The notes beneath the pieces are model-generated. The model made no database searches. It had not been told where the DNA came from and worked only from the letters and a program-made list of their open reading frames with translations. Shown piece by piece: positions 1 to 63,520 of a stretch of 63,520 nucleotides of DNA (positions are counted from its first letter, which is position 1; the number at the start of each line of letters is the position of its first letter). The position numbers and the translations under genes were made by a program. The DNA is from Acidobacteriota bacterium (GTDB taxonomy: Bacteria > Acidobacteriota > Thermoanaerobaculia > Multivoradales > JBCCEF01), in assembly GCA_039028635.1 (NCBI GenBank), contig JBCCHV010000038.1, forward strand, positions 1-63,520, given 5' to 3'.

Positions 1-360
1 ATGTTTCACAATTTCCCAGTCAAAAGCTTCTACCTTCTTCCTGGCTGCCCTCGAAAGTGCTTCACCCTTTTCGGCCTGTGCACAAAGCGCTCTCACGGCA
101 CTCACGATCGCTTCTTTGTTATCGGGAGGTACCAATATACCTCCGCTCGCCATGCGGAGCCAACGCGGGACGTTGAATGGAAACCCCTTGATCTCCGCGG
201 TATAGGCATTGTAAGTGGTCGCCGCGCCGTAGTCGTCTTCCAGTTGCTCATCGGCGGTGACCTTGATGGCGAGTGGTTTGACCTCGACATAGCTGGCCTG
301 TGCCGCCGTGGCGATCAGAAAAAGAAGGGTCGAAAGGCGGGTCTTTGTTGAGCGCCTCAT
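1..360 (-). CDS. exported protein of unknown function, partial (C-terminus beyond window)
   Basis: The frame starts with ATG at 360-358 and stays open to the left edge, so the protein is cut off after 120 residues. It begins MRRSTKTRLSTLLFLIATAAQA, a short basic segment plus hydrophobic core ending in AQA, which is a typical Sec signal peptide; the mature part starts near SYVEVKPLA. The start codon overlaps the TGA of the upstream gene (ATGA at 357-360), so the two are probably translationally coupled and act together outside the cytoplasm. The rest (WLRMASGGILVPPDN, then a charged helix with many Ala, Lys and Arg) matches no family I recognise. The reading frame is supported by the overlap and signal peptide; the function is unknown. 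Confidence 0.6.
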   Translation of the reverse strand, partial: MRRSTKTRLSTLLFLIATAAQASYVEVKPLAIKVTADEQLEDDYGAATTYNAYTAEIKGFPFNVPRWLRMASGGILVPPDNKEAIVSAVRALCAQAEKGEALSRAARKKVEAFDWEIVKH

Positions 361-1358
361 GGTGTATGACCTTCCCGGGCTGCGTTGACAAAAGCTCTCT
401 TGAGTGCCGTTGCAGCCTCGATGCGCGCCGATCGGTTCATGACCAGGAGAGTGGTCGGGGATAGCGGGAGGAACTTCTCGACCACTGATTTCAGGAGCGC
501 CTCGAAGGGCGTGAGGTCACCGGGATAGTCATAGCGCCATAGTCGTCGTCGAAGCTCGTCGATGGCCGCATTGAGGGCTGCGGTGTGTGCGATCTCGTCC
601 GAGATCTCGAGCTCTTCGTAGGCGTCGAGGTCGAAGGTTGCCCCGTGGTTGAGGCCATGGGCCTGGAGGATGGGGACAACGATCTGATCGCGATGGGTTT
701 CGAGAAGCCGCTCATAGTGCTCGAGCCCTGCTTCGACTTCCTGCAGGAACGCTGCCGCTGTCAAGGGGTTCTCTGGCTCCTGGAAGAGCGGACGGACCAT
801 CGCCGGAAAGAGCTCCAGGAACAGCCCGATGTCGGGCTCGCCGCTGTCGTTGGTCGCTTGGTAGAAGCTCTCCAAGAGGCTGAGAAGGGTCCTCTTGTAA
901 GACACCAGGTCAGGTCGCATTCTCGGATCGAGCGAAAGGACGAGGGTGCGATTCTCGCCGCTGTCCGGGGCCTGGACTTCGACTCCGAAGAGCGCTGACG
1001 AGCTCCTGAGAGCGTTCTGGGTGGCGCCGAAATTGAAATGCAGACCGCTGAGTCGATAGATTTTGGCGGTGGTCTGCTGAGCCATCTGTTCGCGCGCCGG
1101 GTCTGTCCACCAGGTGAGGTCCGTCGTTCTCCAGTGGCGGGTGCGGTCGAGCTGCTCCTCGCTCAAGGCGAAGCCGAAGACCGCTTCGGCGGTGCGGCGG
1201 ATGTCGTCCTCGCCTTGGGGGAGGAGTCCCCCGGGTTCGCCGGAGTCCGACAATGGGTGAGGGAACGAGACCTCGGTTTCGGCACTGATCGTTGCCGTGA
1301 GGAATGTCGTCGCGAAGAAAGCCGCGGCGATGGCGAGTCGCTTGCTTCGGAAACTCAT
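357..1358 (-). CDS. exported protein of unknown function
   Basis: A 333-residue protein. The first ~26 residues (MSFRSKRLAIAAAFFATTFLTATISA) form a clear Sec signal peptide, so it acts in the periplasm or outside. The mature part is largely helical and rich in acidic residues, with no catalytic motif I can name and no lipobox. It is followed, with an ATGA overlap, by a second exported protein truncated at the window edge, which suggests a two-gene unit. Upstream lies a 324-bp region shared with a divergent gene at 1683. The function is unknown; the gene call is firm because of the signal peptide, high third-position GC and coupling. Confidence 0.75.
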   Translation of the reverse strand: MSFRSKRLAIAAAFFATTFLTATISAETEVSFPHPLSDSGEPGGLLPQGEDDIRRTAEAVFGFALSEEQLDRTRHWRTTDLTWWTDPAREQMAQQTTAKIYRLSGLHFNFGATQNALRSSSALFGVEVQAPDSGENRTLVLSLDPRMRPDLVSYKRTLLSLLESFYQATNDSGEPDIGLFLELFPAMVRPLFQEPENPLTAAAFLQEVEAGLEHYERLLETHRDQIVVPILQAHGLNHGATFDLDAYEELEISDEIAHTAALNAAIDELRRRLWRYDYPGDLTPFEALLKSVVEKFLPLSPTTLLVMNRSARIEAATALKRAFVNAAREGHTP

Positions 1359-1682
1359 ACTGTTCTCCCAGGTTGACTTTCGATCCGGCGACCTTGAGAG
1401 GAAGGCGGATCCTCAGTGCGTTCTGTCGCGGGCGCCGAGCCCGCTGCGGAAACTCTAGGAGCGAAAAACGGGTGCGGAGCGGGTCTGGGAGACAGGCCAT
1501 GGATGGCAAGTCTTGGCAAGCTGTCGAGGAGAGATGAGGACTAGATGATGAGATCGACTCATCTTCAGTTCGCGAGGCCAGGGCGTAGGAATGCCGATCG
1601 AGATGGCTCGTATGGTCTAGGGACGGCGCGTGCGGCTTGGCCTTGGCGAGTCGGTCGATAAAACGCTAGACGGAGGTGCTGA
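1359..1682. other. divergent intergenic region
   Basis: A 324-base spacer between two divergent genes for exported proteins. Promoters for both must lie here, but I cannot pick convincing -35/-10 pairs. A small inverted repeat (GATGAG, 5-base gap, CTCATC) sits near 1546-1562. The plus-strand gene has a good ribosome site (GGAGGTG) just before its ATG at 1683. I see no other gene or RNA in it. Confidence 0.4.
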
Positions 1683-3629
1683 ATGTTCGGTGACAAGTTG
1701 CCCCAATGGGGCATTTCGCTGACGACGGTCCTTGTGTCCTCGATGGTGTGCGCTGGCGCTGCGATGGGTGCGAGCGAGACCTCGCTCTCGGGGCGAGTTC
1801 TTTCACTCGCGGGAGATCCCGTTGAGGCCGCCGCCGTGGCAGTTTCGGTAGGCGACGCGGGGCCCGACTTCGCACTCGACCCACCCACGGTTCAGATCCA
1901 TCGGCCCTTGATCGGCACCGATGCCGAGGGCCGGTTCATGCTCGAGGGCGTGCCCGAAGGCACCATCACCGTTTGGGCTGAGCACCCCGACTTCGGGGAA
2001 GCCGTCACGGTGCTCGACGCGGCGGCGCGGCTCGGCGGCGACCTGGAGCTGATCCTCGATCTCGATCGCCGAATCCGGGGCTACGTGAAGTCTCCGAACG
2101 GAGACCCGGCGATCGGCGTCAACGTCATCCTCGAGCGTCTCGACCCAGCGGGGAGCGCAACCCAGTGGGAAAAGCCGGGGCCGCGGGGAGGCTTCTCCTA
2201 CCCCTGGCAGACCCCGGGCTCCTACCGTCTCTCGATTCGGAAGGAGGGCTATGAGCTGGTGGGCGGTCCGGTGACCTTCGAGTTCTCCGCTCGAGGCTCG
2301 CCGCTCTATGGCATGACGGTGCGGAAGTACCGCGGCGAAGAGCTCTTTGGTCGGATCCTCGGCTTGTCTTCGCCCGATCTGGAGAGGGCCGAGGTCCGAG
2401 CCGTACTGCTCGATGATTCGAGAAACCTGAGCTCCTCGTCGGTTGTCGAACCCCAGAAGGGGACCTTCCACCTGGAGGGCTTGATTCCCGGCAAATGGCG
2501 CATCGATGCTCGGGATCGTGCGACCGGCACCAGTTGGTCGCGCGAGCTCGAGGTGGTCGAGGGGGGAAGCCCCTATCGCGTGAACTTGAAGCTGGGTGGG
2601 GGATTCGAGCTGCGCGGCGTCGTGCGGGCCAACGGTCGTCCCTTCGCCGGGGCGACGGTTCGCCTCGACGGTTTGACCGTGGCGATGGCGCCGCAGGTCG
2701 AAGCCGGCCTCGATGGCTCCTTCCGGCTGCGTGGCCTCGAGCCTGGGCGGTACGTGTTGCGGGTCCAGTTCGGCATGCCCCTCGACTTCCACCAGCGGGA
2801 GATCACCGTGACCGGCGATCGCGAGATCGACCTCGATGTCGCTGCCGCCTTTCTCGAAGGCAAGATCTCGGAAGCTCCCTGGACCGGTCGGGCCGAGAGG
2901 GCGGTGCTGATGATTCATCCGCTCGACCGCGGGCAACGGGGGCGCCAATTCGGTGTCACCTACATCAGTCCTGAGGGAGAGTTCCTGATCACCCGGATTC
3001 CCCCCGGCGCCTACCGGATTGCGAGCCTCCGGAACGGCTTCCCGGCCGCCAGCGGAACAATCCAGCTCGCCGCTGGCGACAAACGACAGATCGAGCTTCA
3101 GCGTCCGGCCGGAATCGACTTCGAGATTCAGGTCGATCTCGCCGAGGTTCCGGACACCCGTGGTCTGCAACTGCTTCTTTTGGGCGAAAACGGTGAGACC
3201 GTCTACACGGCTCGGGTTGCGGTCTCTTCCGGGGGCAGAGTGCCCCTCGCCGACGTTCCGGCCGGAACCTGGACCCTCGCACTCTCTGGCGAATCCACCG
3301 CCTGGGCCGAAGCCCGGGTGGAAGTCCCCGGCCCGGCGCCCCGCATCAGCCTGCAGGCCGAATCCCGGCTGCAGATCGAAGCGCCGGCCCTCGCCAACAC
3401 CGCCTACGCCCATGTCTTGGTCGAGCGCCTGGATGGTGAGACTCCCCAGACGATCACCACCGCCGGCCATCACCTTCTGCGTGGCAAGGCCACCCTCGGC
3501 AACCTGCCGTCGGGACGGTGGGAAGTGCGCACCGAGACTCCGAACGGAAAGGCGTTGGTCGGGCTCGTCGAGCTCGAGGGTGGCCAGCTTCGAACGCTGG
3601 AGATGAAAGCGTCCCGAGGGCACTTCTAG
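1683..3629 (+). CDS. exported carboxypeptidase-regulatory-like repeat protein
   Basis: A 648-residue protein with an N-terminal hydrophobic segment (residues ~10-30, ending AAMGA) that acts as a signal peptide or anchor. The mature part is a series of beta-sandwich modules of the carboxypeptidase-regulatory/SpaA type. Each shows the pattern L-SGRV-x-A-G-P-V-x-A-x-V followed by an aspartate/glycine-rich strand and G-x-Y-x-L (for example residues ~37-125, 130-205, 300-375). Such proteins are common at the cell surface of Acidobacteriota and usually serve structure or ligand binding rather than catalysis. The start is supported by GGAGGTG 5-6 bases before the ATG. The stop codon TAG lies inside the terminal repeat of an inverted-repeat element (3627-3808). 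Confidence 0.8.
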   Translation: MFGDKLPQWGISLTTVLVSSMVCAGAAMGASETSLSGRVLSLAGDPVEAAAVAVSVGDAGPDFALDPPTVQIHRPLIGTDAEGRFMLEGVPEGTITVWAEHPDFGEAVTVLDAAARLGGDLELILDLDRRIRGYVKSPNGDPAIGVNVILERLDPAGSATQWEKPGPRGGFSYPWQTPGSYRLSIRKEGYELVGGPVTFEFSARGSPLYGMTVRKYRGEELFGRILGLSSPDLERAEVRAVLLDDSRNLSSSSVVEPQKGTFHLEGLIPGKWRIDARDRATGTSWSRELEVVEGGSPYRVNLKLGGGFELRGVVRANGRPFAGATVRLDGLTVAMAPQVEAGLDGSFRLRGLEPGRYVLRVQFGMPLDFHQREITVTGDREIDLDVAAAFLEGKISEAPWTGRAERAVLMIHPLDRGQRGRQFGVTYISPEGEFLITRIPPGAYRIASLRNGFPAASGTIQLAAGDKRQIELQRPAGIDFEIQVDLAEVPDTRGLQLLLLGENGETVYTARVAVSSGGRVPLADVPAGTWTLALSGESTAWAEARVEVPGPAPRISLQAESRLQIEAPALANTAYAHVLVERLDGETPQTITTAGHHLLRGKATLGNLPSGRWEVRTETPNGKALVGLVELEGGQLRTLEMKASRGHF

Positions 3630-3808
3630 CCCGGCCTTCTCACGAGCTTTCCGCTGCGCGTCCGTATGTCCCCGAATCTGCTGCGTTATCCGTCGCCTGC
3701 TCTCCTCGCAGTACATCGAGTACGGCTGCGTCGTGGCAGCGACGGATGCCTTGCATCTTCAGGAACCTACGGCCTCTCGCCAGGAAACCTCGTGAGAAGG
3801 CCGGGCTA
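3627..3808. repeat. inverted-repeat element A1 with 20-bp perfect ends
   Basis: The left end TAGCCCGGCCTTCTCACGAG (3627-3646) is matched exactly by its reverse complement at 3789-3808. The 142-base interior has no convincing open frame. The left end includes the stop codon of the preceding gene. The next, related unit starts inside the last two bases of this one. It could be a non-autonomous mobile element (MITE-like), or a long hairpin acting as a bidirectional terminator between the convergent genes at 1683 and 3924. Confidence 0.75.
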
Positions 3809-3887
3809 GTCCGGCCTTCTCACCAGATCTCCGCTTATCGTCCGCAAGCTACGAGCTGTCTCTCGAAGGTCTGGTGAGAAGGTCGGG
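3807..3887. repeat. inverted-repeat element A2, shorter relative of A1
   Basis: Starts TAGTCCGGCCTTCTCACCAG (3807-3826) and ends with the near reverse complement CTGGTGAGAAGGTCGGG (3871-3887). The core CCTTCTCAC...GTGAGAAGG is shared with A1, while the interior is only about 45 bases. Two head-to-tail units with the same ends and different interiors suggest successive insertions or recombination of one element family. Confidence 0.65.
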
Positions 3888-3923
3888 TTGGATATGGGAT
3901 TTGTTGATGTGTCCGAGGCCGCT

Positions 3924-5366
3924 TCAGGCGGCTCGGTTGCGCAGGGGCAGCGGGTTCTTCCGCAGGTCTTCGACGATGATCCGGGCGACCTCCCGTGCCA
4001 GTACTTCATTGCCTAGCTGATTGAAGTGGCAGCAGCTGTCGATGTAGAGAGGCTCCTGAACCTGTCGAAAGGCGAGGGTGAGGTCGAAGAAGGGAATGCC
4101 GTCGTCGCGGAGTCGGGCGCCTTCGGCCTGGAGGAGTGGGTAACCCGTCTGCGCTGGTTCCATGTAGAGATTTCGTGCATCGATGGCCGTTTGCCTTTCG
4201 GCGGCGGACATCGGTTTCGAATCCGCGACATATTGATTGGGTTGGAGCAAATGGTAGTAGCGACTGCCGGCGGAAGTCGCCAATCCGTGCATGACTTCGG
4301 AGGACTGGGCCCAGAATCCCACCGCGGCCCGTAGCGCATGGTCGCGGTTCGGGAACGAGTAGGCTGGACCCGAGGCGACGTATGAGCGATTGGCCTTCTG
4401 CAGTGCGAGAAGCTTCTGCTGAGCTTGGTAAGAGTCGCTCTGGATTCGCCGGTCGCGCCAGCGCCAGAGGAGATTGTGGCTGACGCTCCAGCGCAGCGGT
4501 GAGCTCGCCGTTCGTTCGGCGAGCCGCAGTCTTCGGTTGTGGTGGAAGGCTCTCTCGCCCGCCAAGGTTTGGCGTTCGAGATCGGGAACGCTGCGTACGA
4601 AGTGCTCCCAGGCGCGAGGGAAGAAAGGGTAGGTCCCGGCGGGGAGGTTCTCCGCCATCGGCAGGGCGACATCGTTGAAGCCATCGAGGTTGATGACGAT
4701 GTCGGGAGTCTCGTCATGGCTCATCAGCCAGGCCAGGGTCATGAGCTGCTGGGGCTGCTTGAAGCCGGGTTGAGCATGGCTGCTGATCCGCACCTCCCGT
4801 CCGATCGCCCGAGACAGCTCCTGGGTCAGGATTTTACGCCCGCCGAAGCTGAATCCGAAGGCCACGGATCCGCCGAAGACACTCACCCGCACGGCGTGGT
4901 CCGGAATGTCCGTCTGGTGGCGATAGCGCCAGAAGCCGTCTTCTCCCACCACCACGTGGGAGTCCTGGCGCTCCGGCTCCTCGTTCAAATCGGTGCTGTA
5001 GACGAAGCCGAGAAAGGGATGGACCACCTGCCCACCCATCCGCATCTTGGCGAGCACTGGCGACCGTTCCTTGATCTCCACCTCGGGCGCCGGCTCGGCG
5101 CCGACGGCCGCTCGCAGGGCCGCGGCTCGACCGTAGGTGAAAGCGCTGCCTTCCATGACGGCCCAGCCGAGGAAGCTCGTGCCTTCGATCGTCAGAGCCA
5201 GGAAGGCCAAAGACAGCAGTGAGAGGATGATGCGGAAGCCTCGAGAGCGGGTTGGCCGAGGCGAGGCGCGGTCGGCATCCGACGAATCGAGGGCAGGCAA
5301 GGCGAGACCAGTGACGGAGAGGGATGTTTTGATGGCATGAAATTTCATGGCATTGGACCATATCAC
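3924..5366 (-). CDS. membrane-anchored SGNH/GDSL-type hydrolase
   Basis: A 480-residue protein with one membrane segment at residues ~44-66 and the rest probably periplasmic. SGNH blocks are visible in order: V-F-G-G-S-V-A-F-G-F (nucleophile Ser167), N-L-D-G-F-N-D-V (Asn231 in the G-x-N-D block), and D-S-C-C-H-F-N near residue 443 (the Asp-x-x-His pair). Together these make an esterase or acetyl-esterase fold; similar proteins modify polysaccharides or lipids, but the substrate cannot be read here. An internal ATG at 5348 (MKFHAIKT) is an equally possible start, since neither has a clear ribosome site. It is a single gene, convergent with the gene at 1683. Confidence 0.75.
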   Translation of the reverse strand: MIWSNAMKFHAIKTSLSVTGLALPALDSSDADRASPRPTRSRGFRIILSLLSLAFLALTIEGTSFLGWAVMEGSAFTYGRAAALRAAVGAEPAPEVEIKERSPVLAKMRMGGQVVHPFLGFVYSTDLNEEPERQDSHVVVGEDGFWRYRHQTDIPDHAVRVSVFGGSVAFGFSFGGRKILTQELSRAIGREVRISSHAQPGFKQPQQLMTLAWLMSHDETPDIVINLDGFNDVALPMAENLPAGTYPFFPRAWEHFVRSVPDLERQTLAGERAFHHNRRLRLAERTASSPLRWSVSHNLLWRWRDRRIQSDSYQAQQKLLALQKANRSYVASGPAYSFPNRDHALRAAVGFWAQSSEVMHGLATSAGSRYYHLLQPNQYVADSKPMSAAERQTAIDARNLYMEPAQTGYPLLQAEGARLRDDGIPFFDLTLAFRQVQEPLYIDSCCHFNQLGNEVLAREVARIIVEDLRKNPLPLRNRAA

Positions 5367-5506
5367 TGATGCTGATCTGACATTATGGGATCTGCAGACT
5401 CTTGCTTCGAGAGCTGGTCATCGACCGAGAATCCGCCGGCCCCGGGAGGTCAGTCGAGCTCCGGAACAGCCTCGGGAGCTGACTGCGACGACGAAGGTCC
5501 GAGCCA

Positions 5507-5959
5507 ATGCACAGCAACAGAATCGAGATCAACGGACAGCCAGTTTCCGCCTCCGCGGTGGGCACCAACGACGGGCTCAACTTCGGCCGCTTCGACCACG
5601 GCGAGATCTCCGTCCATCCATACCAAGCCTGGATTTCCGGTCAGTCCGTTCTCAGCGCTCTCGAGGCCAGCTACGCTCGCCTCCTTCGCGAGCTCCAAGA
5701 GGACGATCCCTTCGAGCCCTCCAAGCTCAGCGAGATCGGGTACCCGGTCCTCGAAGAAGTCCTTCGGAGCTATCCAGGCCACCTCTCCGAGGTCATCGAC
5801 CACCTCGGCCGCGAGCTCTTGTCGACCGTCTTCCCGTTCGGGGCCCAGAGTAGGTACGTGATCAACAGCCTCGACGGCTACGAGGTCGAGGCAAAAGGTT
5901 TGCGGATCCGGGGGCGGTGCTTCGAGTACTCAAGAGGGCACCGGAAGGTCCCTGGGTGA
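5507..5959 (+). CDS. hypothetical protein
   Basis: A 150-residue frame with strongly GC-biased third positions and a weak ribosome site (GAAGG) before the ATG, divergent from the SGNH gene. There is no signal peptide and no membrane segment. The middle (SYARLLRELQEDDPFEPSKL) is probably helical. I recognise no family. The coding call rests on codon bias and on competing frames lacking it; the function is unknown. Confidence 0.45.
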   Translation: MHSNRIEINGQPVSASAVGTNDGLNFGRFDHGEISVHPYQAWISGQSVLSALEASYARLLRELQEDDPFEPSKLSEIGYPVLEEVLRSYPGHLSEVIDHLGRELLSTVFPFGAQSRYVINSLDGYEVEAKGLRIRGRCFEYSRGHRKVPG

Positions 5960-6205
5960 TCGAGAGCTTGTTCTTCTCCGACCGGTCGACAAGGTGCCAG
6001 GACTGCTCGACAGGGGGCGATCGGATTCAGAGCGTGAAGATCCAGATCGGCCGCCAGGCCGGCGCGTGCCTCCCCCTGCTCGGTGGGAATGAGCCGGGAC
6101 TGCATCGAGAGCCGCCCGCCGAAGCAGGCTTCGACGGGCTTGGCCCGAGTACGACACCCGCTGGGAGACAGCGGGTCACTTCATGGACTGGAAACCAGAG
6201 TTGCC

Positions 6206-6514
6206 CTAGCCCTCGTCCTCCGTCCGCTCACCATCTCCAAGGCCACCACCACCGCTGCACGGGCAGGTCACCGACTGGGTGGTGAAGTAAGGCGTTTGAA
6301 CCTGATTCCCGTCGGGACCCACGTCCCACTCGTCCGGAAAACCGGGGCAGCTCACCTTCGTTCCGACCAGCACCACGCAAGCTGAGGTCGCGTAGAAGTC
6401 ATAGAGAACACCGGTACAGCTCGAGGCACCGCTCTCAACAGCCAACGGCCCACCAGCCAACAGCGCCAAGGCCACCAACGCAGTCCATCCAAACAACCGA
6501 GTCCGAGAGGTCAT
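6206..6514 (-). CDS. small exported cysteine-rich protein
   Basis: 102 residues with a clear signal peptide (MTSRTRLFGWTALVALALLAGG...). The mature part is about 75 residues with five or six Cys, ending V-T-C-P-C-S-G-G-G-G. The pattern (Y-D-F-Y, C-V-V-L-V-G-x-x-V-x-C, then a T-P-Y-F strand) resembles the small exported peptides annotated as DUF6289-like in Acidobacteriota and relatives, but I hold that match loosely. The start is supported by GGGGGAAG a few bases upstream. The cysteines suggest disulfide bonds after export. The function is unknown. Confidence 0.6.
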   Translation of the reverse strand: MTSRTRLFGWTALVALALLAGGPLAVESGASSCTGVLYDFYATSACVVLVGTKVSCPGFPDEWDVGPDGNQVQTPYFTTQSVTCPCSGGGGLGDGERTEDEG

Positions 6515-6650
6515 AATCTTCCCCCAATGGCTAAAGATTTTTGATCCTGAAATTCACATAACCAAATATAATTGATATCTCTCATCGGGAACAGGCTAGC
6601 GAACACCAAGGCCAGCGATTCACCTAGCCATAGCTCGGGGAGAGATCTGG

Positions 6651-6765
6651 GAGAGCGTCAGCGATTCGCCCAGCCCAACTGGGGTAGAAGCTCCAGAGAG
6701 CGTCAGCGATTCGCCCAGCCCAACTGGGGTAGAAGCTCCAGAGAGCGTCAGCGATTCGCCCAGCC
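6651..6765. repeat. 45-bp tandem direct repeat, about 2.6 copies
   Basis: Units begin at 6651, 6696 and 6741, each starting GAGAGCGTCAGCGATTCGCC. The first two copies are identical over 45 bases and the third breaks off after 25 bases where a hairpin begins. A degenerate earlier copy (AGCGATTCACCTAGCC) lies near 6613. Units are adjacent with no spacers, so this is not a CRISPR array. Confidence 0.85.
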
Positions 6766-6797
6766 ATAGTTCGGCTGCTTCAGCCGAACTATGGCTG
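6761..6797. terminator. perfect 17-bp hairpin downstream of tRNA-Ser
   Basis: CAGCCATAGTTCGGCTG (6761-6777) and its exact reverse complement (6781-6797) surround a 3-base CTT loop. It lies 38 bases past the 3' end of the minus-strand tRNA-Ser, so it may end that transcript. There is no T tract on either strand, so it may instead be an RNA stability hairpin or a repeat end. Confidence 0.45.
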
Positions 6798-6832
6798 ACC
6801 GAATCCCGACCGAACCGACTTGAGCGAAGCGA

Positions 6833-6926
<94 letters not shown>

Positions 6927-7033
6927 GCGGGGCAGGACGGGTATTCTACGCACCGGCCGGGGGCAGGTCAAAGGCTTCGGGATCGGGGTAGACTAGCGGC
7001 CGTCCATCCACCGACCCAGAGGACCCGAAGCCG

Positions 7034-9073
7034 ATGAATGAAGCCTCCGCCGCGGCCCCGACCGCGTCCGTGGATCTTCTTGCGATCAACTCTCTCCGCT
7101 TCCTGGCCGTCGACATGGTCGAGGCCGCCGGCTGCGGTCACCCTGGGGCGCCGATGGGGCAGGCGGCGCTGGCCTATTGGCTGTGGACGCGCCACCTGCG
7201 GCACGATCCGGCGGAGCCGGAGTGGCTCAATCGCGACCGCTTCGTGCTCTCCTGTGGCCACGCCTCGGCGCTGCTCTACGGGTTGCTCCACCTGTCGGGC
7301 TACGACCTGCCGATGGCGGAGCTGAGGAACTTCCGCCAGCTCGGCTCGAAGACCGCCGGCCATCCGGAGTACGGCCACGCACCGGGTATCGAGACCACCA
7401 CCGGACCCTTGGGACAGGGCTTCGCCAACGCCGTCGGCATGGCGCTGGCCGAGTCGCACCTGGCGGCGCGCTTCAATCGGCCCGATTTTCCGGTGTTCGA
7501 TCACCGCACCTGGGTGCTGGCGAGCGATGGCGATCTGATGGAGGGCATCGCTTCGGAGGCGGCGTCGCTGGCCGGCCACTGGGGCCTCGGCAAGCTCAAC
7601 GTCTTCTATGACGCCAACGAGATCACCATCGATGGCTCGACGAACCTGGCCTTCTCGGAGGACGTCGCCCAGCGCTTCGAGAGCTTTGGCTGGCACATCG
7701 AGCGGGTCGACGACGGCAATGACCTGGTGGCGATCGATCGCGCCATCAAGAGCGCTCGCGGCGAGGCCGAGCGGCCGACGCTGATCGTGACCCGCACCCG
7801 CATCGGCTTCGGCAGCCCGAACCGCGAGAACACTTCGAAGGCCCATGGCGAGGCCCTGGGGGCGGAGGAGGCGCGACTCACCAAGGAAGCACTCGGTTGG
7901 CCGCAGGAGCCGACCTTCCATGTTCCGGAGGAGGCCCGGCAGCCCTTCCGCGCCGCCGCCGAGAGGGGCGCCGGTCTGTCGGCCGAGTGGCGCAAGATGT
8001 TCGAGCGCTATCGCGCCGCCCATGGGGAGCCCGCCGCCGAGATCGAGGCGCGTCTGGCGGGCGAGTTTCCCGATGAGCTGTGGAAGGCGCTGCCCGAGTT
8101 CCACCCCGAGGACGGGCCGCTGGCGACGCGCAAGGCTTCCGGGGCGGTGCTCAATGCGTTGGCTCCGCAGGTGCCGCAGTTGATGGGCGGCTCGGCGGAT
8201 CTCACCGGCTCGAACAACACCTGGATCAACGACGCTGCCGTCTACTCGCGCGACGATCGTGCCGGTCGCAACCTGCACTTCGGAGTCCGCGAGCACGCCA
8301 TGGGCGCGATCATGAACGGCATGGCGCTGTCGAAGCTGTTCATCCCCTACGGCGGCACCTTCTTGATTTTCTCGGACTACATGCGACCGCCCACTCGGCT
8401 GGCGGCGCTGATGGGGATTCCCGGGGTCTTCGTGTTCACCCACGACTCGATCTTCCTCGGCGAGGACGGGCCGACCCACCAGCCGGTGGGCCAGCTCGCC
8501 GCCTTGCGGGCGATTCCCAACGTCAACGTCATCCGGCCGGCCGACGCCAACGAGACCGCCGGCGCCTGGCGCCTCGCCCTCGAGAAGCGAGACGGTCCGA
8601 CGGTGCTGGCGCTGACCCGCCAGAAGCTGCCGATCTCCGACGAGCTGGTGGATCTGGGCCGCGACGGAGCGCTTCAGGGGGGCTACGTCTTGGCCGATCC
8701 GGAGCACGGCCAGGCACCGCGCGCGCTGCTGATCGCCACCGGTTCGGAGGTCAGCCTGGCGCTGGCTTCATACCGCGAGCTCGCCCGCGAGGGTATTCCG
8801 GTGCGGGTGGTCAGCCTGCCGTGCTGGGAGATCTTCGATCGCCAGGAGGCGAGCTATCGCGACAGCGTGTTGCCGCGGCAGATCACGGCACGGCTCGCCA
8901 TCGAAGCCGCCAGCAGCCTGGGTTGGCACAAGTATGTCGGCATCGACGGAGACGTGCTGTCGGTCGACCGCTTCGGTGCTTCGGCGCCCGCCGGCGACCT
9001 GGCGGAGGCCTACGGCTTCACCGTCGCCGAGGTGGTCCGTCGAGTGCGCTTCCTGCTCGACCTCGCCGGCTAG
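7034..9073 (+). CDS. tkt: transketolase
   Basis: 679 residues, the usual length for full bacterial transketolase. It moves two-carbon ketol units between sugar phosphates in the non-oxidative pentose phosphate pathway, using thiamine diphosphate, in the cytoplasm. Visible landmarks: G-H-P-G-A-P-M-G near residue 35, [10 protein letters not shown], the thiamine/metal motif S-D-G-D-L-M-E-G-I, and the pyrimidine-binding half with R-E-H-A-M and F-S-D-Y. It is followed after 13 bases by the MOSC gene, which may share its transcript. No clear promoter is seen in the short gap to the divergent tRNA-Ser. Confidence 0.95.
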
Positions 9074-9086
9074 AAGGAGACTCGTC

Positions 9087-9719
9087 GTGCGGGTTCGCTC
9101 GGTCAATGTCTCGCTGCCGCGGATGGTCGAAATGGGCGGGCGTACGGTGCGCACCGCCATCTTCAAGGAACCCGTGGCAGGGCCGGTGAGGGTGCATCCC
9201 CTGCACCTCGAAGGCGATGGCCAGGCCGACCTGCGGTACCACGGAGGACCGACCAAGGCGGTCTACGCCTACCCTTGGGAGCACTACGCCCACTGGCAGG
9301 AGTTTCTCGCAGTGGACGATCTGCCGCCGGGGTACTTCGGTGAGAACCTCACCACCGAGGGGCTCGACGAGCGGGAGGTCCGCATCGGTGACTCGTTTCG
9401 TATCGGGACGACCCTCCTGCAGGTGTCGGAGCCGCGCGAGCCGTGCTCGAAGCTGGCGGCGAAGACCGGTCGTCGCGACCTGTTGAAGCCGTTTCTCGCC
9501 AGTGGACGGGTGGGCTTCTACCTGCGGGTGCTGGAGGAAGGCGAGCTCGCCGCCGGCGACGTCATCGAGCCGGTGTCGGTCGATCCTGCCGGCCTGACCA
9601 TCGTCGAGCTGTTGCGGGTCACTCATTTCGAGCGCGACGATCGCGCAGGCGCCCGTCGCGCCGTGGCCGTCGAGGCGCTGGCCGAAGGCTGGCGCCAACG
9701 CCTGCTGACGCGGCTCTGA
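9087..9719 (+). CDS. MOSC domain protein (YiiM type)
   Basis: About 210 residues from a GTG start at 9087, chosen because GAAGGAG lies 7 bases upstream and the protein then begins at the domain edge (MRVRSVNVSLP). It shows the MOSC signatures Y-H-G-G-P-T-K-A-V-Y-A-Y, F-G-E-N-L-T-T-E-G, and the conserved sulfur-handling Cys in E-P-R-E-P-C-S-K-L. MOSC proteins of the YiiM group bind molybdenum cofactor and reduce N-hydroxylated compounds; the substrate here is unknown. Spacing to tkt is 13 bases. Confidence 0.85.
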   Translation: MRVRSVNVSLPRMVEMGGRTVRTAIFKEPVAGPVRVHPLHLEGDGQADLRYHGGPTKAVYAYPWEHYAHWQEFLAVDDLPPGYFGENLTTEGLDEREVRIGDSFRIGTTLLQVSEPREPCSKLAAKTGRRDLLKPFLASGRVGFYLRVLEEGELAAGDVIEPVSVDPAGLTIVELLRVTHFERDDRAGARRAVAVEALAEGWRQRLLTRL

Positions 9720-9833
9720 GTCGGGGCCGCCGTTTGCGGCTCGCCGCCGGCTATGGCGACGCCGGTCCCGCGCCCCCGTTCTCGCGGCCCTGTGGGATGA
9801 TTCGCAGGACCATCATGCCGAGAGGAGCACGCC

Positions 9834-12146
9834 ATGGCCATCGACTCTCCGACGCTGTCCGATCCCGCCCTCGACGACCCCAAGCTGGTCGCCTTTCTGC
9901 CGCTGTTCTATGTCGCCTGGGCCGATGGTGAGCTGAGCTCCGAGGAGATCGCCTCGATCGGTCGCCAGGCGGTGGACGTGGCCGGCCTCGAGCGCTGCTG
10001 CCACGATGTCTTCGAGCGCTGGCTCAATCCCGATCAACCACCCACGGCGCAGGAGCTGCAACAGCTCCTGGGCGCCATCCGGCGGCAGGCGGCGTCGCTT
10101 TCTCGGAGTGAGCGTCGCTCCCTGGCGGAGCTCGGCGGCGACCTCGCCCGCCACAGCGGTCACGATCCGGTGCCGGCCGAGCGCGAAGCCCTCGAAAAGG
10201 TCGAGAAGGCCCTCGGCCTGCCCGGGGCCGAGGTCTCGCGCCACATCCTGATCGCCGAGCGGCCGGCGCCGGCGGCGGCCGAGCCGGCGGCGAGCTTCGA
10301 CATCGCCGCCCTGACCCGTCGCCTCGACGGCGACCGTCACCGCCTGCGCGAGGAGGTTCGCGCGCTGCTGGCGACAGCGGAGATGAAGCCGCCGGTAGGA
10401 GCTCTCAAGGAGGACTACCGGGAGTGGATCCTGGAGCGCTGCCGCACCCTCGCCGGCCGCGGTTACGGCGCCCTCGGTTTGCCCGAGTCGGTGGGCGGAG
10501 CGGACGACATCCGGTCCTTCGTGGCAGTGTTCGAAACCCTCGCCACTCACGACCTCAGCCTGGTGGTCAAGTTTGGGGTGCAGTTCGGCCTCTTCGCCGG
10601 CTCGATTCACCAGCTCGGGACCGACCAGCATCACCAGCGCTATCTGCCGGAAGCCGCCAGCTTGGAGCTTCCCGGTTGTTTTGCGATGACCGAGACCGGC
10701 CATGGCTCGAACGTCGCCGATCTCGAAACGGTGGCGCGTTTCGATCGCGCCACGGACAGCTTCGACCTGCACAGCCCGACGCCGTCGGCGCGCAAGGACT
10801 ACATCGGTAACGCCGCTGCCCACGGTCGCCTGGCGACGGTTTTCGCGCAGCTCGAGATCGACGGCGAAGGCTACGGGGTGCACGCCTTCGTGGTACCGAT
10901 TCGGGACTCTGAAGGACGGCCGATGCCGGGCGTCACGATCAGCGACTGCGGCGAGAAGCTGGGCCTCAACGGCGTCGACAACGGTCGCCTGATGTTCGAC
11001 CACGTGCGAGTGCCGCGGCAGGATCTCCTCGACCGCTTCGCCCAGGTGTCCGCCGCCGGCGAGTACACCAGTCCCATCGTCAGTCCGTCGAAGCGCTTTT
11101 TCACCATGCTCGGAACCCTCGTCGGGGGGCGGGTGAGCGTGGCGCGGGCGGCGCTCTCGGCGGCCAAGGTCGGCCTCGCCATCGCGGTGCGCTACGGCGA
11201 GCGTCGCCGCCAGTTCGGGGCGCCCGGGGAGGCCGAGATCAAGCTGCTCGACTACCGCACCCATCAGCGCCGCTTGATGCCGCTGCTCGCCACCGCCTAT
11301 GCCTGCCACTTTGGACTCGACCATCTGGTCGAGGAGTTCGCCGACTCGGAAGTGGAAGACCGGCGCGCTGTCGAGTCGCTGGCGGCGGGTCTCAAGGCCT
11401 TCGCCACCTGGTATGCCACGGAGACGCTGCAGACCTGCCGCGAGGCCTGCGGTGGTCAGGGCTATCTGGCGGTCAACCGCTTCGCCGATCTGAAGGCCGA
11501 TTCCGACATCTTCACCACCTTCGAGGGCGACAACACGGTGCTGCTGCAGCTCCTCGCCAAGAGCCTGCTCGGCGGCTATCGGCACATGTTCGGCAGCATG
11601 AACACCCTGGGTTTGGCGCGCTACCTGGTGGGACGGGTGGCGACCAACGTCGCCGAGCTCAACCCGGTGGTGACCCGCCTGACGGACGAGGACCACCTGC
11701 GCAATCGCGACTTCCAGCAGGGAGCTTTCCGTTGGCGCGAAGACCACCTGCTCTCGACGGTGGCAATGCGCCTCAAGAAGCGCCTCGACGGTGGCATGGA
11801 GAGCCAGCAGGCGTTGATCGAGTGCCAGGACCACCTGGTGTCGATGGCCAAGGCCCACACCGAGCGGGTGCTCTTGGAGCGCTTCGCCGCCGCCGTCGAG
11901 GCCACCGAAGACGAGCGCCAGCGGCAGGTGCTCGCCCTGCTCTGCGACCTCTTCGCGCTCTGTCGGCTGGAGGCGGATCGCGGTTGGTTCTTGGAGCAGG
12001 GCTACTTCGAGGCCGGCAAGGCGAAGGCGATTCGCAACCTGGTCAACCGGCTGTGCGCCGAGGCGCGCCAGCAGGCGGTGCCGCTGGTCGACGCTTTCGG
12101 TATTCCGGATGCGGTGCTGGCGGCGCCGATCGCCCTCGCCGACTGA
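9834..12146 (+). CDS. acyl-CoA oxidase/dehydrogenase with N-terminal TerB-like domain
   Basis: 770 residues. Residues ~15-135 look like a TerB-type helical domain (FLPLFYVAWADGELSSEE, then R-Q-A-V-D). From ~165 onward the protein is an acyl-CoA oxidase-type flavoenzyme: G-C-F-A-M-T-E-T-G-H-G-S-N, K-D-Y-I-G-N-A, R-Y-G-E-R-R-Q-F-G-type FAD segment, C-R-E-A-C-G-G-Q-G-Y and F-E-G-D-N-T-V, whose Glu is the expected catalytic base. Such enzymes desaturate fatty acyl-CoA at C2-C3, passing electrons to oxygen or another acceptor. The oxidase-like C-terminal domain makes it longer than ordinary dehydrogenases. The TerB fusion is unusual and might recruit it to membranes or partners. Confidence 0.85.
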   Translation: MAIDSPTLSDPALDDPKLVAFLPLFYVAWADGELSSEEIASIGRQAVDVAGLERCCHDVFERWLNPDQPPTAQELQQLLGAIRRQAASLSRSERRSLAELGGDLARHSGHDPVPAEREALEKVEKALGLPGAEVSRHILIAERPAPAAAEPAASFDIAALTRRLDGDRHRLREEVRALLATAEMKPPVGALKEDYREWILERCRTLAGRGYGALGLPESVGGADDIRSFVAVFETLATHDLSLVVKFGVQFGLFAGSIHQLGTDQHHQRYLPEAASLELPGCFAMTETGHGSNVADLETVARFDRATDSFDLHSPTPSARKDYIGNAAAHGRLATVFAQLEIDGEGYGVHAFVVPIRDSEGRPMPGVTISDCGEKLGLNGVDNGRLMFDHVRVPRQDLLDRFAQVSAAGEYTSPIVSPSKRFFTMLGTLVGGRVSVARAALSAAKVGLAIAVRYGERRRQFGAPGEAEIKLLDYRTHQRRLMPLLATAYACHFGLDHLVEEFADSEVEDRRAVESLAAGLKAFATWYATETLQTCREACGGQGYLAVNRFADLKADSDIFTTFEGDNTVLLQLLAKSLLGGYRHMFGSMNTLGLARYLVGRVATNVAELNPVVTRLTDEDHLRNRDFQQGAFRWREDHLLSTVAMRLKKRLDGGMESQQALIECQDHLVSMAKAHTERVLLERFAAAVEATEDERQRQVLALLCDLFALCRLEADRGWFLEQGYFEAGKAKAIRNLVNRLCAEARQQAVPLVDAFGIPDAVLAAPIALAD

Positions 12147-12165
12147 GTCGATAGGGCTCCGCCTC

Positions 12166-12675
12166 CTATCCCATGGCTCCGGGGTCGTCCGCTGACGGGC
12201 CGTAGACGGAAGGCACCGGAATGCCGAGCAGCCGCAGGTAGACGCCGAGCTGAGCCCGATGGTGAACGATGTGATTGAGCACGAAGGAGCGCACCACACC
12301 GCCGCGGGGCGACTCGGAGACCACCTTGCCGCCCATCCGGAGCTGCCACAGCTGGGCCAGCATCTCGTCACTCACCCCCTGGGCGGAGCCGAGAAAGACG
12401 GCGACGGCCTTCTCGTGGCCGTCGAGGAGCTCGTCCTGGCTGCTCGGCACGAAGGCGTTGTAGCCATCGGGCGCCCCGAGGTCCCAATGGTCCGCCTGCA
12501 GGATGTCCGGTCCCCAGCCCGGAATCTCGGCGATGTGGCCGGCCAGGCGCCCCGCCTCCATCGACTTGTCGTGGGGCTTCCAGCCGAACTGCTCGGCCGG
12601 CAGGGATTCCAGAACTCGGCGGGTGGCGCTGGCCTCGTGTTGCAGCTCGACGATCAACAGGTCCATCATGGCCAT
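12166..12675 (-). CDS. DinB family protein
   Basis: 169 residues from the ATG at 12675 (MAMMDLLIVELQHEA), chosen because AGGAGCC lies just upstream. It is a four-helix DinB/YfiT-like protein with metal-ligand-type histidines in G-H-I-A-E-I near residue 48 and N-H-I-V-H-H-R-A-Q-L near residue 136. The family includes nickel/zinc-binding thiol-dependent transferases and stress-induced proteins, and the exact role cannot be read here. It is convergent with the acyl-CoA oxidase gene and divergent from the CWC gene. A second DinB gene lies at 26742. Confidence 0.85.
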   Translation of the reverse strand: MAMMDLLIVELQHEASATRRVLESLPAEQFGWKPHDKSMEAGRLAGHIAEIPGWGPDILQADHWDLGAPDGYNAFVPSSQDELLDGHEKAVAVFLGSAQGVSDEMLAQLWQLRMGGKVVSESPRGGVVRSFVLNHIVHHRAQLGVYLRLLGIPVPSVYGPSADDPGAMG

Positions 12676-12757
12676 CGGTGGGCTCCTATTCGGTTGGTAC
12701 CAACTCTCGGGGTGCCGGTGCGGCGGCGGACGGCTCGCTGCCGTGGGCGGTGAGCCG

Positions 12758-13051
12758 ATGGCGATTCTAAGGGACGATTCGGAGGTTTCTTCACGGCGCC
12801 ACAATGTCCGCTGTGATCGCTGCGGTAGGCGCTTCCGCTGTGCCGTCACTGCCGGCGATGAGAGCTGCTGGTGTTTTGCCGAAGCGGTGCTCGAAGCGCC
12901 CGAGCCCACGGCGGGTTGTCTCTGCCGCCGGTGCTTGCGGCTGGCGACCGAGGACGGCCAGCCGGGAAACTCGACTCGCTCCGAGCCCGTAGGGTCGACT
13001 CAGCAGGAAGGGTCGAGGGGCCAGGGCAGCGATCGAGGAGGGATGGGATGA
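12758..13051 (+). CDS. cysteine-rich CWC family protein
   Basis: 97 residues. The core C-D-R-C-G-R-R-F-R-C followed by E-S-C-W-C-F and C-L-C-R-R-C-L matches the Cys-rich CWC family, which probably binds zinc or an Fe-S cluster. It ends with an ATGA overlap onto the serine hydrolase gene at 13048, so the two are likely co-translated. It is divergent from dinB. The C-terminal ~40 residues are low-complexity. The function of the family is not established. Confidence 0.7.
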   Translation: MAILRDDSEVSSRRHNVRCDRCGRRFRCAVTAGDESCWCFAEAVLEAPEPTAGCLCRRCLRLATEDGQPGNSTRSEPVGSTQQEGSRGQGSDRGGMG

Positions 13052-14157
13052 GGCAGTTTTGGGTGTGCGTGGGTCTCGTGCTGGCGGCTTGTGGCGGAGT
13101 GGTGGAGGAGCGGAATCCGGCACCGGAGGTGCTCTCCTTCGATGAGGAGTACCTGACGGGGCTACTCGAAGAGCATGCGACGGCGACCCTCGGGCTCGGC
13201 GTCCTGCGAGGCGGCGAGCTGGTGTGGAGCGGATACTTCGGTGAGCAGGCGCCGGGGGTGCCGGCGTCTCGCCAGTCGATGTTCAACACCGCCTCGGTGT
13301 CGAAGGCGGTCACGGCGGAGACGGTGCTGGCGCTGGTGGCGGCGGGCGAGATCGACCTCGACGAAGCGCTGGCGCCGACCTGGGTCGATCCGGACGTCGC
13401 CGACGATCCGCGCCATCGAACGCTCACGCCCCGGCTGGTGCTCACTCACCGCACCGGCTTCCCCAACTGGCGCTACCAGGCCGAGGACGGCAAGCTGGCC
13501 TTCGACCAGGATCCCGGATCAGTCTTCGGGTACTCCGGCGAGGGCTTCCAGTACCTGCGCCGCTTCGTCGAGGCGAAGCTCGGCCGCCCCTTCGAGGAGC
13601 AGGTGCGCGAGCACGTCTTCGAGCCTCTGGGTATGACGGCCTCGCTGGTGGTGGCGCGGCCGGAGCTCGAGGATCGACTGGTGGTGCCGCGGCCGGCCGA
13701 TGGCTCCGTCGTCGAGCCCAATGTCCAAGCGCCGGGGGCGGCGAATGCCGCCGACGACTTCTTCACCACCATCGAGGACTACGCCAAGCTCCTCGCGACG
13801 CTGGTCGAGCCGGCCACCGGCCTCGAGCGCGACAAGCAGAGCCTGCAATCGGACGCCTCCGGCCATCCCCACTGGCAGTGTGTCCCGACGGCGGTCTGGA
13901 GCTGCCCGACGAGTCATGGCTTCGGCCTCGGCTGGCTGGTCTTCGAGTGGCCTGATCGCAAGCTGGTCTGGCACGGTGGCAACGACGCCGAGGAGCACGC
14001 CATCGGCTACATCGATCCGCGGACCGGTGACGGCGCCATCGCCTTCGCCAACGGGGCCAGCGGCATGCTGGCGATGCTCGACGCCCTCGACCTGATCGAC
14101 GACCGGCCACCGATCGTCGAGTTCTACCGCGCGCTGTTGGCCGCCCACGCCGGTTGA
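13048..14157 (+). CDS. beta-lactamase-fold serine hydrolase lipoprotein
   Basis: 369 residues. The N-terminus MRQFWVCVGLVLAACGG carries a lipobox (L-A-A-C), so it is probably anchored to a membrane. It has class C beta-lactamase/penicillin-binding-protein motifs: S-V-S-K near residue 83 (Ser nucleophile and Lys), Y-S-G-E-G as the Tyr motif, and W-H-G-G-N near the C-terminus (the H-x-G variant). This family includes esterases and peptidases; beta-lactam resistance is possible but not implied. The start is preceded by GAGGAGGG and overlaps the CWC gene. Confidence 0.85.
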   Translation: MRQFWVCVGLVLAACGGVVEERNPAPEVLSFDEEYLTGLLEEHATATLGLGVLRGGELVWSGYFGEQAPGVPASRQSMFNTASVSKAVTAETVLALVAAGEIDLDEALAPTWVDPDVADDPRHRTLTPRLVLTHRTGFPNWRYQAEDGKLAFDQDPGSVFGYSGEGFQYLRRFVEAKLGRPFEEQVREHVFEPLGMTASLVVARPELEDRLVVPRPADGSVVEPNVQAPGAANAADDFFTTIEDYAKLLATLVEPATGLERDKQSLQSDASGHPHWQCVPTAVWSCPTSHGFGLGWLVFEWPDRKLVWHGGNDAEEHAIGYIDPRTGDGAIAFANGASGMLAMLDALDLIDDRPPIVEFYRALLAAHAG

Positions 14158-14164
14158 TTCGGTT

Positions 14165-15013
14165 CTATCGCTTCACCTCGTAGAACCACTCGATCGAGCA
14201 GACGTCGCCCTGGTAGCGGGCCTTGTCGACGGTCAGCTTGCCCTCCATCCAGTCGTCGTCGACGAGGTTGATCTCGTACTTGGCGCGGATCGCCGGGCCG
14301 CCCTCGCCGAGCAGGCGGGACATGTTCTGGTAGCCCTCGAAGTGCGGCAGATAGGTGCTTCCGACTTTGACGTCCGCTTCGCGGAGCAGGACGAGCTGCT
14401 CGCCGCTGCGCGAGCCGGTGACCTCCATGCGCAGGCCGTCGTTGCTCACCGCCACCGGCTCCGAGAAGCCCGGCAGGGCCACCGGAAAGGGCAGCTTCTG
14501 GCATTTCAGGACCCCCGCCTTGAAAGTCCAGGTCCAGTCGCCGGCGCATTCGGTGGGACGCTCTTCGAACTCGGTCACCTCGCGGTCGATGGCCCAGCGA
14601 ATCTCGCTGGTTTGCCCGGCGTAGCGGTGGGCGGCGTCGCCCGCCGGGGCTCCGGCGGTGTCGATCTTGGCGGTGACGTTGTAGACCTCGTGGAAGGCCT
14701 CTTTGGGCTTCTGGCAGTTGATCCACTTGCCGGCCTCGGCTACCGCGGGAATGGTGAAGCAGGTCTGGGTCGTGCCATCGGCGAAGCCGGGCTGGCCGCC
14801 GAGCTCCTTGCCGTTGCGGTTGAAGCTCCAGTAGATCGTCGGATCGCCGGAGAGCACGGCGCCGACGAAGCACAGGCGCACCGATTGGTGGGCCGAAGCG
14901 CGCCGGGGGGTGTCCTCGGCATCGACGAGCTCGAGAACCGGCTGGGCCGCGAGGGGAGCCACCAAGACGAGACTGAGGCCGACGACGGCCAGGGTGAAGA
15001 GAGGGTGTTTCAT
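14165..15013 (-). CDS. exported protein of unknown function
   Basis: 282 residues from the ATG at 15013, where GGAGG sits 7 bases upstream; an ATG at 15019 is too close to that site. The signal peptide is residues 1-23 (ends PLAAQ). The mature protein has at least six Cys, suggesting disulfides, and mixed beta-strand segments (SVRLCFVGAVLSGDP, WTWTFKAGVLKC). I recognise no catalytic motif. It is convergent with the serine hydrolase gene, leaving 7 bases between their ends. Confidence 0.7.
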   Translation of the reverse strand: MKHPLFTLAVVGLSLVLVAPLAAQPVLELVDAEDTPRRASAHQSVRLCFVGAVLSGDPTIYWSFNRNGKELGGQPGFADGTTQTCFTIPAVAEAGKWINCQKPKEAFHEVYNVTAKIDTAGAPAGDAAHRYAGQTSEIRWAIDREVTEFEERPTECAGDWTWTFKAGVLKCQKLPFPVALPGFSEPVAVSNDGLRMEVTGSRSGEQLVLLREADVKVGSTYLPHFEGYQNMSRLLGEGGPAIRAKYEINLVDDDWMEGKLTVDKARYQGDVCSIEWFYEVKR

Positions 15014-15350
15014 CAGCATTCCTCCAGAAATCGAGTCGCCATCCTTGGGACAGGAGGCTTCATCAGAGAGAACGGAGCGCCCGCCCGCAGCCGGACAAGG
15101 GCTCTCCCTCGGACAGGAGACCGTTGCGACGATCAGGCGTTGGAGTCGGGAAAGAAGTTTCACCGAGCAAGGGCGTCGCGAGTCCTACAGGAGTCGAGCT
15201 CGGCAGGGATCGAACCGCGGACTTCGGCGGCTACCGCTACAATCGCCGGGATGGACGTCGGCAGGCCGCCGTCGCTTTCGGACCTGCGACGTTTTCGGCC
15301 CGGTCCGCGCCTTGGTATGTGAGTCGCTGCGCTCAAGTGACCATGATTCT
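15014..15350. other. divergent intergenic region upstream of the LOV kinase
   Basis: A 337-base spacer between the exported protein and the LOV kinase. A TACAAT hexamer at 15238-15243 on the plus strand could be a -10 box for the kinase, but no matching -35 is visible. A stretch near 15200-15225 looks like a tRNA T-loop (GGATCGAACC), but its stem does not pair. I see no sigma54 site in this spacer, which suggests the kinase-regulator pair uses a housekeeping promoter. Confidence 0.35.
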
Positions 15351-16877
15351 ATGAATATCGAGGAGGGCGGCTTGGATTCACAGTCGTTCCTGGCCCTGGT
15401 GGCTCCGGTTCTCGATGATGTCGGCAGCGGCATCACGGTCGCCGATGCTCGCCAACCGGACCTACCGCTGATCTACGCCAATGGCGCCTTCGAGCGCATC
15501 ACCGGCTACGGTGCCACCGAGGTGGTGGGCCGGAACTGCCGTTTCCTGCAGGGGCCCGAAACCGATCCGCGCCAGATCGCGGCGCTGCGTTCGGCGCTGC
15601 GCGAGGGTCGGGCCCTGACCACCACCCTGGTCAATTACCGCAAGCAGGGTGGGCTGTTCTGGAACGAGCTGCGATTGACCCCGATTCGCGATCCGGCCGG
15701 TGAGGTGACCCACTTCATCGGAGTTCAGAAGGACGTCACCGCCGAGGTGCGCTCGCGCGAGCTCGAGGTGCGGGCCGACCGCCTCGAGGAGGAGCTCGCC
15801 CAGGGCCGCAGCCGCCACGATTCCCTGCGCAGCATGGTCGAGCCGATGGAGACCATCCTCGGCGAGGTGCGCTTCGGGGTGGTGCTGACCGATCAGCGAG
15901 GGGTCATCTCCTATCTCAACCGAACCGCCTGTGAGCTCCTCAGGGTGAGCTTCGAAGCCGTCCGTGGGCGCCGTTTCTCGGACCTCTACACCGGTGGCGA
16001 AGCGTTGCGCGCCGCCTTTCCGCTGCGTGCCGACAGCCGCGAGCAACGCCTCGATAGCTGCCTGGTGCTCGAAGACGGCAGTCTGCTCAATGCCGGGTTT
16101 TCGCTCCAGCGGGCGCAAGGGGGGCCGGGAGACAGGTCATTCCAGCTCCTGCTGTTCCGCGAGCTCGAGAGCCTCAAGAAGGTCGAAGGGGAGATGCGCG
16201 AGCTCAAACGGCTCTCGTCCCTCGGCCAGATGGCGGCCGGCTTCGCGCACCAGGTGCGCAATCCCCTCGCCGCCATTCGTTCTTTGGCCGAGGCGTTGAT
16301 CGAAGAGCTCGATCCCGACGACTCGCGGCGCGAGTACGGTGAACGCACGGTAGCCCTGGTGGAGCGCGTCGAGGGCCTGGTGCGGCGGTCCCTTCGCTTC
16401 ACCCATGACGAAGGCACCAGCCGCCGGCCGGTGTCGGTGGCGCGCCTCCTCGACGATCTGATGGGAGTCCTCGAGCCGCGTTGGGGCGACTCCGGTGGGC
16501 GGCCGGCCCTGGTGATCGGTCGAGAGCTGCCCGCGGTGCTGGTGGATCCGGCTCAAATCGTCGAGGTGCTGGTCATCTTGGTCGAGAACGCCCTCGACGT
16601 GGTGCGCGATCCGTCGCTGGTGCGAATCGAGTCGTCGCGTGCCAAGGAGGAGTCCGCCATGGTGGCCGTGGAGGTGGTCGACCGCGGTGCCGGCATGGCG
16701 CCCGAAATCCTCGAGAAGATCTTCGATCCCTTCTTCTCCACCAAGCCGCGGGGCGCCGGATTGGGGCTCGCCATCGCCTTGCGCCTGACCCACGAGAACC
16801 GGGGCGATCTGCTGGTGGAGTCCCATCCCGGTCAGGGCACTCGTTTCCGCCTTCTGTTACCGGAGGCGCCGGCTTGA
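15351..16877 (+). CDS. LOV-domain (blue-light) sensor histidine kinase
   Basis: 508 residues with no membrane segment, so a cytoplasmic sensor. Residues ~22-132 form a LOV-type PAS domain: G-R-N-C-R-F-L-Q-G at 60-68 with the photoadduct cysteine at 63, N-Y-R-K-Q-G-G-L-F-W-N-E-L at 95-107 (flavin-binding Asn95 and Asn105), and F-I-G-V-Q-K-D-V-T with the conserved Gln126. A coiled linker follows (~132-165), then a second PAS-like region (~165-275), an H-box with phosphoacceptor H300 (G-F-A-H-Q-V-R-N-P-L), and a C-terminal ATPase domain with a D-R-G-A-G-M-A-P G1 box and G-A-G-L-G-L-A. A TTG at 15372 with GAGGAGG upstream is a plausible alternative start that keeps the LOV domain. It lies 13 bases before the NtrC-type gene, its likely partner. 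Confidence 0.92.
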   Translation: MNIEEGGLDSQSFLALVAPVLDDVGSGITVADARQPDLPLIYANGAFERITGYGATEVVGRNCRFLQGPETDPRQIAALRSALREGRALTTTLVNYRKQGGLFWNELRLTPIRDPAGEVTHFIGVQKDVTAEVRSRELEVRADRLEEELAQGRSRHDSLRSMVEPMETILGEVRFGVVLTDQRGVISYLNRTACELLRVSFEAVRGRRFSDLYTGGEALRAAFPLRADSREQRLDSCLVLEDGSLLNAGFSLQRAQGGPGDRSFQLLLFRELESLKKVEGEMRELKRLSSLGQMAAGFAHQVRNPLAAIRSLAEALIEELDPDDSRREYGERTVALVERVEGLVRRSLRFTHDEGTSRRPVSVARLLDDLMGVLEPRWGDSGGRPALVIGRELPAVLVDPAQIVEVLVILVENALDVVRDPSLVRIESSRAKEESAMVAVEVVDRGAGMAPEILEKIFDPFFSTKPRGAGLGLAIALRLTHENRGDLLVESHPGQGTRFRLLLPEAPA

Positions 16878-16890
16878 GCGGCGGGCTGCC

Positions 16891-18243
16891 ATGAGTCTGG
16901 TTCTGCTGGTCGAGGACGACACGGATCTGGCCTTTGCCGTCGAGCGCTTGCTGGTCAAGGCCGGTCACCGGCTGCAGTGGGCCGCCGACGGCACCGAGGC
17001 CTTGGCGATGGCTTCCTCGAGTTTGGTCGATCTGGTGTTGCTCGACCTCGGGCTGCCGGATCTCGACGGCTTCGAGGTTCTCGAGCGCCTGCTGGCCCTC
17101 GATTCGACCCTGCAGGTGGTGGTCTTCACCGGTCGGGACGATGCCGAGACCGCCGTGCGGGCTTTGCGCCTGGGGGCCGCCGACTACCTCACCAAGCCGG
17201 TGTCGGCGGAGATGCTGCGCCACGCCGTGGCGCGGGCCGACGAGCGCGGCTCGCTGCGCCGGCGAGTGGAGACCCTCGACCGCGGTTCCGGGGAGGGGGA
17301 GCGCGCCTTGGGCGACGCGCCGGCCTTTGTCCAGGCGCTGGATGCCCTGCGGGCGGCGGCCCGGGCGCCGAAGACGCCGGTCTTGCTCACCGGCGAGTCG
17401 GGCACCGGCAAAGAGCTCGCCGCGCGTCTGCTGCATTCCTGGGGCGAGCGCGCCGATGGGCCGATGATCTCGGTCAACGCCGGCGCCTTTCCGGGCAGCC
17501 TCTTGGAGTCCGAGCTCTACGGTCACGAGGCCGGCGCCTTCACCGGCGCCCGAGGCGTGCGGCGCGGACTCTTCGAGCTCGCCACCGGCGGCAGCCTGTT
17601 CCTCGACGAGATCGGCGAGCTGTCGGCGGAGCTGCAGCCCAAGCTGCTGCGGGTGCTGGAGGGCCATCCCTTCCGTCGTTTGGGTGGCGAGCGCGAGGTG
17701 CGCTGCGATTTTCGTCTGATCTCGGCGACCCATCGCGATCTCGCCGTCGAGGTCGAGCGCGGCAGCTTTCGGCAGGATCTCTACCATCGCCTTCGCATCC
17801 TCGAGATTCGCCTACCGCCGCTGCGCGAGCGGCTCGAAGACATTCCGCTCTTGGCCGTTGCTTTCGCGACTCGCCTGGGTCGCGAGCTGGGTCGCGGCGA
17901 GGTGCGTATCGGCGACGAGGCGATGGCTTGTCTGAAGGCCTATCCCTGGCCGGGCAACGTACGCGAGCTGCGCAATGTCATCGAGCGCGCCATCGTGCTG
18001 TCGCCGGACGGTGAGTTGGTGGCCGGCAATCTGCCCTTGGAGGTGGCCAGCGCCTTGACGACCCCGGCACAGCAGCCCACGCTGCCGAACTTGCCTCCTG
18101 GAGTCGAGCGCCTCGACGAGGTGGTGCGGGCCCACGTGCGCGCCGTCTTCGAGCAGGCCGGTGGAAATCTCACCCATGCGGCGGAACGCCTCGGAATCAC
18201 CCGCGGCACCCTGCGCCGTCACCTCAAAAGCACCGATTCCTAG
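16891..18243 (+). CDS. NtrC-family sigma54-dependent response regulator
   Basis: 450 residues with complete three-domain architecture. The receiver domain (1-120) has D9/D10, phosphoacceptor D52 and K102. The AAA+ domain has Walker A G-E-S-G-T-G-K-E (168-175), the sigma54-contacting G-A-F-T-G-A loop (215-220) and Walker B L-F-L-D-E-I. The C-terminal Fis-type helix-turn-helix is N-L-T-H-A-A-E-R-L-G-I-T. It remodels sigma54 polymerase at promoters and binds DNA 80-150 bp upstream. It is encoded right after the LOV kinase, so phosphorylation by that kinase is the natural reading. A perfect sigma54 promoter with a palindromic candidate binding site follows immediately downstream. Confidence 0.95.
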   Translation: MSLVLLVEDDTDLAFAVERLLVKAGHRLQWAADGTEALAMASSSLVDLVLLDLGLPDLDGFEVLERLLALDSTLQVVVFTGRDDAETAVRALRLGAADYLTKPVSAEMLRHAVARADERGSLRRRVETLDRGSGEGERALGDAPAFVQALDALRAAARAPKTPVLLTGESGTGKELAARLLHSWGERADGPMISVNAGAFPGSLLESELYGHEAGAFTGARGVRRGLFELATGGSLFLDEIGELSAELQPKLLRVLEGHPFRRLGGEREVRCDFRLISATHRDLAVEVERGSFRQDLYHRLRILEIRLPPLRERLEDIPLLAVAFATRLGRELGRGEVRIGDEAMACLKAYPWPGNVRELRNVIERAIVLSPDGELVAGNLPLEVASALTTPAQQPTLPNLPPGVERLDEVVRAHVRAVFEQAGGNLTHAAERLGITRGTLRRHLKSTDS

Positions 18244-18268
18244 CCCGGGCGGGTCTCCCTGGCGTCCA

Positions 18269-18304
18269 ACTGGTTCAGAATCGACCGGTCGAAAATCGAC
18301 CAGT
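18269..18304 (+). promoter_or_regulatory. nested palindrome, candidate enhancer site for the NtrC-type regulator
   Basis: An inner perfect 12-bp palindrome, TCGACCGGTCGA (18281-18292), is flanked by ACTGGT (18269-18274) and its reverse complement ACCAGT (18299-18304). Both inverted pairs share the same centre at 18286/18287. That centre is about 102 bp upstream of the start expected from the sigma54 promoter at 18363, the usual distance for an enhancer-binding protein site. The palindrome is seen in the sequence; which protein binds it is inference. Confidence 0.65.
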
Positions 18305-18362
18305 GAACCTCTTCTGACCGGCGAGAGCTGCGAAAAGCCCCGGAATATGGGCGCTCCTGGGT

Positions 18363-18378
18363 TGGCACCTACCTTGCT
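18363..18378 (+). promoter_or_regulatory. sigma54 (RpoN) promoter
   Basis: TGGCAC-CTACC-TTGCT matches the -24/-12 consensus TGGCAC-N5-TTGCW at every fixed position. It lies 14 bases before the ATG of the receiver-PATAN gene, so transcription should begin near 18389, only about 3 bases before that ATG. The message would then be almost leaderless and would lack the AAAGGG sequence that could serve as a ribosome site for longer transcripts. The adjacent NtrC-family gene supplies the activator this promoter class requires. Confidence 0.88.
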
Positions 18379-18391
18379 CTAAAGGGTTGCC

Positions 18392-19555
18392 ATGAGCGCC
18401 CGTGTCGTCATGGTGGACGACGAAGCCGATCTGGTCTGGACGACCTCGCGACATTTTCGCCGCGAGCGGCCGGAGGTGGATTTCCTCGGTTTTTCGGATC
18501 CCGTGGAGGCCCTGCAGGCGATCAACGCCAATCCTCCCGACCTCTTGATCACCGATGTCCGCATGCCGTCGATCAACGGTCTGGAAATGGTGATGCTGGC
18601 GCGCGAGCGATCCCCGGAGATGAAAATCCTGGTGGTCTCCGCCTACGGTGCCGATCCGGTGCGCAAGCTCGCCGGCGGCCAGGGATCGGTCGAGTTTCTC
18701 GAAAAGCCTTTCGATTACCGCCAGCTTCTCGATCACGTCGACTCGGTGCTGGCCGCCGAGCAGCGCTTCTTCGGCGAAGTGTCGCTGCCGCTGTTCAGCG
18801 ACCTGATTCAGATCGTCGCCCTGTCGCGGGAGACCGGAGCGATCTCGGTCCTGCACGGGGAAACCAGTGGCACCGTGTGGTTCGAAGGCGGACAGCTGGT
18901 GCACTGTGTGCTCGGCGAGCTCTCCGGTGCGGAGGCCTTCCGGGAGATCCTCAGTTGGCAGCGCGGCGAGTTCCGCATGCGTCTGGGAGAGCAGGCACCG
19001 GTCCGCACCATCGAGGAGCCCATCGACCGGCTGGTGCTCGACAGCCTCACCAGTCTCGACGAGCAGTCCGCCGGCCTGAAAGCGAGCCCGCAGGCTGGGA
19101 CGGAAGAGGGTGCTGCCGCGGAGGCGGCCGCCTCGGAAGGGCCGCAGGACGAGCTCGCCGAGGGGCCGACCGACGATTCGCGAGTTTCGACACCCAATCT
19201 GCTGGCCGCCGGGCGTTGGCAACGCTGTGTGGTGGCGCGCCAGCTACCCCCGGCCTGTTGGCTGCTGGCGGTGTCGACCATCGATGGCAGCTCCTCCGTT
19301 CTCCATGGCGAGGGATCGGCGGCGGAGGGCTTCGGTGACTGGGCCCTCGATCTCGTCCACGCCGCCGCCCAGGTCGATCCGGAAGCCCGCAGCGGCTCCC
19401 TCGAAGGGGTCGAGCCGGATCTCGGGTGGGTTCTCGGCTGGGATCTCGACCAGAGTCTGGCGGTGGTCTTCGCTCAGCGAGCCGGGGGACCCACCGGCTT
19501 GCTGTCTTTCCGTGCCAATGGCGCCGCTGTGCGGCAGGCCTTGCTGGAGGTCTGA
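18392..19555 (+). CDS. receiver domain fused to PATAN (DUF4388) protein
   Basis: 387 residues. Residues 1-125 are a response-regulator receiver: acidic pair D9/D10, phosphoacceptor D55 (I-T-D-V-R-M-P), K at E-F-L-E-K-P-F. Residues ~130-230 match the PATAN/DUF4388 type: L-P-L-F-S-D-L-I-Q-I-V-A, then T-G-A-I-S-V-L-H-G and W-F-E-G-G-Q-L-V-H-C, G-A-E-A-F. After an acidic Ala/Glu linker, residues ~270-387 form a domain with profilin or roadblock-like strand pattern. PATAN proteins act in protein-protein signalling rather than DNA binding. It is the first gene after the sigma54 promoter and ends one base before the next gene. Confidence 0.85.
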   Translation: MSARVVMVDDEADLVWTTSRHFRRERPEVDFLGFSDPVEALQAINANPPDLLITDVRMPSINGLEMVMLARERSPEMKILVVSAYGADPVRKLAGGQGSVEFLEKPFDYRQLLDHVDSVLAAEQRFFGEVSLPLFSDLIQIVALSRETGAISVLHGETSGTVWFEGGQLVHCVLGELSGAEAFREILSWQRGEFRMRLGEQAPVRTIEEPIDRLVLDSLTSLDEQSAGLKASPQAGTEEGAAAEAAASEGPQDELAEGPTDDSRVSTPNLLAAGRWQRCVVARQLPPACWLLAVSTIDGSSSVLHGEGSAAEGFGDWALDLVHAAAQVDPEARSGSLEGVEPDLGWVLGWDLDQSLAVVFAQRAGGPTGLLSFRANGAAVRQALLEV

Positions 19556-19556
19556 G

Positions 19557-20018
19557 ATGACTTCTCTCAACGAGCTCTGTCGATTGCTCCAGGCCGAAGT
19601 CCCGGGTTCGCGGGCGGTCGGCATGCTCGAACCCGCCACGGGAACGCTGTTGGCCCACGCCGAACGACGCTCGAGCGCCGGCGAGGCCAGCACCGTCGAA
19701 ACCGCGGCCCTCGCCATCGACCTGTTGCTCAAGGTCGGTAAATCGCTGTTGCTGGCCCACGTGCGGCAGGAGCTCGATACCCGGCGCGATCGCCAGGAAT
19801 CGGTGCGCAAGCTGGTGACCTCGGTCGGAGGGCGTCGGCTCTTCCTGCGCAGCATGGGCTCCGGGCGGCGAGTGATTTTCTTGGTGACCGACGGCCGCGG
19901 GCGGGCCGAAGAAGTTTGGGAGCAGATCGAGCGTACGTCGACCCTGGCGGTGGCCCTCAGCGGCCCCCCCGGGCAGCGCTCCATCGCTTCGTCTGATCGT
20001 TTCGAGCCCTCGCCGTAG
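19557..20018 (+). CDS. small roadblock-like signalling protein (tentative)
   Basis: 153 residues with no signal peptide or membrane segment. Start ATG at 19557, one base after the previous stop (TGAG-ATGA), so it is coupled to the receiver-PATAN gene. The layout, L-C-R-L-L-Q helix, then P-G-S-R-A-V-G-M-L strand, then I-D-L-L-L-K-V-G-K helix and R-R-V-I-F-L-V-T-D strand, is like roadblock/LC7 or MglB proteins and resembles the C-terminal region of its neighbour. I infer that the two form a complex. No family was confirmed, so the name is tentative. Confidence 0.6.
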   Translation: MTSLNELCRLLQAEVPGSRAVGMLEPATGTLLAHAERRSSAGEASTVETAALAIDLLLKVGKSLLLAHVRQELDTRRDRQESVRKLVTSVGGRRLFLRSMGSGRRVIFLVTDGRGRAEEVWEQIERTSTLAVALSGPPGQRSIASSDRFEPSP

Positions 20019-20045
20019 GGGCAGGGTTTTCGAGGAGGGAACGCC

Positions 20046-20723
20046 ATGGATGCGTCCGTCGTTTTTCGCAAGACCGGGAAGGGTATGGCCGAGCTCGAAC
20101 AGGATGTTCGGCGCTTGGGAACTCAGGTACGCCAGCTCCTCCTGCTGATCGATGGCAACCGCACGGTGGGAGATCTGGGGTTGCTGATGCCGACCCTGGG
20201 GGACGTGCGTCCGACCCTGAGAGATCTGCTCTTCGAGGGTTTGATCACGACCAACTCGCCGCAGGCGATGGCCGAGCCGGAGCGACCTGCCGCGGCCGAT
20301 GGAGAGGAGCTCTTCCCCTATCTGGAGGACGTTCTGACCGGCGGTGAAGGTCGTAGCGCGGCCGCGTCGGCCCCGGCTCCGACTCCACCGCCGACGCCGA
20401 CCCCACCGCCAGTGGCCGCGACGCCGGCCCCGCCCCCTGCGTCAGCCCCGGCTGCCGCCGCTGCCAGTGCGCCGGAGGCCGCTTCGAAGGCTAGTGCGGA
20501 ACGCATCAAGAATTTGCAGAGCCGCATGATGGGAGAGGTTCGAGACTTCTTCGGTCGCGATGCCGATCTGATCTCTCCCAAAGTCAGAGCGTGCAAGTCG
20601 GTCGCCGAGCTGACGATGCTGGCGAGTCGCTTGCGCAGTGTGGCCGATTCCTACGGTGGAGCGGCGGAGGCCGATCGCTTCTTGGAGACATTGATGACGA
20701 TCCTTGCGGAAGGCAGTGATTAA
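20046..20723 (+). CDS. protein with winged-helix-like N-terminus and Pro/Ala linker
   Basis: 225 residues. Residues 1-80 (VFRKTGKGMAELE, L-L-L-I-D-G-N-R-T-V-G-D-L, L-L-F-E-G-L-I) have the pattern of small winged-helix proteins often found beside signalling genes. Residues ~110-155 are a Pro/Ala-rich flexible linker. Residues ~160-225 form a helical module (I-K-N-L-Q-S-R-M-M-G-E-V-R-D-F-F-G). The gene lies 27 bases after the roadblock-like gene, with GAGGAGGGAACGCC as ribosome site, and 57 bases before the rhodopsin. Its role is unknown; the position suggests it belongs to the light-response unit. Confidence 0.65.
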   Translation: MDASVVFRKTGKGMAELEQDVRRLGTQVRQLLLLIDGNRTVGDLGLLMPTLGDVRPTLRDLLFEGLITTNSPQAMAEPERPAAADGEELFPYLEDVLTGGEGRSAAASAPAPTPPPTPTPPPVAATPAPPPASAPAAAAASAPEAASKASAERIKNLQSRMMGEVRDFFGRDADLISPKVRACKSVAELTMLASRLRSVADSYGGAAEADRFLETLMTILAEGSD

Positions 20724-20780
20724 GCCGATTCAAGGGTCGACGGGTGCGATTTTTTCGAGGGAAGACGAGAAGGAGGAAAT

Positions 20781-21530
20781 GTGAATACTCTCGCCCTAAT
20801 TACGCAGTACTTTTATTGGATTTCTTTTCTGTGTTTGGCGTCCGGAACGATCTACTTCTTCATGGAGCGCAGCTCGCTCTTGGAGGAGTACCGCTCGACG
20901 GCGACCACGGCCGGCATCGTCTGCTTTATCGCGGCGCTGAACTACTGGGTGATGCAGGACATGGTGGGGCGCGACGGTTCGATCGAGTCGATTCTCAATT
21001 TCCCGACCGAGTTTCGCTACCTCGACTGGTTGATCACGACACCGTTGATCCTGACCAAGTTCCCGACTTTGCTGGGCTTCGATGAGGATCGCCGGCCGCT
21101 GCTGGTGACTTTGATCTTCGCCGACCTGGTGATGATCATCTGCGGCTATGCCGGTGAGCAGGCGATCAACCAGGCCGGTGGCAACTTCTCCGGCATGGGC
21201 GTTGGCATGTTCATCGCTTCGTCGGCGGCCTTCGCCTTCATCGTCTACTTGCTCTACTCGGTGGTGACCACCGCCGCGCGCGACAAGCTGAAGCCGATTC
21301 AGGACGGCCTCTCGCGCCTCAAGCTCTTCATCGCCATCGGTTGGTCGATCTACCCGATCGGTTACCTGATGTCGATGTTCGGCATCGGCCCCGAGGGCCA
21401 GATGCTGCGCGAGCTGATCTACAACGTCGCCGACGTCGTCACCAAGGTGGGCTTCGGTCTGGTGGCCGTCTTCGCCGTGCGCCAGGTGTCCCGCGACCAG
21501 TCCATCCGTAAGGCGATCGCTGACCTGTGA
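20781..21530 (+). CDS. proteorhodopsin-like light-driven pump with D-T-K motif
   Basis: 249 residues, seven membrane helices. Aligned by eye to green proteorhodopsin: counterion D82 (D97), T86 (T101), K93 where the proton donor E108 sits, D218 (D227) and retinal Schiff-base K222 (K231) in A-D-V-V-T-K. The D-T-K set is that of Exiguobacterium sibiricum rhodopsin, an outward proton pump with a Lys donor. N54 replaces the conserved His75, and I90 at the tuning position 105 suggests green rather than blue absorption. F144 sits where xanthorhodopsin has the Gly156 window, so a carotenoid antenna of that type is not expected. The GTG start follows AAGGAGG (20770-20776) at ideal spacing. Genes for making retinal follow directly. 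Confidence 0.95.
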   Translation: MNTLALITQYFYWISFLCLASGTIYFFMERSSLLEEYRSTATTAGIVCFIAALNYWVMQDMVGRDGSIESILNFPTEFRYLDWLITTPLILTKFPTLLGFDEDRRPLLVTLIFADLVMIICGYAGEQAINQAGGNFSGMGVGMFIASSAAFAFIVYLLYSVVTTAARDKLKPIQDGLSRLKLFIAIGWSIYPIGYLMSMFGIGPEGQMLRELIYNVADVVTKVGFGLVAVFAVRQVSRDQSIRKAIADL

Positions 21531-21563
21531 GGGTCTTTGATGGAGGAGCTTCGGCTCCCTGTT

Positions 21564-21610
21564 CGGAAGGCGCGGCGATTGAGAGCCGCCGCGCCTTCCG
21601 GTCTTCTTTT
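21564..21610 (+). terminator. intrinsic terminator or attenuator after the rhodopsin gene
   Basis: A 14-bp perfect stem, CGGAAGGCGCGGCG (21564-21577) pairing with 21587-21600, around a 9-base loop, followed by GTCTTCTTTT. This is a textbook Rho-independent terminator 34 bases after the rhodopsin stop and before the core of crtI. It probably makes the rhodopsin message more abundant than the carotenoid genes, with some read-through. Confidence 0.85.
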
Positions 21611-21646
21611 CGCTCCGCCTCGGCGGCGGGCGAAGAGCGGCCCTCG

Positions 21647-23116
21647 GTGGTCATCGGTGGTGGCTTCGGCGGCATGGCGGCGGCTCTTCGCCTGCGTGCC
21701 GCCGGCCATGCCGTCGTCCTGATCGAGCGCCTCGACCAGCTCGGCGGCCGGGCGCGGGTGTTCGAGCGCGACGGCTTCACGTTCGATGCCGGGCCGACGG
21801 TGATCACGGCCCCCTTTCTCTTCGAAGAGCTCTTCGAGCTGTTCGACAAGCGGATCGAGGATTACGTCGAGATGGTGCCTGTCGAGCCTTGGTACCGCAT
21901 GCTGTTTCCGGACGGTCGCCATTTCGACTATGGCGGGACCTTGGAGGACACCCTCGCCGAGATCGCTCGCTTCGAGCCTGCCGACCAAGACGGCTACCGG
22001 CGCTTGCTGGCGCACTCCCGGCGTCTCTTCGACAAAGGATTCACGGAGCTCGCCGACCAACCCTTCGGCTCGCCCTGGGACATGCTGCGGGTCGTGCCCG
22101 ACCTGATGCGCCTGCGGGCCGATCGCTCGGTCTCGGCGCTGGTCGCCAAGCACCTCCGGCACCCTCTGTTGCGTCAAGCCTTCAGCCTTCACCCGTTGCT
22201 GGTCGGAGGCAATCCCTTCACCACCACCAGCATCTACAGTCTGATCCACTACCTCGAGCGGCAGTGGGGTGTGCACTTCCCCATCGGCGGTACCGGAGCC
22301 CTGGTGGCGGCCCTCGGCCGGTTGCTCGCCGAGGTCGGCGTCGAGGTGCGGCTGGCCACCACCGTCGACGAGATCGAGGTGACGGACGGCCGGGCCCAGG
22401 GCGTGCGATTGGCTTCCGGCGAGCGCATCGCGGCGGCGCGAGTGATCTCGGCCGGCGATCCGGCCTTCGTTTACAAGCATCTCTTGGGCCCCGAAGTCCG
22501 CCGCCGCTGGAGCGATCGTCGACTCGAGCGCTTGCAGTACTCGATGGGTCTCTTCGTGCTCTACTTCGGCACCGATCGGGTCTACCCGGAGGTCGCGCAC
22601 CACACCATTCTGTTCGGACCGCGCTTCGAGGGTCTGCTGGCGGACATCTTCGAGCGCCGCACCCTGGCTTCCGATTTCAGCCTTTATCTGCACCGTCCGA
22701 CGGCGACCGATCCGGGATTGGCGCCGGCCGGTCAGGACGGTTTCTATGTGCTCTCGCCGGTACCCAATCTCAGTGCCGACATCGATTGGCAAACGGTCGG
22801 CCCGCAGTACCAGGAGAGCATCCTGCGGCATCTCGAAGCTCGACTGTTGCCGGATCTCCGGCGACACCTGGTGACCGCCTTCCACGTCACGCCGCGCTAC
22901 TTCCGCGACGAGCTGCTGAGCGTGCGCGGTGCCGGTTTCTCGGCCCAGCCGGTGCTGCGGCAATCGGCCTGGTTCCGCTTTCACAACCGCTGCGCCGACA
23001 TTCGGGATCTCTACTTCGTCGGCGCCGGCACCCATCCCGGCGCGGGAGTGCCGGGAGTGCTGTCGTCGGCCAAGGTGCTCAGCAACGTGTTGGCGCGGGA
23101 GGGAGTGGCGGCATGA
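21647..23116 (+). CDS. crtI: phytoene desaturase
   Basis: About 489 residues from the GTG at 21647. The frame is open back to a GTG at 21527 that overlaps the rhodopsin stop, but that extension runs through the terminator hairpin and has no homology-like content, so the later start, giving MVIGGGFGGMAAAL, fits CrtI proteins better. FAD-binding G-G-G-F-G-G-M and the E-R-L-D-Q-L-G-G-R-A motif lie at the N-terminus; F-D-A-G-P-T-V-I-T and the C-terminal G-A-G-T-H-P-G-A-G-V-P-G are diagnostic. It removes hydrogens from phytoene to make lycopene at the membrane. It ends with an ATGA overlap onto crtB. Confidence 0.92.
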   Translation: MVIGGGFGGMAAALRLRAAGHAVVLIERLDQLGGRARVFERDGFTFDAGPTVITAPFLFEELFELFDKRIEDYVEMVPVEPWYRMLFPDGRHFDYGGTLEDTLAEIARFEPADQDGYRRLLAHSRRLFDKGFTELADQPFGSPWDMLRVVPDLMRLRADRSVSALVAKHLRHPLLRQAFSLHPLLVGGNPFTTTSIYSLIHYLERQWGVHFPIGGTGALVAALGRLLAEVGVEVRLATTVDEIEVTDGRAQGVRLASGERIAAARVISAGDPAFVYKHLLGPEVRRRWSDRRLERLQYSMGLFVLYFGTDRVYPEVAHHTILFGPRFEGLLADIFERRTLASDFSLYLHRPTATDPGLAPAGQDGFYVLSPVPNLSADIDWQTVGPQYQESILRHLEARLLPDLRRHLVTAFHVTPRYFRDELLSVRGAGFSAQPVLRQSAWFRFHNRCADIRDLYFVGAGTHPGAGVPGVLSSAKVLSNVLAREGVAA

Positions 23117-24018
23117 CGACGACGATGCAGAGCCTGACGGCCCAGCAGCTCATGCGGCGACGGGGATCGACCTTCGCCTGGGCCGGCATGCTGCTGCCGG
23201 CGGAGCAGCAGCGCGATATCGCGCGCCTCTATGGCTTCTGTCGCACGGTCGACGATTGGGCCGATGAAGGAGGGGATCCGGCGGCGGCCGGGTTCCGCCT
23301 CGAGGCTTTGCGGCGGGCCCTGCGGCGGGGCGATGACGGTCATCCGGAAGGAGCGGTCCTGCTGGCGCTGGCCGAGCGCTACGGATTCGGCGTCGAGCCG
23401 GCGATTGCCCTCCTCGATGGCATGCTCGAAGACTTGGGGTCGGTGCGGGTGCGGACTCGCGGCGAGCTGGTGCGCTACGCCTATCGCGTGGCCGGCACCG
23501 TCGGCGAGATGATGTGCCCCATCCTCGGCTGCCGCAACGCCCGCGCGGTGCCCTTCGCCATCGATCTCGGCATTGCGATGCAGCTCACCAACATCGCTCG
23601 CGACGTGCTCGAGGATGCCGAGCGTGGTCGCATTTACCTGCCGCTGCCGCCGGGAGTCGAGGCCGGCGACCTGCTGGCCGGCCGCCCGGCGGCTCGCGAG
23701 GCGGCCTACGAGCAGGTGTTGGCGGCCCTGGCGCTGGCGGATCAGCACTATCGCAGCGCCGATCGGGGTGTGGCGCTGCTGCCGGCACGCAGTCGGCCGG
23801 CGGTGCTGGTGGCGAGCCGGGTCTACGAGGCGATTGGAAACGAGATTCGTCTGGGCGGCCGGCGGGCCTACTGGCGCCGGCGCGCGCGGGTCGGGAAGGG
23901 TCGCCGCCTGTGGCACTCGGCCCGAGCCCTGGCGGCACTGCCTCGCCTGCCCGCCGGCGGCCGTCACGAAGCGTGCCTCCATGCGCCCCTGGCGCGCCTC
24001 TCCGGCGGGCTGCCATGA
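23113..24018 (+). CDS. crtB: phytoene synthase
   Basis: 301 residues, starting at the ATG in the ATGA overlap with crtI. It joins two geranylgeranyl diphosphates into phytoene. Both Asp-rich Mg-binding motifs are present: D-D-W-A-D-E near residue 46 and D-V-L-E-D near residue 165. R-L-Y-G-F-C-R and the Q-L-T-N-I-A-R-D signature are also present. No GGPP synthase (crtE) gene lies in this window, so the precursor must come from elsewhere in the genome. It ends with an ATGA overlap onto crtY. Confidence 0.95.
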   Translation: MTTTMQSLTAQQLMRRRGSTFAWAGMLLPAEQQRDIARLYGFCRTVDDWADEGGDPAAAGFRLEALRRALRRGDDGHPEGAVLLALAERYGFGVEPAIALLDGMLEDLGSVRVRTRGELVRYAYRVAGTVGEMMCPILGCRNARAVPFAIDLGIAMQLTNIARDVLEDAERGRIYLPLPPGVEAGDLLAGRPAAREAAYEQVLAALALADQHYRSADRGVALLPARSRPAVLVASRVYEAIGNEIRLGGRRAYWRRRARVGKGRRLWHSARALAALPRLPAGGRHEACLHAPLARLSGGLP

Positions 24019-25187
24019 ACCCGGTGCAGGCCACCGGCGAGAGGTTCGACATCGTCATCCTCGGCGGTGGCTTGGCCGGTCTCAGCCTGGCCTGGCGCCT
24101 CGTCGATGGTCTCGGTCCGACGCGGCGGATCGCCATCGTCGAGCCGCGGGAGACCTATCGCGCCGACCGCACCTGGTGCTTCTGGAATCTCGAGTCGCAC
24201 CGCTTCGAGCACCTGGTGGATCGCCGCTGGCACCGCTGGCGGGTTGCCGGCTCCTGGGGAGAGCTCGAGCGCGGCTCCCAAAGGCAGCCCTACGAGCGGG
24301 TGCCGGCGGAAGCGTTCTACGGCGCGGCCCTCGACCTGCTCGCTGACAGCTCGAATGTCGAGCTCGTTCTGGGGGCGCGGGCCGAACGGGTGGCTGAGCA
24401 GGACGGCGAGGTTAGCGTCACCACTTCCGCTGGCGAGCTGACGGCGTCGCTGGTCTTCGACAGCCGTCCGCCGTCGTCGCGATCGGGCGCCCTCGAGCAA
24501 CGCTTCGCGGGCTGGCAGGTGCGTTCCGAGAACCCTTGTTTCGATCCCCGGGCGGTGACGTTGATGGACTTCCAGGAGGATCCTCGGGCGGAGGGTCTGC
24601 ACTTCTTCTACGTTCTGCCCGACTCCCTCTTCGAAGCCCTGGTCGAAGACACCTGGATCGCGCCCGAGGGCGCTCCGGAGCCGATCCACGAGGATCACCT
24701 GCGGCGCTATCTCGAGGTCCGCTATGGATTGACCGAGTTCGAGATCGTGCGCCGCGAGTCGGGAGCGATCCCGATGGATCCGGGCCTCGCGCGGCGGCCG
24801 GTGCGGGGGCGGGTGTTGCCGCTCGGGACCCGCGGCGGCGCGGTGCGTCCCGCCACCGGCTACGCCTTCCTTCAGATTCAGCGCCAGTGCGACCGCCTCG
24901 CCCAGCAGCTCCTGCGCCGTTCGGACGAGCTGCCGGAGATCTCGATGCCATCGCCCATCTCCGGCCTCGACCGCTGGATGGACACGCTCTTCCTGGCCTA
25001 CCTGCGGCGTCACCCTCGCCGTATGCCGCAGCTCTTCCGGGCGCTCTTCGAGCACACCCGGCCGGACGCCCTCAGTCGGTTCCTCGCCGGCGGCGGTTCC
25101 TTCGCCGATCGCTGGGCGGCGATGCGAGCCTTGCCGAAGCGACCGATGCTCGGCCAAGCCCTGCGCTGGGTGACCCACCATGGCTGA
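24015..25187 (+). CDS. crtY: lycopene beta-cyclase (CrtY type)
   Basis: 390 residues from the ATG at 24015. The N-terminus has a dinucleotide-binding fold I-L-G-G-G-L-A-G-L-S-L-A, then the CrtY signature R-T-W-C-F-W, F-D-S-R-P-P, M-D-F-Q, and R-P-A-T-G-Y-A-F in the C-terminal half. It closes both ends of lycopene into beta rings, giving beta-carotene, the substrate of the next gene. The 3' end overlaps blh by 8 bases, so the four-gene carotenoid set is translationally chained. Confidence 0.93.
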   Translation: MNPVQATGERFDIVILGGGLAGLSLAWRLVDGLGPTRRIAIVEPRETYRADRTWCFWNLESHRFEHLVDRRWHRWRVAGSWGELERGSQRQPYERVPAEAFYGAALDLLADSSNVELVLGARAERVAEQDGEVSVTTSAGELTASLVFDSRPPSSRSGALEQRFAGWQVRSENPCFDPRAVTLMDFQEDPRAEGLHFFYVLPDSLFEALVEDTWIAPEGAPEPIHEDHLRRYLEVRYGLTEFEIVRRESGAIPMDPGLARRPVRGRVLPLGTRGGAVRPATGYAFLQIQRQCDRLAQQLLRRSDELPEISMPSPISGLDRWMDTLFLAYLRRHPRRMPQLFRALFEHTRPDALSRFLAGGGSFADRWAAMRALPKRPMLGQALRWVTHHG

Positions 25188-26115
25188 TGCCACGGTCCTC
25201 GGGACTCACCGGCAGTTCTCGGCCTTGTTGCCCTGGGGGATGGCCTTTGCGGTGCCGACGGTGCCGGAGAACGTGCAGGTCGCCGTGCTGGCGATCGGGG
25301 TGGTTTGCCTCGGCTTGCCCCACGGTGCGCTCGATCATCTGGTCGCTCGGCCCGCCCTCGTGCCGCGCTGGGGGCGGGCTTGGCTACCGCTCTTTCTGCT
25401 CGCCTACCTCGGCCTCGCGGCGGTGGCCCTCGCGGCATGGATCTGGTTGCCGGCAGTGACCCTGCTGGCCTTTCTGGCGCTATCCGTCGTCCACTTCGGA
25501 GGCGATGCGTCCGACGGCGAGAAGCCTTCCCCGGCGGCCGTGATGGCCTGGGGCGGGGCGCCGGTGATTTTGCCCTGCTGGTTCCATCCCGCGGAGGTGG
25601 CGGCGGTTTTCGATTTGCTCGTGGTTGGAGGTGATGAGGGAGGTTTGGAGTCGATCGTGCGGGGAGCGGCGCTCCCCGCACTGCTTCTCTGGTCCGCGGC
25701 CGTTCTTTGGCACCACCGGGGCCTGCTGTACCGGATCGATCGCGCCCAGGGCCTCTCCTTGGCGACTCTCGTCGGGCTGGTGGTGCTGTTTGCCCGGCTT
25801 CCGCCCCTGATGGCCTTCGCGATCTACTTCTGTGGCATCCACTCGTTGCGACACCTTCTCGAGCTGCGTTCCGAGGTGCCGGCGGCGCAGGCGGCTCGTC
25901 CCGGCCGCTGGTTGGTCTTCCAAGCGGCGCCCCTGACCCTCGCCACGGTGGGTCTGGCCTTGCTGGCCGGGCCGGCCCTGACGGCTGACCTGCAGCTCTC
26001 GGAAGCGGTTCTGCGGCTGGTCTTCTGGGGCCTGGCGGCGCTCACCGTGCCCCACATGCTCCTCCTCCTCTGGTGGCATGCGGACCGCGCTTCCGGGCGC
26101 GAGGCGGCGGGATGA
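25180..26115 (+). CDS. blh: beta-carotene 15,15'-dioxygenase (Brp/Blh family)
   Basis: 311 residues, multi-pass membrane protein. It cleaves beta-carotene into two molecules of retinal, the chromophore of the rhodopsin upstream. Family hallmarks: G-L-P-H-G-A-L-D-H-L (residues ~47-56), V-V-H-F-G-G-D (~107), G-I-H-S-L-R-H (~222) and a late P-H-M-L; the scattered His are the iron ligands. It overlaps crtY by 8 bases and ends the operon. No strong terminator is seen in the 59 bases before the next gene. Confidence 0.93.
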   Translation: MADATVLGTHRQFSALLPWGMAFAVPTVPENVQVAVLAIGVVCLGLPHGALDHLVARPALVPRWGRAWLPLFLLAYLGLAAVALAAWIWLPAVTLLAFLALSVVHFGGDASDGEKPSPAAVMAWGGAPVILPCWFHPAEVAAVFDLLVVGGDEGGLESIVRGAALPALLLWSAAVLWHHRGLLYRIDRAQGLSLATLVGLVVLFARLPPLMAFAIYFCGIHSLRHLLELRSEVPAAQAARPGRWLVFQAAPLTLATVGLALLAGPALTADLQLSEAVLRLVFWGLAALTVPHMLLLLWWHADRASGREAAG

Positions 26116-26174
26116 GCCGCGCCTCGAATCGCCATCGTCTTGCTGTCTGATTTCGAAGGATTTAGGAGAACGTC

Positions 26175-26714
26175 ATGAATCGAGCTTTGTTGTGGGTTTG
26201 CGTGCTTTCTTTGCTGGCCGTGCCGGTGGCGGCTCAAGACTTCACCTGTCAGTCGGGCGAAGCCCCGGCCCCGGGCGGCGACGGCGTGTGGAGAATCTTC
26301 AAGCCGGTGGTGATGGCGAAAGAGTTCCAGCAGTCGATGCGTCCGCGGCGCTATCACCAGCCGTGGAAGAAACTGCAATACGTGGTGCCCTCGGAGACAT
26401 CCTTGATCGAAGGTTTCGGCTCGCCCACCGGTGGCTCCGCCGATCAGTCGGAAGTCTTCCGCAGCGCCGATGTGCTGCCCCTCGGCATGGCCGAGCAAGA
26501 GGCCTGCGAGCGCTTCCGCAAGGCCAGCTTCTCGGTCTACTCGAAAGAGCGAGTCGACCGTGAGTTCGCGCGCCAGGACAGCGTCGAGACCCTGCTTTCC
26601 GAGGTCGAGAAGAAGATCGCCCGCCTGACCTCCGAGCTCACCAAGGCACAGCGCGCCAACCGGGCGCTCGCCAAGCGAGTGGGTGAGCTCGAGGCTCAGC
26701 AGGCGGCCGAGTAG
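26175..26714 (+). CDS. exported coiled-coil protein of unknown function
   Basis: 179 residues with signal peptide 1-21 (ends PVAAQ). The mature N-terminal half holds two Cys far apart (C near 25 and C near 115) and short strands. The last ~45 residues (VEKKIARLTSELTKAQRANRALAKRVGELEAQ) form a clear heptad coiled coil, so it probably oligomerises. It lies 59 bases after blh on the same strand and might be read through from it, but nothing ties it to light biology. The function is unknown. Confidence 0.65.
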   Translation: MNRALLWVCVLSLLAVPVAAQDFTCQSGEAPAPGGDGVWRIFKPVVMAKEFQQSMRPRRYHQPWKKLQYVVPSETSLIEGFGSPTGGSADQSEVFRSADVLPLGMAEQEACERFRKASFSVYSKERVDREFARQDSVETLLSEVEKKIARLTSELTKAQRANRALAKRVGELEAQQAAE

Positions 26715-26741
26715 GCGCTGCCGGGTTGAGGCCGGTCGACC

Positions 26742-27224
26742 TCAGCCCATCGCGCCGGGGTGTCCGGCGAGGCGGCGCAGGATGCCGAGCTGCCCGGCGT
26801 GGTAGGCCTGGTGAAAGGCCAACAGGACGGCGAAGGAGCCGACCGTCTCCGAAACGTCCCGGCGCGGCGAGATCGGTGACGGCGCCGCCAGCTCCTCGGG
26901 ACTAATCTCCTGCAGACGGGCGATGATCCGCTGGTGGCTGCGCTCTAGGTCGGCCAGCAGCTCGGCGAGGGGCCGGGCGTCCTCCGCAGTCAACGGCCCC
27001 GCGCCGCGGTGGTAGGGCGCCATCGCCTCGCGGGAGGTGACGCGCTCGCCACCGAGCACCTGCAGCAGGCTGTCGCCGGTGTGGAGCAGATGGCCGAGCA
27101 CCCAATTGGCGCAGGAGCCGCCGCCGGCAGGAAGCTGCAGGCTCTCCTCGTGGCGCAGGTCGGCGAGGTTCTGCCGCACCGCCCACATCGTCGTTTCGAG
27201 CTGCTGGATGACCGTGTCTCGCAT
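26742..27224 (-). CDS. DinB family protein
   Basis: 160 residues from the ATG at 27224 with a GGGGAGAGC ribosome site. It is a four-helix DinB-like protein with His in G-H-L-L-H near residue 45 and F-H-Q-A-Y-H-A-G-Q-L near residue 138, the expected metal ligands. It is distinct from the DinB at 12166, sharing the fold and the terminal P-G-A-M-G. It lies 57 bases downstream of the nitrilase-like gene on the same strand, so the two may share a transcript. Confidence 0.85.
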   Translation of the reverse strand: MRDTVIQQLETTMWAVRQNLADLRHEESLQLPAGGGSCANWVLGHLLHTGDSLLQVLGGERVTSREAMAPYHRGAGPLTAEDARPLAELLADLERSHQRIIARLQEISPEELAAPSPISPRRDVSETVGSFAVLLAFHQAYHAGQLGILRRLAGHPGAMG

Positions 27225-27280
27225 GGTGCTCTCCCCTTTTCGTCGACGACGAAGTCGTCGCGGCGAGCGCAGTTCGAGAC

Positions 27281-30112
27281 TCAGCTCGCGCTGCGCGGGT
27301 AGCGGCGCTTCATCTGGTACCGCCAGTCGAGATAGATCCCATGGTAACTCTCGCCGTGGGCATCTTTCTCGACTTCTTTGAGGAGCTCGATCTCCCGGGC
27401 CGTCAGCAGGCCGAAGCGGCGACGGGCGGTCAGCCGTGCGTGAACCGCCCACAGGATGGCGAGGGGGGTCTGTAGGCGGATGCGTCCGACGTCGTGGGGG
27501 CGAATCTCGACATTGATTCCGCCGGCGGCGCGCTGGCGTTTCTCGAGATCCTTGTTGAGCGCCTTGGCCTGTTGGACGACCTGAGTCTCGAGGCCTTGGC
27601 GGTGCTTCTCCTTGCCGCGCCGCCACCAGGACAGGTCCCGAGACATGCGCTTGAGCTCGGCATCCATGCACTCGCGGGCGCCGGATTGGAGCCTGCTCCA
27701 GTAGTCGATCAGGGCCTCCAGGAGCTTGCTGCCGTTCAGCGACTCGAGGTCCTCGCCGAGGTCCTCCTTGACCGCCTGGACGATGCCGGTGGCGGTGTCG
27801 ATGGCGTGGTTCAGGTGCGGTGTCGGAACTTGCTCCGGCACCAGATCGCGCTTTTCGATGCTGTGAAACATAAAACCCATCAGCTCCGATTCGAGTCCTT
27901 CTTCCTGAGGTGGCGGCTGATCGAAGGGAATCGCCTGATCGAACCAGCGCTTCATTTCCGCTGGGTCCATGGCGGAGTCGACCACCGCATCGACGTAGTA
28001 GGTGAAAAGGGTGAGCTCGCACATGTCGAGGCCTTTACGCTTCTTGCGCTCGGCATCGACTCCCTTCTCCTCCTCGTCCGATACCTCGTCGAAGATCGGG
28101 TCCGTTTCGGTCTCGTCGCCGAGGGGGAAGTCTTCGTCCTCTCTGCCGAGCGGCTGCAGCAGCGTGAAGCGCGCCGACGGGTCGACGTGATCGCCGGTCT
28201 TCTTGCTCTTCCGCCGCTGCGCTTCTTTCTGCTGCTCTTCCTTGCGCCTTTCCTCGGCCAGCCAGCCTCTGAAGTCCTCGTAGGTGCCCGGGATGATGTC
28301 CTCGACCACGCCTTGCAGCGCGAAGGAGGCCGAAGATTCATTGTCGACCCGGCCATCGAAGGAGGTCTCCTTTTTGTGGTCGGCGCTCAATGTGAGGATC
28401 TTGATCGGCACCGACTCCGGAGGCATCGCGATCGGGTGCCAGCCCTTCTCGCTGTCTTTCCACAGGGCGATGGTCGAGACGGCGTCGAGGGCCTCTTTTC
28501 TTTTCTCGGCATTCAGGGGGCCGCTGGGCATCGAACGTTGGCTCATGCCGAGAGCGGTGATGGTCAGGACCGAGCTTCCCGGGTCGTCGGCGAAAACGCT
28601 GGCGTAGCGTGCCGACCAGCGCTCGCGCAGCTGCGGGCCATCGAGGAGGATGGCGGTCAGCAGGCTCGGACCGATGCCCCGAATCAGCTCCGAGACCGGG
28701 TCGAGGCGGGCCAAGTCTTCGCAGATCAGCGGGCAGATGGTGAGCCAGGAGTTGGCCGCCAGCACCGAAAGGCGGCGACGCACCACCTGGATGGCCTCCC
28801 ACCAGGTGCGCCCGGCGGTGAGGAATCCACCCAGGCTGTACTGCTCGATCTGGCCGCCGTCGAGGCGCCAGCGATGGTGCTTGTCCTGCACCACGTCGTG
28901 CCAGCGGCCGGCGTAGTAGAGGGACAGGAAGACGCGGTTCGAAGCCCGGGTCTGATGCTCCACCTGCCAGTGGCGCTCGACCTCCGGGTCCTCCGACCTG
29001 CCGTTGCTCTCGTCCCGAAACTGCCCGCTGACGCCGGTGACGATCATCGGCATTTCGGAGGGGTGGAAGTGGGCTTCGAGCTTGCGCTTGAGGCGGGTGA
29101 GATCGCGCCGCGTCATGGCGCATTCCGGAAACACCATGACGTGGACCCGCCGTACCTCGTTGCGGACCCGGCGCAGCGCTTCGAGCAAGAGGTCGACGTC
29201 GAGGGTCTCGCCGGTCGGAGGCTTGTAGTGGAAGTAGCGCGCCCGACCGGAGATGGCGCCGGCCATCGGGTCGGTGGGTTGAAAGGCGGTGGCGTCGATC
29301 TCGAAGGGCCAAGGAACCACCATGATGTTGACGATGTTCTCGTCGGTGTTTTGCCACGGGAAGGCCCGCCAGGCGACGTCGACCTCGGTCTGATGGAAGG
29401 TCAGGTTGTTGGAGAAGACCCGCGGCGTGAGCCCGATCTGCGGGGTGCGCGATTTCGGCAACACGATGCCGGCGTACTTCGGTAGACGGCTGAGGGAGCC
29501 GCGCAAGGTCAGCAGGCAGTTGGCCTGCAGGAAGAACTTGGCGTTGCCGCGGCACTCGAGGTTCGAGGACTGGGGCTTGACCTGGTCGGCGCTCGCCCAG
29601 GGCGAGAACCCCAAACCGACGCCGCACATGGCCTCGTCGGCAATGCCGACCAAGCTCAGAAGCAGGCGGCAGAGCTCCCAGGAATTCGAGGTTCTGCAAT
29701 CGTAGAGATCGTCGAGCTTTTCTTTGCGCAGCGCCCACAGGCGACCGATGTAATCCTTCTGCAGCGGGTGGGGGCTGCCGTCCTTGCAGACGATCCAATG
29801 CACCCATTGGTTGGCGAGATCGCGAGCCTGGGTCGGCCACTTGGGAGGCGGCCACGGGACTTCCTCGGCGCTGGCCGCCGGACTGTCCAGGGGAAGGTCG
29901 CCGTTCTTCCGGGTCGGTGGCGACGTCGCCCTTCGGTAAGAGCCGGTGGAGCGCAGGATCAAGGTGGCGAGAGCGAAAATGTCCGGCGGCCACTCGAACC
30001 AACGACCGAGAAGCATCTCGCTGCGGGTATTCCAGGCGAGGGGCTGACACTGGGCGACGAAGCCTTCGAGGGTCGTCGAATGCGGATCTCTGCTGGGCTT
30101 TGTGGCCATCAT
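27281..30112 (-). CDS. large nitrilase-superfamily protein of unknown role
   Basis: 943 residues from the ATG pair at 30112-30107, chosen because GGGGAAGGG lies just upstream. No signal peptide. Residues ~1-240 match nothing I know. Residues ~260-560 contain a carbon-nitrogen hydrolase core: V-F-P-E-C-A (Glu330), K411 in D-K-H-H-R-W, and L-I-C-E-D-L-A-R (Cys464), a plausible Glu-Lys-Cys triad. The segment after it (I-L-L-D-G-P-Q, R-W-S-A-R-Y-A, D-D-P-G-S-S-V-L-T) resembles, from memory, the nitrilase half of reverse transcriptase-nitrilase defence proteins (DRT type 1). No reverse transcriptase Y-x-D-D motif is present. An acidic linker (~630-690) precedes a helical C-terminal region (~700-943). 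The substrate is unknown. Confidence 0.75.
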   Translation of the reverse strand: MMATKPSRDPHSTTLEGFVAQCQPLAWNTRSEMLLGRWFEWPPDIFALATLILRSTGSYRRATSPPTRKNGDLPLDSPAASAEEVPWPPPKWPTQARDLANQWVHWIVCKDGSPHPLQKDYIGRLWALRKEKLDDLYDCRTSNSWELCRLLLSLVGIADEAMCGVGLGFSPWASADQVKPQSSNLECRGNAKFFLQANCLLTLRGSLSRLPKYAGIVLPKSRTPQIGLTPRVFSNNLTFHQTEVDVAWRAFPWQNTDENIVNIMVVPWPFEIDATAFQPTDPMAGAISGRARYFHYKPPTGETLDVDLLLEALRRVRNEVRRVHVMVFPECAMTRRDLTRLKRKLEAHFHPSEMPMIVTGVSGQFRDESNGRSEDPEVERHWQVEHQTRASNRVFLSLYYAGRWHDVVQDKHHRWRLDGGQIEQYSLGGFLTAGRTWWEAIQVVRRRLSVLAANSWLTICPLICEDLARLDPVSELIRGIGPSLLTAILLDGPQLRERWSARYASVFADDPGSSVLTITALGMSQRSMPSGPLNAEKRKEALDAVSTIALWKDSEKGWHPIAMPPESVPIKILTLSADHKKETSFDGRVDNESSASFALQGVVEDIIPGTYEDFRGWLAEERRKEEQQKEAQRRKSKKTGDHVDPSARFTLLQPLGREDEDFPLGDETETDPIFDEVSDEEEKGVDAERKKRKGLDMCELTLFTYYVDAVVDSAMDPAEMKRWFDQAIPFDQPPPQEEGLESELMGFMFHSIEKRDLVPEQVPTPHLNHAIDTATGIVQAVKEDLGEDLESLNGSKLLEALIDYWSRLQSGARECMDAELKRMSRDLSWWRRGKEKHRQGLETQVVQQAKALNKDLEKRQRAAGGINVEIRPHDVGRIRLQTPLAILWAVHARLTARRRFGLLTAREIELLKEVEKDAHGESYHGIYLDWRYQMKRRYPRSAS

Positions 30113-30280
30113 CCCTTCCCCTGAAAACACTTGAGACAAATCGAAAGAAAAATCTTGTCGTAATACTACCGTCGATGACCTGGCCGCTGGACGACTCCTG
30201 CCTCTTGGTGGATCGTGGTTTCGAGTGACGGCCTGCGGTGGTACCTTGACCACTCGACAGACTCCGGGAGCTGAAATCCG

Positions 30281-30679
30281 ATGACCCGCCAGCAGTCCCT
30301 CCTCCACGTCGCCTTGGTGGTCGCCGATTACGACGAAGCCATCGCTTTCTATACGCGCAAGCTCGGTTTTTCCCTGGTCGAGGACACCTACCAGCCAGAG
30401 CAAGACAAGCGTTGGGTGGTGGTGGCACCGCCCGGGGCCCGCGAGTCGACCTTGCTACTGGCTCGCGCGGCGACCCCCGAGCAGGAGAAGTTCATCGGCA
30501 ACCAGTCCGGTGGCAGGGTCTTTCTCTTTCTGCGCACCGACGACTTCTGGCGCGACTACGAGGCCTTTCGGGCTCGCGGAATCCGCTTCGTCCGCGAGCC
30601 CAAAACCGAGTCCTACGGCACCGTCGCCGTCTTCGAAGATCTCTACGGCAATCGCTGGGACCTGATCGAGCCGAGCTGA
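30281..30679 (+). CDS. VOC (glyoxalase/bleomycin-resistance) family protein
   Basis: 132 residues, a standard single-unit length for this fold. It has two beta-alpha-beta-beta-beta modules: H-V-A-L-V-V-A-D-Y-D-E-A-I-A-F-Y at the N-terminus and G-T-V-A-V-F-E-D-L-Y-G-N-R-W-D-L at the C-terminus, with metal-ligand positions at H9 and the late Glu. Members are lyases, dioxygenases or binding proteins, and the substrate cannot be told. It is a single gene, divergent from the nitrilase-like gene, and is followed by a hairpin. Confidence 0.85.
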   Translation: MTRQQSLLHVALVVADYDEAIAFYTRKLGFSLVEDTYQPEQDKRWVVVAPPGARESTLLLARAATPEQEKFIGNQSGGRVFLFLRTDDFWRDYEAFRARGIRFVREPKTESYGTVAVFEDLYGNRWDLIEPS

Positions 30680-30699
30680 AGCTCGACAGCCGACTCTTG

Positions 30700-30723
30700 T
30701 CGAACCTCAACGCTGAGGTTCGA
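30700..30723 (+). terminator. 10-bp hairpin after the VOC gene
   Basis: TCGAACCTCA (30700-30709) pairs exactly with TGAGGTTCGA (30714-30723) around ACGC, 21 bases past the stop codon. There is no T tract, so it is a weak terminator candidate. Confidence 0.45.
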
Positions 30724-31062
30724 AGCACCTCTCAGACGCCGCAGCTTCGGCCTCGAGCTGCGCTCCGCCTCGGGAGCCGGCTGCAATCGAGCGAAGGCGG
30801 GGCCCCAGCAGGAGCCGCCTTCCTGCCCTTCTCCGGAGTCCTCCCTCCTCGGGTGTCGCCCGTAGTGCTTCATCTCCCTTAGCCGCGAGAGGTACGCGCG
30901 GAGGGGCACTGTATCCGGCGGATAGCTCGGGTTGAGAAATCCCCTTGATCAAATCGCGAGATTTCCTGCGCATGTCTCACGAAGTGGGGCGAACCTCGTC
31001 CTCCCACGCTGTCTTCGCGAGAAGAGTCGGGCAATCTGCTTTCAATCGACCAAGGGAAGATC
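30724..31062. other. intergenic region before the beta-helix protein
   Basis: A 339-base gap. The stretch 30930-31050 is somewhat richer in A and T and probably holds the promoter of the gene at 31063, whose ribosome site is GGGAAG. Short frames on both strands have no coding signal I trust. Nothing else is seen. Confidence 0.35.
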
Positions 31063-34000
31063 ATGACCGTTCACCAAGAAAATGGGCCAGTCAGTTCTTT
31101 TTGTGCCAGTTCGAAATCCTTGCCGGTTTCTCATCCGCCTCAGGGCCTTGGCGCGCTGCTCGTGGCGGTTTTGGTGATGGCCTGGCTCTTGGCCCCGGGA
31201 GTCCTTTCGGCAGCGACCTTCACGGTCGACAGCGTCGGAGACGCACCGGATATCGTGATCGATGGAGTCTGCGCGACGGCTGGCGGGGACTGCACGTTGC
31301 GGGCGGCAATCCTGGAAGCCAATGCGACTCCGGGCGCCGACGACATCGAGTTCTCGATTCCGGGAGCGGGGGTTCAAACCATCACTCCGGGAGGGCAGTT
31401 GCCTCCTTTGACGGAGGCCGTCACCGTCGATGGCTACACCCAGCCCGGCGCCTCTGCCAACTCTCTCGCCACGGGGTCCGATGCGGTCCTGCTGATTGAG
31501 CTCGAGGGCAGCGGGGCCGGTGCCGCTGCCGGCCTTCGGGTCCTGGCCTCCAATTGCACGGTTCGGGGTTTGGTCATCAACCGGTGGTCCGGGGCGGGAA
31601 TCCTCTCTTTCGGGACGGTTTCCGGAGCGCTCTTCGAAGGGAACTTCCTGGGTATCAATGCGGCGGGAACAGCGGCTTTGGGCAACGCCGCCGGCATCTC
31701 CTTGACCGGCGCCGCCGTCACCGGTAACACCATCGGCGGCTCGACCCCAGCGGCCAGAAATGTCATTTCCGGCAACGGGTTGGGAGTCGCCCTCTCGAAC
31801 GGTGCTGCTTCCAACGTGGTTGCTGGAAACTACATCGGCCTCAACGCCGCAGGGGACGCGGCATTGGGCAACGGCACCCAGGGTGTCGTGATCCAGGGAG
31901 CGGCGAGTGACAACACGGTCGGAGGTGGGGTCGGATTCGGCAATGTGATTTCCGGCAATGGCGCCTTCGGCGTTTGGCTTCGGGAAGCCGGCACCACCGG
32001 CAACAGCATCCAAAGCAACCTCATCGGCACCAATCCAGAGGGTCTCATCGCGCTGGGCAACCAGGGTGCGGGGGTGTCGATCTCCGATGGAGCCAGCGGC
32101 AACACCGTCGGTGGCGGCGGCAACAACGGCAATGTGATCTCCGGCAACGGCGCCCACGGAGTTCAAATTCGCTCCGCCGGCACGTCCGGTAACGTCGTCG
32201 CCGGCAACCTCATCGGCCCCGACGGCTCCGGTGCCGGTGCTTTGCCGAACAGCCTCGATGGTGTCTCGATTCTCGAAGGCGCCGCAGACAACACGATTGG
32301 TGGTACGGCCGGCGGTGCCGGCAACGTGATCTCCGGCAATACCCTGGCTGGAGTCGCCATTCTGGACCCGGCGACTACCGGCAACCTCGTTCAAGGAAAC
32401 CTCATCGGCGTCGCGAGCACCGGCGCCGCCGCGCTTCCCAACGGCGACGACGGAGTGCGCATCGTGGCCGCGCCGTCCAACGTCGTGGGCGGCACGGCCG
32501 CTGGCGCTCGGAACGTCATCTCCGGAAACGGCGACAGAGGTGTCGAAATCTCCGACACGGCAGCGGTGCCCACTGCGACGGGCAACCGAGTGGAAGGCAA
32601 CTTCATCGGCACCGATCTCGCCGGGACGGCGGCCCTTGCCAACGCCACGTCCGGTGTGATCGTGGTCAACGCGGGCCCCAACGCCATCGGTGGCACGGCC
32701 GCCGGTGCCGGCAACCTCATCTCCGGCAATACTCTCTCCGGCGTGCGCCTGTTCGGTGCGTTGACCACCGGCAATTCGATCGAAGGCAATCTGATCGGTA
32801 CCGACGCTGCCGGCACGGCAGACCTGGGAAATGGGGCCTATGGGGTCCAGGCGGGCTCCTCGGCTGCCGCGAACCGCATTGGCGGTTCCTCGGCGGCAGC
32901 CCGCAACGTGATCTCAGGCAACGAGCTCGACGGTGTGTTCTTCTCTGAAAACTCCTTCGGCCACGTCCTGCAAGGCAACTTCATCGGCACGGATTTCAGC
33001 GGTGCGCTGCCCCTTCCCAACAGCGGCCACGGGATCCTCATCCTCGACTCGGCGGACAACGTCATTGGCGGGTTGGTCCTCGGGGCGGGCAACGTGATCT
33101 CCGCCAATCTGGGGAACGGCCTCACCATTCAAGGTGGGGGGGCCTCGGGGACGATCGTGCAGGGCAACAGGATCGGCACCACAGTCTCTGGATTGCTTCC
33201 CTTGGGGAACGCCTCGCGGGGCATCGCGGTCGGTGTGGGCTCGGCATCTACCCAGATTGGCGGCCTGGTGGTGGGCGCCGCCAATTTGATTTCCGCCAAC
33301 GGGCAGGCGGGCATCCGCATGGTCGGCACGACCGCACCCACGGTCGAAGGGAATTGGATCGGCCCGGATGCCACGGGCACTGTGAGTCTGGGCAACGGGG
33401 ATCAGGGGATTCAAGTGCTCGGTGGCACCGCCGGTGCGACCATCGGGGGGACCGCTACCGGAGCCCTAAATCTGATCTCGGGGAATTCCGGCGGCGGAAT
33501 CTCCGTCACCGGAGGCTCCATCGCCACGGTGATCGAGGGCAATTGGATCGGTACGCAGGTGTCCGGCAGCGGTGCGTTGGCCAACTTGGCCTATGGCGTC
33601 AACGTCTCCGACGGCTCTTCTGGGACGGCCGTTGGTGGCCCCGACCCTGGCGCCGGGAACTTGATCTCCGGTAATTCGAGCGAGGGTGTGCGGATCGCGG
33701 GAGCGGGAACCTCCGGCACTCTCGTTCAGGGCAACTTCATCGGGACGAACGTCGCCGGGACAGCGGTCGTTCCCAATGGCGCCGGAATCTTCGTCACTGC
33801 CGGCAATGAAGTGTCTGTCCAAGACAACGTGATTCTGAACAATCCCCAGGGAATTCGGCTGGCCGGCGGCGCCACCTTCGCCGCCGGTTCGAGCCGAAAC
33901 TGTGTCGTTTTCAACGGCGATGGCGTGTTGAACACGGCCGGGCCGGAGACGGCTTTCACCAACAACTGGTGGGGCTCCGCGGACGGCCCCTCGGGCGTGG

Positions 34001-34920
34001 GGCCGGGCAGTGGGGACACCGTCAGCGTCGACATTGCTTTCGCCCCGTTCCTGGCCGCCCCGCCGTCGGCTGCTTGTCCCACCAAGATGGCCGATCTGAG
34101 CATTGCCAAGACCGACTCTCCGGACCCGGTGGTGGCCGGCAACAGCTTGACCTACAGCCTCGAGGTCACCAACAACGGTCCCGACGATGCTTTCAACGTG
34201 GTGGTGAGCGACACGCTCCCGGCCGGTGTGACGCTGGTGAGCACGGCGGGTTGTAGTGAGGATCCCAACGGGGCTCCAACCTGCACCCTTGGTGCGATTG
34301 CCGCCGGGGCCAGCGCCGTGTACACCATCGAGGTCGACGTGGCCGTGGCCGCCGTCGGGCAGATCACCAACGTCGCGACGGTCTCCGCCACCACCGCCGA
34401 TCCGGTCTCCGCGAACGACACCGCCAGCGAGGACACCACGGTGGAGGCGCCGGTGGCGGACCTCGCGATCACCAAGGTGGCGACTCCGGACCCGGTGTCA
34501 GCGGGAGAGATCTTGACTTACGACATCGAGGTCTCCAACGCCGGACCGGACCCGGCGACCAACGTGGTCGTCACGGAGACGTTGCCACCGGAGGTGACCT
34601 TCGTGAGGACCGCGGGCTGCGCCGAGGATCCCGACGGAGTGCCCACCTGTACTTTGGAAACGATCGCTGCGGGGGCGAGCGCCTCCTATGCCGTCGAGGT
34701 TGCCGTAGACCTCGATGCGTCGGGGACGATCTTCAATCAAGTGATGGTCTCTTCGGACGCAACGGATCCGAATCCGGGCGACGAGATCTTCACCGAGTCC
34801 GTGGAGGTGACGAGCCCCCTTGAGGAGATTCCCACCCTGAGCCCGGTGGGCTTGCTGGCCATCGTCCTGCTCCTCGGCCTGGCGGCGATGGCGGCCATGC
34901 GTCGGCGAGGCGTGGAGTAG
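31063..34920 (+). CDS. surface right-handed beta-helix protein with CSLREA, DUF11 and IPTL-CTERM domains
   Basis: 1285 residues. After an N-terminal hydrophobic segment (~28-48) comes a CSLREA-type opening (T-F-T-V-D-S-V-G-D, G-D-C-T-L-R-A-A-I-L-E-A-N). About eleven beta-helix coils follow at ~60-80 residue spacing (residues ~110-960), each with G-N-V-I-S-G-N followed by G-N-x-I-G-T/G-G. Two DUF11 repeats (residues ~1007-1125 and ~1130-1245) begin D-L-S-I-A-K-T-D-S-P-D-P and D-L-A-I-T-K-V-A-T-P-D-P. The end, E-I-P-T-L-S-P-V-G-L-L-A plus a hydrophobic helix and M-R-R-R-G, is an IPTL-CTERM sorting signal, predicted to be processed by an exosortase-type enzyme not encoded in this window. It is probably an adhesin or surface fibre. 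Confidence 0.88.
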   Translation: MTVHQENGPVSSFCASSKSLPVSHPPQGLGALLVAVLVMAWLLAPGVLSAATFTVDSVGDAPDIVIDGVCATAGGDCTLRAAILEANATPGADDIEFSIPGAGVQTITPGGQLPPLTEAVTVDGYTQPGASANSLATGSDAVLLIELEGSGAGAAAGLRVLASNCTVRGLVINRWSGAGILSFGTVSGALFEGNFLGINAAGTAALGNAAGISLTGAAVTGNTIGGSTPAARNVISGNGLGVALSNGAASNVVAGNYIGLNAAGDAALGNGTQGVVIQGAASDNTVGGGVGFGNVISGNGAFGVWLREAGTTGNSIQSNLIGTNPEGLIALGNQGAGVSISDGASGNTVGGGGNNGNVISGNGAHGVQIRSAGTSGNVVAGNLIGPDGSGAGALPNSLDGVSILEGAADNTIGGTAGGAGNVISGNTLAGVAILDPATTGNLVQGNLIGVASTGAAALPNGDDGVRIVAAPSNVVGGTAAGARNVISGNGDRGVEISDTAAVPTATGNRVEGNFIGTDLAGTAALANATSGVIVVNAGPNAIGGTAAGAGNLISGNTLSGVRLFGALTTGNSIEGNLIGTDAAGTADLGNGAYGVQAGSSAAANRIGGSSAAARNVISGNELDGVFFSENSFGHVLQGNFIGTDFSGALPLPNSGHGILILDSADNVIGGLVLGAGNVISANLGNGLTIQGGGASGTIVQGNRIGTTVSGLLPLGNASRGIAVGVGSASTQIGGLVVGAANLISANGQAGIRMVGTTAPTVEGNWIGPDATGTVSLGNGDQGIQVLGGTAGATIGGTATGALNLISGNSGGGISVTGGSIATVIEGNWIGTQVSGSGALANLAYGVNVSDGSSGTAVGGPDPGAGNLISGNSSEGVRIAGAGTSGTLVQGNFIGTNVAGTAVVPNGAGIFVTAGNEVSVQDNVILNNPQGIRLAGGATFAAGSSRNCVVFNGDGVLNTAGPETAFTNNWWGSADGPSGVGPGSGDTVSVDIAFAPFLAAPPSAACPTKMADLSIAKTDSPDPVVAGNSLTYSLEVTNNGPDDAFNVVVSDTLPAGVTLVSTAGCSEDPNGAPTCTLGAIAAGASAVYTIEVDVAVAAVGQITNVATVSATTADPVSANDTASEDTTVEAPVADLAITKVATPDPVSAGEILTYDIEVSNAGPDPATNVVVTETLPPEVTFVRTAGCAEDPDGVPTCTLETIAAGASASYAVEVAVDLDASGTIFNQVMVSSDATDPNPGDEIFTESVEVTSPLEEIPTLSPVGLLAIVLLLGLAAMAAMRRRGVE

Positions 34921-34935
34921 GCAGCGGGCTTCACC

Positions 34936-34976
34936 GTCAGCCAAGGCCTCGGTCGATTGGGGGGGCCTTGGCTGAC
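34936..34976. terminator. 13-bp hairpin between convergent genes
   Basis: GTCAGCCAAGGCC (34936-34948) and its exact reverse complement (34964-34976) flank a 15-base loop. It lies between the stops of the beta-helix gene and the convergent methyltransferase gene, so it is a candidate bidirectional terminator. No T tract is present. Confidence 0.55.
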
Positions 34977-35018
34977 CCTGCCCCCGGGCGCGCGCGCCGG
35001 TGGGCTCCTGCGATGGGG

Positions 35019-35867
35019 TCAAGTTCGGTGCGACGGAGCTCCCGAGACGAGGTTCACGGCGGCCCTCATGCGAACCACTCCGTCCTCGAGGTGACGCGAG
35101 AATTTCTCGATCAGGATGCGCCGCACCGCCGCGCGGGCTTCGTCGCCGGCGGCGGTGATCAGCTCGCCGATGGAGAAGGAGTCGAGGGCGAAGTCCGCCG
35201 CTTCGGCGGCTGGGAGGCCGCCGCCGGTGGCGAGCTTCTCGCGCCATGGAGTGGTCTCGACGTCACGGAACCCTGCGGCTTCGAGAAGCGCGACGAAGCG
35301 CTCGGCCTGGGCATAACGGAAGGGACCAGGCTGGTCGTCTTCGGCTTCCGGAAGATCGACGATGCCGACCGCCGCCTCGCGCACGGTCGACATCCACGGG
35401 TTGTCGGTCGGCGGACCCCAGACGGCGAAGGTGAACCGGCCGTCCGGCGACAGCCAGCGTCGGAGATTGGAAAAGGCCGCCATGGGGTCGTCGAAGAACA
35501 TCACTCCGAAGCGCGACGTCAGCCGGTCGTAGAGCTGCGACGGCGGCGGTTCGGTGGCGGCGTCTGCGAGCTTGAACTCGATGCTCTTGTCCGCGAGGGG
35601 AATCCTCGCCTTCGCCGCCTCGACCAGGTCCGAGGAGATGTCGAAGCCGTGCACGACGCTGCCCTCGGGGGCCCGCCGCCGCAACTCCAGAGTCGTGGCG
35701 CCCCCGCCGCAGCCGATCTCGGCGATGCGGCAGGCGGTCTCCATGCGCAGGACTTGAATCAGAGACCCATCGAGGGGCGCGAAGGTCGCCTCCATGCCGG
35801 CGGCGTAATCGCGCCAGTGAGCGCCGCGGGACGTGGCCCAGTCGGAGTTGGAGTGGGTGTTGCTCAT
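35019..35867 (-). CDS. class I SAM-dependent methyltransferase
   Basis: 282 residues from the ATG at 35867 (MSNTHSNSDWATSRG). The SAM-binding motif I, R-I-A-E-I-G-C-G-G-G-A-T-T, is at ~48-60; an acidic end of strand 2 (G-F-D-I-S) and A-D-A-A follow. The layout resembles ubiquinone or sterol-type small-molecule methyltransferases, but the substrate is unknown. No clear ribosome site is seen. It lies 52 bases downstream of the PAS-AraC regulator on the same strand, so the two may be co-transcribed. Confidence 0.8.
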   Translation of the reverse strand: MSNTHSNSDWATSRGAHWRDYAAGMEATFAPLDGSLIQVLRMETACRIAEIGCGGGATTLELRRRAPEGSVVHGFDISSDLVEAAKARIPLADKSIEFKLADAATEPPPSQLYDRLTSRFGVMFFDDPMAAFSNLRRWLSPDGRFTFAVWGPPTDNPWMSTVREAAVGIVDLPEAEDDQPGPFRYAQAERFVALLEAAGFRDVETTPWREKLATGGGLPAAEAADFALDSFSIGELITAAGDEARAAVRRILIEKFSRHLEDGVVRMRAAVNLVSGAPSHRT

Positions 35868-35919
35868 CGATTGATCGAATCCTTGGGCAGAGGTCGGGTT
35901 TTCAGTGGATGCCTGCGGC

Positions 35920-36678
35920 TCACGGGGCGCCCCAACGTCGGAAGTCGGACGGCGTTCGCCCGGTGGTGCGGCGAAACTGGCGCGTGAAGGCGCTCTGGTC
36001 AGCATAGCCGCAGTCGAGGGCAATCTGGGCGATCGGCCGGTGGGAGTCGACCAGTTCCTGGCAGGCGTGCTCGATGCGCGTCTTGAGCAGCCATTGCCCC
36101 GTCGACAACCCGAAGATGCGCTTCATCCGCCGATCGAGCTGATATACCGAGAGGGATGCACTGACGGCCAGTTCCCGGACTGAAGGAGGTTTGTCCAGTT
36201 GCTCCTTGGCGGTCGCCAGAGCTGCCGCGAATTGACCGAAGTCCCAGTCTTTGAGGTCCGGTGCGGCGAGGTCGCGGGAGACCCCGACCAGGCCGATGAC
36301 GCTGCCGTCCTTGCCTCGCAGGGGTAGCTTGTGGGTCAGGCACCAGCCCTTGCGGCGGGGCTGGTAGACGTGCAGCTCGAGCCGGCCGAGGAGCTGTCGG
36401 CCCGAGCGCAGGACTTCGCGGTCTTGCGCTTCGTAGCTGCGCCCCAGCTCACCGCCGAAGATCTCCGATGGGGTGCGCCCCAGCAGTTGTGACTTGTGCC
36501 GTTTGCCGCATCGACGGACCAGGGTCTCGTTGACGCAGATGTACTGGCCGACGTCGTTTTTGATGAAGAACACCGTCTCGGGCATGAGGTCGAACAGGGC
36601 TTCGGCGGTGAAGGGCTCCGCTAGTTGCTCGAGAATATGTTCCACGAAGGAGCTGTCCTTGCCAGCCGTCTTGTTCAT
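35920..36678 (-). CDS. PAS-domain AraC-family transcriptional regulator
   Basis: 252 residues. Residues ~22-140 form a PAS domain (L-F-D-L-M-P-E-T-V-F-F-I-K-N, L-G-R-T-P-S-E-I-F, G-V-S-R-D-L). Residues ~155-252 are an AraC DNA-binding region with two helix-turn-helix motifs, the second in I-A-Q-I-A-L-D-C-G-Y-A-D-Q-S-A-F-T-R-Q-F-type order. It is divergent from the hydroxyproline operon with 131 bases between starts, so it is the likely regulator of that operon. The PAS domain may bind an intermediate or sense redox; which one is unknown. Confidence 0.88.
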   Translation of the reverse strand: MNKTAGKDSSFVEHILEQLAEPFTAEALFDLMPETVFFIKNDVGQYICVNETLVRRCGKRHKSQLLGRTPSEIFGGELGRSYEAQDREVLRSGRQLLGRLELHVYQPRRKGWCLTHKLPLRGKDGSVIGLVGVSRDLAAPDLKDWDFGQFAAALATAKEQLDKPPSVRELAVSASLSVYQLDRRMKRIFGLSTGQWLLKTRIEHACQELVDSHRPIAQIALDCGYADQSAFTRQFRRTTGRTPSDFRRWGAP

Positions 36679-36809
36679 GGCCGGATTGTGCCAGAAATCA
36701 AGTCGAGCGTCGGATCCGGGTCAAGACGGTGGAGTCCTCGGGAACTAGACTTTGGGAAGTTCGGGCGAAGAGCCGTTCTGCCGAATCCCGTCTTTCGTAG
36801 GAGGCCGCG

Positions 36810-37757
36810 ATGAGCCGAGGTGCGAAGGTCTTTACCGGCTGTATGCCGGCGTTGATGACGCCCTGCGACGCCCAGGGCGTCGTCGACTTCGAGGCGCTGG
36901 CTCGCAAGGGGCGAGAGCTGGTCGATGCCGGCATGAGTGCGGTGGTGTATTGCGGCTCGATGGGTGACTGGCCTTTGCTCGACGACGAGCAGCGCATGCA
37001 GGGCGTCGAGCATCTGGTCGCCGCGGGGGTTCCCACGGTGGTCGGGACCGGCGCTCAGAACTCGCGTCGCGCCGTCGCCCTGGCGACCCATGCCGGCGAG
37101 GTTGGCGCGGCCGGCTTGATGGTGATTCCGCGAGTGCTCTCCCGCGGCACGTCTCCCGCTGCCCAGCGGGCTCACTTCGCCGGCATTCTGGAAGCGGCGC
37201 CGGGGCTTCCCGCCGTCATCTACAACAGCCCTTACTACGGATTCGAGACTCGCGCCGAGCTGTTCTTCGACCTGCGAGAGAAGTACTCGAATCTGGTCGG
37301 TTTCAAGGAGTTCGGTGGGGCCCCGTCTCTGAGCTACGCTGCCGAGCACATCACCAGCGGAGACCCGAATCTCATCCTGATGGTGGGGGTCGACACTCAG
37401 GTGGTGCATGGCTATGTCCACTGCGGTGCCGGGGGCGCGATCACCGGCATCGGCAACGCGCTGCCGAAGGAGGTGCTGCGTCTGGTCGCACTCTGCGAGC
37501 GGGCAGCCGAGGGGGATGCCGAGGCCCTGCGCCTCGCCCAGGAGCTCGACGAAGCCTTGAGTGTCTTGGCGACCTTCGACGAGGGGCCGGACCTGGTGCT
37601 TTACTACAAGCACCTGATGGTGCTCGAAGGCTGCCCCGAGTACGAGCATCAGCTCAACTCCGCGGATGCCTTGAGCCCGCAGCAGCGGGCCTTCCTCGAG
37701 ACGCACTGGCGGCAGTTTCGCCGTTGGTGGGAGCGCTGGCCCGGTGCGGCGGCCTGA
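36810..37757 (+). CDS. DapA-family lyase, probable pyrroline-4-hydroxy-2-carboxylate deaminase
   Basis: 315 residues, class I aldolase barrel. The Schiff-base Lys lies in N-L-V-G-F-K-E-F and the partner Tyr in Y-N-S-P-Y-Y-G; the early G-S-M-G-D-W replaces the G-T-T-G-E of true DapA. In the hydroxyproline pathway this family deaminates cis-4-hydroxy-pyrroline-2-carboxylate to 2-oxoglutarate semialdehyde. The function is assigned from the neighbours (epimerase, oxidase, semialdehyde dehydrogenase). It is the first gene of the operon, with GGAGG before the ATG, and lies 15 bases before the epimerase gene. Confidence 0.82.
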   Translation: MSRGAKVFTGCMPALMTPCDAQGVVDFEALARKGRELVDAGMSAVVYCGSMGDWPLLDDEQRMQGVEHLVAAGVPTVVGTGAQNSRRAVALATHAGEVGAAGLMVIPRVLSRGTSPAAQRAHFAGILEAAPGLPAVIYNSPYYGFETRAELFFDLREKYSNLVGFKEFGGAPSLSYAAEHITSGDPNLILMVGVDTQVVHGYVHCGAGGAITGIGNALPKEVLRLVALCERAAEGDAEALRLAQELDEALSVLATFDEGPDLVLYYKHLMVLEGCPEYEHQLNSADALSPQQRAFLETHWRQFRRWWERWPGAAA

Positions 37758-37772
37758 GGGGCGAGGCGAGCC

Positions 37773-38702
37773 ATGCGCGTGATCGATTCCCATACCGAAG
37801 GCGAGCCGACCCGGGTGATCGTCGAAGGCGGTCCGGCGCTCGGATTCGGCTCCCTCGCCGAGCGCCGAGAGCGCTTCGAGCGCGAGTTCGATCACGTGCG
37901 GCGGGCGGTGATTCTCGAGCCGAGAGGCTCGGACGCCTTGGTGGGGGCTCTCCTCTGTCCGCCCACCAACAGCCGCTATGCGACCGGGGCGATCTTCTTC
38001 AACAACGAGGGGTACCTCGGTATGTGCGGCCACGCCACCATTGGGGTCGCCGTGACTCTGGCCTATCTGAGTCGCTCTGGGCTGGGGCAGATCGCCATCG
38101 AAACGCCGGTCGGTGGGGTTCAGGTCGAGCTCACCGATCCCAACCAGGCGACGGTCGAGAACGTGCCGAGCTACTGCTATCGACGCGAGGTCGTCGTCGA
38201 AGTCGAGGGCCTCGGTGAGGTCACCGGTGCGGTGGCCTGGGGCGGCAACTGGTTCTTTCTAGTGAACGGGACGCCTTGCGAGATCGTGCGGCGTCATGAA
38301 GGCAGGCTCACCCAGGCGGCGATTCGGATCAAGGCTGCCCTCGAAGAGCGCGGCATCACCGGCCGCGATGGTCAGGTGATCGATCACATCGAGTTCTTCG
38401 AACCGCCGCGCTCGGCCGGTGCCGACTCCCGCAACTTCGTCCTCTGCCCCGGAAACGTCTACGATCGCTCGCCCTGCGGCACGGGTACCAGCGCCAAGCT
38501 CGCCTGCCTGGCCGAGAGCGGCGAGCTCGCCGCCGGCGAGACCTGGGTCCAGGAGTCGATGATCGGCAGCCGCTTCGTCGCCAGCTACCGGCGCAACGAG
38601 GTGGGCGAGATCATCACCCGGGTGACCGGGCGGGCCTACGTTTGCAGCGAGGCGGAGCTCCACTTCCATCCCGACGACCCCTTCGTTCACGGGATCGCTT
38701 GA
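37773..38702 (+). CDS. lhpA: 4-hydroxyproline 2-epimerase
   Basis: 309 residues, proline racemase superfamily. Both catalytic Cys are present: C in M-C-G-H-A-T-I-G near residue 88 and C in D-R-S-P-C-G-T-G-T-S near residue 236. This separates it from the hydroxyproline dehydratases, which have Thr at the second site. It converts trans-4-hydroxy-L-proline to cis-4-hydroxy-D-proline, the first step of the pathway. The start M-R-V-I-D-S-H-T-E-G-E-P-T is the usual family N-terminus. The next gene begins within or just past its stop. Confidence 0.9.
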   Translation: MRVIDSHTEGEPTRVIVEGGPALGFGSLAERRERFEREFDHVRRAVILEPRGSDALVGALLCPPTNSRYATGAIFFNNEGYLGMCGHATIGVAVTLAYLSRSGLGQIAIETPVGGVQVELTDPNQATVENVPSYCYRREVVVEVEGLGEVTGAVAWGGNWFFLVNGTPCEIVRRHEGRLTQAAIRIKAALEERGITGRDGQVIDHIEFFEPPRSAGADSRNFVLCPGNVYDRSPCGTGTSAKLACLAESGELAAGETWVQESMIGSRFVASYRRNEVGEIITRVTGRAYVCSEAELHFHPDDPFVHGIA

Positions 38703-38704
38703 CG

Positions 38705-39958
38705 GTGACCACGCGTAGCGAAAGCGTCGTGGTGGTGGGCGGCGGCATCGTGGGCATCGCCTGCGCTCACTATCTTCAGAGGGCTGGCTACGGGGTGACG
38801 GTGATCGATCGCTCCGGCATCGGGCAGGCCTGCTCCCACGGCAACTGCGGCTACATCTGCCCCAGCCACGTGCTGCCCCTCAACGAGCCGGGAGCGCTGC
38901 GCGAGGGCCTTGTTTCGCTGGTGAATCCGAGCGCGCCGCTGCGCATTCGGCCTCAGATGCGGCTCAGCCTCTATCGCTGGCTGCTGCAGTTCGCGCGTCG
39001 CTGTACGCACCGGCAAATGCTCGAGGCTGGTCGCTGCCTGCTGCCGATTCTGGAGTCGTCCATGGACGAGTACCGAAAGCTCTTTACTGAGCTGCCGGCG
39101 GCGGGGGAGTGGAAGGAGAACGGCCTCGCCTATGTCTTCCAGGAAGAGGCTGCCTTCGAGGCCTTTGCCCGCACCGATCGCCTACTTTCCGAGACCTATG
39201 GCGTCACGGCGCAGCGAGTGGAGGGTGACGATTTGAGCGCCTTCGATCCCGCCCTCAAGCCGGGGTTGGCGGGCGCCTACTTCTATGACGACGACGGCTC
39301 CGTACGGCCGGATCGACTGGTGCGCGATTGGTCTGGGCACCTGTCCCGAAGTGGCGTCGAGCTGATCGAGGACTGTCGCCTCGAAGGGGTTTCCAGGTCG
39401 GGTGGCGCGATCGTCTCTCTCTCGACCTCCCGTGGAGACATGACTGCCGACCACTTCGTGTTTGCCCTCGGCTCGTGGTCCAGCAAGTGGTCCAGCGAGC
39501 TGCGCTGCGCGCTGCCGGTCGAGCCCGGCAAGGGATACTCCGTCACCATGAGTCGGCCGCAGGTCTGCCCGCGACACCCGATGCTCTTCCCCGAGCAACG
39601 CATCGGCGTGACGCCCTTCGACCATGGCTTTCGAATCGGCTCGATGATGGAGTTCGTCGGTTGGGACACGAGCATTCCCGAGCGCCGTATCGAGCAGCTC
39701 CAGGAGTCGGCGCGCCCGTACCTCGTTCATCCGGTGGGCGAGGAGGTACGCGAAACCTGGTACGGCTGGCGGCCGATGACCTGGGACAGCCTGCCGATCA
39801 TCGGGCGAGCGCCGCGTCTCGACAATGCCTTTCTGGCCACCGGCCACAACATGCTCGGCCTCACCATGGCGGCGGCGACCGGGCGGTTGATCGCCGAGCT
39901 GGTCGCGGAGCAGCCGACGCACATCGATATCGAAGCGTTCTCACCGCAGCGCTTCTGA
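38705..39958 (+). CDS. FAD-dependent D-amino acid (cis-4-hydroxy-D-proline) dehydrogenase
   Basis: 417 residues from the GTG at 38705; a TTG at 38699 overlapping the epimerase stop is an alternative. The N-terminal Rossmann motif V-V-V-G-G-G-I-V-G-I-A-C-A-H-Y-L binds FAD, and the DadA-type ending G-H-N-M-L-G-L-T-M-A-A-A-T-G is clear. It oxidises cis-4-hydroxy-D-proline to the pyrroline form, feeding electrons to the membrane or oxygen. It is a single-chain enzyme, unlike the three-subunit LhpBEF type. It lies 29 bases before the aldehyde dehydrogenase gene. Confidence 0.87.
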   Translation: MTTRSESVVVVGGGIVGIACAHYLQRAGYGVTVIDRSGIGQACSHGNCGYICPSHVLPLNEPGALREGLVSLVNPSAPLRIRPQMRLSLYRWLLQFARRCTHRQMLEAGRCLLPILESSMDEYRKLFTELPAAGEWKENGLAYVFQEEAAFEAFARTDRLLSETYGVTAQRVEGDDLSAFDPALKPGLAGAYFYDDDGSVRPDRLVRDWSGHLSRSGVELIEDCRLEGVSRSGGAIVSLSTSRGDMTADHFVFALGSWSSKWSSELRCALPVEPGKGYSVTMSRPQVCPRHPMLFPEQRIGVTPFDHGFRIGSMMEFVGWDTSIPERRIEQLQESARPYLVHPVGEEVRETWYGWRPMTWDSLPIIGRAPRLDNAFLATGHNMLGLTMAAATGRLIAELVAEQPTHIDIEAFSPQRF

Positions 39959-39987
39959 AACGCTCACCAACTCATGGATCGAAAACG

Positions 39988-41502
39988 ATGACCAAGCCGA
40001 CGGGAAAGCACCTGATTGCAGGAGAGTGGGTCGATGGCACCGGCACCTTCTACTCGACGCCCGCCACCGGGGAGCCCTTCGCGTTCTCGAACGGTACGGC
40101 CGACCTCGCCGACCGCGCAGCGCGGGCGGCGGCCGAGGCCTTCGTCACCTATGGCCAGAGCTCGCGTCAGCGGCGGGCCGAGCTTCTTGACGCCATCGCG
40201 TCACAGCTCGAGAAGAGCGGCGAGGAGATCACTCACCTCGCGCAATGCGAATCCGGACTGCCGGCCGCCCGGCTCCAGGGTGAGCTGGGGCGGACCACTG
40301 GACAGCTCCGCCTGTTCGCCGAGCACATCCTGGCCGGTGACTACCTCGAGCGGCAAACCACCGCGGCGTTGCCCGATCGCGCGCCCTTGCCGCGTCCCGA
40401 GCTGCGTCTCCTGATGCGGCCCGTGGGACCAGTGGTCGTCTTCGGCGCCTCCAACTTTCCCCTCGCTTTCTCGACCGCCGGTGGCGACACCGCCTCCGCC
40501 TTGGCGGCTGGCTGCCCGGTCATCGTCAAAGGGCATCCCGCTCACCCGGCCACCGGCGAAGCGGTCGCCCAGGCGATCCTCGCGGCCCTTCAGGAGACCG
40601 GGACGCCCTTGGGAACCTTCGGCTATCTGCTGGATTCCGGGTACCAGGTCGCCCGTACCCTGGTGCAGCACCCGGCGGTCAAGGCGGTCGGATTCACCGG
40701 TTCCCTCAAGGCCGGGCGCACCCTGTTCGACCTGTGCGCGGCGCGGCCCGAGCCGATTCCCTTCTTCGGAGAGATGGGGTCGATCAACCCCAACTTCGTG
40801 CTGCCCGCGGCCCTTGCCAATCGGACGACCGAGCTGGCCCAGGGCTGGGCTGGCTCCTTGACCCTCGGCGCCGGCCAGTTCTGCACCAACCCGGGCGTGG
40901 TCTTCCTGCAGGACGGAGAGGCCGCCGAGCAGTTCGTCCAGCAGGCGACCGCGGCCCTTTCAGAGGCCGAGCCCCAGACCATGCTGACCGACGGCATTGC
41001 GCGATCCTTCAGGGCGAGCGCTGAACGGCTCGGCGAGATCGAAGGCGTCGCCAAGCGCTTCGGCAGCTCCGCAGAAGGACGAGCCGCGACCCCTTTTCTC
41101 AACGAAACCAATGGCGCCACCTGGCGGTCGACGCCCGAGCTCGCGGAAGAAGTCTTCGGCCCCCTGGGCCTCGTCGTCCGGGTCTCCTCCGCCGAAGAGC
41201 TCCTCGACATTGCCTCCTCCCTCCACGGGCAGCTCACCGCCACCCTCCATCTCGAAGAGGCCGACCATCAGGTCGCCGCCCGCCTGCTGCCGGTTCTCGA
41301 GCAAAAGGCCGGCAGAATCCTCGCCAACGGCTTTCCCACCGGCGTCGAAGTCGACGCCGCCATGATGCACGGCGGCCCTTATCCAGCGAGCACCAACGCC
41401 AGCACCACCTCCGTGGGCACTCTGGCCATCCGGAGATTCCTCCGGCCGGTCTGTTACCAGAACCTGCCGGAGGGGTTGCTGCCGTTGGATCTGCAGGGGT
41501 AG
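39988..41502 (+). CDS. 2-oxoglutarate semialdehyde dehydrogenase (aldehyde dehydrogenase family)
   Basis: 504 residues, NAD(P)-dependent aldehyde dehydrogenase. The catalytic Cys is in G-A-G-Q-F-C-T-N-P-G and the catalytic Glu in F-F-G-E-M-G-S-I-N-P; the cofactor segment G-P-V-V-V-F-G-A-S-N-F-P and G-F-T-G-S are present. The N-P-N-F-V-L and A-G-Q-F-C-T pattern is that of the hydroxyproline-type ketoglutarate semialdehyde dehydrogenases. It is the last step, giving 2-oxoglutarate for the citric acid cycle, and the last gene of the operon. A short hairpin (CGCCCGC-A-GCGGGCG) follows its stop. Confidence 0.87.
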   Translation: MTKPTGKHLIAGEWVDGTGTFYSTPATGEPFAFSNGTADLADRAARAAAEAFVTYGQSSRQRRAELLDAIASQLEKSGEEITHLAQCESGLPAARLQGELGRTTGQLRLFAEHILAGDYLERQTTAALPDRAPLPRPELRLLMRPVGPVVVFGASNFPLAFSTAGGDTASALAAGCPVIVKGHPAHPATGEAVAQAILAALQETGTPLGTFGYLLDSGYQVARTLVQHPAVKAVGFTGSLKAGRTLFDLCAARPEPIPFFGEMGSINPNFVLPAALANRTTELAQGWAGSLTLGAGQFCTNPGVVFLQDGEAAEQFVQQATAALSEAEPQTMLTDGIARSFRASAERLGEIEGVAKRFGSSAEGRAATPFLNETNGATWRSTPELAEEVFGPLGLVVRVSSAEELLDIASSLHGQLTATLHLEEADHQVAARLLPVLEQKAGRILANGFPTGVEVDAAMMHGGPYPASTNASTTSVGTLAIRRFLRPVCYQNLPEGLLPLDLQG

Positions 41503-41572
41503 CGCCCGCAGCGGGCGACTCGGAACCGAAGTGGCCCGGCCGAGGCCTCGCTGAGATGGAGGGGAGGAGGGC

Positions 41573-42070
41573 CTAACTGAGCTCGCCGCAGTCGGCGATC
41601 ACGACCTTCTTGCTGGTCTGACCGCTACCGCTACCCAGCGCCTCGACGGCGCTGACCACGTCCATGCCCTCGACCACCTTCCCGAACACCACGTGCTTGC
41701 CGTCCAGCCACGCGGTCTGCACCGTGGTCAGGAAAAACTGCGAACCGTTGGTGTTGGGTCCGGCATTGGCCATCGACAGGATGCCGGGGCCCTCGTGCTT
41801 CAGCTCGAAGTTCTCGTCCTCGAACTTCTCGCCGTAGATCGACTTGCCACCCATGCCATTGCCGTGGGTGAAATCCCCTCCCTGGCACATGAACTGGGTG
41901 ATCACGCGGTGAAACGTGCTGCCCTTGTAGCCAAAGCCCTTCTCGCCGGTACAAAGAGCGCGGAAATTCTCCGCGGTCTTCGGAACCACGTCATTGGCCA
42001 GCTCCATCACGATGCGGCCCATACGGTCACCGCCAGCTTCGATGTCGAAAAATACGCGTGTTCTCTCCAT
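41573..42070 (-). CDS. eukaryote-like cyclophilin A-type peptidyl-prolyl isomerase
   Basis: 165 residues, exactly the size of human cyclophilin A, without signal peptide, so cytoplasmic. It speeds cis-trans change at proline bonds. All active-site residues are visible: [15 protein letters not shown], then [12 protein letters not shown] and [10 protein letters not shown]. Segments typical of eukaryotes are nearly intact: [26 protein letters not shown] and [10 protein letters not shown]. Most bacterial PpiA/PpiB proteins lack these insertions, which suggests a gene acquired from a eukaryote or a bacterial lineage that carries this type. Confidence 0.95.
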
Positions 42071-42279
42071 GGCCGGGAGGCTACCACCTCTTGGTCCTCT
42101 GGCACCGCGGGAGCCTTAGGGACCGCTCGGTGCCTGTCTGAGCTTGTTCCAGATCAGGGCGTGGCTTACCCTTGGTTCAGTTATCGCTGCATTTGTACGC
42201 TCCATGACGATTTTCGCCGCCTCGAGGAGAATTTCTGGCCAAGGTCCGTCTACCTCCCCGAGGCCTGAAAGGAGGTGGC

Positions 42280-43896
42280 ATGCCCGAGCTGTCCCAGCCG
42301 GAACGATCGTGCGATCTGGTGATGAAAGGTGGCATCACCAGCGGTGTGGTGTACCCCCATGCGGTACTCGAGATCGCGAAGAACTTTCGCCTGGCGAATG
42401 TGGGCGGAACCTCTGCCGGAGCAATTGCCGCGGGGCTTTCTGCGGCGGCGGAATATGGACGTGACCAAGGAGGCTTCAAAAAGCTCGGCAGGCTCTCCGA
42501 CTTCTTGAAAGACCATCTGCTGGATCTCTTTCAGCCTCACCCTCGCCATCGCAAGGCCTTCAAGCGGCTCCTCGCCCTGATGGACAAGCAAAAGCGCCGC
42601 AAGGCGAGAGGTCGAGACCTCGTGGAAGGCTTGGGGGATGTTGTGAAGCTGGTGCCTACGGCCTGGCGCGTCGTCCAGAGCTATCGCTGTCTGGATACGA
42701 CCTACTATGGGCTTTGTCCCGGGACGACTCAGGCGGGAAGGGTGCCAGCGCTCACGGACTGGCTTACCGAGATGGTCGAACAGATCGCGGGCCGTATGGA
42801 CGGAGACGAGCTGCCGGCCACGCCCTTGACTTTTGGTGATCTCGAGAAGAAGGGCATCCTGCTGCGGACTCTGACGACGGACTTGGGGGGTAAGCGGCCG
42901 GTAGTCTTACCGCTGATCGATGAGTCATGGATGTTTCGAGAAGACGAGTTCCGGGCGCTGTTCCCGGGACACATCGTGGACTGGATGGTGGAGAAGGGCG
43001 AGGCGGACGAAAAGGCGAAGGGCTTCTTCAAGCTTCCCCGGTCGCAGGATCTGCCGGTTCTGTTCGGGATGCGCCTGAGTCTTAGCTTTCCCTTCCTCCT
43101 GGCCGCCATTCCTCTCTACCGGCGGGATTTCTCGCTCAGGCTCGACAAGGACGAGCAGTGGAAGCCCCGCTGCTGCTGGATGTCCGATGGAGGTCTGAGC
43201 AGTAATTTTCCGATTCACCTCTTCGATAGTCCCATGCCGCAGCGGCCGACGTTCGGAATTTCTCTTACCGAATTCAGCCCCCATCGCCATGACCGTGACC
43301 CGACGAGTGTGTCGGGACGGGTGTTCTTGCCCAAGGATGACAACCCGAACGCCGGGCGGCTGCGCCCGATCGGAACCGTCGGCAGCCCCATCGGTTTTCT
43401 TGGAGCGATGTTCGACACGGCGCGAAACTGGCAGGACTCGCTTCAAACGGTGCTGCCGGGCTATCGAGAGCGAATCGTCCAAATTGCCTTGACTAAAGAG
43501 GAGGGTGGGCTGAACCTCGACATGGATCCAGATGTCGTGGCCAGGCTTTTGAAGTATGGACAGCGCGCGGGCCAGGAGCTCAGTGGGTTCAACTTGCAAG
43601 AGCACCAGTGGCGGAGATTTCTCGCCTCGTATGGCGCCTTCGAAGCGGCCTTCGAGGGTATGGCCGAGACCTACGACGAGTTTCGGTCCGCCGTCGCATC
43701 ACACAAGCCTCTCGGATATGAAGCCCTCCTGCCGGGTCGAGAAGAACTGCTCGGAAGGCTGGACTCCCTCATGGCGGTTGCCAAGGCCTGGGCAAAAGAG
43801 CCTCGACGCAACAATGTTGCCAATGGTCGCGGCGTGCCCAAGCCCCGCGCCCGGCTGAAATTCGCCCCCAAAGACCAAGGAGCCAGTGCGGACTGA
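42280..43896 (+). CDS. patatin-like phospholipase
   Basis: 538 residues. The Ser-Asp dyad is visible: oxyanion loop V-M-K-G-G-I-T-S-G-V at 14-23, nucleophile Ser45 in G-G-T-S-A-G-A, and Asp303 in M-S-D-G-G-L-S-S-N-F, preceded by a S-L-S-F-P-F-L-L-A-A-I segment. Family members release fatty acids from membrane lipids. The start has an ideal ribosome site, AAAGGAGGTG. It has no signal peptide. It is longer than RssA-type patatins, with an extra region (~70-200) and a C-terminal tail. It stands next to a reverse transcriptase, and patatins are effectors in several phage-defence systems, so a defence role is possible but unproven. Confidence 0.85.
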   Translation: MPELSQPERSCDLVMKGGITSGVVYPHAVLEIAKNFRLANVGGTSAGAIAAGLSAAAEYGRDQGGFKKLGRLSDFLKDHLLDLFQPHPRHRKAFKRLLALMDKQKRRKARGRDLVEGLGDVVKLVPTAWRVVQSYRCLDTTYYGLCPGTTQAGRVPALTDWLTEMVEQIAGRMDGDELPATPLTFGDLEKKGILLRTLTTDLGGKRPVVLPLIDESWMFREDEFRALFPGHIVDWMVEKGEADEKAKGFFKLPRSQDLPVLFGMRLSLSFPFLLAAIPLYRRDFSLRLDKDEQWKPRCCWMSDGGLSSNFPIHLFDSPMPQRPTFGISLTEFSPHRHDRDPTSVSGRVFLPKDDNPNAGRLRPIGTVGSPIGFLGAMFDTARNWQDSLQTVLPGYRERIVQIALTKEEGGLNLDMDPDVVARLLKYGQRAGQELSGFNLQEHQWRRFLASYGAFEAAFEGMAETYDEFRSAVASHKPLGYEALLPGREELLGRLDSLMAVAKAWAKEPRRNNVANGRGVPKPRARLKFAPKDQGASAD

Positions 43897-44027
43897 AGGG
43901 GCAATGAGCTGTCAAGGAAGAGTTCATGATTGCACCGGTTTCACGGTAGCTCCAGAGCTGGGCAGTTTTGGTGCTAGATTCGAGCTGGTTCTACCCCCGT
44001 ACTGTGTTGCTCCCTGAAGGTCGGAGG

Positions 44028-45524
44028 TTAGTAGCGCAGCGCGTTTCGCCTGAAGAGTTCGACCTCTTCCGGTTGGATGATCTCGGAAGCCTCTGACGCT
44101 GATCCGATTCGGATCCTTGAGACGCCGAGTGCTTTCTTGAGCTCTATGCTCGAAATCCAGCTATTGTTCCAGATTTGAGCATCTTCTCCATCGATGATTT
44201 GGCAAAGGGGTTCCTCGCTCTTGAAGGAGATTGTGTCAGAGAGCGGTTGTGCGATTCTTTGTAGCCAGATCTGAAGATATCCATTATAGGGGACGCGCTT
44301 CAGGCGACTCTGAACCTTCTTCCAGAGCGCCGCTTTTTTTTGGTTGGGTGAAAAGGAGATTAGACGACTCAAGATCCCGGCCACAGCAGGGAAGGTTGCT
44401 GGTGAGACGACTGCGATGTCAGTGGCAATGGCAGCTAACACGTCTAGGTCTCTGACATTGTCTTTCGTCTTGTCGAGGTTGGAGTGGAATTCTGAGACTA
44501 GTCGACGAAGACTTCCGCTGTTCGGAAATCGCCTGCCAAACGAGTGAAGTCTCAAGAGTTGCTTTTGAGCGGTCTTTGCATTTGTAGTGCCGAGGTCTTG
44601 GAGGTCAATGCCGGCAAGTTTGTCTCTCTTGATAGATCCTTCTATGACATTGTCGTGAGTCGTCGTTTTTGCTGTGCCGAGCTTCATGCCGGCTCTTCGC
44701 AGGCTGTGGCTTACTACTTTGAGTATGAACTCGCCCTTGGAGTCGTCGTTGGTGAATATTCTGTAGTCATCTCGATATCTCAAGATTTTAAAATTGCCAA
44801 CCCCTTTGAGGCTCTCCGTGATGAGGCTGTCGACATAGACGAGGACAATCTCCGCTACTAGGTCCATTAGGGTTGAACCTTGTGGGATCCCATTGGTCTG
44901 TCCATAACGGCTTGCCTGAATATGCTTATCGATTCTGTTTCCTAGTAGCGATGGGTCTCTCTTTCGATTCTTCGATTCTTCAAGGCCGTGAAGGGCCCAT
45001 GGGATGCTATGGGTGTAAAGGGATCCGTAGCAGTCGGATACGTCGGTCTGAAGTAAGTGGTTGAATTCTAGTGACAGTTCCAGGGAACGTTGCTCGACCT
45101 GTTGCCACCAGTTTCGGATCTGTATCGCCTGATCTTTCTGGTGATCGGTCGACATCAAGGGGGGACTGCACCACTCGACCGCGCTCTGATTGGATGACCG
45201 CAGGTGATTGCAGATTGTGTTCCAATTCTCTGGTAAACAGATCAAGTTCACGAGCGAGACGTAGAGGGCTGGATGAATTAGTTCGTATGGCCGCCATGAG
45301 AATCTTCCATCCTTATTCGTGTCGAGGCTGTAGTTGACATCCGGAAGCGACTCCGGTGGCTCTTTCTTGAAGGTGGGGTAGCTTCGGCTATTCATGATTC
45401 CGTCAACGCTGGTCAGAATCGGCTCAAAGCTCATATAGCTTGGTAGGTCGCTAGTGAGGTAGCTGCTTCCCTTGAGGAAATATTTCTTCGCCTTTGCTGC
45501 TGCGATGTCGACTAGGTTCAGCAT
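44028..45524 (-). CDS. reverse transcriptase, probable defence-associated type
   Basis: 498 residues. Reverse transcriptase motifs in order: R-P-Y-E-L-I-H-P-A-L-Y-V (79-90), motif A T-D-V-S-D-C-Y-G-S-L-Y-T-H-S-I-P-W-A-L-H-G (160-180, Asp161), motif B G-I-P-Q-G-S (212-217), and the catalytic motif R-Y-R-D-D-Y-R-I-F (249-257) with the Asp pair 252/253. The Y-T-H-S-I-P-W-A-L-H-G pattern is that of the UG/DRT-type defence enzymes rather than group II intron or retron proteins; there is no maturase or integrase domain. The ~240-residue C-terminal part is all-helical, as in DRT proteins. The GC of this gene is near half, well below its neighbours, pointing to recent acquisition. Partner RNA was not identified. 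Confidence 0.85.
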   Translation of the reverse strand: MLNLVDIAAAKAKKYFLKGSSYLTSDLPSYMSFEPILTSVDGIMNSRSYPTFKKEPPESLPDVNYSLDTNKDGRFSWRPYELIHPALYVSLVNLICLPENWNTICNHLRSSNQSAVEWCSPPLMSTDHQKDQAIQIRNWWQQVEQRSLELSLEFNHLLQTDVSDCYGSLYTHSIPWALHGLEESKNRKRDPSLLGNRIDKHIQASRYGQTNGIPQGSTLMDLVAEIVLVYVDSLITESLKGVGNFKILRYRDDYRIFTNDDSKGEFILKVVSHSLRRAGMKLGTAKTTTHDNVIEGSIKRDKLAGIDLQDLGTTNAKTAQKQLLRLHSFGRRFPNSGSLRRLVSEFHSNLDKTKDNVRDLDVLAAIATDIAVVSPATFPAVAGILSRLISFSPNQKKAALWKKVQSRLKRVPYNGYLQIWLQRIAQPLSDTISFKSEEPLCQIIDGEDAQIWNNSWISSIELKKALGVSRIRIGSASEASEIIQPEEVELFRRNALRY

Positions 45525-45947
45525 TCTTCTGTATAGGGTGCAAGCAGAATTTATTCTGATCAGATGAAAGAAGGCGGCCCAATTGGATAGTTACTGGATG
45601 TTGATGTTCAGAGAACTCTAATCGATGCGAGCGGGATGTACAACGATGGTAGGTGAAGTTCGACACGCTCCCGGATGTAGGCGGGAACCAGTTTCCCCAC
45701 CCGCAGAGGTATAGTCCGCGGTTCCAGGGCTACTGTGACCTCCTTGCCCAAGGCTGTACGCCTTGTGATTCTCTGAGGCGTGATGCCGAGCCACCGAAAT
45801 CCCAGCCCCTGCTTCGTCAGAGGCGCACTTGGTGGATCGTCCGGATAGGGTGGGATTCGCTTCGAAAGTCCGCTCTCCGAAGGCGTGCGGGCGAACCCCC
45901 GAGATCCCACGCCTCTCCGTCAGATCCCGGCCTGGTGGCCGGGATTC
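45525..45947. other. junction region between the reverse transcriptase and tRNA-Ser
   Basis: 423 bases upstream of the reverse transcriptase on its strand. GC rises from low near 45530-45620 to host-like by 45850. A minus-strand frame (45608-45910, 100 residues, ending L-P-S-L-Y-I-P-L-A-S-I) is open but unconvincing. GGGTGGGATTCG at 45848-45859 repeats 12 bases of the tRNA-Ser T-arm strand (45957-45968), a possible remnant of an attachment site. The region could also hold a non-coding RNA for the enzyme; I cannot fold one with confidence. Confidence 0.4.
45923..45945. terminator. 9-bp hairpin at the 3' side of tRNA-Ser(UGA)
   Basis: ATCCCGGCC pairs exactly with GGCCGGGAT around TGGT, within a few bases of the tRNA 3' end on the minus strand. 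There is no T tract; it may end or process the tRNA transcript. Confidence 0.4.
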
Positions 45948-46037
45948 TGGCGGAGGGGGTGGGATTCGAACCCACGGTCGGCGTGAACCGACGCCGGTTT
46001 TCAAGACCGGTGCATTCGACCACTCTGCCACCCCTCC
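45948..46037 (-). tRNA. tRNA-Ser(UGA)
   Basis: The reverse strand reads acceptor GGAGGGG pairing with CCCCTCC, D-arm GTGGTCGAATG, anticodon loop CTTGAAA (anticodon TGA, reading UCA), a long variable arm (GTCGGTTCACGCCGAC), and T-arm GGGTTCGAATCCC. The discriminator is G and CCA is encoded. Two of the window's two tRNAs are serine tRNAs, with different anticodons. The reverse transcriptase region lies on its 3' side, a common place for island insertion. Confidence 0.95.
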
Positions 46038-46061
46038 GCTGGGGTGGATGCTATCGGATTC

Positions 46062-47549
46062 CTAGGGCTCGGAGGGGGTGGTTCGGTAGAGGCGCCAGCG
46101 GCCTTCGGTGGTGATCGGAGCGATCTCGGGTTTGCTGCCGAGGGTGGCGTGGCCGGGGTCGTCGGCGCTGAGGAGGAGGTGGCTGAAGTGGGCGAAGTCT
46201 CCGGGCTGGACGTAGGCCGGGAACCACTCGAGGCCGTTGGTCCATGGGGTCTCGCGGGGTGGGTCGTAGACCACCAGGCTGGGGGCGAATTCGGCGAAGG
46301 AGAAGTTGAGCTCGCCGCCGCGGGCGACCTGGGCGTAGGCGAAGGTCTGGATAAATGGGGAGCCTTCGAGAAAGCGGCTCGGGGGACCGAGGTCGAGGCC
46401 GAGGACGCGGGGCTCGTCGGGGAGGGCTTCGAGGCTTGCGGCGAGGCCAGAGAGCTCTTGGTGCTCGATGGCGGTCCACAGCAGGCTGGTGGCGGCGACG
46501 AAGAGAACGAGCAAGGTGGCGGCGAGGGGTAGGCGGATGAGCTTGGGGAGCCGCGGCGCCGGCAGGGCGAGAAGGGCGCAGACGAGGGCCAAGGGCAGCC
46601 AGCGGTCGTCGAGGAAGATGGTGTTGGTGTACTTGTCCGGCAGGAGCAGGTAGAGGCCGAAGAAGAAGCCGGCGGCGAGGGCTAAGGGGCGGTCGGTTCG
46701 CTCGGCGAGCTGGCGGCGGTTGCTGAGCACGGCGACAACCAGCCAGAGGAGAAGGACGGCGAGGGCTAACGGCTCGAGGGGGCTCTTGAGGCCTCCGAAG
46801 GCGGCATCGCGCAGGGCGTCGGGGCCGAGGCGCTGCCACGGCGGGACGACCCACAGGGCCGGGGTGGAGAAGGTGGTGTCGCGCAGCCCCGCGAACCAGA
46901 CGGCGGCGCCCATGGCGATCGGGGCGATGGCGGCGAAGCGTGGCCAGTTGCGCAGCAGCTCGCGCGGCCGGGTGATGCTCCACAGGGCGAGCCAGAGGCC
47001 GCCGGCGGCGAGCCACAGGGCATGGCCCATGTAGAGCAGGATGGCGGCGGCGAGGAAGCGCAGGAGGTCTTTCCAAGGCTTGGGATCCGGCGGCTCGAGG
47101 GTGAGCATCAGCCAAAGGACGAAGGCGGGCCAGCCGATCAAGAAGCTGAAGAAACCCCAATAGAGGGCGTGGCTGAAGAACAGCATGGCGGCGAGGACAG
47201 CGCCGGCGGTGGCGCGGTCTCTGCGCGCCGCCAGGAGGTGGACGGCGCCGACCCACAGCAGCCCGATGAGCAGCATGCCGAGGCGGCCGGCGGCGAGCGG
47301 TCCGCCGAGCAACCAGCCGAGGCCGATAGCGCCATAGCTCAGGCTGTACGGGGTGAGCCATTGGATGCGGTATGGGCTCTCGGGGTCGGCGAGGGCCTCG
47401 CTCAGCAGGCGAATCTGGGCAGTCTGCTGGGGCAGGTCGGTGATTGGCGGAAAGTCGACCAGCAGGAAGGGCAGGGCGAGGGCTGCGGAGGCCAGCAGCC
47501 AGCCGAAGAGGCGTCCGATGGGCGAGGCGTTGGAGGCGGTGCGGGGCAT
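46062..47549 (-). CDS. multi-pass membrane protein, probable sugar-transfer type
   Basis: 495 residues with about ten membrane helices and a soluble C-terminal part (~390-495). The N-terminal loop D-F-P-P-I-T-D-L-P-Q-Q after helix 1, with acidic residues, recalls the catalytic loop of polyprenyl-phosphate-dependent GT-C glycosyltransferases, but the match is weak. It stands beside a polyprenyl-type glycosyltransferase gene read in the opposite direction, with only 87 bases between starts. The substrate is unknown. Confidence 0.65.
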   Translation of the reverse strand: MPRTASNASPIGRLFGWLLASAALALPFLLVDFPPITDLPQQTAQIRLLSEALADPESPYRIQWLTPYSLSYGAIGLGWLLGGPLAAGRLGMLLIGLLWVGAVHLLAARRDRATAGAVLAAMLFFSHALYWGFFSFLIGWPAFVLWLMLTLEPPDPKPWKDLLRFLAAAILLYMGHALWLAAGGLWLALWSITRPRELLRNWPRFAAIAPIAMGAAVWFAGLRDTTFSTPALWVVPPWQRLGPDALRDAAFGGLKSPLEPLALAVLLLWLVVAVLSNRRQLAERTDRPLALAAGFFFGLYLLLPDKYTNTIFLDDRWLPLALVCALLALPAPRLPKLIRLPLAATLLVLFVAATSLLWTAIEHQELSGLAASLEALPDEPRVLGLDLGPPSRFLEGSPFIQTFAYAQVARGGELNFSFAEFAPSLVVYDPPRETPWTNGLEWFPAYVQPGDFAHFSHLLLSADDPGHATLGSKPEIAPITTEGRWRLYRTTPSEP

Positions 47550-47588
47550 CTTTTGGCCCCGCGAAGGGGGCAGATCCTTCTGCTATGC

Positions 47589-47610
47589 TGACGTTCTTGC
47601 AAGAACGTCA
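47589..47610. promoter_or_regulatory. perfect 22-bp palindrome in the divergent promoter region
   Basis: TGACGTTCTTG followed directly by its reverse complement CAAGAACGTCA. It overlaps a TATGCT hexamer (47584-47589, preceded by TGC) that could be an extended -10 box. It lies 27 bases before the GTG of the glycosyltransferase gene and 40 bases before the ATG of the opposite gene. It is a likely operator for a dimeric repressor acting on both genes; the regulator is not in the window. Confidence 0.6.
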
Positions 47611-47636
47611 AATGATCGTAAACGGCGGGGGGGTTC

Positions 47637-48806
47637 GTGGGCAATAACGCGCAAGAAGAGTCGCGGCAGCCGGAAGTCGACATTTCAGTAGTGATGCCTT
47701 GCCTCGACGAGGCCGAGGGGGTCGGAATTTGTGTCGAGAAGGCCCTCAAGGCGATCGAAGAGACCGGCATGACGGGCGAGGTGGTGGTGTCCGACAACGG
47801 CTCGACGGACGGCTCGCCGGAAATCGCCACGGCGGCCGGAGCGCGGGTGGTGTACGAATCCCGCAAGGGCTATGGCTCGGCCTATCTGAACGGCTTCGAG
47901 GCGGCTCGCGGTCGCTACATGGTGATGGGCGATGCCGACGACACCTACCCGTTCGAGAACCTCGAGCCCTTCATCGAGCCGCTGCGCGATCGCGGCTTCG
48001 ACCTGGTGATGGGCACGCGCCTGAAGGGCAAGATCCTGCCCGGCGCGATGTCCTGGAGCCACCGCTGGATCGGCAACCCGATCCTCTCCGGCATGCTCAA
48101 GCTGCTGTTCCGCACCAAGATCTCCGACTCCCACTGCGGCATGCGCTCCTTCACCCGCGACGCCTACGAGCGCATGGGCCTGCGCACCACCGGCATGGAG
48201 TTCGCTTCGGAGATGGTGGTCAACTCGCTGCGCGAGAACCTCAAGATCGAGGAGATTCCGATCACCTATCGGCCGCGCATCGGCGAGTCGAAGCTGGTCG
48301 GCATGCGCGACGCCTGGCGCCACGTGCGCTTCATGCTGCAGTTCTCGCCGACCTACCTGTTCCAGCTCCCGGGCATCGTGCTGATGCTGATCGGCCTCGC
48401 CCTGGTGCTGCTGTTGGGTGGCGGCCCACGGGAGATCTTCGGCCAGACCTGGGACTACCACCCGCTGCTCTTCGGCGTGGCGGCGGCCATCCTGGGCTAC
48501 AACCTGCTGCTCTTCGATGTCCTCGCCAAAGCCTTTTCGATGGGCGCCGGCTTCGCGCGCAAAGGGCAGTGGTTACCGTGGTTGGGGAAGGTTTTCACCC
48601 TCGACCGCGGCCTGTTCATCGGAGCGCTGGTCTTCCTGGTAGGCCTCGGCCTCGAGATCAAGATCGTCCTCGACTGGATCGCTTCCGGCTATGGCGAGCT
48701 GATGGCGGTGCGCGGCGTGGTGATCGGCATGGCGGCGATGGTGCTGGGTCTGCAGACCTTCTTCGCCTCGTTCTTGATCAGCCTGTTGACCATCGAGCGT
48801 CGCTGA
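47637..48806 (+). CDS. family 2 glycosyltransferase, polyprenyl-phosphate type
   Basis: 389 residues from a GTG start with a G-rich leader. The N-terminal ~240 residues are a GT-A domain: S-V-V-M-P-C-L-D-E-A-E-G-V, D-N-G-S-T-D-G-S, and the metal-binding D-A-D-D near residue 102. Four membrane helices make up the C-terminal ~150 residues. This layout is that of dolichyl- or undecaprenyl-phosphate sugar transferases, which load one sugar on a lipid at the inner face of the membrane. Neighbouring GT-C-like and flippase-like genes would then use it. Confidence 0.88.
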   Translation: MGNNAQEESRQPEVDISVVMPCLDEAEGVGICVEKALKAIEETGMTGEVVVSDNGSTDGSPEIATAAGARVVYESRKGYGSAYLNGFEAARGRYMVMGDADDTYPFENLEPFIEPLRDRGFDLVMGTRLKGKILPGAMSWSHRWIGNPILSGMLKLLFRTKISDSHCGMRSFTRDAYERMGLRTTGMEFASEMVVNSLRENLKIEEIPITYRPRIGESKLVGMRDAWRHVRFMLQFSPTYLFQLPGIVLMLIGLALVLLLGGGPREIFGQTWDYHPLLFGVAAAILGYNLLLFDVLAKAFSMGAGFARKGQWLPWLGKVFTLDRGLFIGALVFLVGLGLEIKIVLDWIASGYGELMAVRGVVIGMAAMVLGLQTFFASFLISLLTIERR

Positions 48807-48851
48807 GTCGCGGCGCCGAGCCCGTTCTTCGCCGCGGTTGGCGCCCATGAC

Positions 48852-49880
48852 TTGCGAACCGCGGTGCCTTCCCCGTTGGGTGAGCCCTCGGCAGCGGCCG
48901 GAACGGTGCAGGCCGTGAACGAGCCCGCCTCGCCGGACGGCGGTCGCCGTTGGCTCTTCGTTCTGGCTCGCTGGCTGGTGCCGGTCCTCTTGCTGGCGGT
49001 TTTGCTGTGGCGCATTCCCCTCGCCGAGTTGCGACAGCACTTCGGAGCCGGGCCGGTGGCCTGGATCGCCCTCTACGTCCTGGTGCAGGTCGGCGTCACC
49101 CTGCTGGCCGATGGCTGGGCGACCCAGGTGGCGCTGATCGCTGCCGGTATACGGCGATCCTTCGGCGCGGTGCTGTTGGTGCGCGGAGCTTCCTACCTCC
49201 TGTCGGTGCTCAACTTCCTGCTCGGTCAGGGCGGTATCGGAATCTATCTGGTGAAGACCGGGGTGTCGGCAGCTCGCTCGACGGGGGTGGCGCTGCTGGT
49301 TTCGGTGGTGGCGCTGAGCAATCTCCTGGTGGTCGGCTTTCTGGCGCTGGTTGCGTACCGGGGCACCCTTTTCGTGCCGGGTTTGCTGCCGGCGGTTGGT
49401 TTCGCGATGGCGGCCTGGCTGGCCTATCTCGTGGTGGTGGCGAAGCCGCCGGCCTGGCTGCGGCGGCGAGACTGGCTGGGCCCGCTCACCGGCATCGGTC
49501 TCGGGCCGCATCTCAAGGCCTTCGCCGGGCGCTTGCCGCACACCTTTCTGCTGTTGCTCGGGCACTGGGGCGGTCTGCGTTTGTGGGGCGTCGAGGTGCC
49601 GCTGGGCGAAGGCATGGCGCTGATCGCGATTGTTCTCCTGATCACCGCCCTGCCGATCGCGCCGGCGGGCCTCGGGACTTTCCAGGCGGCCCAGGTGTGG
49701 CTGCTCAGCCCCTACGTGGTGGATGGCAGCGGCGAGGCCGGCATTCTGGCCTTCAGCCTGACCTACCACGCCTGCGGCATGCTGACCCAGGTGCTCTACG
49801 GCGCCCTTTGCCTCGGTCCGGCGATGCGGGTGACGGCGCGGTACGCCGCCTTGGTGCAGGACGGAGATCCCGGGCCGTGA
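48852..49880 (+). CDS. flippase-like membrane protein (lysylphosphatidylglycerol synthase TM family)
   Basis: 342 residues with eight or so membrane helices and the family's G-x-G-G-I-G-x-Y and P-I-A-P-A-G-L-G-T-F-Q motifs. The family moves or makes lipids and lipid-linked sugars across the membrane. The start is uncertain: the frame begins with TTG at 48852, while GTG at 48864 or 48915 is also possible and none has a good ribosome site. It ends with a GTGA overlap onto the next glycosyltransferase gene. Confidence 0.8.
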   Translation: MRTAVPSPLGEPSAAAGTVQAVNEPASPDGGRRWLFVLARWLVPVLLLAVLLWRIPLAELRQHFGAGPVAWIALYVLVQVGVTLLADGWATQVALIAAGIRRSFGAVLLVRGASYLLSVLNFLLGQGGIGIYLVKTGVSAARSTGVALLVSVVALSNLLVVGFLALVAYRGTLFVPGLLPAVGFAMAAWLAYLVVVAKPPAWLRRRDWLGPLTGIGLGPHLKAFAGRLPHTFLLLLGHWGGLRLWGVEVPLGEGMALIAIVLLITALPIAPAGLGTFQAAQVWLLSPYVVDGSGEAGILAFSLTYHACGMLTQVLYGALCLGPAMRVTARYAALVQDGDPGP

Positions 49881-51049
49881 CCCCTCTTCGGATCGGCGTC
49901 GTCACCCACTACATGCCGCCTCACCAAGGCGGCATCGAGCGGGTGGCCGAGTCCCTCTTCCAGGCCTATCGGCAAGAGGGCTGGGAGGTGCGCTGGCTGG
50001 CGAGCGATGATCCGGCGAAGGCCGGCGAGGAAGGTGGCCGGGTGCGGGTGCCGACCTGGAATGTGCTCGAACGGCGTTTGGGGGTGCCGATTCCAGTCTG
50101 GGGACCGGCCGCCTGGCGGCGGCTGTCGGAGCTGGTCCGCTGGGCTGATGTGGTGCACGTCCACGATTGTCTCTATCCGGGCAGCTATTTCGCCGTGCGC
50201 TGGTCGCGGCGACGCGGAGTGCCGGTTTTTCTGACTCAGCACATCGGCTTTGTGGAGTACGGCCTGCGGCTGCTCAACGGCATCGAGAGCGTCGCCTACC
50301 GGACGTTGGGGCGTCGCACCCTGCGTGGGGTCGATCGCATCGTCCTGGCGACGCCCAGCGCCGAGACCTGGCTCGCGGACCTGCTGCCCGCCGGGCCGGC
50401 GGTGCCGCCGCGGCAAAAGATTTACAACGGCATCGATCTCGAGCGTTTCCGGCCGCCGACTCCAGAGGAGCGCCGGGCGGAGCGCGAGCACCTCGGGCTG
50501 GATCCCGGGGGTGGGCCGGTGGTGCTGTTCGTCGGCCGATTGGTGGAAAAGAAGGGCATTCCGGTGGTGGTGGAAACGGTGCGCCGCTGTCCCGAGGTGC
50601 GCTTCGTGTTGGTCGGCGACGGTCCCCTCGACGGCATGGTGCGCGAGCTGGTGACCGAGCTCGGCTCGGCGGTAGTGCATCGGCCCTCGGTGGCGCCGGA
50701 GGAGATGCAGCGCCTCTACTGGGCTGCCGATGCCTTCTTCTTGCCCTCCTACGGTGAGGGCTTGCCGCTGGTGGTGCAGGAGGCGATGGCCTGCGGGCTG
50801 CCGGCGCTGGTCTCCGAAGACGAGCCCTTCAGCCGCGAGGTGGTGGCGGCGGCCGATGGCGGCTGCCTGTCGGCCGAGCGCACCGCCGAGGCGATGGCGG
50901 CGGCGTTGCCGGCGCTCTTCGCCGAGGAGCGCAGCGTCGCCGCCCGCCGTCACGCCGAGGCCCATTGGGGATTTGCGGCGATGGCAGGTTTCTACGGCGA
51001 TATCGTACGGGGCCTGACCGGCGATGGGAGAGGACGACGGCATGGCTGA
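49877..51049 (+). CDS. family 4 glycosyltransferase
   Basis: 390 residues from the GTG at 49877 that overlaps the previous stop. GT-B fold: N-terminal half with G-V-V-T-H-Y-M-P-P-H-Q-G-G-I-E-R and H-V-H-D-C; C-terminal donor half with F-V-G-R-L-V-E-K-K-G, V-G-D-G-P, and P-S-Y-G-E-G-L-P-L-V-V-Q-E-A-M-A-C-G, the usual E-x7-E nucleotide-sugar site. Cytoplasmic, adding a sugar to a lipid-linked or envelope glycan. It is coupled with the flippase-like gene before it and the methyltransferase gene after it. Confidence 0.92.
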   Translation: MTPLRIGVVTHYMPPHQGGIERVAESLFQAYRQEGWEVRWLASDDPAKAGEEGGRVRVPTWNVLERRLGVPIPVWGPAAWRRLSELVRWADVVHVHDCLYPGSYFAVRWSRRRGVPVFLTQHIGFVEYGLRLLNGIESVAYRTLGRRTLRGVDRIVLATPSAETWLADLLPAGPAVPPRQKIYNGIDLERFRPPTPEERRAEREHLGLDPGGGPVVLFVGRLVEKKGIPVVVETVRRCPEVRFVLVGDGPLDGMVRELVTELGSAVVHRPSVAPEEMQRLYWAADAFFLPSYGEGLPLVVQEAMACGLPALVSEDEPFSREVVAAADGGCLSAERTAEAMAAALPALFAEERSVAARRHAEAHWGFAAMAGFYGDIVRGLTGDGRGRRHG

Positions 51050-51824
51050 GCGTAGGGCGTGGACCGCCGACGACATCGTGGAGCTGGATCTCGCCACCTG
51101 GGAGAAGATGCCGCTTCTGGCCTCGCTGCTCGAAGGTCGCTGCGAGGGTCCAGCCCTCGATATCGGTGCCGGCCTGGGCTACTACTCGCGCAAGCTGCTG
51201 GCGCCGCGGATCGAGCCCACCGTCTCCCTCGACATTGTGCTCTCGTCGCTGCTCGCTGGCGGCTTGCTGCCCTGCTGCGGCAGCGCCGACGGCCTGCCTT
51301 TCCCGACCGATACCTTCGGCACCATCCTGCTGACGGATGTCCTCGAGCACTGCCCGGACGACCGCGTCGTGCTCGACGAGGTCTGCCGGGTGCTGCGCCC
51401 CGGCGGCCACCTGATCGTCACCGTGCCCTCCCTCGAATGGGGTTTCCCGGACTTCCTCGACCTGATCGGCGTCGAGTCGGTGCACGAGCAGGAGGGCCCG
51501 GAGCGCCACTTCACCGCCGGGTACCAGGTGAAGGATCTCGAGGAGCGGCTGCAGCGGGCCGGCCTCGAGCCGGTCGAGGTGCGCTCGCTGATGCGCCTGG
51601 GCTCGAAGCTGATGCTCGACGCAATCGCCTTGGTGCATCTCTGGCTCGAGCGCGGCATCCGCAAGCGCGACTCCTGGACCTGGGGGGACCTGGTGGCGTC
51701 ACCGCCGCCGGGGCTGCGTTTCTACGAGAAGGTCTTCCCGCTGGTGCGCCGAGTCCACTGGCTGCTCGGCAAGCTGCCGCCGCGCACCGGCTTCGAGCTC
51801 GCGGTGGTCGCCCGCAAGGGCTGA
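51042..51824 (+). CDS. class I SAM-dependent methyltransferase
   Basis: 260 residues from the ATG at 51042, which has GGGAGAGGA 7 bases upstream; an earlier ATG at 51024 lacks one. SAM motif A-L-D-I-G-A-G-L-G-Y-Y near residue 36, then L-L-T-D-V-L-E-H-C and V-L-R-P-G-G-H-L. It overlaps the family 4 glycosyltransferase gene by 8 bases, so it probably methylates a sugar or lipid in the same pathway. The exact acceptor is unknown. Confidence 0.85.
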   Translation: MAERRAWTADDIVELDLATWEKMPLLASLLEGRCEGPALDIGAGLGYYSRKLLAPRIEPTVSLDIVLSSLLAGGLLPCCGSADGLPFPTDTFGTILLTDVLEHCPDDRVVLDEVCRVLRPGGHLIVTVPSLEWGFPDFLDLIGVESVHEQEGPERHFTAGYQVKDLEERLQRAGLEPVEVRSLMRLGSKLMLDAIALVHLWLERGIRKRDSWTWGDLVASPPPGLRFYEKVFPLVRRVHWLLGKLPPRTGFELAVVARKG

Positions 51825-51844
51825 GCTCGCCCGACCTGCTTGGG

Positions 51845-52420
51845 CTAGGCCCGCGTCCAGCGGCCGATGAACTGGAACTTGTTGACGAACAGCGACAGGC
51901 CGGGGCGCTCTTCGCAGACGATCTTCGAATCCAGCTCGTCCTGGTGAAAGCCCGCTTCTGCGATCACCGGCAGCCAGTCCCAGCGCCGCTGGTAGTGGTA
52001 GAGGGAGGGCACGCCGAAGCGGCGATTGCCGGCCTCGTCGAGCAACGAGAGGGTGAGCTTGCCGAGCCAGCTCTGGTGGTTGTGGTCTTTCAACACGAAG
52101 GCGGAACGACTGCAGCGCAGCAAGTCGCGCAGGCTGGTCGGTGGGTCCGGCGTGTGGTGCAGGACGTCGACGGCATAGACGAGGTCGAAGGAGCGGTCTT
52201 CGAAGGGCAGGCGCTCGCCGTCGTAGAGCTGGGGCTCGACGAAGTGTTGGCTGCGTCGCTGAACGTCGACCGGAACGACCTCGGTGATCAGGCCTTCGGC
52301 CGTGAGCTGCTGGGCGAACCAGCCGTCGCCGCTGCCGAAGTCGAGGGCGCGAGGGACCGGGGCGATCGGGCCTAGGACGCGGCGAAGATGTTCGAGAACC
52401 CTCTGCCGGTAGGCGTTCAA
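51845..52420 (-). CDS. class I SAM-dependent methyltransferase
   Basis: 191 residues from a TTG at 52420 that overlaps the TGA of the upstream membrane-protein gene (TTGA), so the two are coupled. SAM motif A-L-D-F-G-S-G-D-G-W-F near residue 26; V-D-V-L-H-H-T-P-D near 86. It is distinct from the methyltransferase at 51042 and convergent with it. It likely modifies a product of the glycan cluster. Confidence 0.82.
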   Translation of the reverse strand: MNAYRQRVLEHLRRVLGPIAPVPRALDFGSGDGWFAQQLTAEGLITEVVPVDVQRRSQHFVEPQLYDGERLPFEDRSFDLVYAVDVLHHTPDPPTSLRDLLRCSRSAFVLKDHNHQSWLGKLTLSLLDEAGNRRFGVPSLYHYQRRWDWLPVIAEAGFHQDELDSKIVCEERPGLSLFVNKFQFIGRWTRA

Positions 52421-53961
52421 GGGACGGCCTCCGGCTCGAGGAGCCCACGACGCAGCAGAAGGCCACCTCCGGCACCGAGGGCGAGGAGCAGCGCGACGCT
52501 CGGCAGGTAGGGCACCGGTCGGTCCTGGCGAGGCACGCTGAGGCTCCAGAAGGTCCAGGGCCGGAAGCGGTAGAAGACCTCGAACTGGCGCATCCAGGTG
52601 GGGGCCATGTGCGATGGGTTGGACCCGGCGATGAAGTAGGTGCGCAGCCTCGGGTGCGGCGTCGGCGAGAACTGCTCCGTGTCGTCGGGCACCCCTTCAG
52701 TGAGAATCTGCCAGACCTCACCCGGGCGGGCCAGCAGCGGCGAGTGCTCGAGGTAGAAGCCCTGCTGCGGCCACCAGAAGAAGGGCGGCAAGCCCCGTTC
52801 GAAGAAGTAGCGCTCGTGGACCGTGGTCAAGCCGAGGAGCTGGATGACCAGGCCGACGCCGATCAAACCGGTGGCCAGGGGTTTGCGCCAGGCGCTGTAG
52901 TCGCCGAAGGCCATCGCCAAGCCGAAGAGCGGCAGGGTGACGGCCAGGTAGCGTGGCCCCCAGCACCAGTCGCCGTGGAAGAAAGCCAGGCAGGAGGTGA
53001 AGAGAAGCTGCACCCCCATGACCGCGGCCGCGCACCAAGCGACCATCGGCCAGCGGCGTCGCAGGGCGTTCCAACCGAGCAGCGCCAGAAGGACCACCGG
53101 GCTGTACAGGAAGATGCTCTTGCCGGGACTGACCAGGAGGCCGATGAGCCCTTCGATCGGCGAGCCGAAGAGTGGCGGCTGGTTGACCCCGATGTCGAGC
53201 TTGTCGAAGTAGAACGGGGTGCCGAAGCGAATCTCGTTGTAGTAGAAGCTCCAGCCCAAGCCCATGGGGGCCGCCAGCAGGATCAGGCCGGCGATCTGCC
53301 AGCGCGGTCTCGCGGTCTCGGCGGTGGAGGCGGTCCAGGCGATCAGCGCCAGGGGGGCGATCAGGAGGGTGAAGTGGGGCTGGTAGTTGATCAGCACGGC
53401 GCCGGCGATGCAGGCGCCGGCGCCATAGGGAATGGCGTGGCTGAGGGCTCCCCGGGCGGCGCGAAAGCCGAGCCAGGCGGCGAGCAGCACCCAGAAGCCG
53501 TGCTGGACCTGATCGAGCACCGAGGTGGCGGCGGGCCACGCGATGGTGGCGAAAGAGTGGACGCCGGTCCACAGGGTCGCCTTGCGCAGGGGCACCGCCA
53601 AGTCGGTGAGGAAAATCAGCATGACGGCGGCGGTGGCGGCGCCGAAGAAGGCGGTCGTCAGGGAGAACAGAAACCGTCGCCGCTCGGCCAGGGGATCGTC
53701 GGTCAGCCCGCCGGCCCACACCAGCGGAATCGCGACCAGGGAAGGCGCCGCGTTGTAGTAGGAGTAGAGCTTGTCGTCGAGGCCCGGCACACCCCACAAC
53801 CAGGGATCCCGAATCACCGTCTCGCCGACCGAGATCAAGCTCTGGGTGACGTCGTAGCGGAACTGTCCATCGATGCTGTCGATCCGTCCCGGCGCCGTCA
53901 GAATGTAGACGGCGGCCGTCAGCAGGAAGAAGCCGAGGGCAATTTTCGCGCGTGCGGACAT
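52417..53961 (-). CDS. multi-pass membrane protein, probable GT-C glycosyltransferase
   Basis: 514 residues, about eleven membrane helices. The first outer loop, after helix 1, carries D-S-I-D-G-Q-F-R-Y-D with acidic residues, as in GT-C enzymes that use polyprenyl-phosphate sugars. A large outer C-terminal loop (~400-470) lies before the last helix and a Leu/Arg tail. It is coupled to the TTG-start methyltransferase gene. It fits the cluster's glycan role; donor and acceptor are unknown. Confidence 0.7.
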   Translation of the reverse strand: MSARAKIALGFFLLTAAVYILTAPGRIDSIDGQFRYDVTQSLISVGETVIRDPWLWGVPGLDDKLYSYYNAAPSLVAIPLVWAGGLTDDPLAERRRFLFSLTTAFFGAATAAVMLIFLTDLAVPLRKATLWTGVHSFATIAWPAATSVLDQVQHGFWVLLAAWLGFRAARGALSHAIPYGAGACIAGAVLINYQPHFTLLIAPLALIAWTASTAETARPRWQIAGLILLAAPMGLGWSFYYNEIRFGTPFYFDKLDIGVNQPPLFGSPIEGLIGLLVSPGKSIFLYSPVVLLALLGWNALRRRWPMVAWCAAAVMGVQLLFTSCLAFFHGDWCWGPRYLAVTLPLFGLAMAFGDYSAWRKPLATGLIGVGLVIQLLGLTTVHERYFFERGLPPFFWWPQQGFYLEHSPLLARPGEVWQILTEGVPDDTEQFSPTPHPRLRTYFIAGSNPSHMAPTWMRQFEVFYRFRPWTFWSLSVPRQDRPVPYLPSVALLLALGAGGGLLLRRGLLEPEAVP

Positions 53962-54090
53962 GGTGAGAAGCGGCGCGAGACTAACATGGCGCCGGCTTCT
54001 CCCCGGAGCGCGCCAGCGGGGTTGGCGAGCAGGTCGCTGAAGTCCAGGATCGCTGAGTTTCGGTCCGCAAGGGGCTCCCAGCCCAGCCTG

Positions 54091-54310
54091 CTAGCAGGCT
54101 GCTCAAAACTATCGACTCTTGGCATCGTTGGTCCTCAAGGGCTTCCGAGCCCAAGGGGCGAGGCAGCGGCAGAGCCGCTGAGGACGGGGGTGAAGGCGCA
54201 CGACATGTGCGTGCGCCTGAGGGGGACGCCTTTAGCCCCCCTGGCCGGGCGCCCCTGAAACAAACAGCAGGCGCTGGATAAGGCGCCGCGCGACTTTTTC
54301 AGCGGCCTCA
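54091..54310. repeat. MITE-like element B, copy 2 (inverted)
   Basis: The left end CTAGCAGGCTGCTCAAAA (54091-54108) and the right end CTTTTTCAGCGGCC are imperfect inverted repeats. The interior 54170-54300 is the reverse complement, nearly base for base, of 63175-63300. The right end runs into the stop codon (TCA at 54308-54310) of the SRPBCC gene. With the 36 bases before it, this fills the 346-base gap between genes. It has no coding capacity. Confidence 0.8.
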
Positions 54311-54805
54311 GGCGGCGGCGTCTCGGCCGAAGATCTCGGCCAGGGCCTGGCTGCGGAAGGCGAAGATGCGGCGCACGTCGCGGCCGACGATCAGGGGATG
54401 GGCGAGGCGCCCGAAGAGCATGCGGTAGTCCACCTGGTCGCGCACCAGGGTGCCGCCGTCGCGCTCCTCAAAGGTGTGCTGGTGGTACCACAGGCGATAC
54501 GGTCCGCGAATCTGCTCGTCGAAGAAGCGGTAGGGCGGCTCCCAGGCGGCGATGCGGGTGCGCCAGCGGATCGGCAGGCCGCGCAGCCGCAGGCGGTAGT
54601 CGATCAGGGCACCGGCCTTCATCTCGATCGGCCGCGGCGTGATCACTCGGAAGCGCAGGATGGGCGGCGTGATGCGCTCGAGGTTGTAGGCGTCGGCGTA
54701 GAACGGAAAGAGCTCGTCGAGGGAACGCGGTAGCCACTGCTCGGTGGTGAGGGTGTAGGTGCTGCCGTGACGTTCGATCTCGATCGGCGGGGCGTTGAAG
54801 GTCAT
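54308..54805 (-). CDS. SRPBCC (START-like) ligand-binding family protein
   Basis: 165 residues starting at the ATG at 54805, which overlaps the TGA of the upstream gene (ATGA). The helix-grip pattern W-L-P-R-S-L-D-E-L-F-P-F-Y-A-D-A-Y-N-L-E-R-type N-terminus, then I-D-Y-R-L-R-L-R-G-L-P and F-D-E-Q-I-R-G-P-Y-R-L-W-Y-H-Q-H-T-F, is that of the cyclase/dehydrase-like SRPBCC group found beside sugar epimerase TIGR01777 proteins. It binds a hydrophobic ligand; which one is unknown. It is co-translated with the peroxiredoxin fusion. Confidence 0.82.
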   Translation of the reverse strand: MTFNAPPIEIERHGSTYTLTTEQWLPRSLDELFPFYADAYNLERITPPILRFRVITPRPIEMKAGALIDYRLRLRGLPIRWRTRIAAWEPPYRFFDEQIRGPYRLWYHQHTFEERDGGTLVRDQVDYRMLFGRLAHPLIVGRDVRRIFAFRSQALAEIFGRDAAA

Positions 54806-55740
54806 TTCGCGGGCCTGTGTTTCTCGGTGAAAGTCAGGAGGTCGGGGCGGTCGGCGGCGGAATGGTACCGCTGCATGGCGGTGACTTGGCCGCGGTGGAC
54901 GAGGAAGGCGCCGGGCATCTGAAAGCCGTCGCCCTCGAGTCGGCCGATGCCGTGGCCGCCGAAGATGGCGGCGCGGAATCCCTGCCACCAGACGCGCCTG
55001 CCGAAGAGCTGCCCGAAGGTGCCGCGGGGCAGGCGGGCGGCGCGGTAGAAGGAGCAGTCCGGGTCGCTGATGCGCGGCAGGTCGTCGAGCTGGTAGCGAG
55101 CGAAGTGCTCGGCGGCGCGGTTGTCCGTCGATTGGTGCACCAGAACGATGGTCACGCCGCCGCCGTCGAGGGCGGCGCGGCGCTCTGCGAGGTCGGCCAG
55201 GGTCTGGCGGCAGAAGGTGCAGCCGAAGTGGCGCAGCAGCACCATCAGCACCGGCCGTTGGTGCGACAGCTCGGCGGTGGTCGGACCGTGGGAGGTGCGC
55301 GACACGGCGAGGAGCTCGTCGAGGTCGAGGGTGGCGCCGGTGCGGCGCTGGCCGTGGCGGAAGGCAGACCACAGGATGATCGCGAAGGGCGCCCACCACA
55401 CCAGGTCGTTGGTCGGCAGGGTGAGCCCGAAGGCCCAGGGCAGCTCGCCTTCGAGGGCGGCGGCGAGAAAACCGATCGGGCCGAAGATCTTGCCGAGGAA
55501 GCCGACCAAGACGATCGGCCAGTGACGGAAAGGATCGCGGGCGGCGATGCCGTAGCCGATGCCGTAGACGCCGACGATCATGCCGACGCACTGCCAGATG
55601 CCGGGGTAGAGCGGCGGCTCCATCGACAGCCACTGGAAGAGCTGCTGCGGCCACAGCACCACCCACGCGCCCCAGAGCAGGTTGTAGGCGGCGGCCAGCA
55701 GCAGGACCCGGCGCATCCATGTTGGGTTGGAAGAAGGCAT
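54802..55740 (-). CDS. membrane domain fused to AhpC/TSA-like thioredoxin-fold domain
   Basis: 312 residues from the ATG at 55740. The first ~125 residues hold four membrane helices (L-L-L-A-A-A-Y-N-L-L-W-G-A-W, P-G-I-W-Q-C-V-G-M-I-V-G-V-Y). Residues ~150-312 are a peroxiredoxin-like domain with R-H-F-G-C-T-F-C-R-Q, a C-x-x-C pair, and a late G-A-F-L-V-H-R-G strand. Such fusions may carry electrons or reduce peroxides at the membrane surface. It overlaps the SRPBCC gene by 4 bases. The upstream gap to the VWA gene is 68 bases on the same strand. Confidence 0.8.
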   Translation of the reverse strand: MPSSNPTWMRRVLLLAAAYNLLWGAWVVLWPQQLFQWLSMEPPLYPGIWQCVGMIVGVYGIGYGIAARDPFRHWPIVLVGFLGKIFGPIGFLAAALEGELPWAFGLTLPTNDLVWWAPFAIILWSAFRHGQRRTGATLDLDELLAVSRTSHGPTTAELSHQRPVLMVLLRHFGCTFCRQTLADLAERRAALDGGGVTIVLVHQSTDNRAAEHFARYQLDDLPRISDPDCSFYRAARLPRGTFGQLFGRRVWWQGFRAAIFGGHGIGRLEGDGFQMPGAFLVHRGQVTAMQRYHSAADRPDLLTFTEKHRPAK

Positions 55741-55808
55741 GACTTGGCGGGCGTCCTTCGGGAGGCCCTCGTCAGCTGTCTTCGTCGGCCTGCGGCGATT
55801 GGATGTCT

Positions 55809-58337
55809 TTAGGGGTAGTACCCCTGAATCGTCTTGGCCTCGAGGCCGCGCGGCGTCACCTTCAGCTCGACGCTGCGGAAGTCGCGGCTGTCGCTGGTGT
55901 TGTTGGACTGATAGGCGATCAGGTACTTCGAGCGCAGCTCCTGCTGGATGATGTCGTAGACCCCTTCGAGCTCGCTGATGTCCGAGATCAGGAAGCTCTG
56001 GCCGCCGGTCGCCTGGGAGAGCTTGACCAGCTTCTTGTGGGCGGCGTCGTCGCGCAGGGCGATGGTGTAGATGGTGACGCCAGCGCGGCGGGTGAAGTCG
56101 AGGGTGTCCTCGAAGGAGAAGCGGCTGGCCTCGTCCTTGCCGTCGGAGAACACCAGCAGGGCGCGCTGGCCGCGGATGCCGTTGAAGTAGTAGAGGCTGA
56201 AGATGACGCTGTCGTAAAGCGCCGTGCCGCGCTCCGCCTTGAGGCCGGCCAAGCCGCCGGCGAGGTTGTTGACGTCGTTCGAGAACTTGACCCGCAGCTC
56301 GGGGCGGTCGTTGAAGGTGATGAAGGCGGCGCGGTCCTTGGGCTGGATGGCCTGCTCGAAGAAGCCGAGGGCGGCACCCTTGGCGTCTTCCAGGCTCTCG
56401 TCCATGGACTGCGAGATGTCGAGCAGCAGGGTGGCGTGAATCGGCAGGTTCTCGACCTTCTCGAAGCGCGCGATCTGCTGCGCCTGGCCGTCCTCGGTGA
56501 CGCTGAACTGCTCCTGGGTGAGGCCTTCGACGGGTCGGCCGTTGCGGTCGAGGACGGTGGTGTAGAGCTCGACGAACTGGACGTCGATCTCCTCCAGGTA
56601 CTCGGGAGCGTTGACGAACACCAGATCCTCGGTGGAGTTGCCGTCGGGGAGGAAGGCGACGGCCCGCACGTAGGCCAGGGCCTCGCTCTCGGGGAGCACG
56701 ATGTTGACCTCGAAGGGCTCCTGGTAGAGGGTCGCGAGGCGGGTCTCGTTGAGGAAGAACTCGACCCGCTCGGCCTCCAGGCCTTCGGGGATCGAGATCG
56801 CCGCGATGGCACGCAGGCTCTGGCTGTAGGTCTTGCCCTTGCGCGGCTCCACCAGGTCGACGGCGAAGCGATTGTCGTTGGCGTTGATCAGGATCTCGTC
56901 GCGCGCCAGCTCTTCGCCGTTGTCGTCGAGGCCCATGGCCACCAGGGTGCGCGAGCGCGGCAGCTGGCCGAGGTCGAGGTCGACGCTGAAGGGCGGACGC
57001 TTCTTGGTCAGCACCACCTGGCCGTCGAGGGCGAAGGAGACGGCGGCGAAGGTGTCGCCGGTGGCGAGGGTGTCGAAGCGCACGTAGCCGGTGACCAGGT
57101 CGCCCTGCGGCGGCACCAGCTTCAAGGTGGTCTCGCCGGCGGCGATGGCGGCGTTGGCCTCGGCCAGCAGGCGGGCGGTCTCGGGATCGCTCGGCGGTGG
57201 CGGCGGCAGGCCCTTCTCGATGCGCGGCACCGTCAACGGTTGGTCGGTGCGGAAGAAGCGCTTGCCGTTGACGTCCTCGAGCTTGAGGATCATGCGGTAC
57301 TCGCCGGGCCGCAGAAAGCGCTCGAGGACGATCGGGATGTTCTCCGTCGCCACCTCGCCGACCGGGAAGTCGAACTTGTAGCGGAAGTTGTCGAAGAGTT
57401 GCTCCCCCTGCAGCACCTCGCCGGTGACCAGGAAGTTGTAGGAGCGGTAGTCGGCGAGCTCCGAGGTGCCGGCGTCCTGGCGGGCGATGGTCATCGCCGC
57501 CTGCACCGCGGTGCGACTCTGGCGCCGGCCGGGGTAGGCGAAATCGAGCTTCACCGGAAGGGTCTCGGCGCCTTCCGGAACGTCCGTCGAGTAAGTGTTG
57601 AAGGTGGCGATCCACTCGTCGCTCGGACCGGTGGAGTCGACGGTCATCTTGGCGACCAGCTGCTCGAAGCCGATCGGGTCGTTGAGGGCGAAGCCGATGG
57701 CGGCGACCAGGGCCTCGCCGTCGCGACACTTGTTGGCGATGTCCTGCAGGCCGCGAATGTCGCCACCGGAAACGGAGATGGTGTCGAGGAGGGCGCCGAT
57801 GCCGTCGAAGCGGCCGCGCCAGAGGCGATAGCGGCTGATGCCGCCGGGGCGGTAGAAGATCAGGAAGGCGCGGCGCCGGATCTGCTCGGTGGTGTCGTAG
57901 AACCAAACCTCGATCGGGTTGAGGCCCGAGCAGCGGAACTCGAGAAAGCTGTGCGGGAAGCCGTTCAGCAGCAGGAAGCGGGCACGGTCCTCGTTGAGAT
58001 CCGCGTAGCGGCTCTTGGCTTCCTCGAGGCGTCTCTCCCAGTTTTCCTTGTACTCGTTGCGAGCGGTGTCCGGGAAGCGGTCGCGAATGCGCCAGAAGCG
58101 CACGATGAAAGCGTCCCGCTGGTAGTCCTTCTCGATCTCGAGAAAGGCGCCGACCTCGTCGTCGGTGATGATCAGCTCGACCTCGCGCATCCAGGCGCGG
58201 TACTTCTCCGGCAGTTGCTCGATCGTCGCCCGGGTCGTCTTGCGGTACTCCCCTTCGCTGTTCTTGTAGGTTTGCTTGGCGGCCACCGGCAGGGCGGCGA
58301 ACAAAGCGAGGAGGATTCCGCAGGTCAGGTATCGCAT
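55809..58337 (-). CDS. GWxTD and von Willebrand factor A domain exported protein
   Basis: 842 residues from the ATG at 58337 (MRYLTCGILLALFAALPVAA, a signal peptide), with GGGAGAA upstream. Residues ~25-190 match the GWxTD-type N-terminal region (W-M-R-E-V-E-L-I-I-T-D-D-E, R-D-A-F-I-V-R-F-W, E-V-W-F-Y). A middle region of beta-sandwich type follows. Residues ~600-800 are a VWA domain with the metal-site motif D-I-S-Q-S-M and a later D-G-K-D-E. Proteins of this build are typical of Acidobacteriota and bind partners outside the cell. The role is unknown. Confidence 0.88.
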   Translation of the reverse strand: MRYLTCGILLALFAALPVAAKQTYKNSEGEYRKTTRATIEQLPEKYRAWMREVELIITDDEVGAFLEIEKDYQRDAFIVRFWRIRDRFPDTARNEYKENWERRLEEAKSRYADLNEDRARFLLLNGFPHSFLEFRCSGLNPIEVWFYDTTEQIRRRAFLIFYRPGGISRYRLWRGRFDGIGALLDTISVSGGDIRGLQDIANKCRDGEALVAAIGFALNDPIGFEQLVAKMTVDSTGPSDEWIATFNTYSTDVPEGAETLPVKLDFAYPGRRQSRTAVQAAMTIARQDAGTSELADYRSYNFLVTGEVLQGEQLFDNFRYKFDFPVGEVATENIPIVLERFLRPGEYRMILKLEDVNGKRFFRTDQPLTVPRIEKGLPPPPPSDPETARLLAEANAAIAAGETTLKLVPPQGDLVTGYVRFDTLATGDTFAAVSFALDGQVVLTKKRPPFSVDLDLGQLPRSRTLVAMGLDDNGEELARDEILINANDNRFAVDLVEPRKGKTYSQSLRAIAAISIPEGLEAERVEFFLNETRLATLYQEPFEVNIVLPESEALAYVRAVAFLPDGNSTEDLVFVNAPEYLEEIDVQFVELYTTVLDRNGRPVEGLTQEQFSVTEDGQAQQIARFEKVENLPIHATLLLDISQSMDESLEDAKGAALGFFEQAIQPKDRAAFITFNDRPELRVKFSNDVNNLAGGLAGLKAERGTALYDSVIFSLYYFNGIRGQRALLVFSDGKDEASRFSFEDTLDFTRRAGVTIYTIALRDDAAHKKLVKLSQATGGQSFLISDISELEGVYDIIQQELRSKYLIAYQSNNTSDSRDFRSVELKVTPRGLEAKTIQGYYP

Positions 58338-58363
58338 GATGTGTTCTCCCAGCAGGTTGCGAA

Positions 58364-58401
58364 GGGCATCATATGCCCGTCGAGCTCCCGACCTATAGAA
58401 T
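58364..58401 (+). promoter_or_regulatory. palindrome and -10-like box between VWA and cysteine desulfurase genes
   Basis: GGGCAT-CAT-ATGCCC (58364-58378) is an inverted repeat in the 73-base gap between the divergent genes. TAGAAT (58396-58401) could be the -10 box for the desulfurase gene, placing its start only about 3 bases before the ATG at 58411. I see no clear -35. Confidence 0.4.
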
Positions 58402-58410
58402 ACGGCTCCC

Positions 58411-59583
58411 ATGAGCGCCGAGTTCGTCTATCTCGACCACAACGCCACCACACCCCTCGATCCGATCGTGTTCGAGGCGATGGTGCCCTGGCTGCGCGAT
58501 CAGCACGGTAATCCGTCGTCCGTGCACCACTGGGGCCGGCAGGCTCGCGAGGCGGTCGAAGAGGCTCGCGAGCGGGTCGCCGACCTGCTCGGAGTGCCGG
58601 CCCTCGAGGTGGTCTTCACGGCCTCCGGCACGGAAGCCAACAACGGTGTCATCTTCGGCCTGGCGGCGGCTGCCGGCAATCGCGGACGGTTGGTGATCTC
58701 GGCTCTCGAGCATCCCTCCGTCAAGGCTGCCGCGGACCGCCTCGAAAGCGAGGGCATGGAGGTGGTGCGGGTCCCGCCGTCGGCGGACGGCGTGGTGCTG
58801 GCCTCCGAGGTGGTGGCCGCCCTCGATGACGAAACCCGTCTAGTCTGCCTGATGCTGGCCCACAACGAGGTCGGCACCCTGCAGCCGGTGGCGGAGGTGG
58901 CGGCGGTGTGCCGCGACCGCGGCATTCCGGTGCTCTGCGACGCGGTGCAGGCGGTGGGCAAGATTCCGGTTCACCCGCAGGATCTGGGGATCGATTTCCT
59001 GACCCTCGGCGGCCACAAGTTCCACGGGCCGCTGGGCGCCGCGGCGTTGTGGATTCGCGATGGCGTGGAGGTGCCGCCCTACCTGGTAGGCGGCGGCCAG
59101 GAGCGCCATCGCCGCGCCAGCACGCCCAATGTTCCGGCCTTGGTCGGGTTGGGGGCGGCGGCGGCGCGGGCGGCGGCGGGGGTCGAAGAGCGCTACAACC
59201 ATCTCGCCAGCCTGCGCGATCGCTTCGAGGCCGGCCTGCAGGCCATCGCCGACAGCGTCGTCCACTGTGGCGACTCGCCGCGTCTTCCCAACACCTCGAG
59301 CGTCGCCTTCGCCGGCGTCGAGGGCCAGGCTTTGATGATCCGTCTCGATCTCGCCGGCTTCGCCGTTTCGACCGGATCGGCTTGCTCCTCCGGCGTGGTG
59401 GAACCCAGTCGAGCGCTGCTGGCGATGGGGATCTCGCCGGAGCTCGCCCTGTCGACCCTGCGGGTGAGCTTCGGAGTGCCCAACACCGTCGAAGAGGTTG
59501 ATCGTTTTCTCGCCACCCTGGGGGCGGTCGTCGGCGACCTGCGCCAGGCGGAAACGGCGGTGCGCTCCGGGAGGCGGCGATGA
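58411..59583 (+). CDS. cysteine desulfurase (NifS/IscS family)
   Basis: 390 residues, pyridoxal-phosphate enzyme that takes sulfur from cysteine. The cofactor Lys is in L-G-G-H-K-F-H-G-P near residue 205, the catalytic Cys in S-T-G-S-A-C-S-S-G near residue 328, and Y-L-D-H-N-A-T-T-P opens the protein as in IscS. It overlaps mnmA by 4 bases (ATGA), so its sulfur most likely goes to tRNA thiolation, as well as possibly Fe-S clusters. No iscU or iscA gene is near. Confidence 0.93.
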   Translation: MSAEFVYLDHNATTPLDPIVFEAMVPWLRDQHGNPSSVHHWGRQAREAVEEARERVADLLGVPALEVVFTASGTEANNGVIFGLAAAAGNRGRLVISALEHPSVKAAADRLESEGMEVVRVPPSADGVVLASEVVAALDDETRLVCLMLAHNEVGTLQPVAEVAAVCRDRGIPVLCDAVQAVGKIPVHPQDLGIDFLTLGGHKFHGPLGAAALWIRDGVEVPPYLVGGGQERHRRASTPNVPALVGLGAAAARAAAGVEERYNHLASLRDRFEAGLQAIADSVVHCGDSPRLPNTSSVAFAGVEGQALMIRLDLAGFAVSTGSACSSGVVEPSRALLAMGISPELALSTLRVSFGVPNTVEEVDRFLATLGAVVGDLRQAETAVRSGRRR

Positions 59584-60782
59584 GCGCGCTGACCGCCGTC
59601 GCCATGAGTGGCGGCCTCGATTCGTCGGTGGCGGCCTTGTTGCTGGCGCGTCGCCAGCAGCCGGTGGTCGGCCTCTCGATGCTGCTGTGGGACGAGTCGG
59701 ACAAGCCGAGTCGCAATGGTCGCTGCTGCGGCGCCCTCGACCTCGGCGATGCGCGGCGGGTGGCCGAGCAGGTGGGGATTCCCCACTACACCTTGCGCAT
59801 GGACGACGAGTTCCGCGAGAACGTCGTCGACCCGTTCGTCGACGACTACCTCGCCGGGCGCACGCCGAGCCCTTGCGTGAGCTGCAACACCTGGGTCAAG
59901 TTCGACCTGCTCTTGGCCCGGGCGCGCACCTTCGGTGCCGGCCGCGTCGCCACCGGCCACTATGCGCGCATCGTTGACGGTCCCGAAGGGCGTGAGCTTC
60001 ATCGCGCCGTGGATCCGGCGAAGGATCAAAGCTACTTTCTCTTCGAGCTCGATCAGGCGCAGCTCGCCGCTTCCGAGTTCCCTCTTGGTGAGCTGCAGAA
60101 GGACGCGGTGCGCGAGCTCGCCCGCGAGGCGCGGCTGGTGGTGGCGGACAAGGGCGAGAGCATGGAGATCTGCTTCGTCTCCGGCACGATCCGCGACTTC
60201 GTCGAGAGCGAGCTCGAGGGCCGCAAGGCGCGAGTGGAGGGAGGCGAGAGGCGCTCGTTGCTGCCCATCGTCTCCGCCGGCGAGCCGGCGACGCTGGTGG
60301 ATCGTGAAGGTCAGGTGCTCGGTCAGGGAGAGCCCTACTACCGCTACACCGTCGGTCAGCGGCGGGGTCTCGGCATCGCCGCCGATCGCCGGCTCTACGT
60401 CGTCGAGATCGATGCGGCGCGCAACCGGGTAGTGGTGGGGGATGACGCCGAGCTGCTGGCCGGCGGCCTCGAAGGCGAGCGCCTGCACTGGATCACGCCG
60501 CCGGCGGACGGCCGGGCGGCGGTCGAGGCGACGGTCCGGATTCGCTCGCGCCATGGCGGCGTTGCGGCGCGCATCGAGCCGCTCGAAGACGGTCGGGCGC
60601 GGGTCGAGTTCGCCGAGCCTCAGCGCGGCGTCGCTCCCGGCCAGGCGGCGGTCTTCTATCGCGGCTCGCAGGTTCTCGGCGGCTGCTGGATCCAGTCCGC
60701 GGTGCCGACTCGGCGGCAGCTAGGAATCCCGGAACAGGCTGTCGAGGAGCTGCAGGCCCAGCCCGCTGGCCACGAAGCGTAG
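59580..60782 (+). CDS. mnmA: tRNA-specific 2-thiouridylase MnmA
   Basis: 400 residues. It puts sulfur on C2 of uridine 34 in Glu, Gln and Lys tRNAs using ATP. The PP-loop M-S-G-G-L-D-S-S-V is at residues ~9-17; the two catalytic Cys are C in P-C-V-S-C-N near 101 and C in M-E-I-C-F-V near 199; G-Q-R-R-G-L-G and the C-terminal beta barrel are present. It is the second gene of the desulfurase operon, with ATGA overlap. Its last 63 bases overlap the 3' end of the convergent gene at 60720. Confidence 0.95.
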   Translation: MSALTAVAMSGGLDSSVAALLLARRQQPVVGLSMLLWDESDKPSRNGRCCGALDLGDARRVAEQVGIPHYTLRMDDEFRENVVDPFVDDYLAGRTPSPCVSCNTWVKFDLLLARARTFGAGRVATGHYARIVDGPEGRELHRAVDPAKDQSYFLFELDQAQLAASEFPLGELQKDAVRELAREARLVVADKGESMEICFVSGTIRDFVESELEGRKARVEGGERRSLLPIVSAGEPATLVDREGQVLGQGEPYYRYTVGQRRGLGIAADRRLYVVEIDAARNRVVVGDDAELLAGGLEGERLHWITPPADGRAAVEATVRIRSRHGGVAARIEPLEDGRARVEFAEPQRGVAPGQAAVFYRGSQVLGGCWIQSAVPTRRQLGIPEQAVEELQAQPAGHEA

Positions 60783-61625
60783 CTTGCGGTTGGCGTTGAG
60801 CTGGGCCAGCCAGTCGAAGCGACCGGTGTCGGCCAGCAGAACGAGCTGGCCGGTGCGCGGCGACCGGGCTCCGAAGAGTAGGCGAATGCCGTCGTAGTAG
60901 CTCGCGGTCAGCTCATTCTGCTGCAAATCCACATCGGGTAGTGCCTGCCGGACGACGGTGGCGACGCGCTCACCGAGAGTCTCCTGTCCGTTGGCGACGA
61001 GGAGCTGCGCCTGGCGATCTTCGAAGCGGCAGCCGAGCTCGGTGCTGGCGTGGTCGAACAGGCGGTCGAAGACCTGGGCGTGCTCGACGAAGGCGCGGGT
61101 TTCGAAGCCATCCTCGGGTAGCCCTCGGCCACCCTGGGCGAGCACGAAAAGGCGAAAGTGTTGCGAGTAGCCCGGTTCGTCCGGCAGCGCCTGGGCCCGC
61201 AAGGTCTGGTGGCTGCAGCACAGGCGGACTCGTTGCTGTGGCTCGAGGCGCAGGCGCCGGGCGCATTCGACCGCCAGGACATTGGTCGGGTCGGAAACCA
61301 CCTCGGTGCCGCGCTGGGCCGTGAGGGTGCGGTCCTGCGAAGTCGGGGCGACAACGGAGCACACCCCCAGCGGAGCGACCGGCGACAGCTGCAGGGCCGA
61401 GAACTCCGGTGCCGCTGCCAGCGCCAGGCCGTCGAGGCGGTGCAGAACGCGCTGGTCGTGCGCGCTGGGGGCGACAAACGGGTCCTGCGCCCACTGCCGC
61501 ATCAGGTCGGCCGGCTGACGGCTCGCCGCCTGGCGCCGGGCGACCTCCAGGAAGAATGGACGGATCGCGCTCGGCGGCGCGCCGAGGAGGGTTTCGGTCG
61601 AGGGCCAGCGCTTCCGGACCGACAC
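60720..61625 (-). CDS. hypothetical protein downstream of rsmI
   Basis: 301 residues from a GTG at 61625, two bases after the rsmI stop, so the two genes form an operon. It has no signal peptide. The segment A-P-L-G-V-C-S-V-V-A-P-T-S-Q-D, then R-L-C-C-S-H-Q-T-L-R, is unusual, but I cannot place it in a family; a distant link to class II synthetase-like folds (HisZ type) crossed my mind without support. Its 3' end overlaps mnmA by 63 bases, tail to tail. The function is unknown. Confidence 0.6.
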   Translation of the reverse strand: MSVRKRWPSTETLLGAPPSAIRPFFLEVARRQAASRQPADLMRQWAQDPFVAPSAHDQRVLHRLDGLALAAAPEFSALQLSPVAPLGVCSVVAPTSQDRTLTAQRGTEVVSDPTNVLAVECARRLRLEPQQRVRLCCSHQTLRAQALPDEPGYSQHFRLFVLAQGGRGLPEDGFETRAFVEHAQVFDRLFDHASTELGCRFEDRQAQLLVANGQETLGERVATVVRQALPDVDLQQNELTASYYDGIRLLFGARSPRTGQLVLLADTGRFDWLAQLNANRKLRFVASGLGLQLLDSLFRDS

Positions 61626-61627
61626 GG

Positions 61628-62323
61628 CTAGCGCTTGGGAGGGGGGCCGATCAGCAAGACGATCTCTCCCTTGATCGCCTGGCGTTCGTCGAGCTGCTCG
61701 ATGAGCTCGCTCAGGCTGCCGCGCAGCACCTCTTCGTGCACCTTGGTGAGCTCCCGAGCGACCGCCGCCGGGCGATCACCGAGCACTTCGCGGGCGTCGC
61801 GCAGGCTGGCGAGCAGCCGGCGCGGCGATTCGAAGAACAGCACCGTGTGACCGAGGTCGGCGAAGCGGCGGTAGAAGTTCTGGCGTTTGCCGGACTTGGG
61901 CGGCGGGAAGCCGGCGAAGGTGAAGGGGTGCGGTGGCAAGGCCGAGACCGTCAGGGCGGTGAGAATCGCCGAAGGTCCCGGCAGGGATTCGAGTCGGTGC
62001 CCATGGTGGACCGCTTCGCGGGCGAGGACGTAACCCGGGTCCGACAGCAGAGGGGTGCCGGCATCGCTCACCAGGGCGACGGTGTCGCCCGCCGCCAGGC
62101 GCTCGAGGAGGCGGGGGAGGCGCTGGCGCTCGTTGTGCTCGTGGAGCGACACCAGGTCCTTCTCGAGACCGAGATGGGCGATCAGCTTGCCGCTGTGGCG
62201 GGTGTCTTCACAGGCGACGAGATCGGCTTCGGCGAGCTCTCGCTGAGCCCGCGGCGTGAGGTCCTCGAGGTTGCCGATGGGAGTCGGAACGATCACGAGC
62301 CGGCCCTTGCCCTGGTTGGTCAT
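61628..62323 (-). CDS. rsmI: 16S rRNA (cytidine1402-2'-O)-methyltransferase
   Basis: 231 residues, a little shorter than the E. coli protein. All marks of the RsmI family are present: V-P-T-P-I-G-N-L-E-D-L-T, C-E-D-T-R, S-D-A-G-T-P-L-L-S-D-P-G, L-P-G-P-S-A and F-A-G-F-P-P. It methylates the ribose of C1402 in the decoding centre of 16S rRNA. The start region faces element B copy 3, which lies within 14 bases of its ATG. The gene is followed by the unknown gene at 60720. Confidence 0.95.
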   Translation of the reverse strand: MTNQGKGRLVIVPTPIGNLEDLTPRAQRELAEADLVACEDTRHSGKLIAHLGLEKDLVSLHEHNERQRLPRLLERLAAGDTVALVSDAGTPLLSDPGYVLAREAVHHGHRLESLPGPSAILTALTVSALPPHPFTFAGFPPPKSGKRQNFYRRFADLGHTVLFFESPRRLLASLRDAREVLGDRPAAVARELTKVHEEVLRGSLSELIEQLDERQAIKGEIVLLIGPPPKR

Positions 62324-62336
62324 GAGGGCGATGATG

Positions 62337-62444
62337 CTAGCAGGGTGCTGAAAAACTCATCGGCAACCTGCGACCGATCCCGGGAAGACAACAAACAGCA
62401 GGCGCTGAATAAGTCGCCTCGCGGCTTTTTCAGCAGCCTGCTAG
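62337..62444. repeat. MITE-like element B, copy 3, between rsmI and the SurA-like gene
   Basis: The ends CTAGCAGGGTGCTGAAAAA (62337-62355) and TTTTTCAGCAGCCTGCTAG (62426-62444) are inverted repeats with one mismatch over 19 bases. The 70-base interior shares ACAAACAGCAGGCGCTGAATAAGTCGC-type sequence with the other copies. It fills nearly all of the divergent gap, stopping one base before the ATG at 62446, so it must supply or replace the promoters of both genes. Confidence 0.88.
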
Positions 62445-62445
62445 C

Positions 62446-63156
62446 ATGCGATTCATGTCGAAAAGGTCGGTCCTCTTGCTGGCGGTAGCCCTTATTTTCT
62501 CTTCCTTGGTGCTGCCTTCGGCCAGCGCCCAGGGCGGCGAAGAGCTGCTCGATCGCGTCGTCGCGATGGTCGATTCGGAGCCCATTCTGTGGTCCGAGAT
62601 CGAGGAGCTCATCGGCCTCGGTTTGGTGGCGGTGCAGGAGGGCGAGAGCGAGGACGCGTTGCGGCGTCGGGTCCTCGACCAGCTGGTGGAAGAGCGGCTG
62701 CGCTCCCAGGCGGTCGAGCGGTTTGGCTTCGAGCAGGCGCCGGTGGCGGTGATCGAAGAGCAGGTGGCGGAGATTCGTGGGCGCTTCGAGTCCGAGGAGG
62801 AGTTCGATCGTCGCCTCGCCGCCGTCGGCTTCAGCGAGGCCGAGCTACGCCAGCTGGTCGCCAAGCAGCTCGCCGTCCTGACCTATGTCGAGGAGCGCCT
62901 GGGGGCCCAGGTGTTCGTCGATCTCGACGAAATTCGCCGCTACTACGACAATGTGTTTGCGCCGAGCGTGACCGCCCAAGGGCAAGAGGTGCCCCCTCTC
63001 GACGACGTGCGGGAGGATCTGCGGCGCGTGCTGCGCGAATCCCAGCTCAACGAGGAGATCGTGCGCTGGACCGAAGAGCTGCGCAACAACGCCGACGTCT
63101 CCGTCTTTTACGACGAGCCGCGGGAGCTGCCCCCGGTGGTCGATCGAGTCGACTAG
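62446..63156 (+). CDS. SurA N-terminal domain-like periplasmic chaperone
   Basis: 236 residues with a signal peptide (residues 1-28, ends A-S-A-Q). The mature part, L-L-D-R-V-V-A-M-V-D-S-E-P-I-L-W-S-E-I-E-type start with a helical body, is that of the SurA/PpiC N-terminal chaperone domain; no parvulin catalytic domain follows. It likely helps outer-membrane proteins fold. A second ATG at 62455 is an alternative start, and neither has a ribosome site. The start abuts element copy 3 and the TAG stop lies inside element copy 1. Confidence 0.82.
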   Translation: MRFMSKRSVLLLAVALIFSSLVLPSASAQGGEELLDRVVAMVDSEPILWSEIEELIGLGLVAVQEGESEDALRRRVLDQLVEERLRSQAVERFGFEQAPVAVIEEQVAEIRGRFESEEEFDRRLAAVGFSEAELRQLVAKQLAVLTYVEERLGAQVFVDLDEIRRYYDNVFAPSVTAQGQEVPPLDDVREDLRRVLRESQLNEEIVRWTEELRNNADVSVFYDEPRELPPVVDRVD

Positions 63157-63440
63157 CAGGCTGCTGAAAAAGTCGCATGGCGACTTATTCAGCGCCTGCT
63201 GTTTGTTTCAGGGGCGCCCGGCCAGGGGGGCTAAAGGCGCCCCCCTCAGGCGCACGCACATGTCGTGCGCCTTCACCCCCGACCTCGGCGGCTTTCGCCG
63301 CCGCCTCGCCCCTCGGGCTCGGGAACTCTTGAGGACCAAAGATGCGCCGAGTCAAGACTTTTTCAGCGCTGCGAGCTGTTTGTTTCAGCGGCGCCCGGCG
63401 AGGGGGCTGAGTGGACCTGCCCCGATCTTGTAGACGGTTA
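63153..63440. repeat. MITE-like element B, copy 1, with a partial second unit
   Basis: Starts CTAGCAGGCTGCTGAAAAAG at 63153, supplying the stop codon TAG of the SurA-like gene. A short hairpin follows (AAGTCGCATGGCGACTT, 63169-63185). The stretch 63175-63300 matches the reverse complement of 54170-54300. Past 63350 the motif GACTTTTTCAGCG...CTGTTTGTTTCAG recurs, so a second, truncated unit is joined here. The last ~80 bases of the window hold no gene I can see. Confidence 0.75.
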
Positions 63441-63520
63441 TCAGCCTAGAGATTTCTCTTTCTCAGCAGGCAGTTTAATCGCGGTGGCAGTGGTCGCGTC
63501 AGCGGCCGTTGCCACCGCCC

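Follow-up and report, generated by a model that had tools for sequence, protein, structure and literature searches.

To our knowledge, how bacteria decide when to synthesize a light-driven rhodopsin pump is poorly understood. The window analyzed here, that is, the whole stretch of 63,520 nucleotides, holds a photosensor, an activator, a proposed enhancer, a promoter, and pump genes within one 11-kb stretch, with a spacing common to two species. What does the short region at 18269 to 18391 control, and which signal would reach it? An earlier sequence-only reading had explained it by a sigma54 promoter, an upstream activator site, and an activator in a genome with rpoN. These elements were supported, with the form of the activator site revised, but the interpretation was only partly right and too narrow; it left the rhodopsin and retinal genes downstream unmentioned. 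We consider it probable that the region is the control region (enhancer plus sigma54 promoter) of a LOV-controlled rhodopsin/retinal operon (Table 1). Because all the parts lie within 11 kb and share their spacing, light control of this operon can be tested in a laboratory host.

Table 1. Coordinates of the features discussed in the text
Feature	Coordinates	Strand	Basis or remark
DNA stretch (window), 63,520 nt	contig JBCCHV010000038.1, 1-63,520	forward	Acidobacteriota bacterium, GCA_039028635.1
LOV/PAS sensor histidine kinase	15351..16877	+	Pfam PAS, HisKA, HATPase_c; LOV-structure match, best E 7.4e-31
NtrC-type response regulator, proposed activator	16891..18243	+	Sigma54_activat 1.6e-58, Response_reg 1.5e-26, HTH_8 2.1e-8
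Dyad 1, ACTGGT-N9-ACCGGT, proposed activator site	18269..18289, centre 18279	.	Position kept in G001; shuffles
Dyad 2, ACCGGT-N9-ACCAGT	18284..18304, centre 18294	.	Shares ACCGGT with dyad 1, offset of 15 bp; poorly kept in G001 in this register
Sigma54 -24/-12 promoter, TTGGCACCTACCTTGCT	18362..18378	+	Exact consensus, genome-wide excess over control, G001 conservation, shuffles
AAAGGG, Shine-Dalgarno-like	18381..18386	+	Just 5' of predicted start; G001 counterpart AAAGAGG
Predicted transcription start	18389..18389	+	Inferred by spacing rule
REC-DUF4388 response regulator, first gene 3' of promoter	18392..19555	+	Response_reg 5e-19, DUF4388 1.6e-15
Small protein, no Pfam match	19557..20018	+	Look-alike by eye, same place in G001 and G033
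225-aa protein, no Pfam match	20046..20723	+	Look-alike by eye, same place in G001 and G033
Microbial rhodopsin (RYLDWLITTPLILTK, helix C)	20781..21530	+	Bac_rhodopsin 4.7e-45; best match among solved structures 4hyj, E 9.9e-79
CrtI-like phytoene desaturase family protein	21527..23116	+	Amino_oxidase 5.6e-39; CrtI name inferred from context
CrtB-like phytoene synthase	23113..24018	+	SQS_PSY 1.2e-59
Lycopene cyclase (CrtY type)	24015..25187	+	Lycopene_cycl 3e-58
Beta-carotene 15,15'-dioxygenase (Blh/Brp type), retinal-making	25180..26115	+	BCD 5.2e-54

Genes around the control region and the reach of the promoter

The source genome (G000; 6.28 Mb in 117 contigs) was compared mainly with G001, the single genome of the same genus available for comparison, and with G033 and G029, which are placed in the same order. 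In both G000 and G001, the genes of the LOV kinase and the NtrC-type regulator lie directly upstream of the control region. The kinase joins a GxNCRFLQ motif, including the flavin-adduct Cys, to a histidine kinase, with the LOV core GRNCRFLQ(G) from about 15528 and the H-box GFAHQVRNP from 16239. The regulator has the REC, AAA+ sigma54-interaction, and Fis-type HTH domains of the NtrC family together with a GAFTGA loop (EAGAFTGAR at 17527). The sequence-only reading had named the NtrC protein; the neighboring gene does encode an activator bearing a sigma54-interaction domain and a Fis HTH, but this protein is better described as an NtrC-type regulator beside a LOV kinase. Its G001 ortholog is 69% identical, and two residues differ in the HTH recognition stretch AAERLGITRGTLRRHL. 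The G001 protein reads GAFTSA in place of GAFTGA (L032:7267), which one would not expect of a sigma54 activator with a conserved promoter.

Downstream, the gaps from the REC-DUF4388 gene to the rhodopsin gene measure 1, 27, and 57 bases, and thereafter the genes follow with 4-base overlaps. The rhodopsin carries Asn where 4hyj, which we take to be the Exiguobacterium sibiricum rhodopsin, has His in AAIHYY. The RYLDWLITTPLILTK stretch is identical in the G001 and G033 rhodopsins, and its Lys presumably occupies the proton-donor position.

A non-consensus promoter could lie in the 57-base gap before the rhodopsin gene, and this gene is preceded by a Shine-Dalgarno sequence of its own. The enhancer and the sigma54 promoter might then serve only REC-DUF4388 and its two small partners, with a separate promoter for the rhodopsin and carotenoid genes at 20724-20780 or elsewhere; we regard this as unlikely, yet it fares best among the alternatives. 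The signaling set can stand alone, as in G029, where an NtrC-type gene, a TTGGC-N7-TTGCTCTA site, and REC-DUF4388 are followed by small proteins and no rhodopsin match was found. Against a separate promoter, gene order is kept in G000, G001, and G033, and the 57-base gap shows little likeness among them. In addition, a consensus scan of 14700-27500 (12.8 kb), a weak method in such genomes, called no terminator-like site between 18392 and the rhodopsin start and no sigma70-like promoter at all, the latter being weakly informative because 0.6 were expected by chance. Seven terminator-like sites were called in this stretch against 8.2 expected, one inside the rhodopsin gene at 21089 and others further on.

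Rhodopsin matches were found in 3 of the 72 genomes of the order (plus one distant match) and, at E <= 1e-30, in 2 of 396 genomes sampled across the phylum, a sample without G033. REC-DUF4388 gave matches in 59/59 genomes at E <= 0.001; among the matches listed, only the protein itself and those of G001 (contig C21, 61% identity to the source-genome protein), G033, and G029 exceed both 300 residues and 35% identity. A second relative in G001 (C26) is 42% identical over 226 residues. A wider contig search for this protein relied on two peptide patterns, both taken from the REC domain, and among the 80 of 118 candidates that were kept, only L090, which appears to be the G033 contig C104, and L091 matched at E <1e-60, the next match standing at 2e-13. 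At L091, we found no rhodopsin motif, GAFTGA motif, or sigma54-like site upstream of the REC-DUF4388 gene.

G033 holds the LOV kinase, REC-DUF4388, and the rhodopsin cluster, and its locus lacks the NtrC gene, the dyad, and the promoter. There, the kinase gene overlaps the REC-DUF4388 gene directly (8163/8160), the scan gave no sigma54-like site before the kinase gene, and the single sigma54-like match within the 18-kb region sits past the rhodopsin gene, at 15253. The G033 rhodopsin contig carries no dyad, and the best NtrC-type match elsewhere in that genome is 45% identical. As the same cluster occurs in G033 without the NtrC gene or the promoter, the module can do without the sigma54 step. 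The full arrangement is carried by two species only.

The sigma54 promoter and the dyads upstream

Within the promoter, TGGCAC occupies 18363-18368, the spacer CTACC 18369-18373, and TTGCT 18374-18378, which places the GG and GC dinucleotides 10 bases apart within TGGCAC-N5-TTGCW. The complete TGGCAC-N5-TTGCT claimed earlier is therefore there to the letter. It is the sole match in the window at one mismatch or fewer, for which the chance expectation is 1.39 and 73 of 100 shuffles gave at least one. Since such near matches are common by chance, it is the exactness of the site that carries weight: when the 148-bp intergenic stretch was dinucleotide-shuffled 20,000 times, the exact TGGCAC-N5-TTGCW appeared in only 2 of the shuffled sequences. 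Genome-wide, TTGGC-N7-TTGCT occurs 20 times in G000 versus 5 for the reversed control, and 16 times in G001 versus 9. Among the 20 G000 sites, only the one at 18362-18378 reads TTGGCAC; six lie outside any gene called by a simple gene caller, and the remaining 14 may be chance. The source genome encodes rpoN (PF04552, E 5.2e-66), the lack of which the sequence-only reading had named as fatal to its own claim.

Upstream of the promoter, ACTGGT (18269-18274) and ACCAGT (18299-18304) are concentric with a perfect 12-mer, TCGACCGGTCGA (18281-18292), about a centre at 18286.5. The two inverted pairs with one centre about 102 bp before the start, as first described, have the letters and the distance (102.5 bp) right, and so does the 25-base gap from the activator gene, which ends with its stop codon at 18243. 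This concentric pair arose in none of 20,000 shuffles of the intergenic stretch, the pattern having been picked after inspection of the sequence. By comparing the two species, however, we found that G001 keeps a 21-bp dyad and the central ACCGGT without the outer ACCAGT arm or the full 12-mer, and the concentric palindrome is, on this sequence comparison, probably not the functional unit. The source genome has two overlapping 21-bp dyads, both of which fit ACYGGT-N9-ACCRGT with the common element ACCGGT. We prefer the dyad over the concentric palindrome because G001 keeps its centre 85 bp from the -24 GG. When each stretch was shuffled 20,000 times, the dyad turned up in 0 shuffles for G000 and in 1 for G001, again for a pattern picked after inspection.

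Upstream of the REC-DUF4388 ortholog, G001 carries ACCGGTCAAAAATTGACCGGT and TTGGCCTGCGCCTTGCT. The 85 bp from dyad centre to -24 GG and the 13 bases from TTGCT to ATG are the same in both genomes, ungapped, and in the G001 promoter the GG/GC spacing and TTGCT are kept while TGGCAC has become TGGCCT. Compared without gaps, dyad 1 is identical at 16/21 positions and the promoter at 12/17; the corresponding figures are 24/57 for the bases from dyad 2 to the promoter, 4/13 for those following the promoter, and 6/25 for those preceding the dyad. In register, dyad 2 matches G001 at 13/21 positions; by eye, its sequence is nearer to the G001 dyad than that of dyad 1 is. The G001 dyad falls within the last codons of the activator gene (stop codon beginning at 24013), and because the dyad of the source genome is noncoding, protein coding does not explain it. 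Of the proposed enhancer site, then, a putative upstream activator site with sequence and exact spacing kept in G001 stands, and the single concentric palindrome probably does not.

The scan for further palindrome copies that the earlier reading had called for revealed no regulon in G000, G001, or G033. With the core fixed and up to three mismatches allowed (the strict search), G001 has the dyad only at the locus; G000 has it elsewhere only at C32:9-29 and 160-180, two copies of one contig-end repeat; and G033 has five matches, all with three mismatches and none on the rhodopsin contig, versus six in the control. The looser pattern, ACYGGT-N9-ACCRGT, occurs at 6 places in G000 (2 at the locus) versus 3 in the reversed control, at 2 in G001 (1 at the locus) versus 3, and at 7 in G033 versus 18. 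Outside the locus of these three genomes there is thus no excess over the reversed control, and the places away from it have unlike cores. A dyad regulon therefore found no support in these genomes. The contig-end repeat (L176, on G000:C32) has its two copies 151 bp apart, each with three mismatches to the strict dyad. A second, G+C-rich match to the looser pattern lies at G001:C21:20645-20665, a few hundred bases upstream of the G001 LOV kinase gene.

Any of the 30 matches to the NtrC-type regulator in its own genome at E <= 1e-40 is a possible user of the dyad, which might be the site of another regulator or an autoregulation operator while the adjacent protein acts elsewhere. We consider this quite improbable, given that the dyad lies at the activator gene end and ahead of the promoter in G000 and G001 and is absent where the gene is absent from the locus, and that its spacing fits a bacterial enhancer. 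A role in RNA, with the palindrome as a 3'-terminal hairpin of the NtrC mRNA (an mRNA end or attenuator) and not a DNA site, is the least probable alternative: both sequences can fold, strongly in G001 (z -3.49, 1 of 200 shuffles folding as well), and by eye one G-C pair becomes A-U when dyad 2 is compared with the G001 dyad, but the G000 fold is weak (z -1.40, 16/200), no T run follows the palindrome and no terminator-like site was called, a dimer-binding DNA site yields the same symmetric changes, and an RNA function leaves the exact 85-bp spacing unexplained.

The predicted transcription start

With the start assumed to lie 12 bases after the -12 C (18377), the leader would comprise 3 bases before the ATG at 18392, just as first estimated, and the same 3 bases recur in G001. 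The near-leaderless message is so far unproven, a geometry predicted by this spacing rule. The ATG itself is supported because M1 of REC-DUF4388 lines up across the G000, G001, and G033 proteins, and by eye the G029 and L091 proteins start alike. Speaking against this ATG, the G001 frame extends upstream as far as a TTG within the promoter, at which the gene caller set the start; in the source genome, a TAA at 18380 closes the upstream frame. As for the Shine-Dalgarno-like sequences of the two genomes, either the start lies slightly higher or they serve readthrough messages.

How common such short leaders are was assessed with the TTGGC-N7-TTGCTCTA pattern, which gave 37 matches in 71 genomes versus 21 for the reversed control (summed by hand), 16 of the 37 continuing as TTGGCAC. 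Thirty of these loci were examined, 20 of which have a machine-called downstream start; predicted leaders are 5 bases or shorter in three of the 20 (REC-DUF4388 and two pilin-like genes), and at least 14 bases in the other 17. The supposed rarity of near-leaderless sigma54 genes thus holds in that they are uncommon, but the case is not unique, with two other sigma54-like sites in the order. The pilin-like genes of L195, L206, and L177 have TTGGCAC-N5-TTGCTCTA sites upstream, and the predicted leader is 5 bases in L195 and L206. In G029 (L034, about 7805-7967), a short ORF, seen by eye, opens 12 bases downstream of TTGCT and closes immediately ahead of the REC-DUF4388 ATG; judging by this frame, the 133-base leader may encode a peptide. 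In S. meliloti, a mapping study gives 171 leaderless starts among 17,001 mapped and RpoN-type motifs before 112 starts (PMC3616915). The shared 3-base leader offers a test case for whether a sigma54 promoter can feed leaderless translation.

In a readthrough message, 18345-18356 could pair with 18394-18405 and cover the REC-DUF4388 start region, and a sigma54 transcript from the predicted start would lack the 5' arm of this hairpin. The 71-nt start regions fold with z -2.49 in G000 and -2.11 in G001, through different stems, and in the G001 fold the start codon is mostly unpaired (0.67). The fold of the whole 148-nt leader is ordinary (z -0.85), and 2 of the 33 scored start regions of the window have a lower z than that of REC-DUF4388. 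One might picture a gated route in which the Cys-bearing LOV kinase acts through a private sigma54 enhancer on the rhodopsin/retinal operon, the readthrough hairpin hides the start, and mainly the leaderless sigma54 message is translated; in this elaborate form we find it doubtful indeed.

A proposed light-to-rhodopsin route and its relation to known systems

For the LOV-controlled operon that we favor, the protein families suggest that blue light sensed by the LOV kinase would alter the phosphorylation of the NtrC-type regulator. The shared site and its position suggest that the regulator would bind the 21-bp dyads, which lie 95-110 bp before the start, whereupon its AAA+ ring would assemble and remodel a sigma54 RNA polymerase poised at 18362-18378. 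Such remodeling by an AAA+ ring is the known mechanism of the NtrC family. From gene spacing and shared order, transcription would begin at about 18389, cross REC-DUF4388, and extend to the genes for rhodopsin, carotenoids, and retinal. This transcript would yield REC-DUF4388 and a rhodopsin whose retinal is provided by the downstream genes. REC-DUF4388 is perhaps a second target of the same kinase, which might act on it instead of, or besides, the NtrC-type regulator. A light-sensing sigma54 system of this kind would be tight (no activator, no transcription) and a useful optogenetic switch.

With NtrC-family two-component systems, the locus shares the REC-AAA+-HTH activator, GAFTGA, an upstream dyad, TGGCAC-N5-TTGCT, and rpoN; it differs in that the activator adjoins a LOV kinase and the proposed output is a rhodopsin operon. 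The dyads, ACYGGT-N9-ACCRGT, are also unlike the enteric NtrC site, TGCACC-N5-GGTGCA. LOV histidine kinases such as Brucella LOV-HK likewise couple LOV to HisKA/HATPase, and our kinase strongly matches solved LOV domains; none of the matches listed, by title or abstract start, ties a LOV kinase to a sigma54 activator. Among the matches listed from the open-licence literature, again by title or abstract start, we found no bacterial rhodopsin operon under LOV or sigma54 control, and a review of light-regulated bacterial expression contains neither "sigma54" nor "NtrC" (PMC9614035). Each part is known, and the combination of LOV kinase, NtrC-type regulator, sigma54, and rhodopsin was not found among the matches listed.

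The REC-DUF4388 architecture is shared with the response regulators PixE, LsiR, and PixG of cyanobacterial phototaxis, DUF4388 being what we take to be the PATAN domain. The host differs here, and the Pfam scan of ten window proteins yielded no pilus gene. These PATAN regulators are light-linked in cyanobacteria (PMC7690835).

The nearest functional parallel is BAT (bacterio-opsin activator) of haloarchaea, a regulator of rhodopsin genes. A report on BAT describes LOV-like, receiver, GAF, and HTH modules and, in the LOV domain studied, a Pro in place of the adduct Cys (PMC4682037). Here, as in BAT, a LOV-type domain would take part in the regulation of rhodopsin genes. Unlike this single archaeal protein, the present system splits these modules over a kinase and an NtrC-type regulator, with no GAF match; it has the adduct Cys, and a two-component system together with sigma54 would exert the control.
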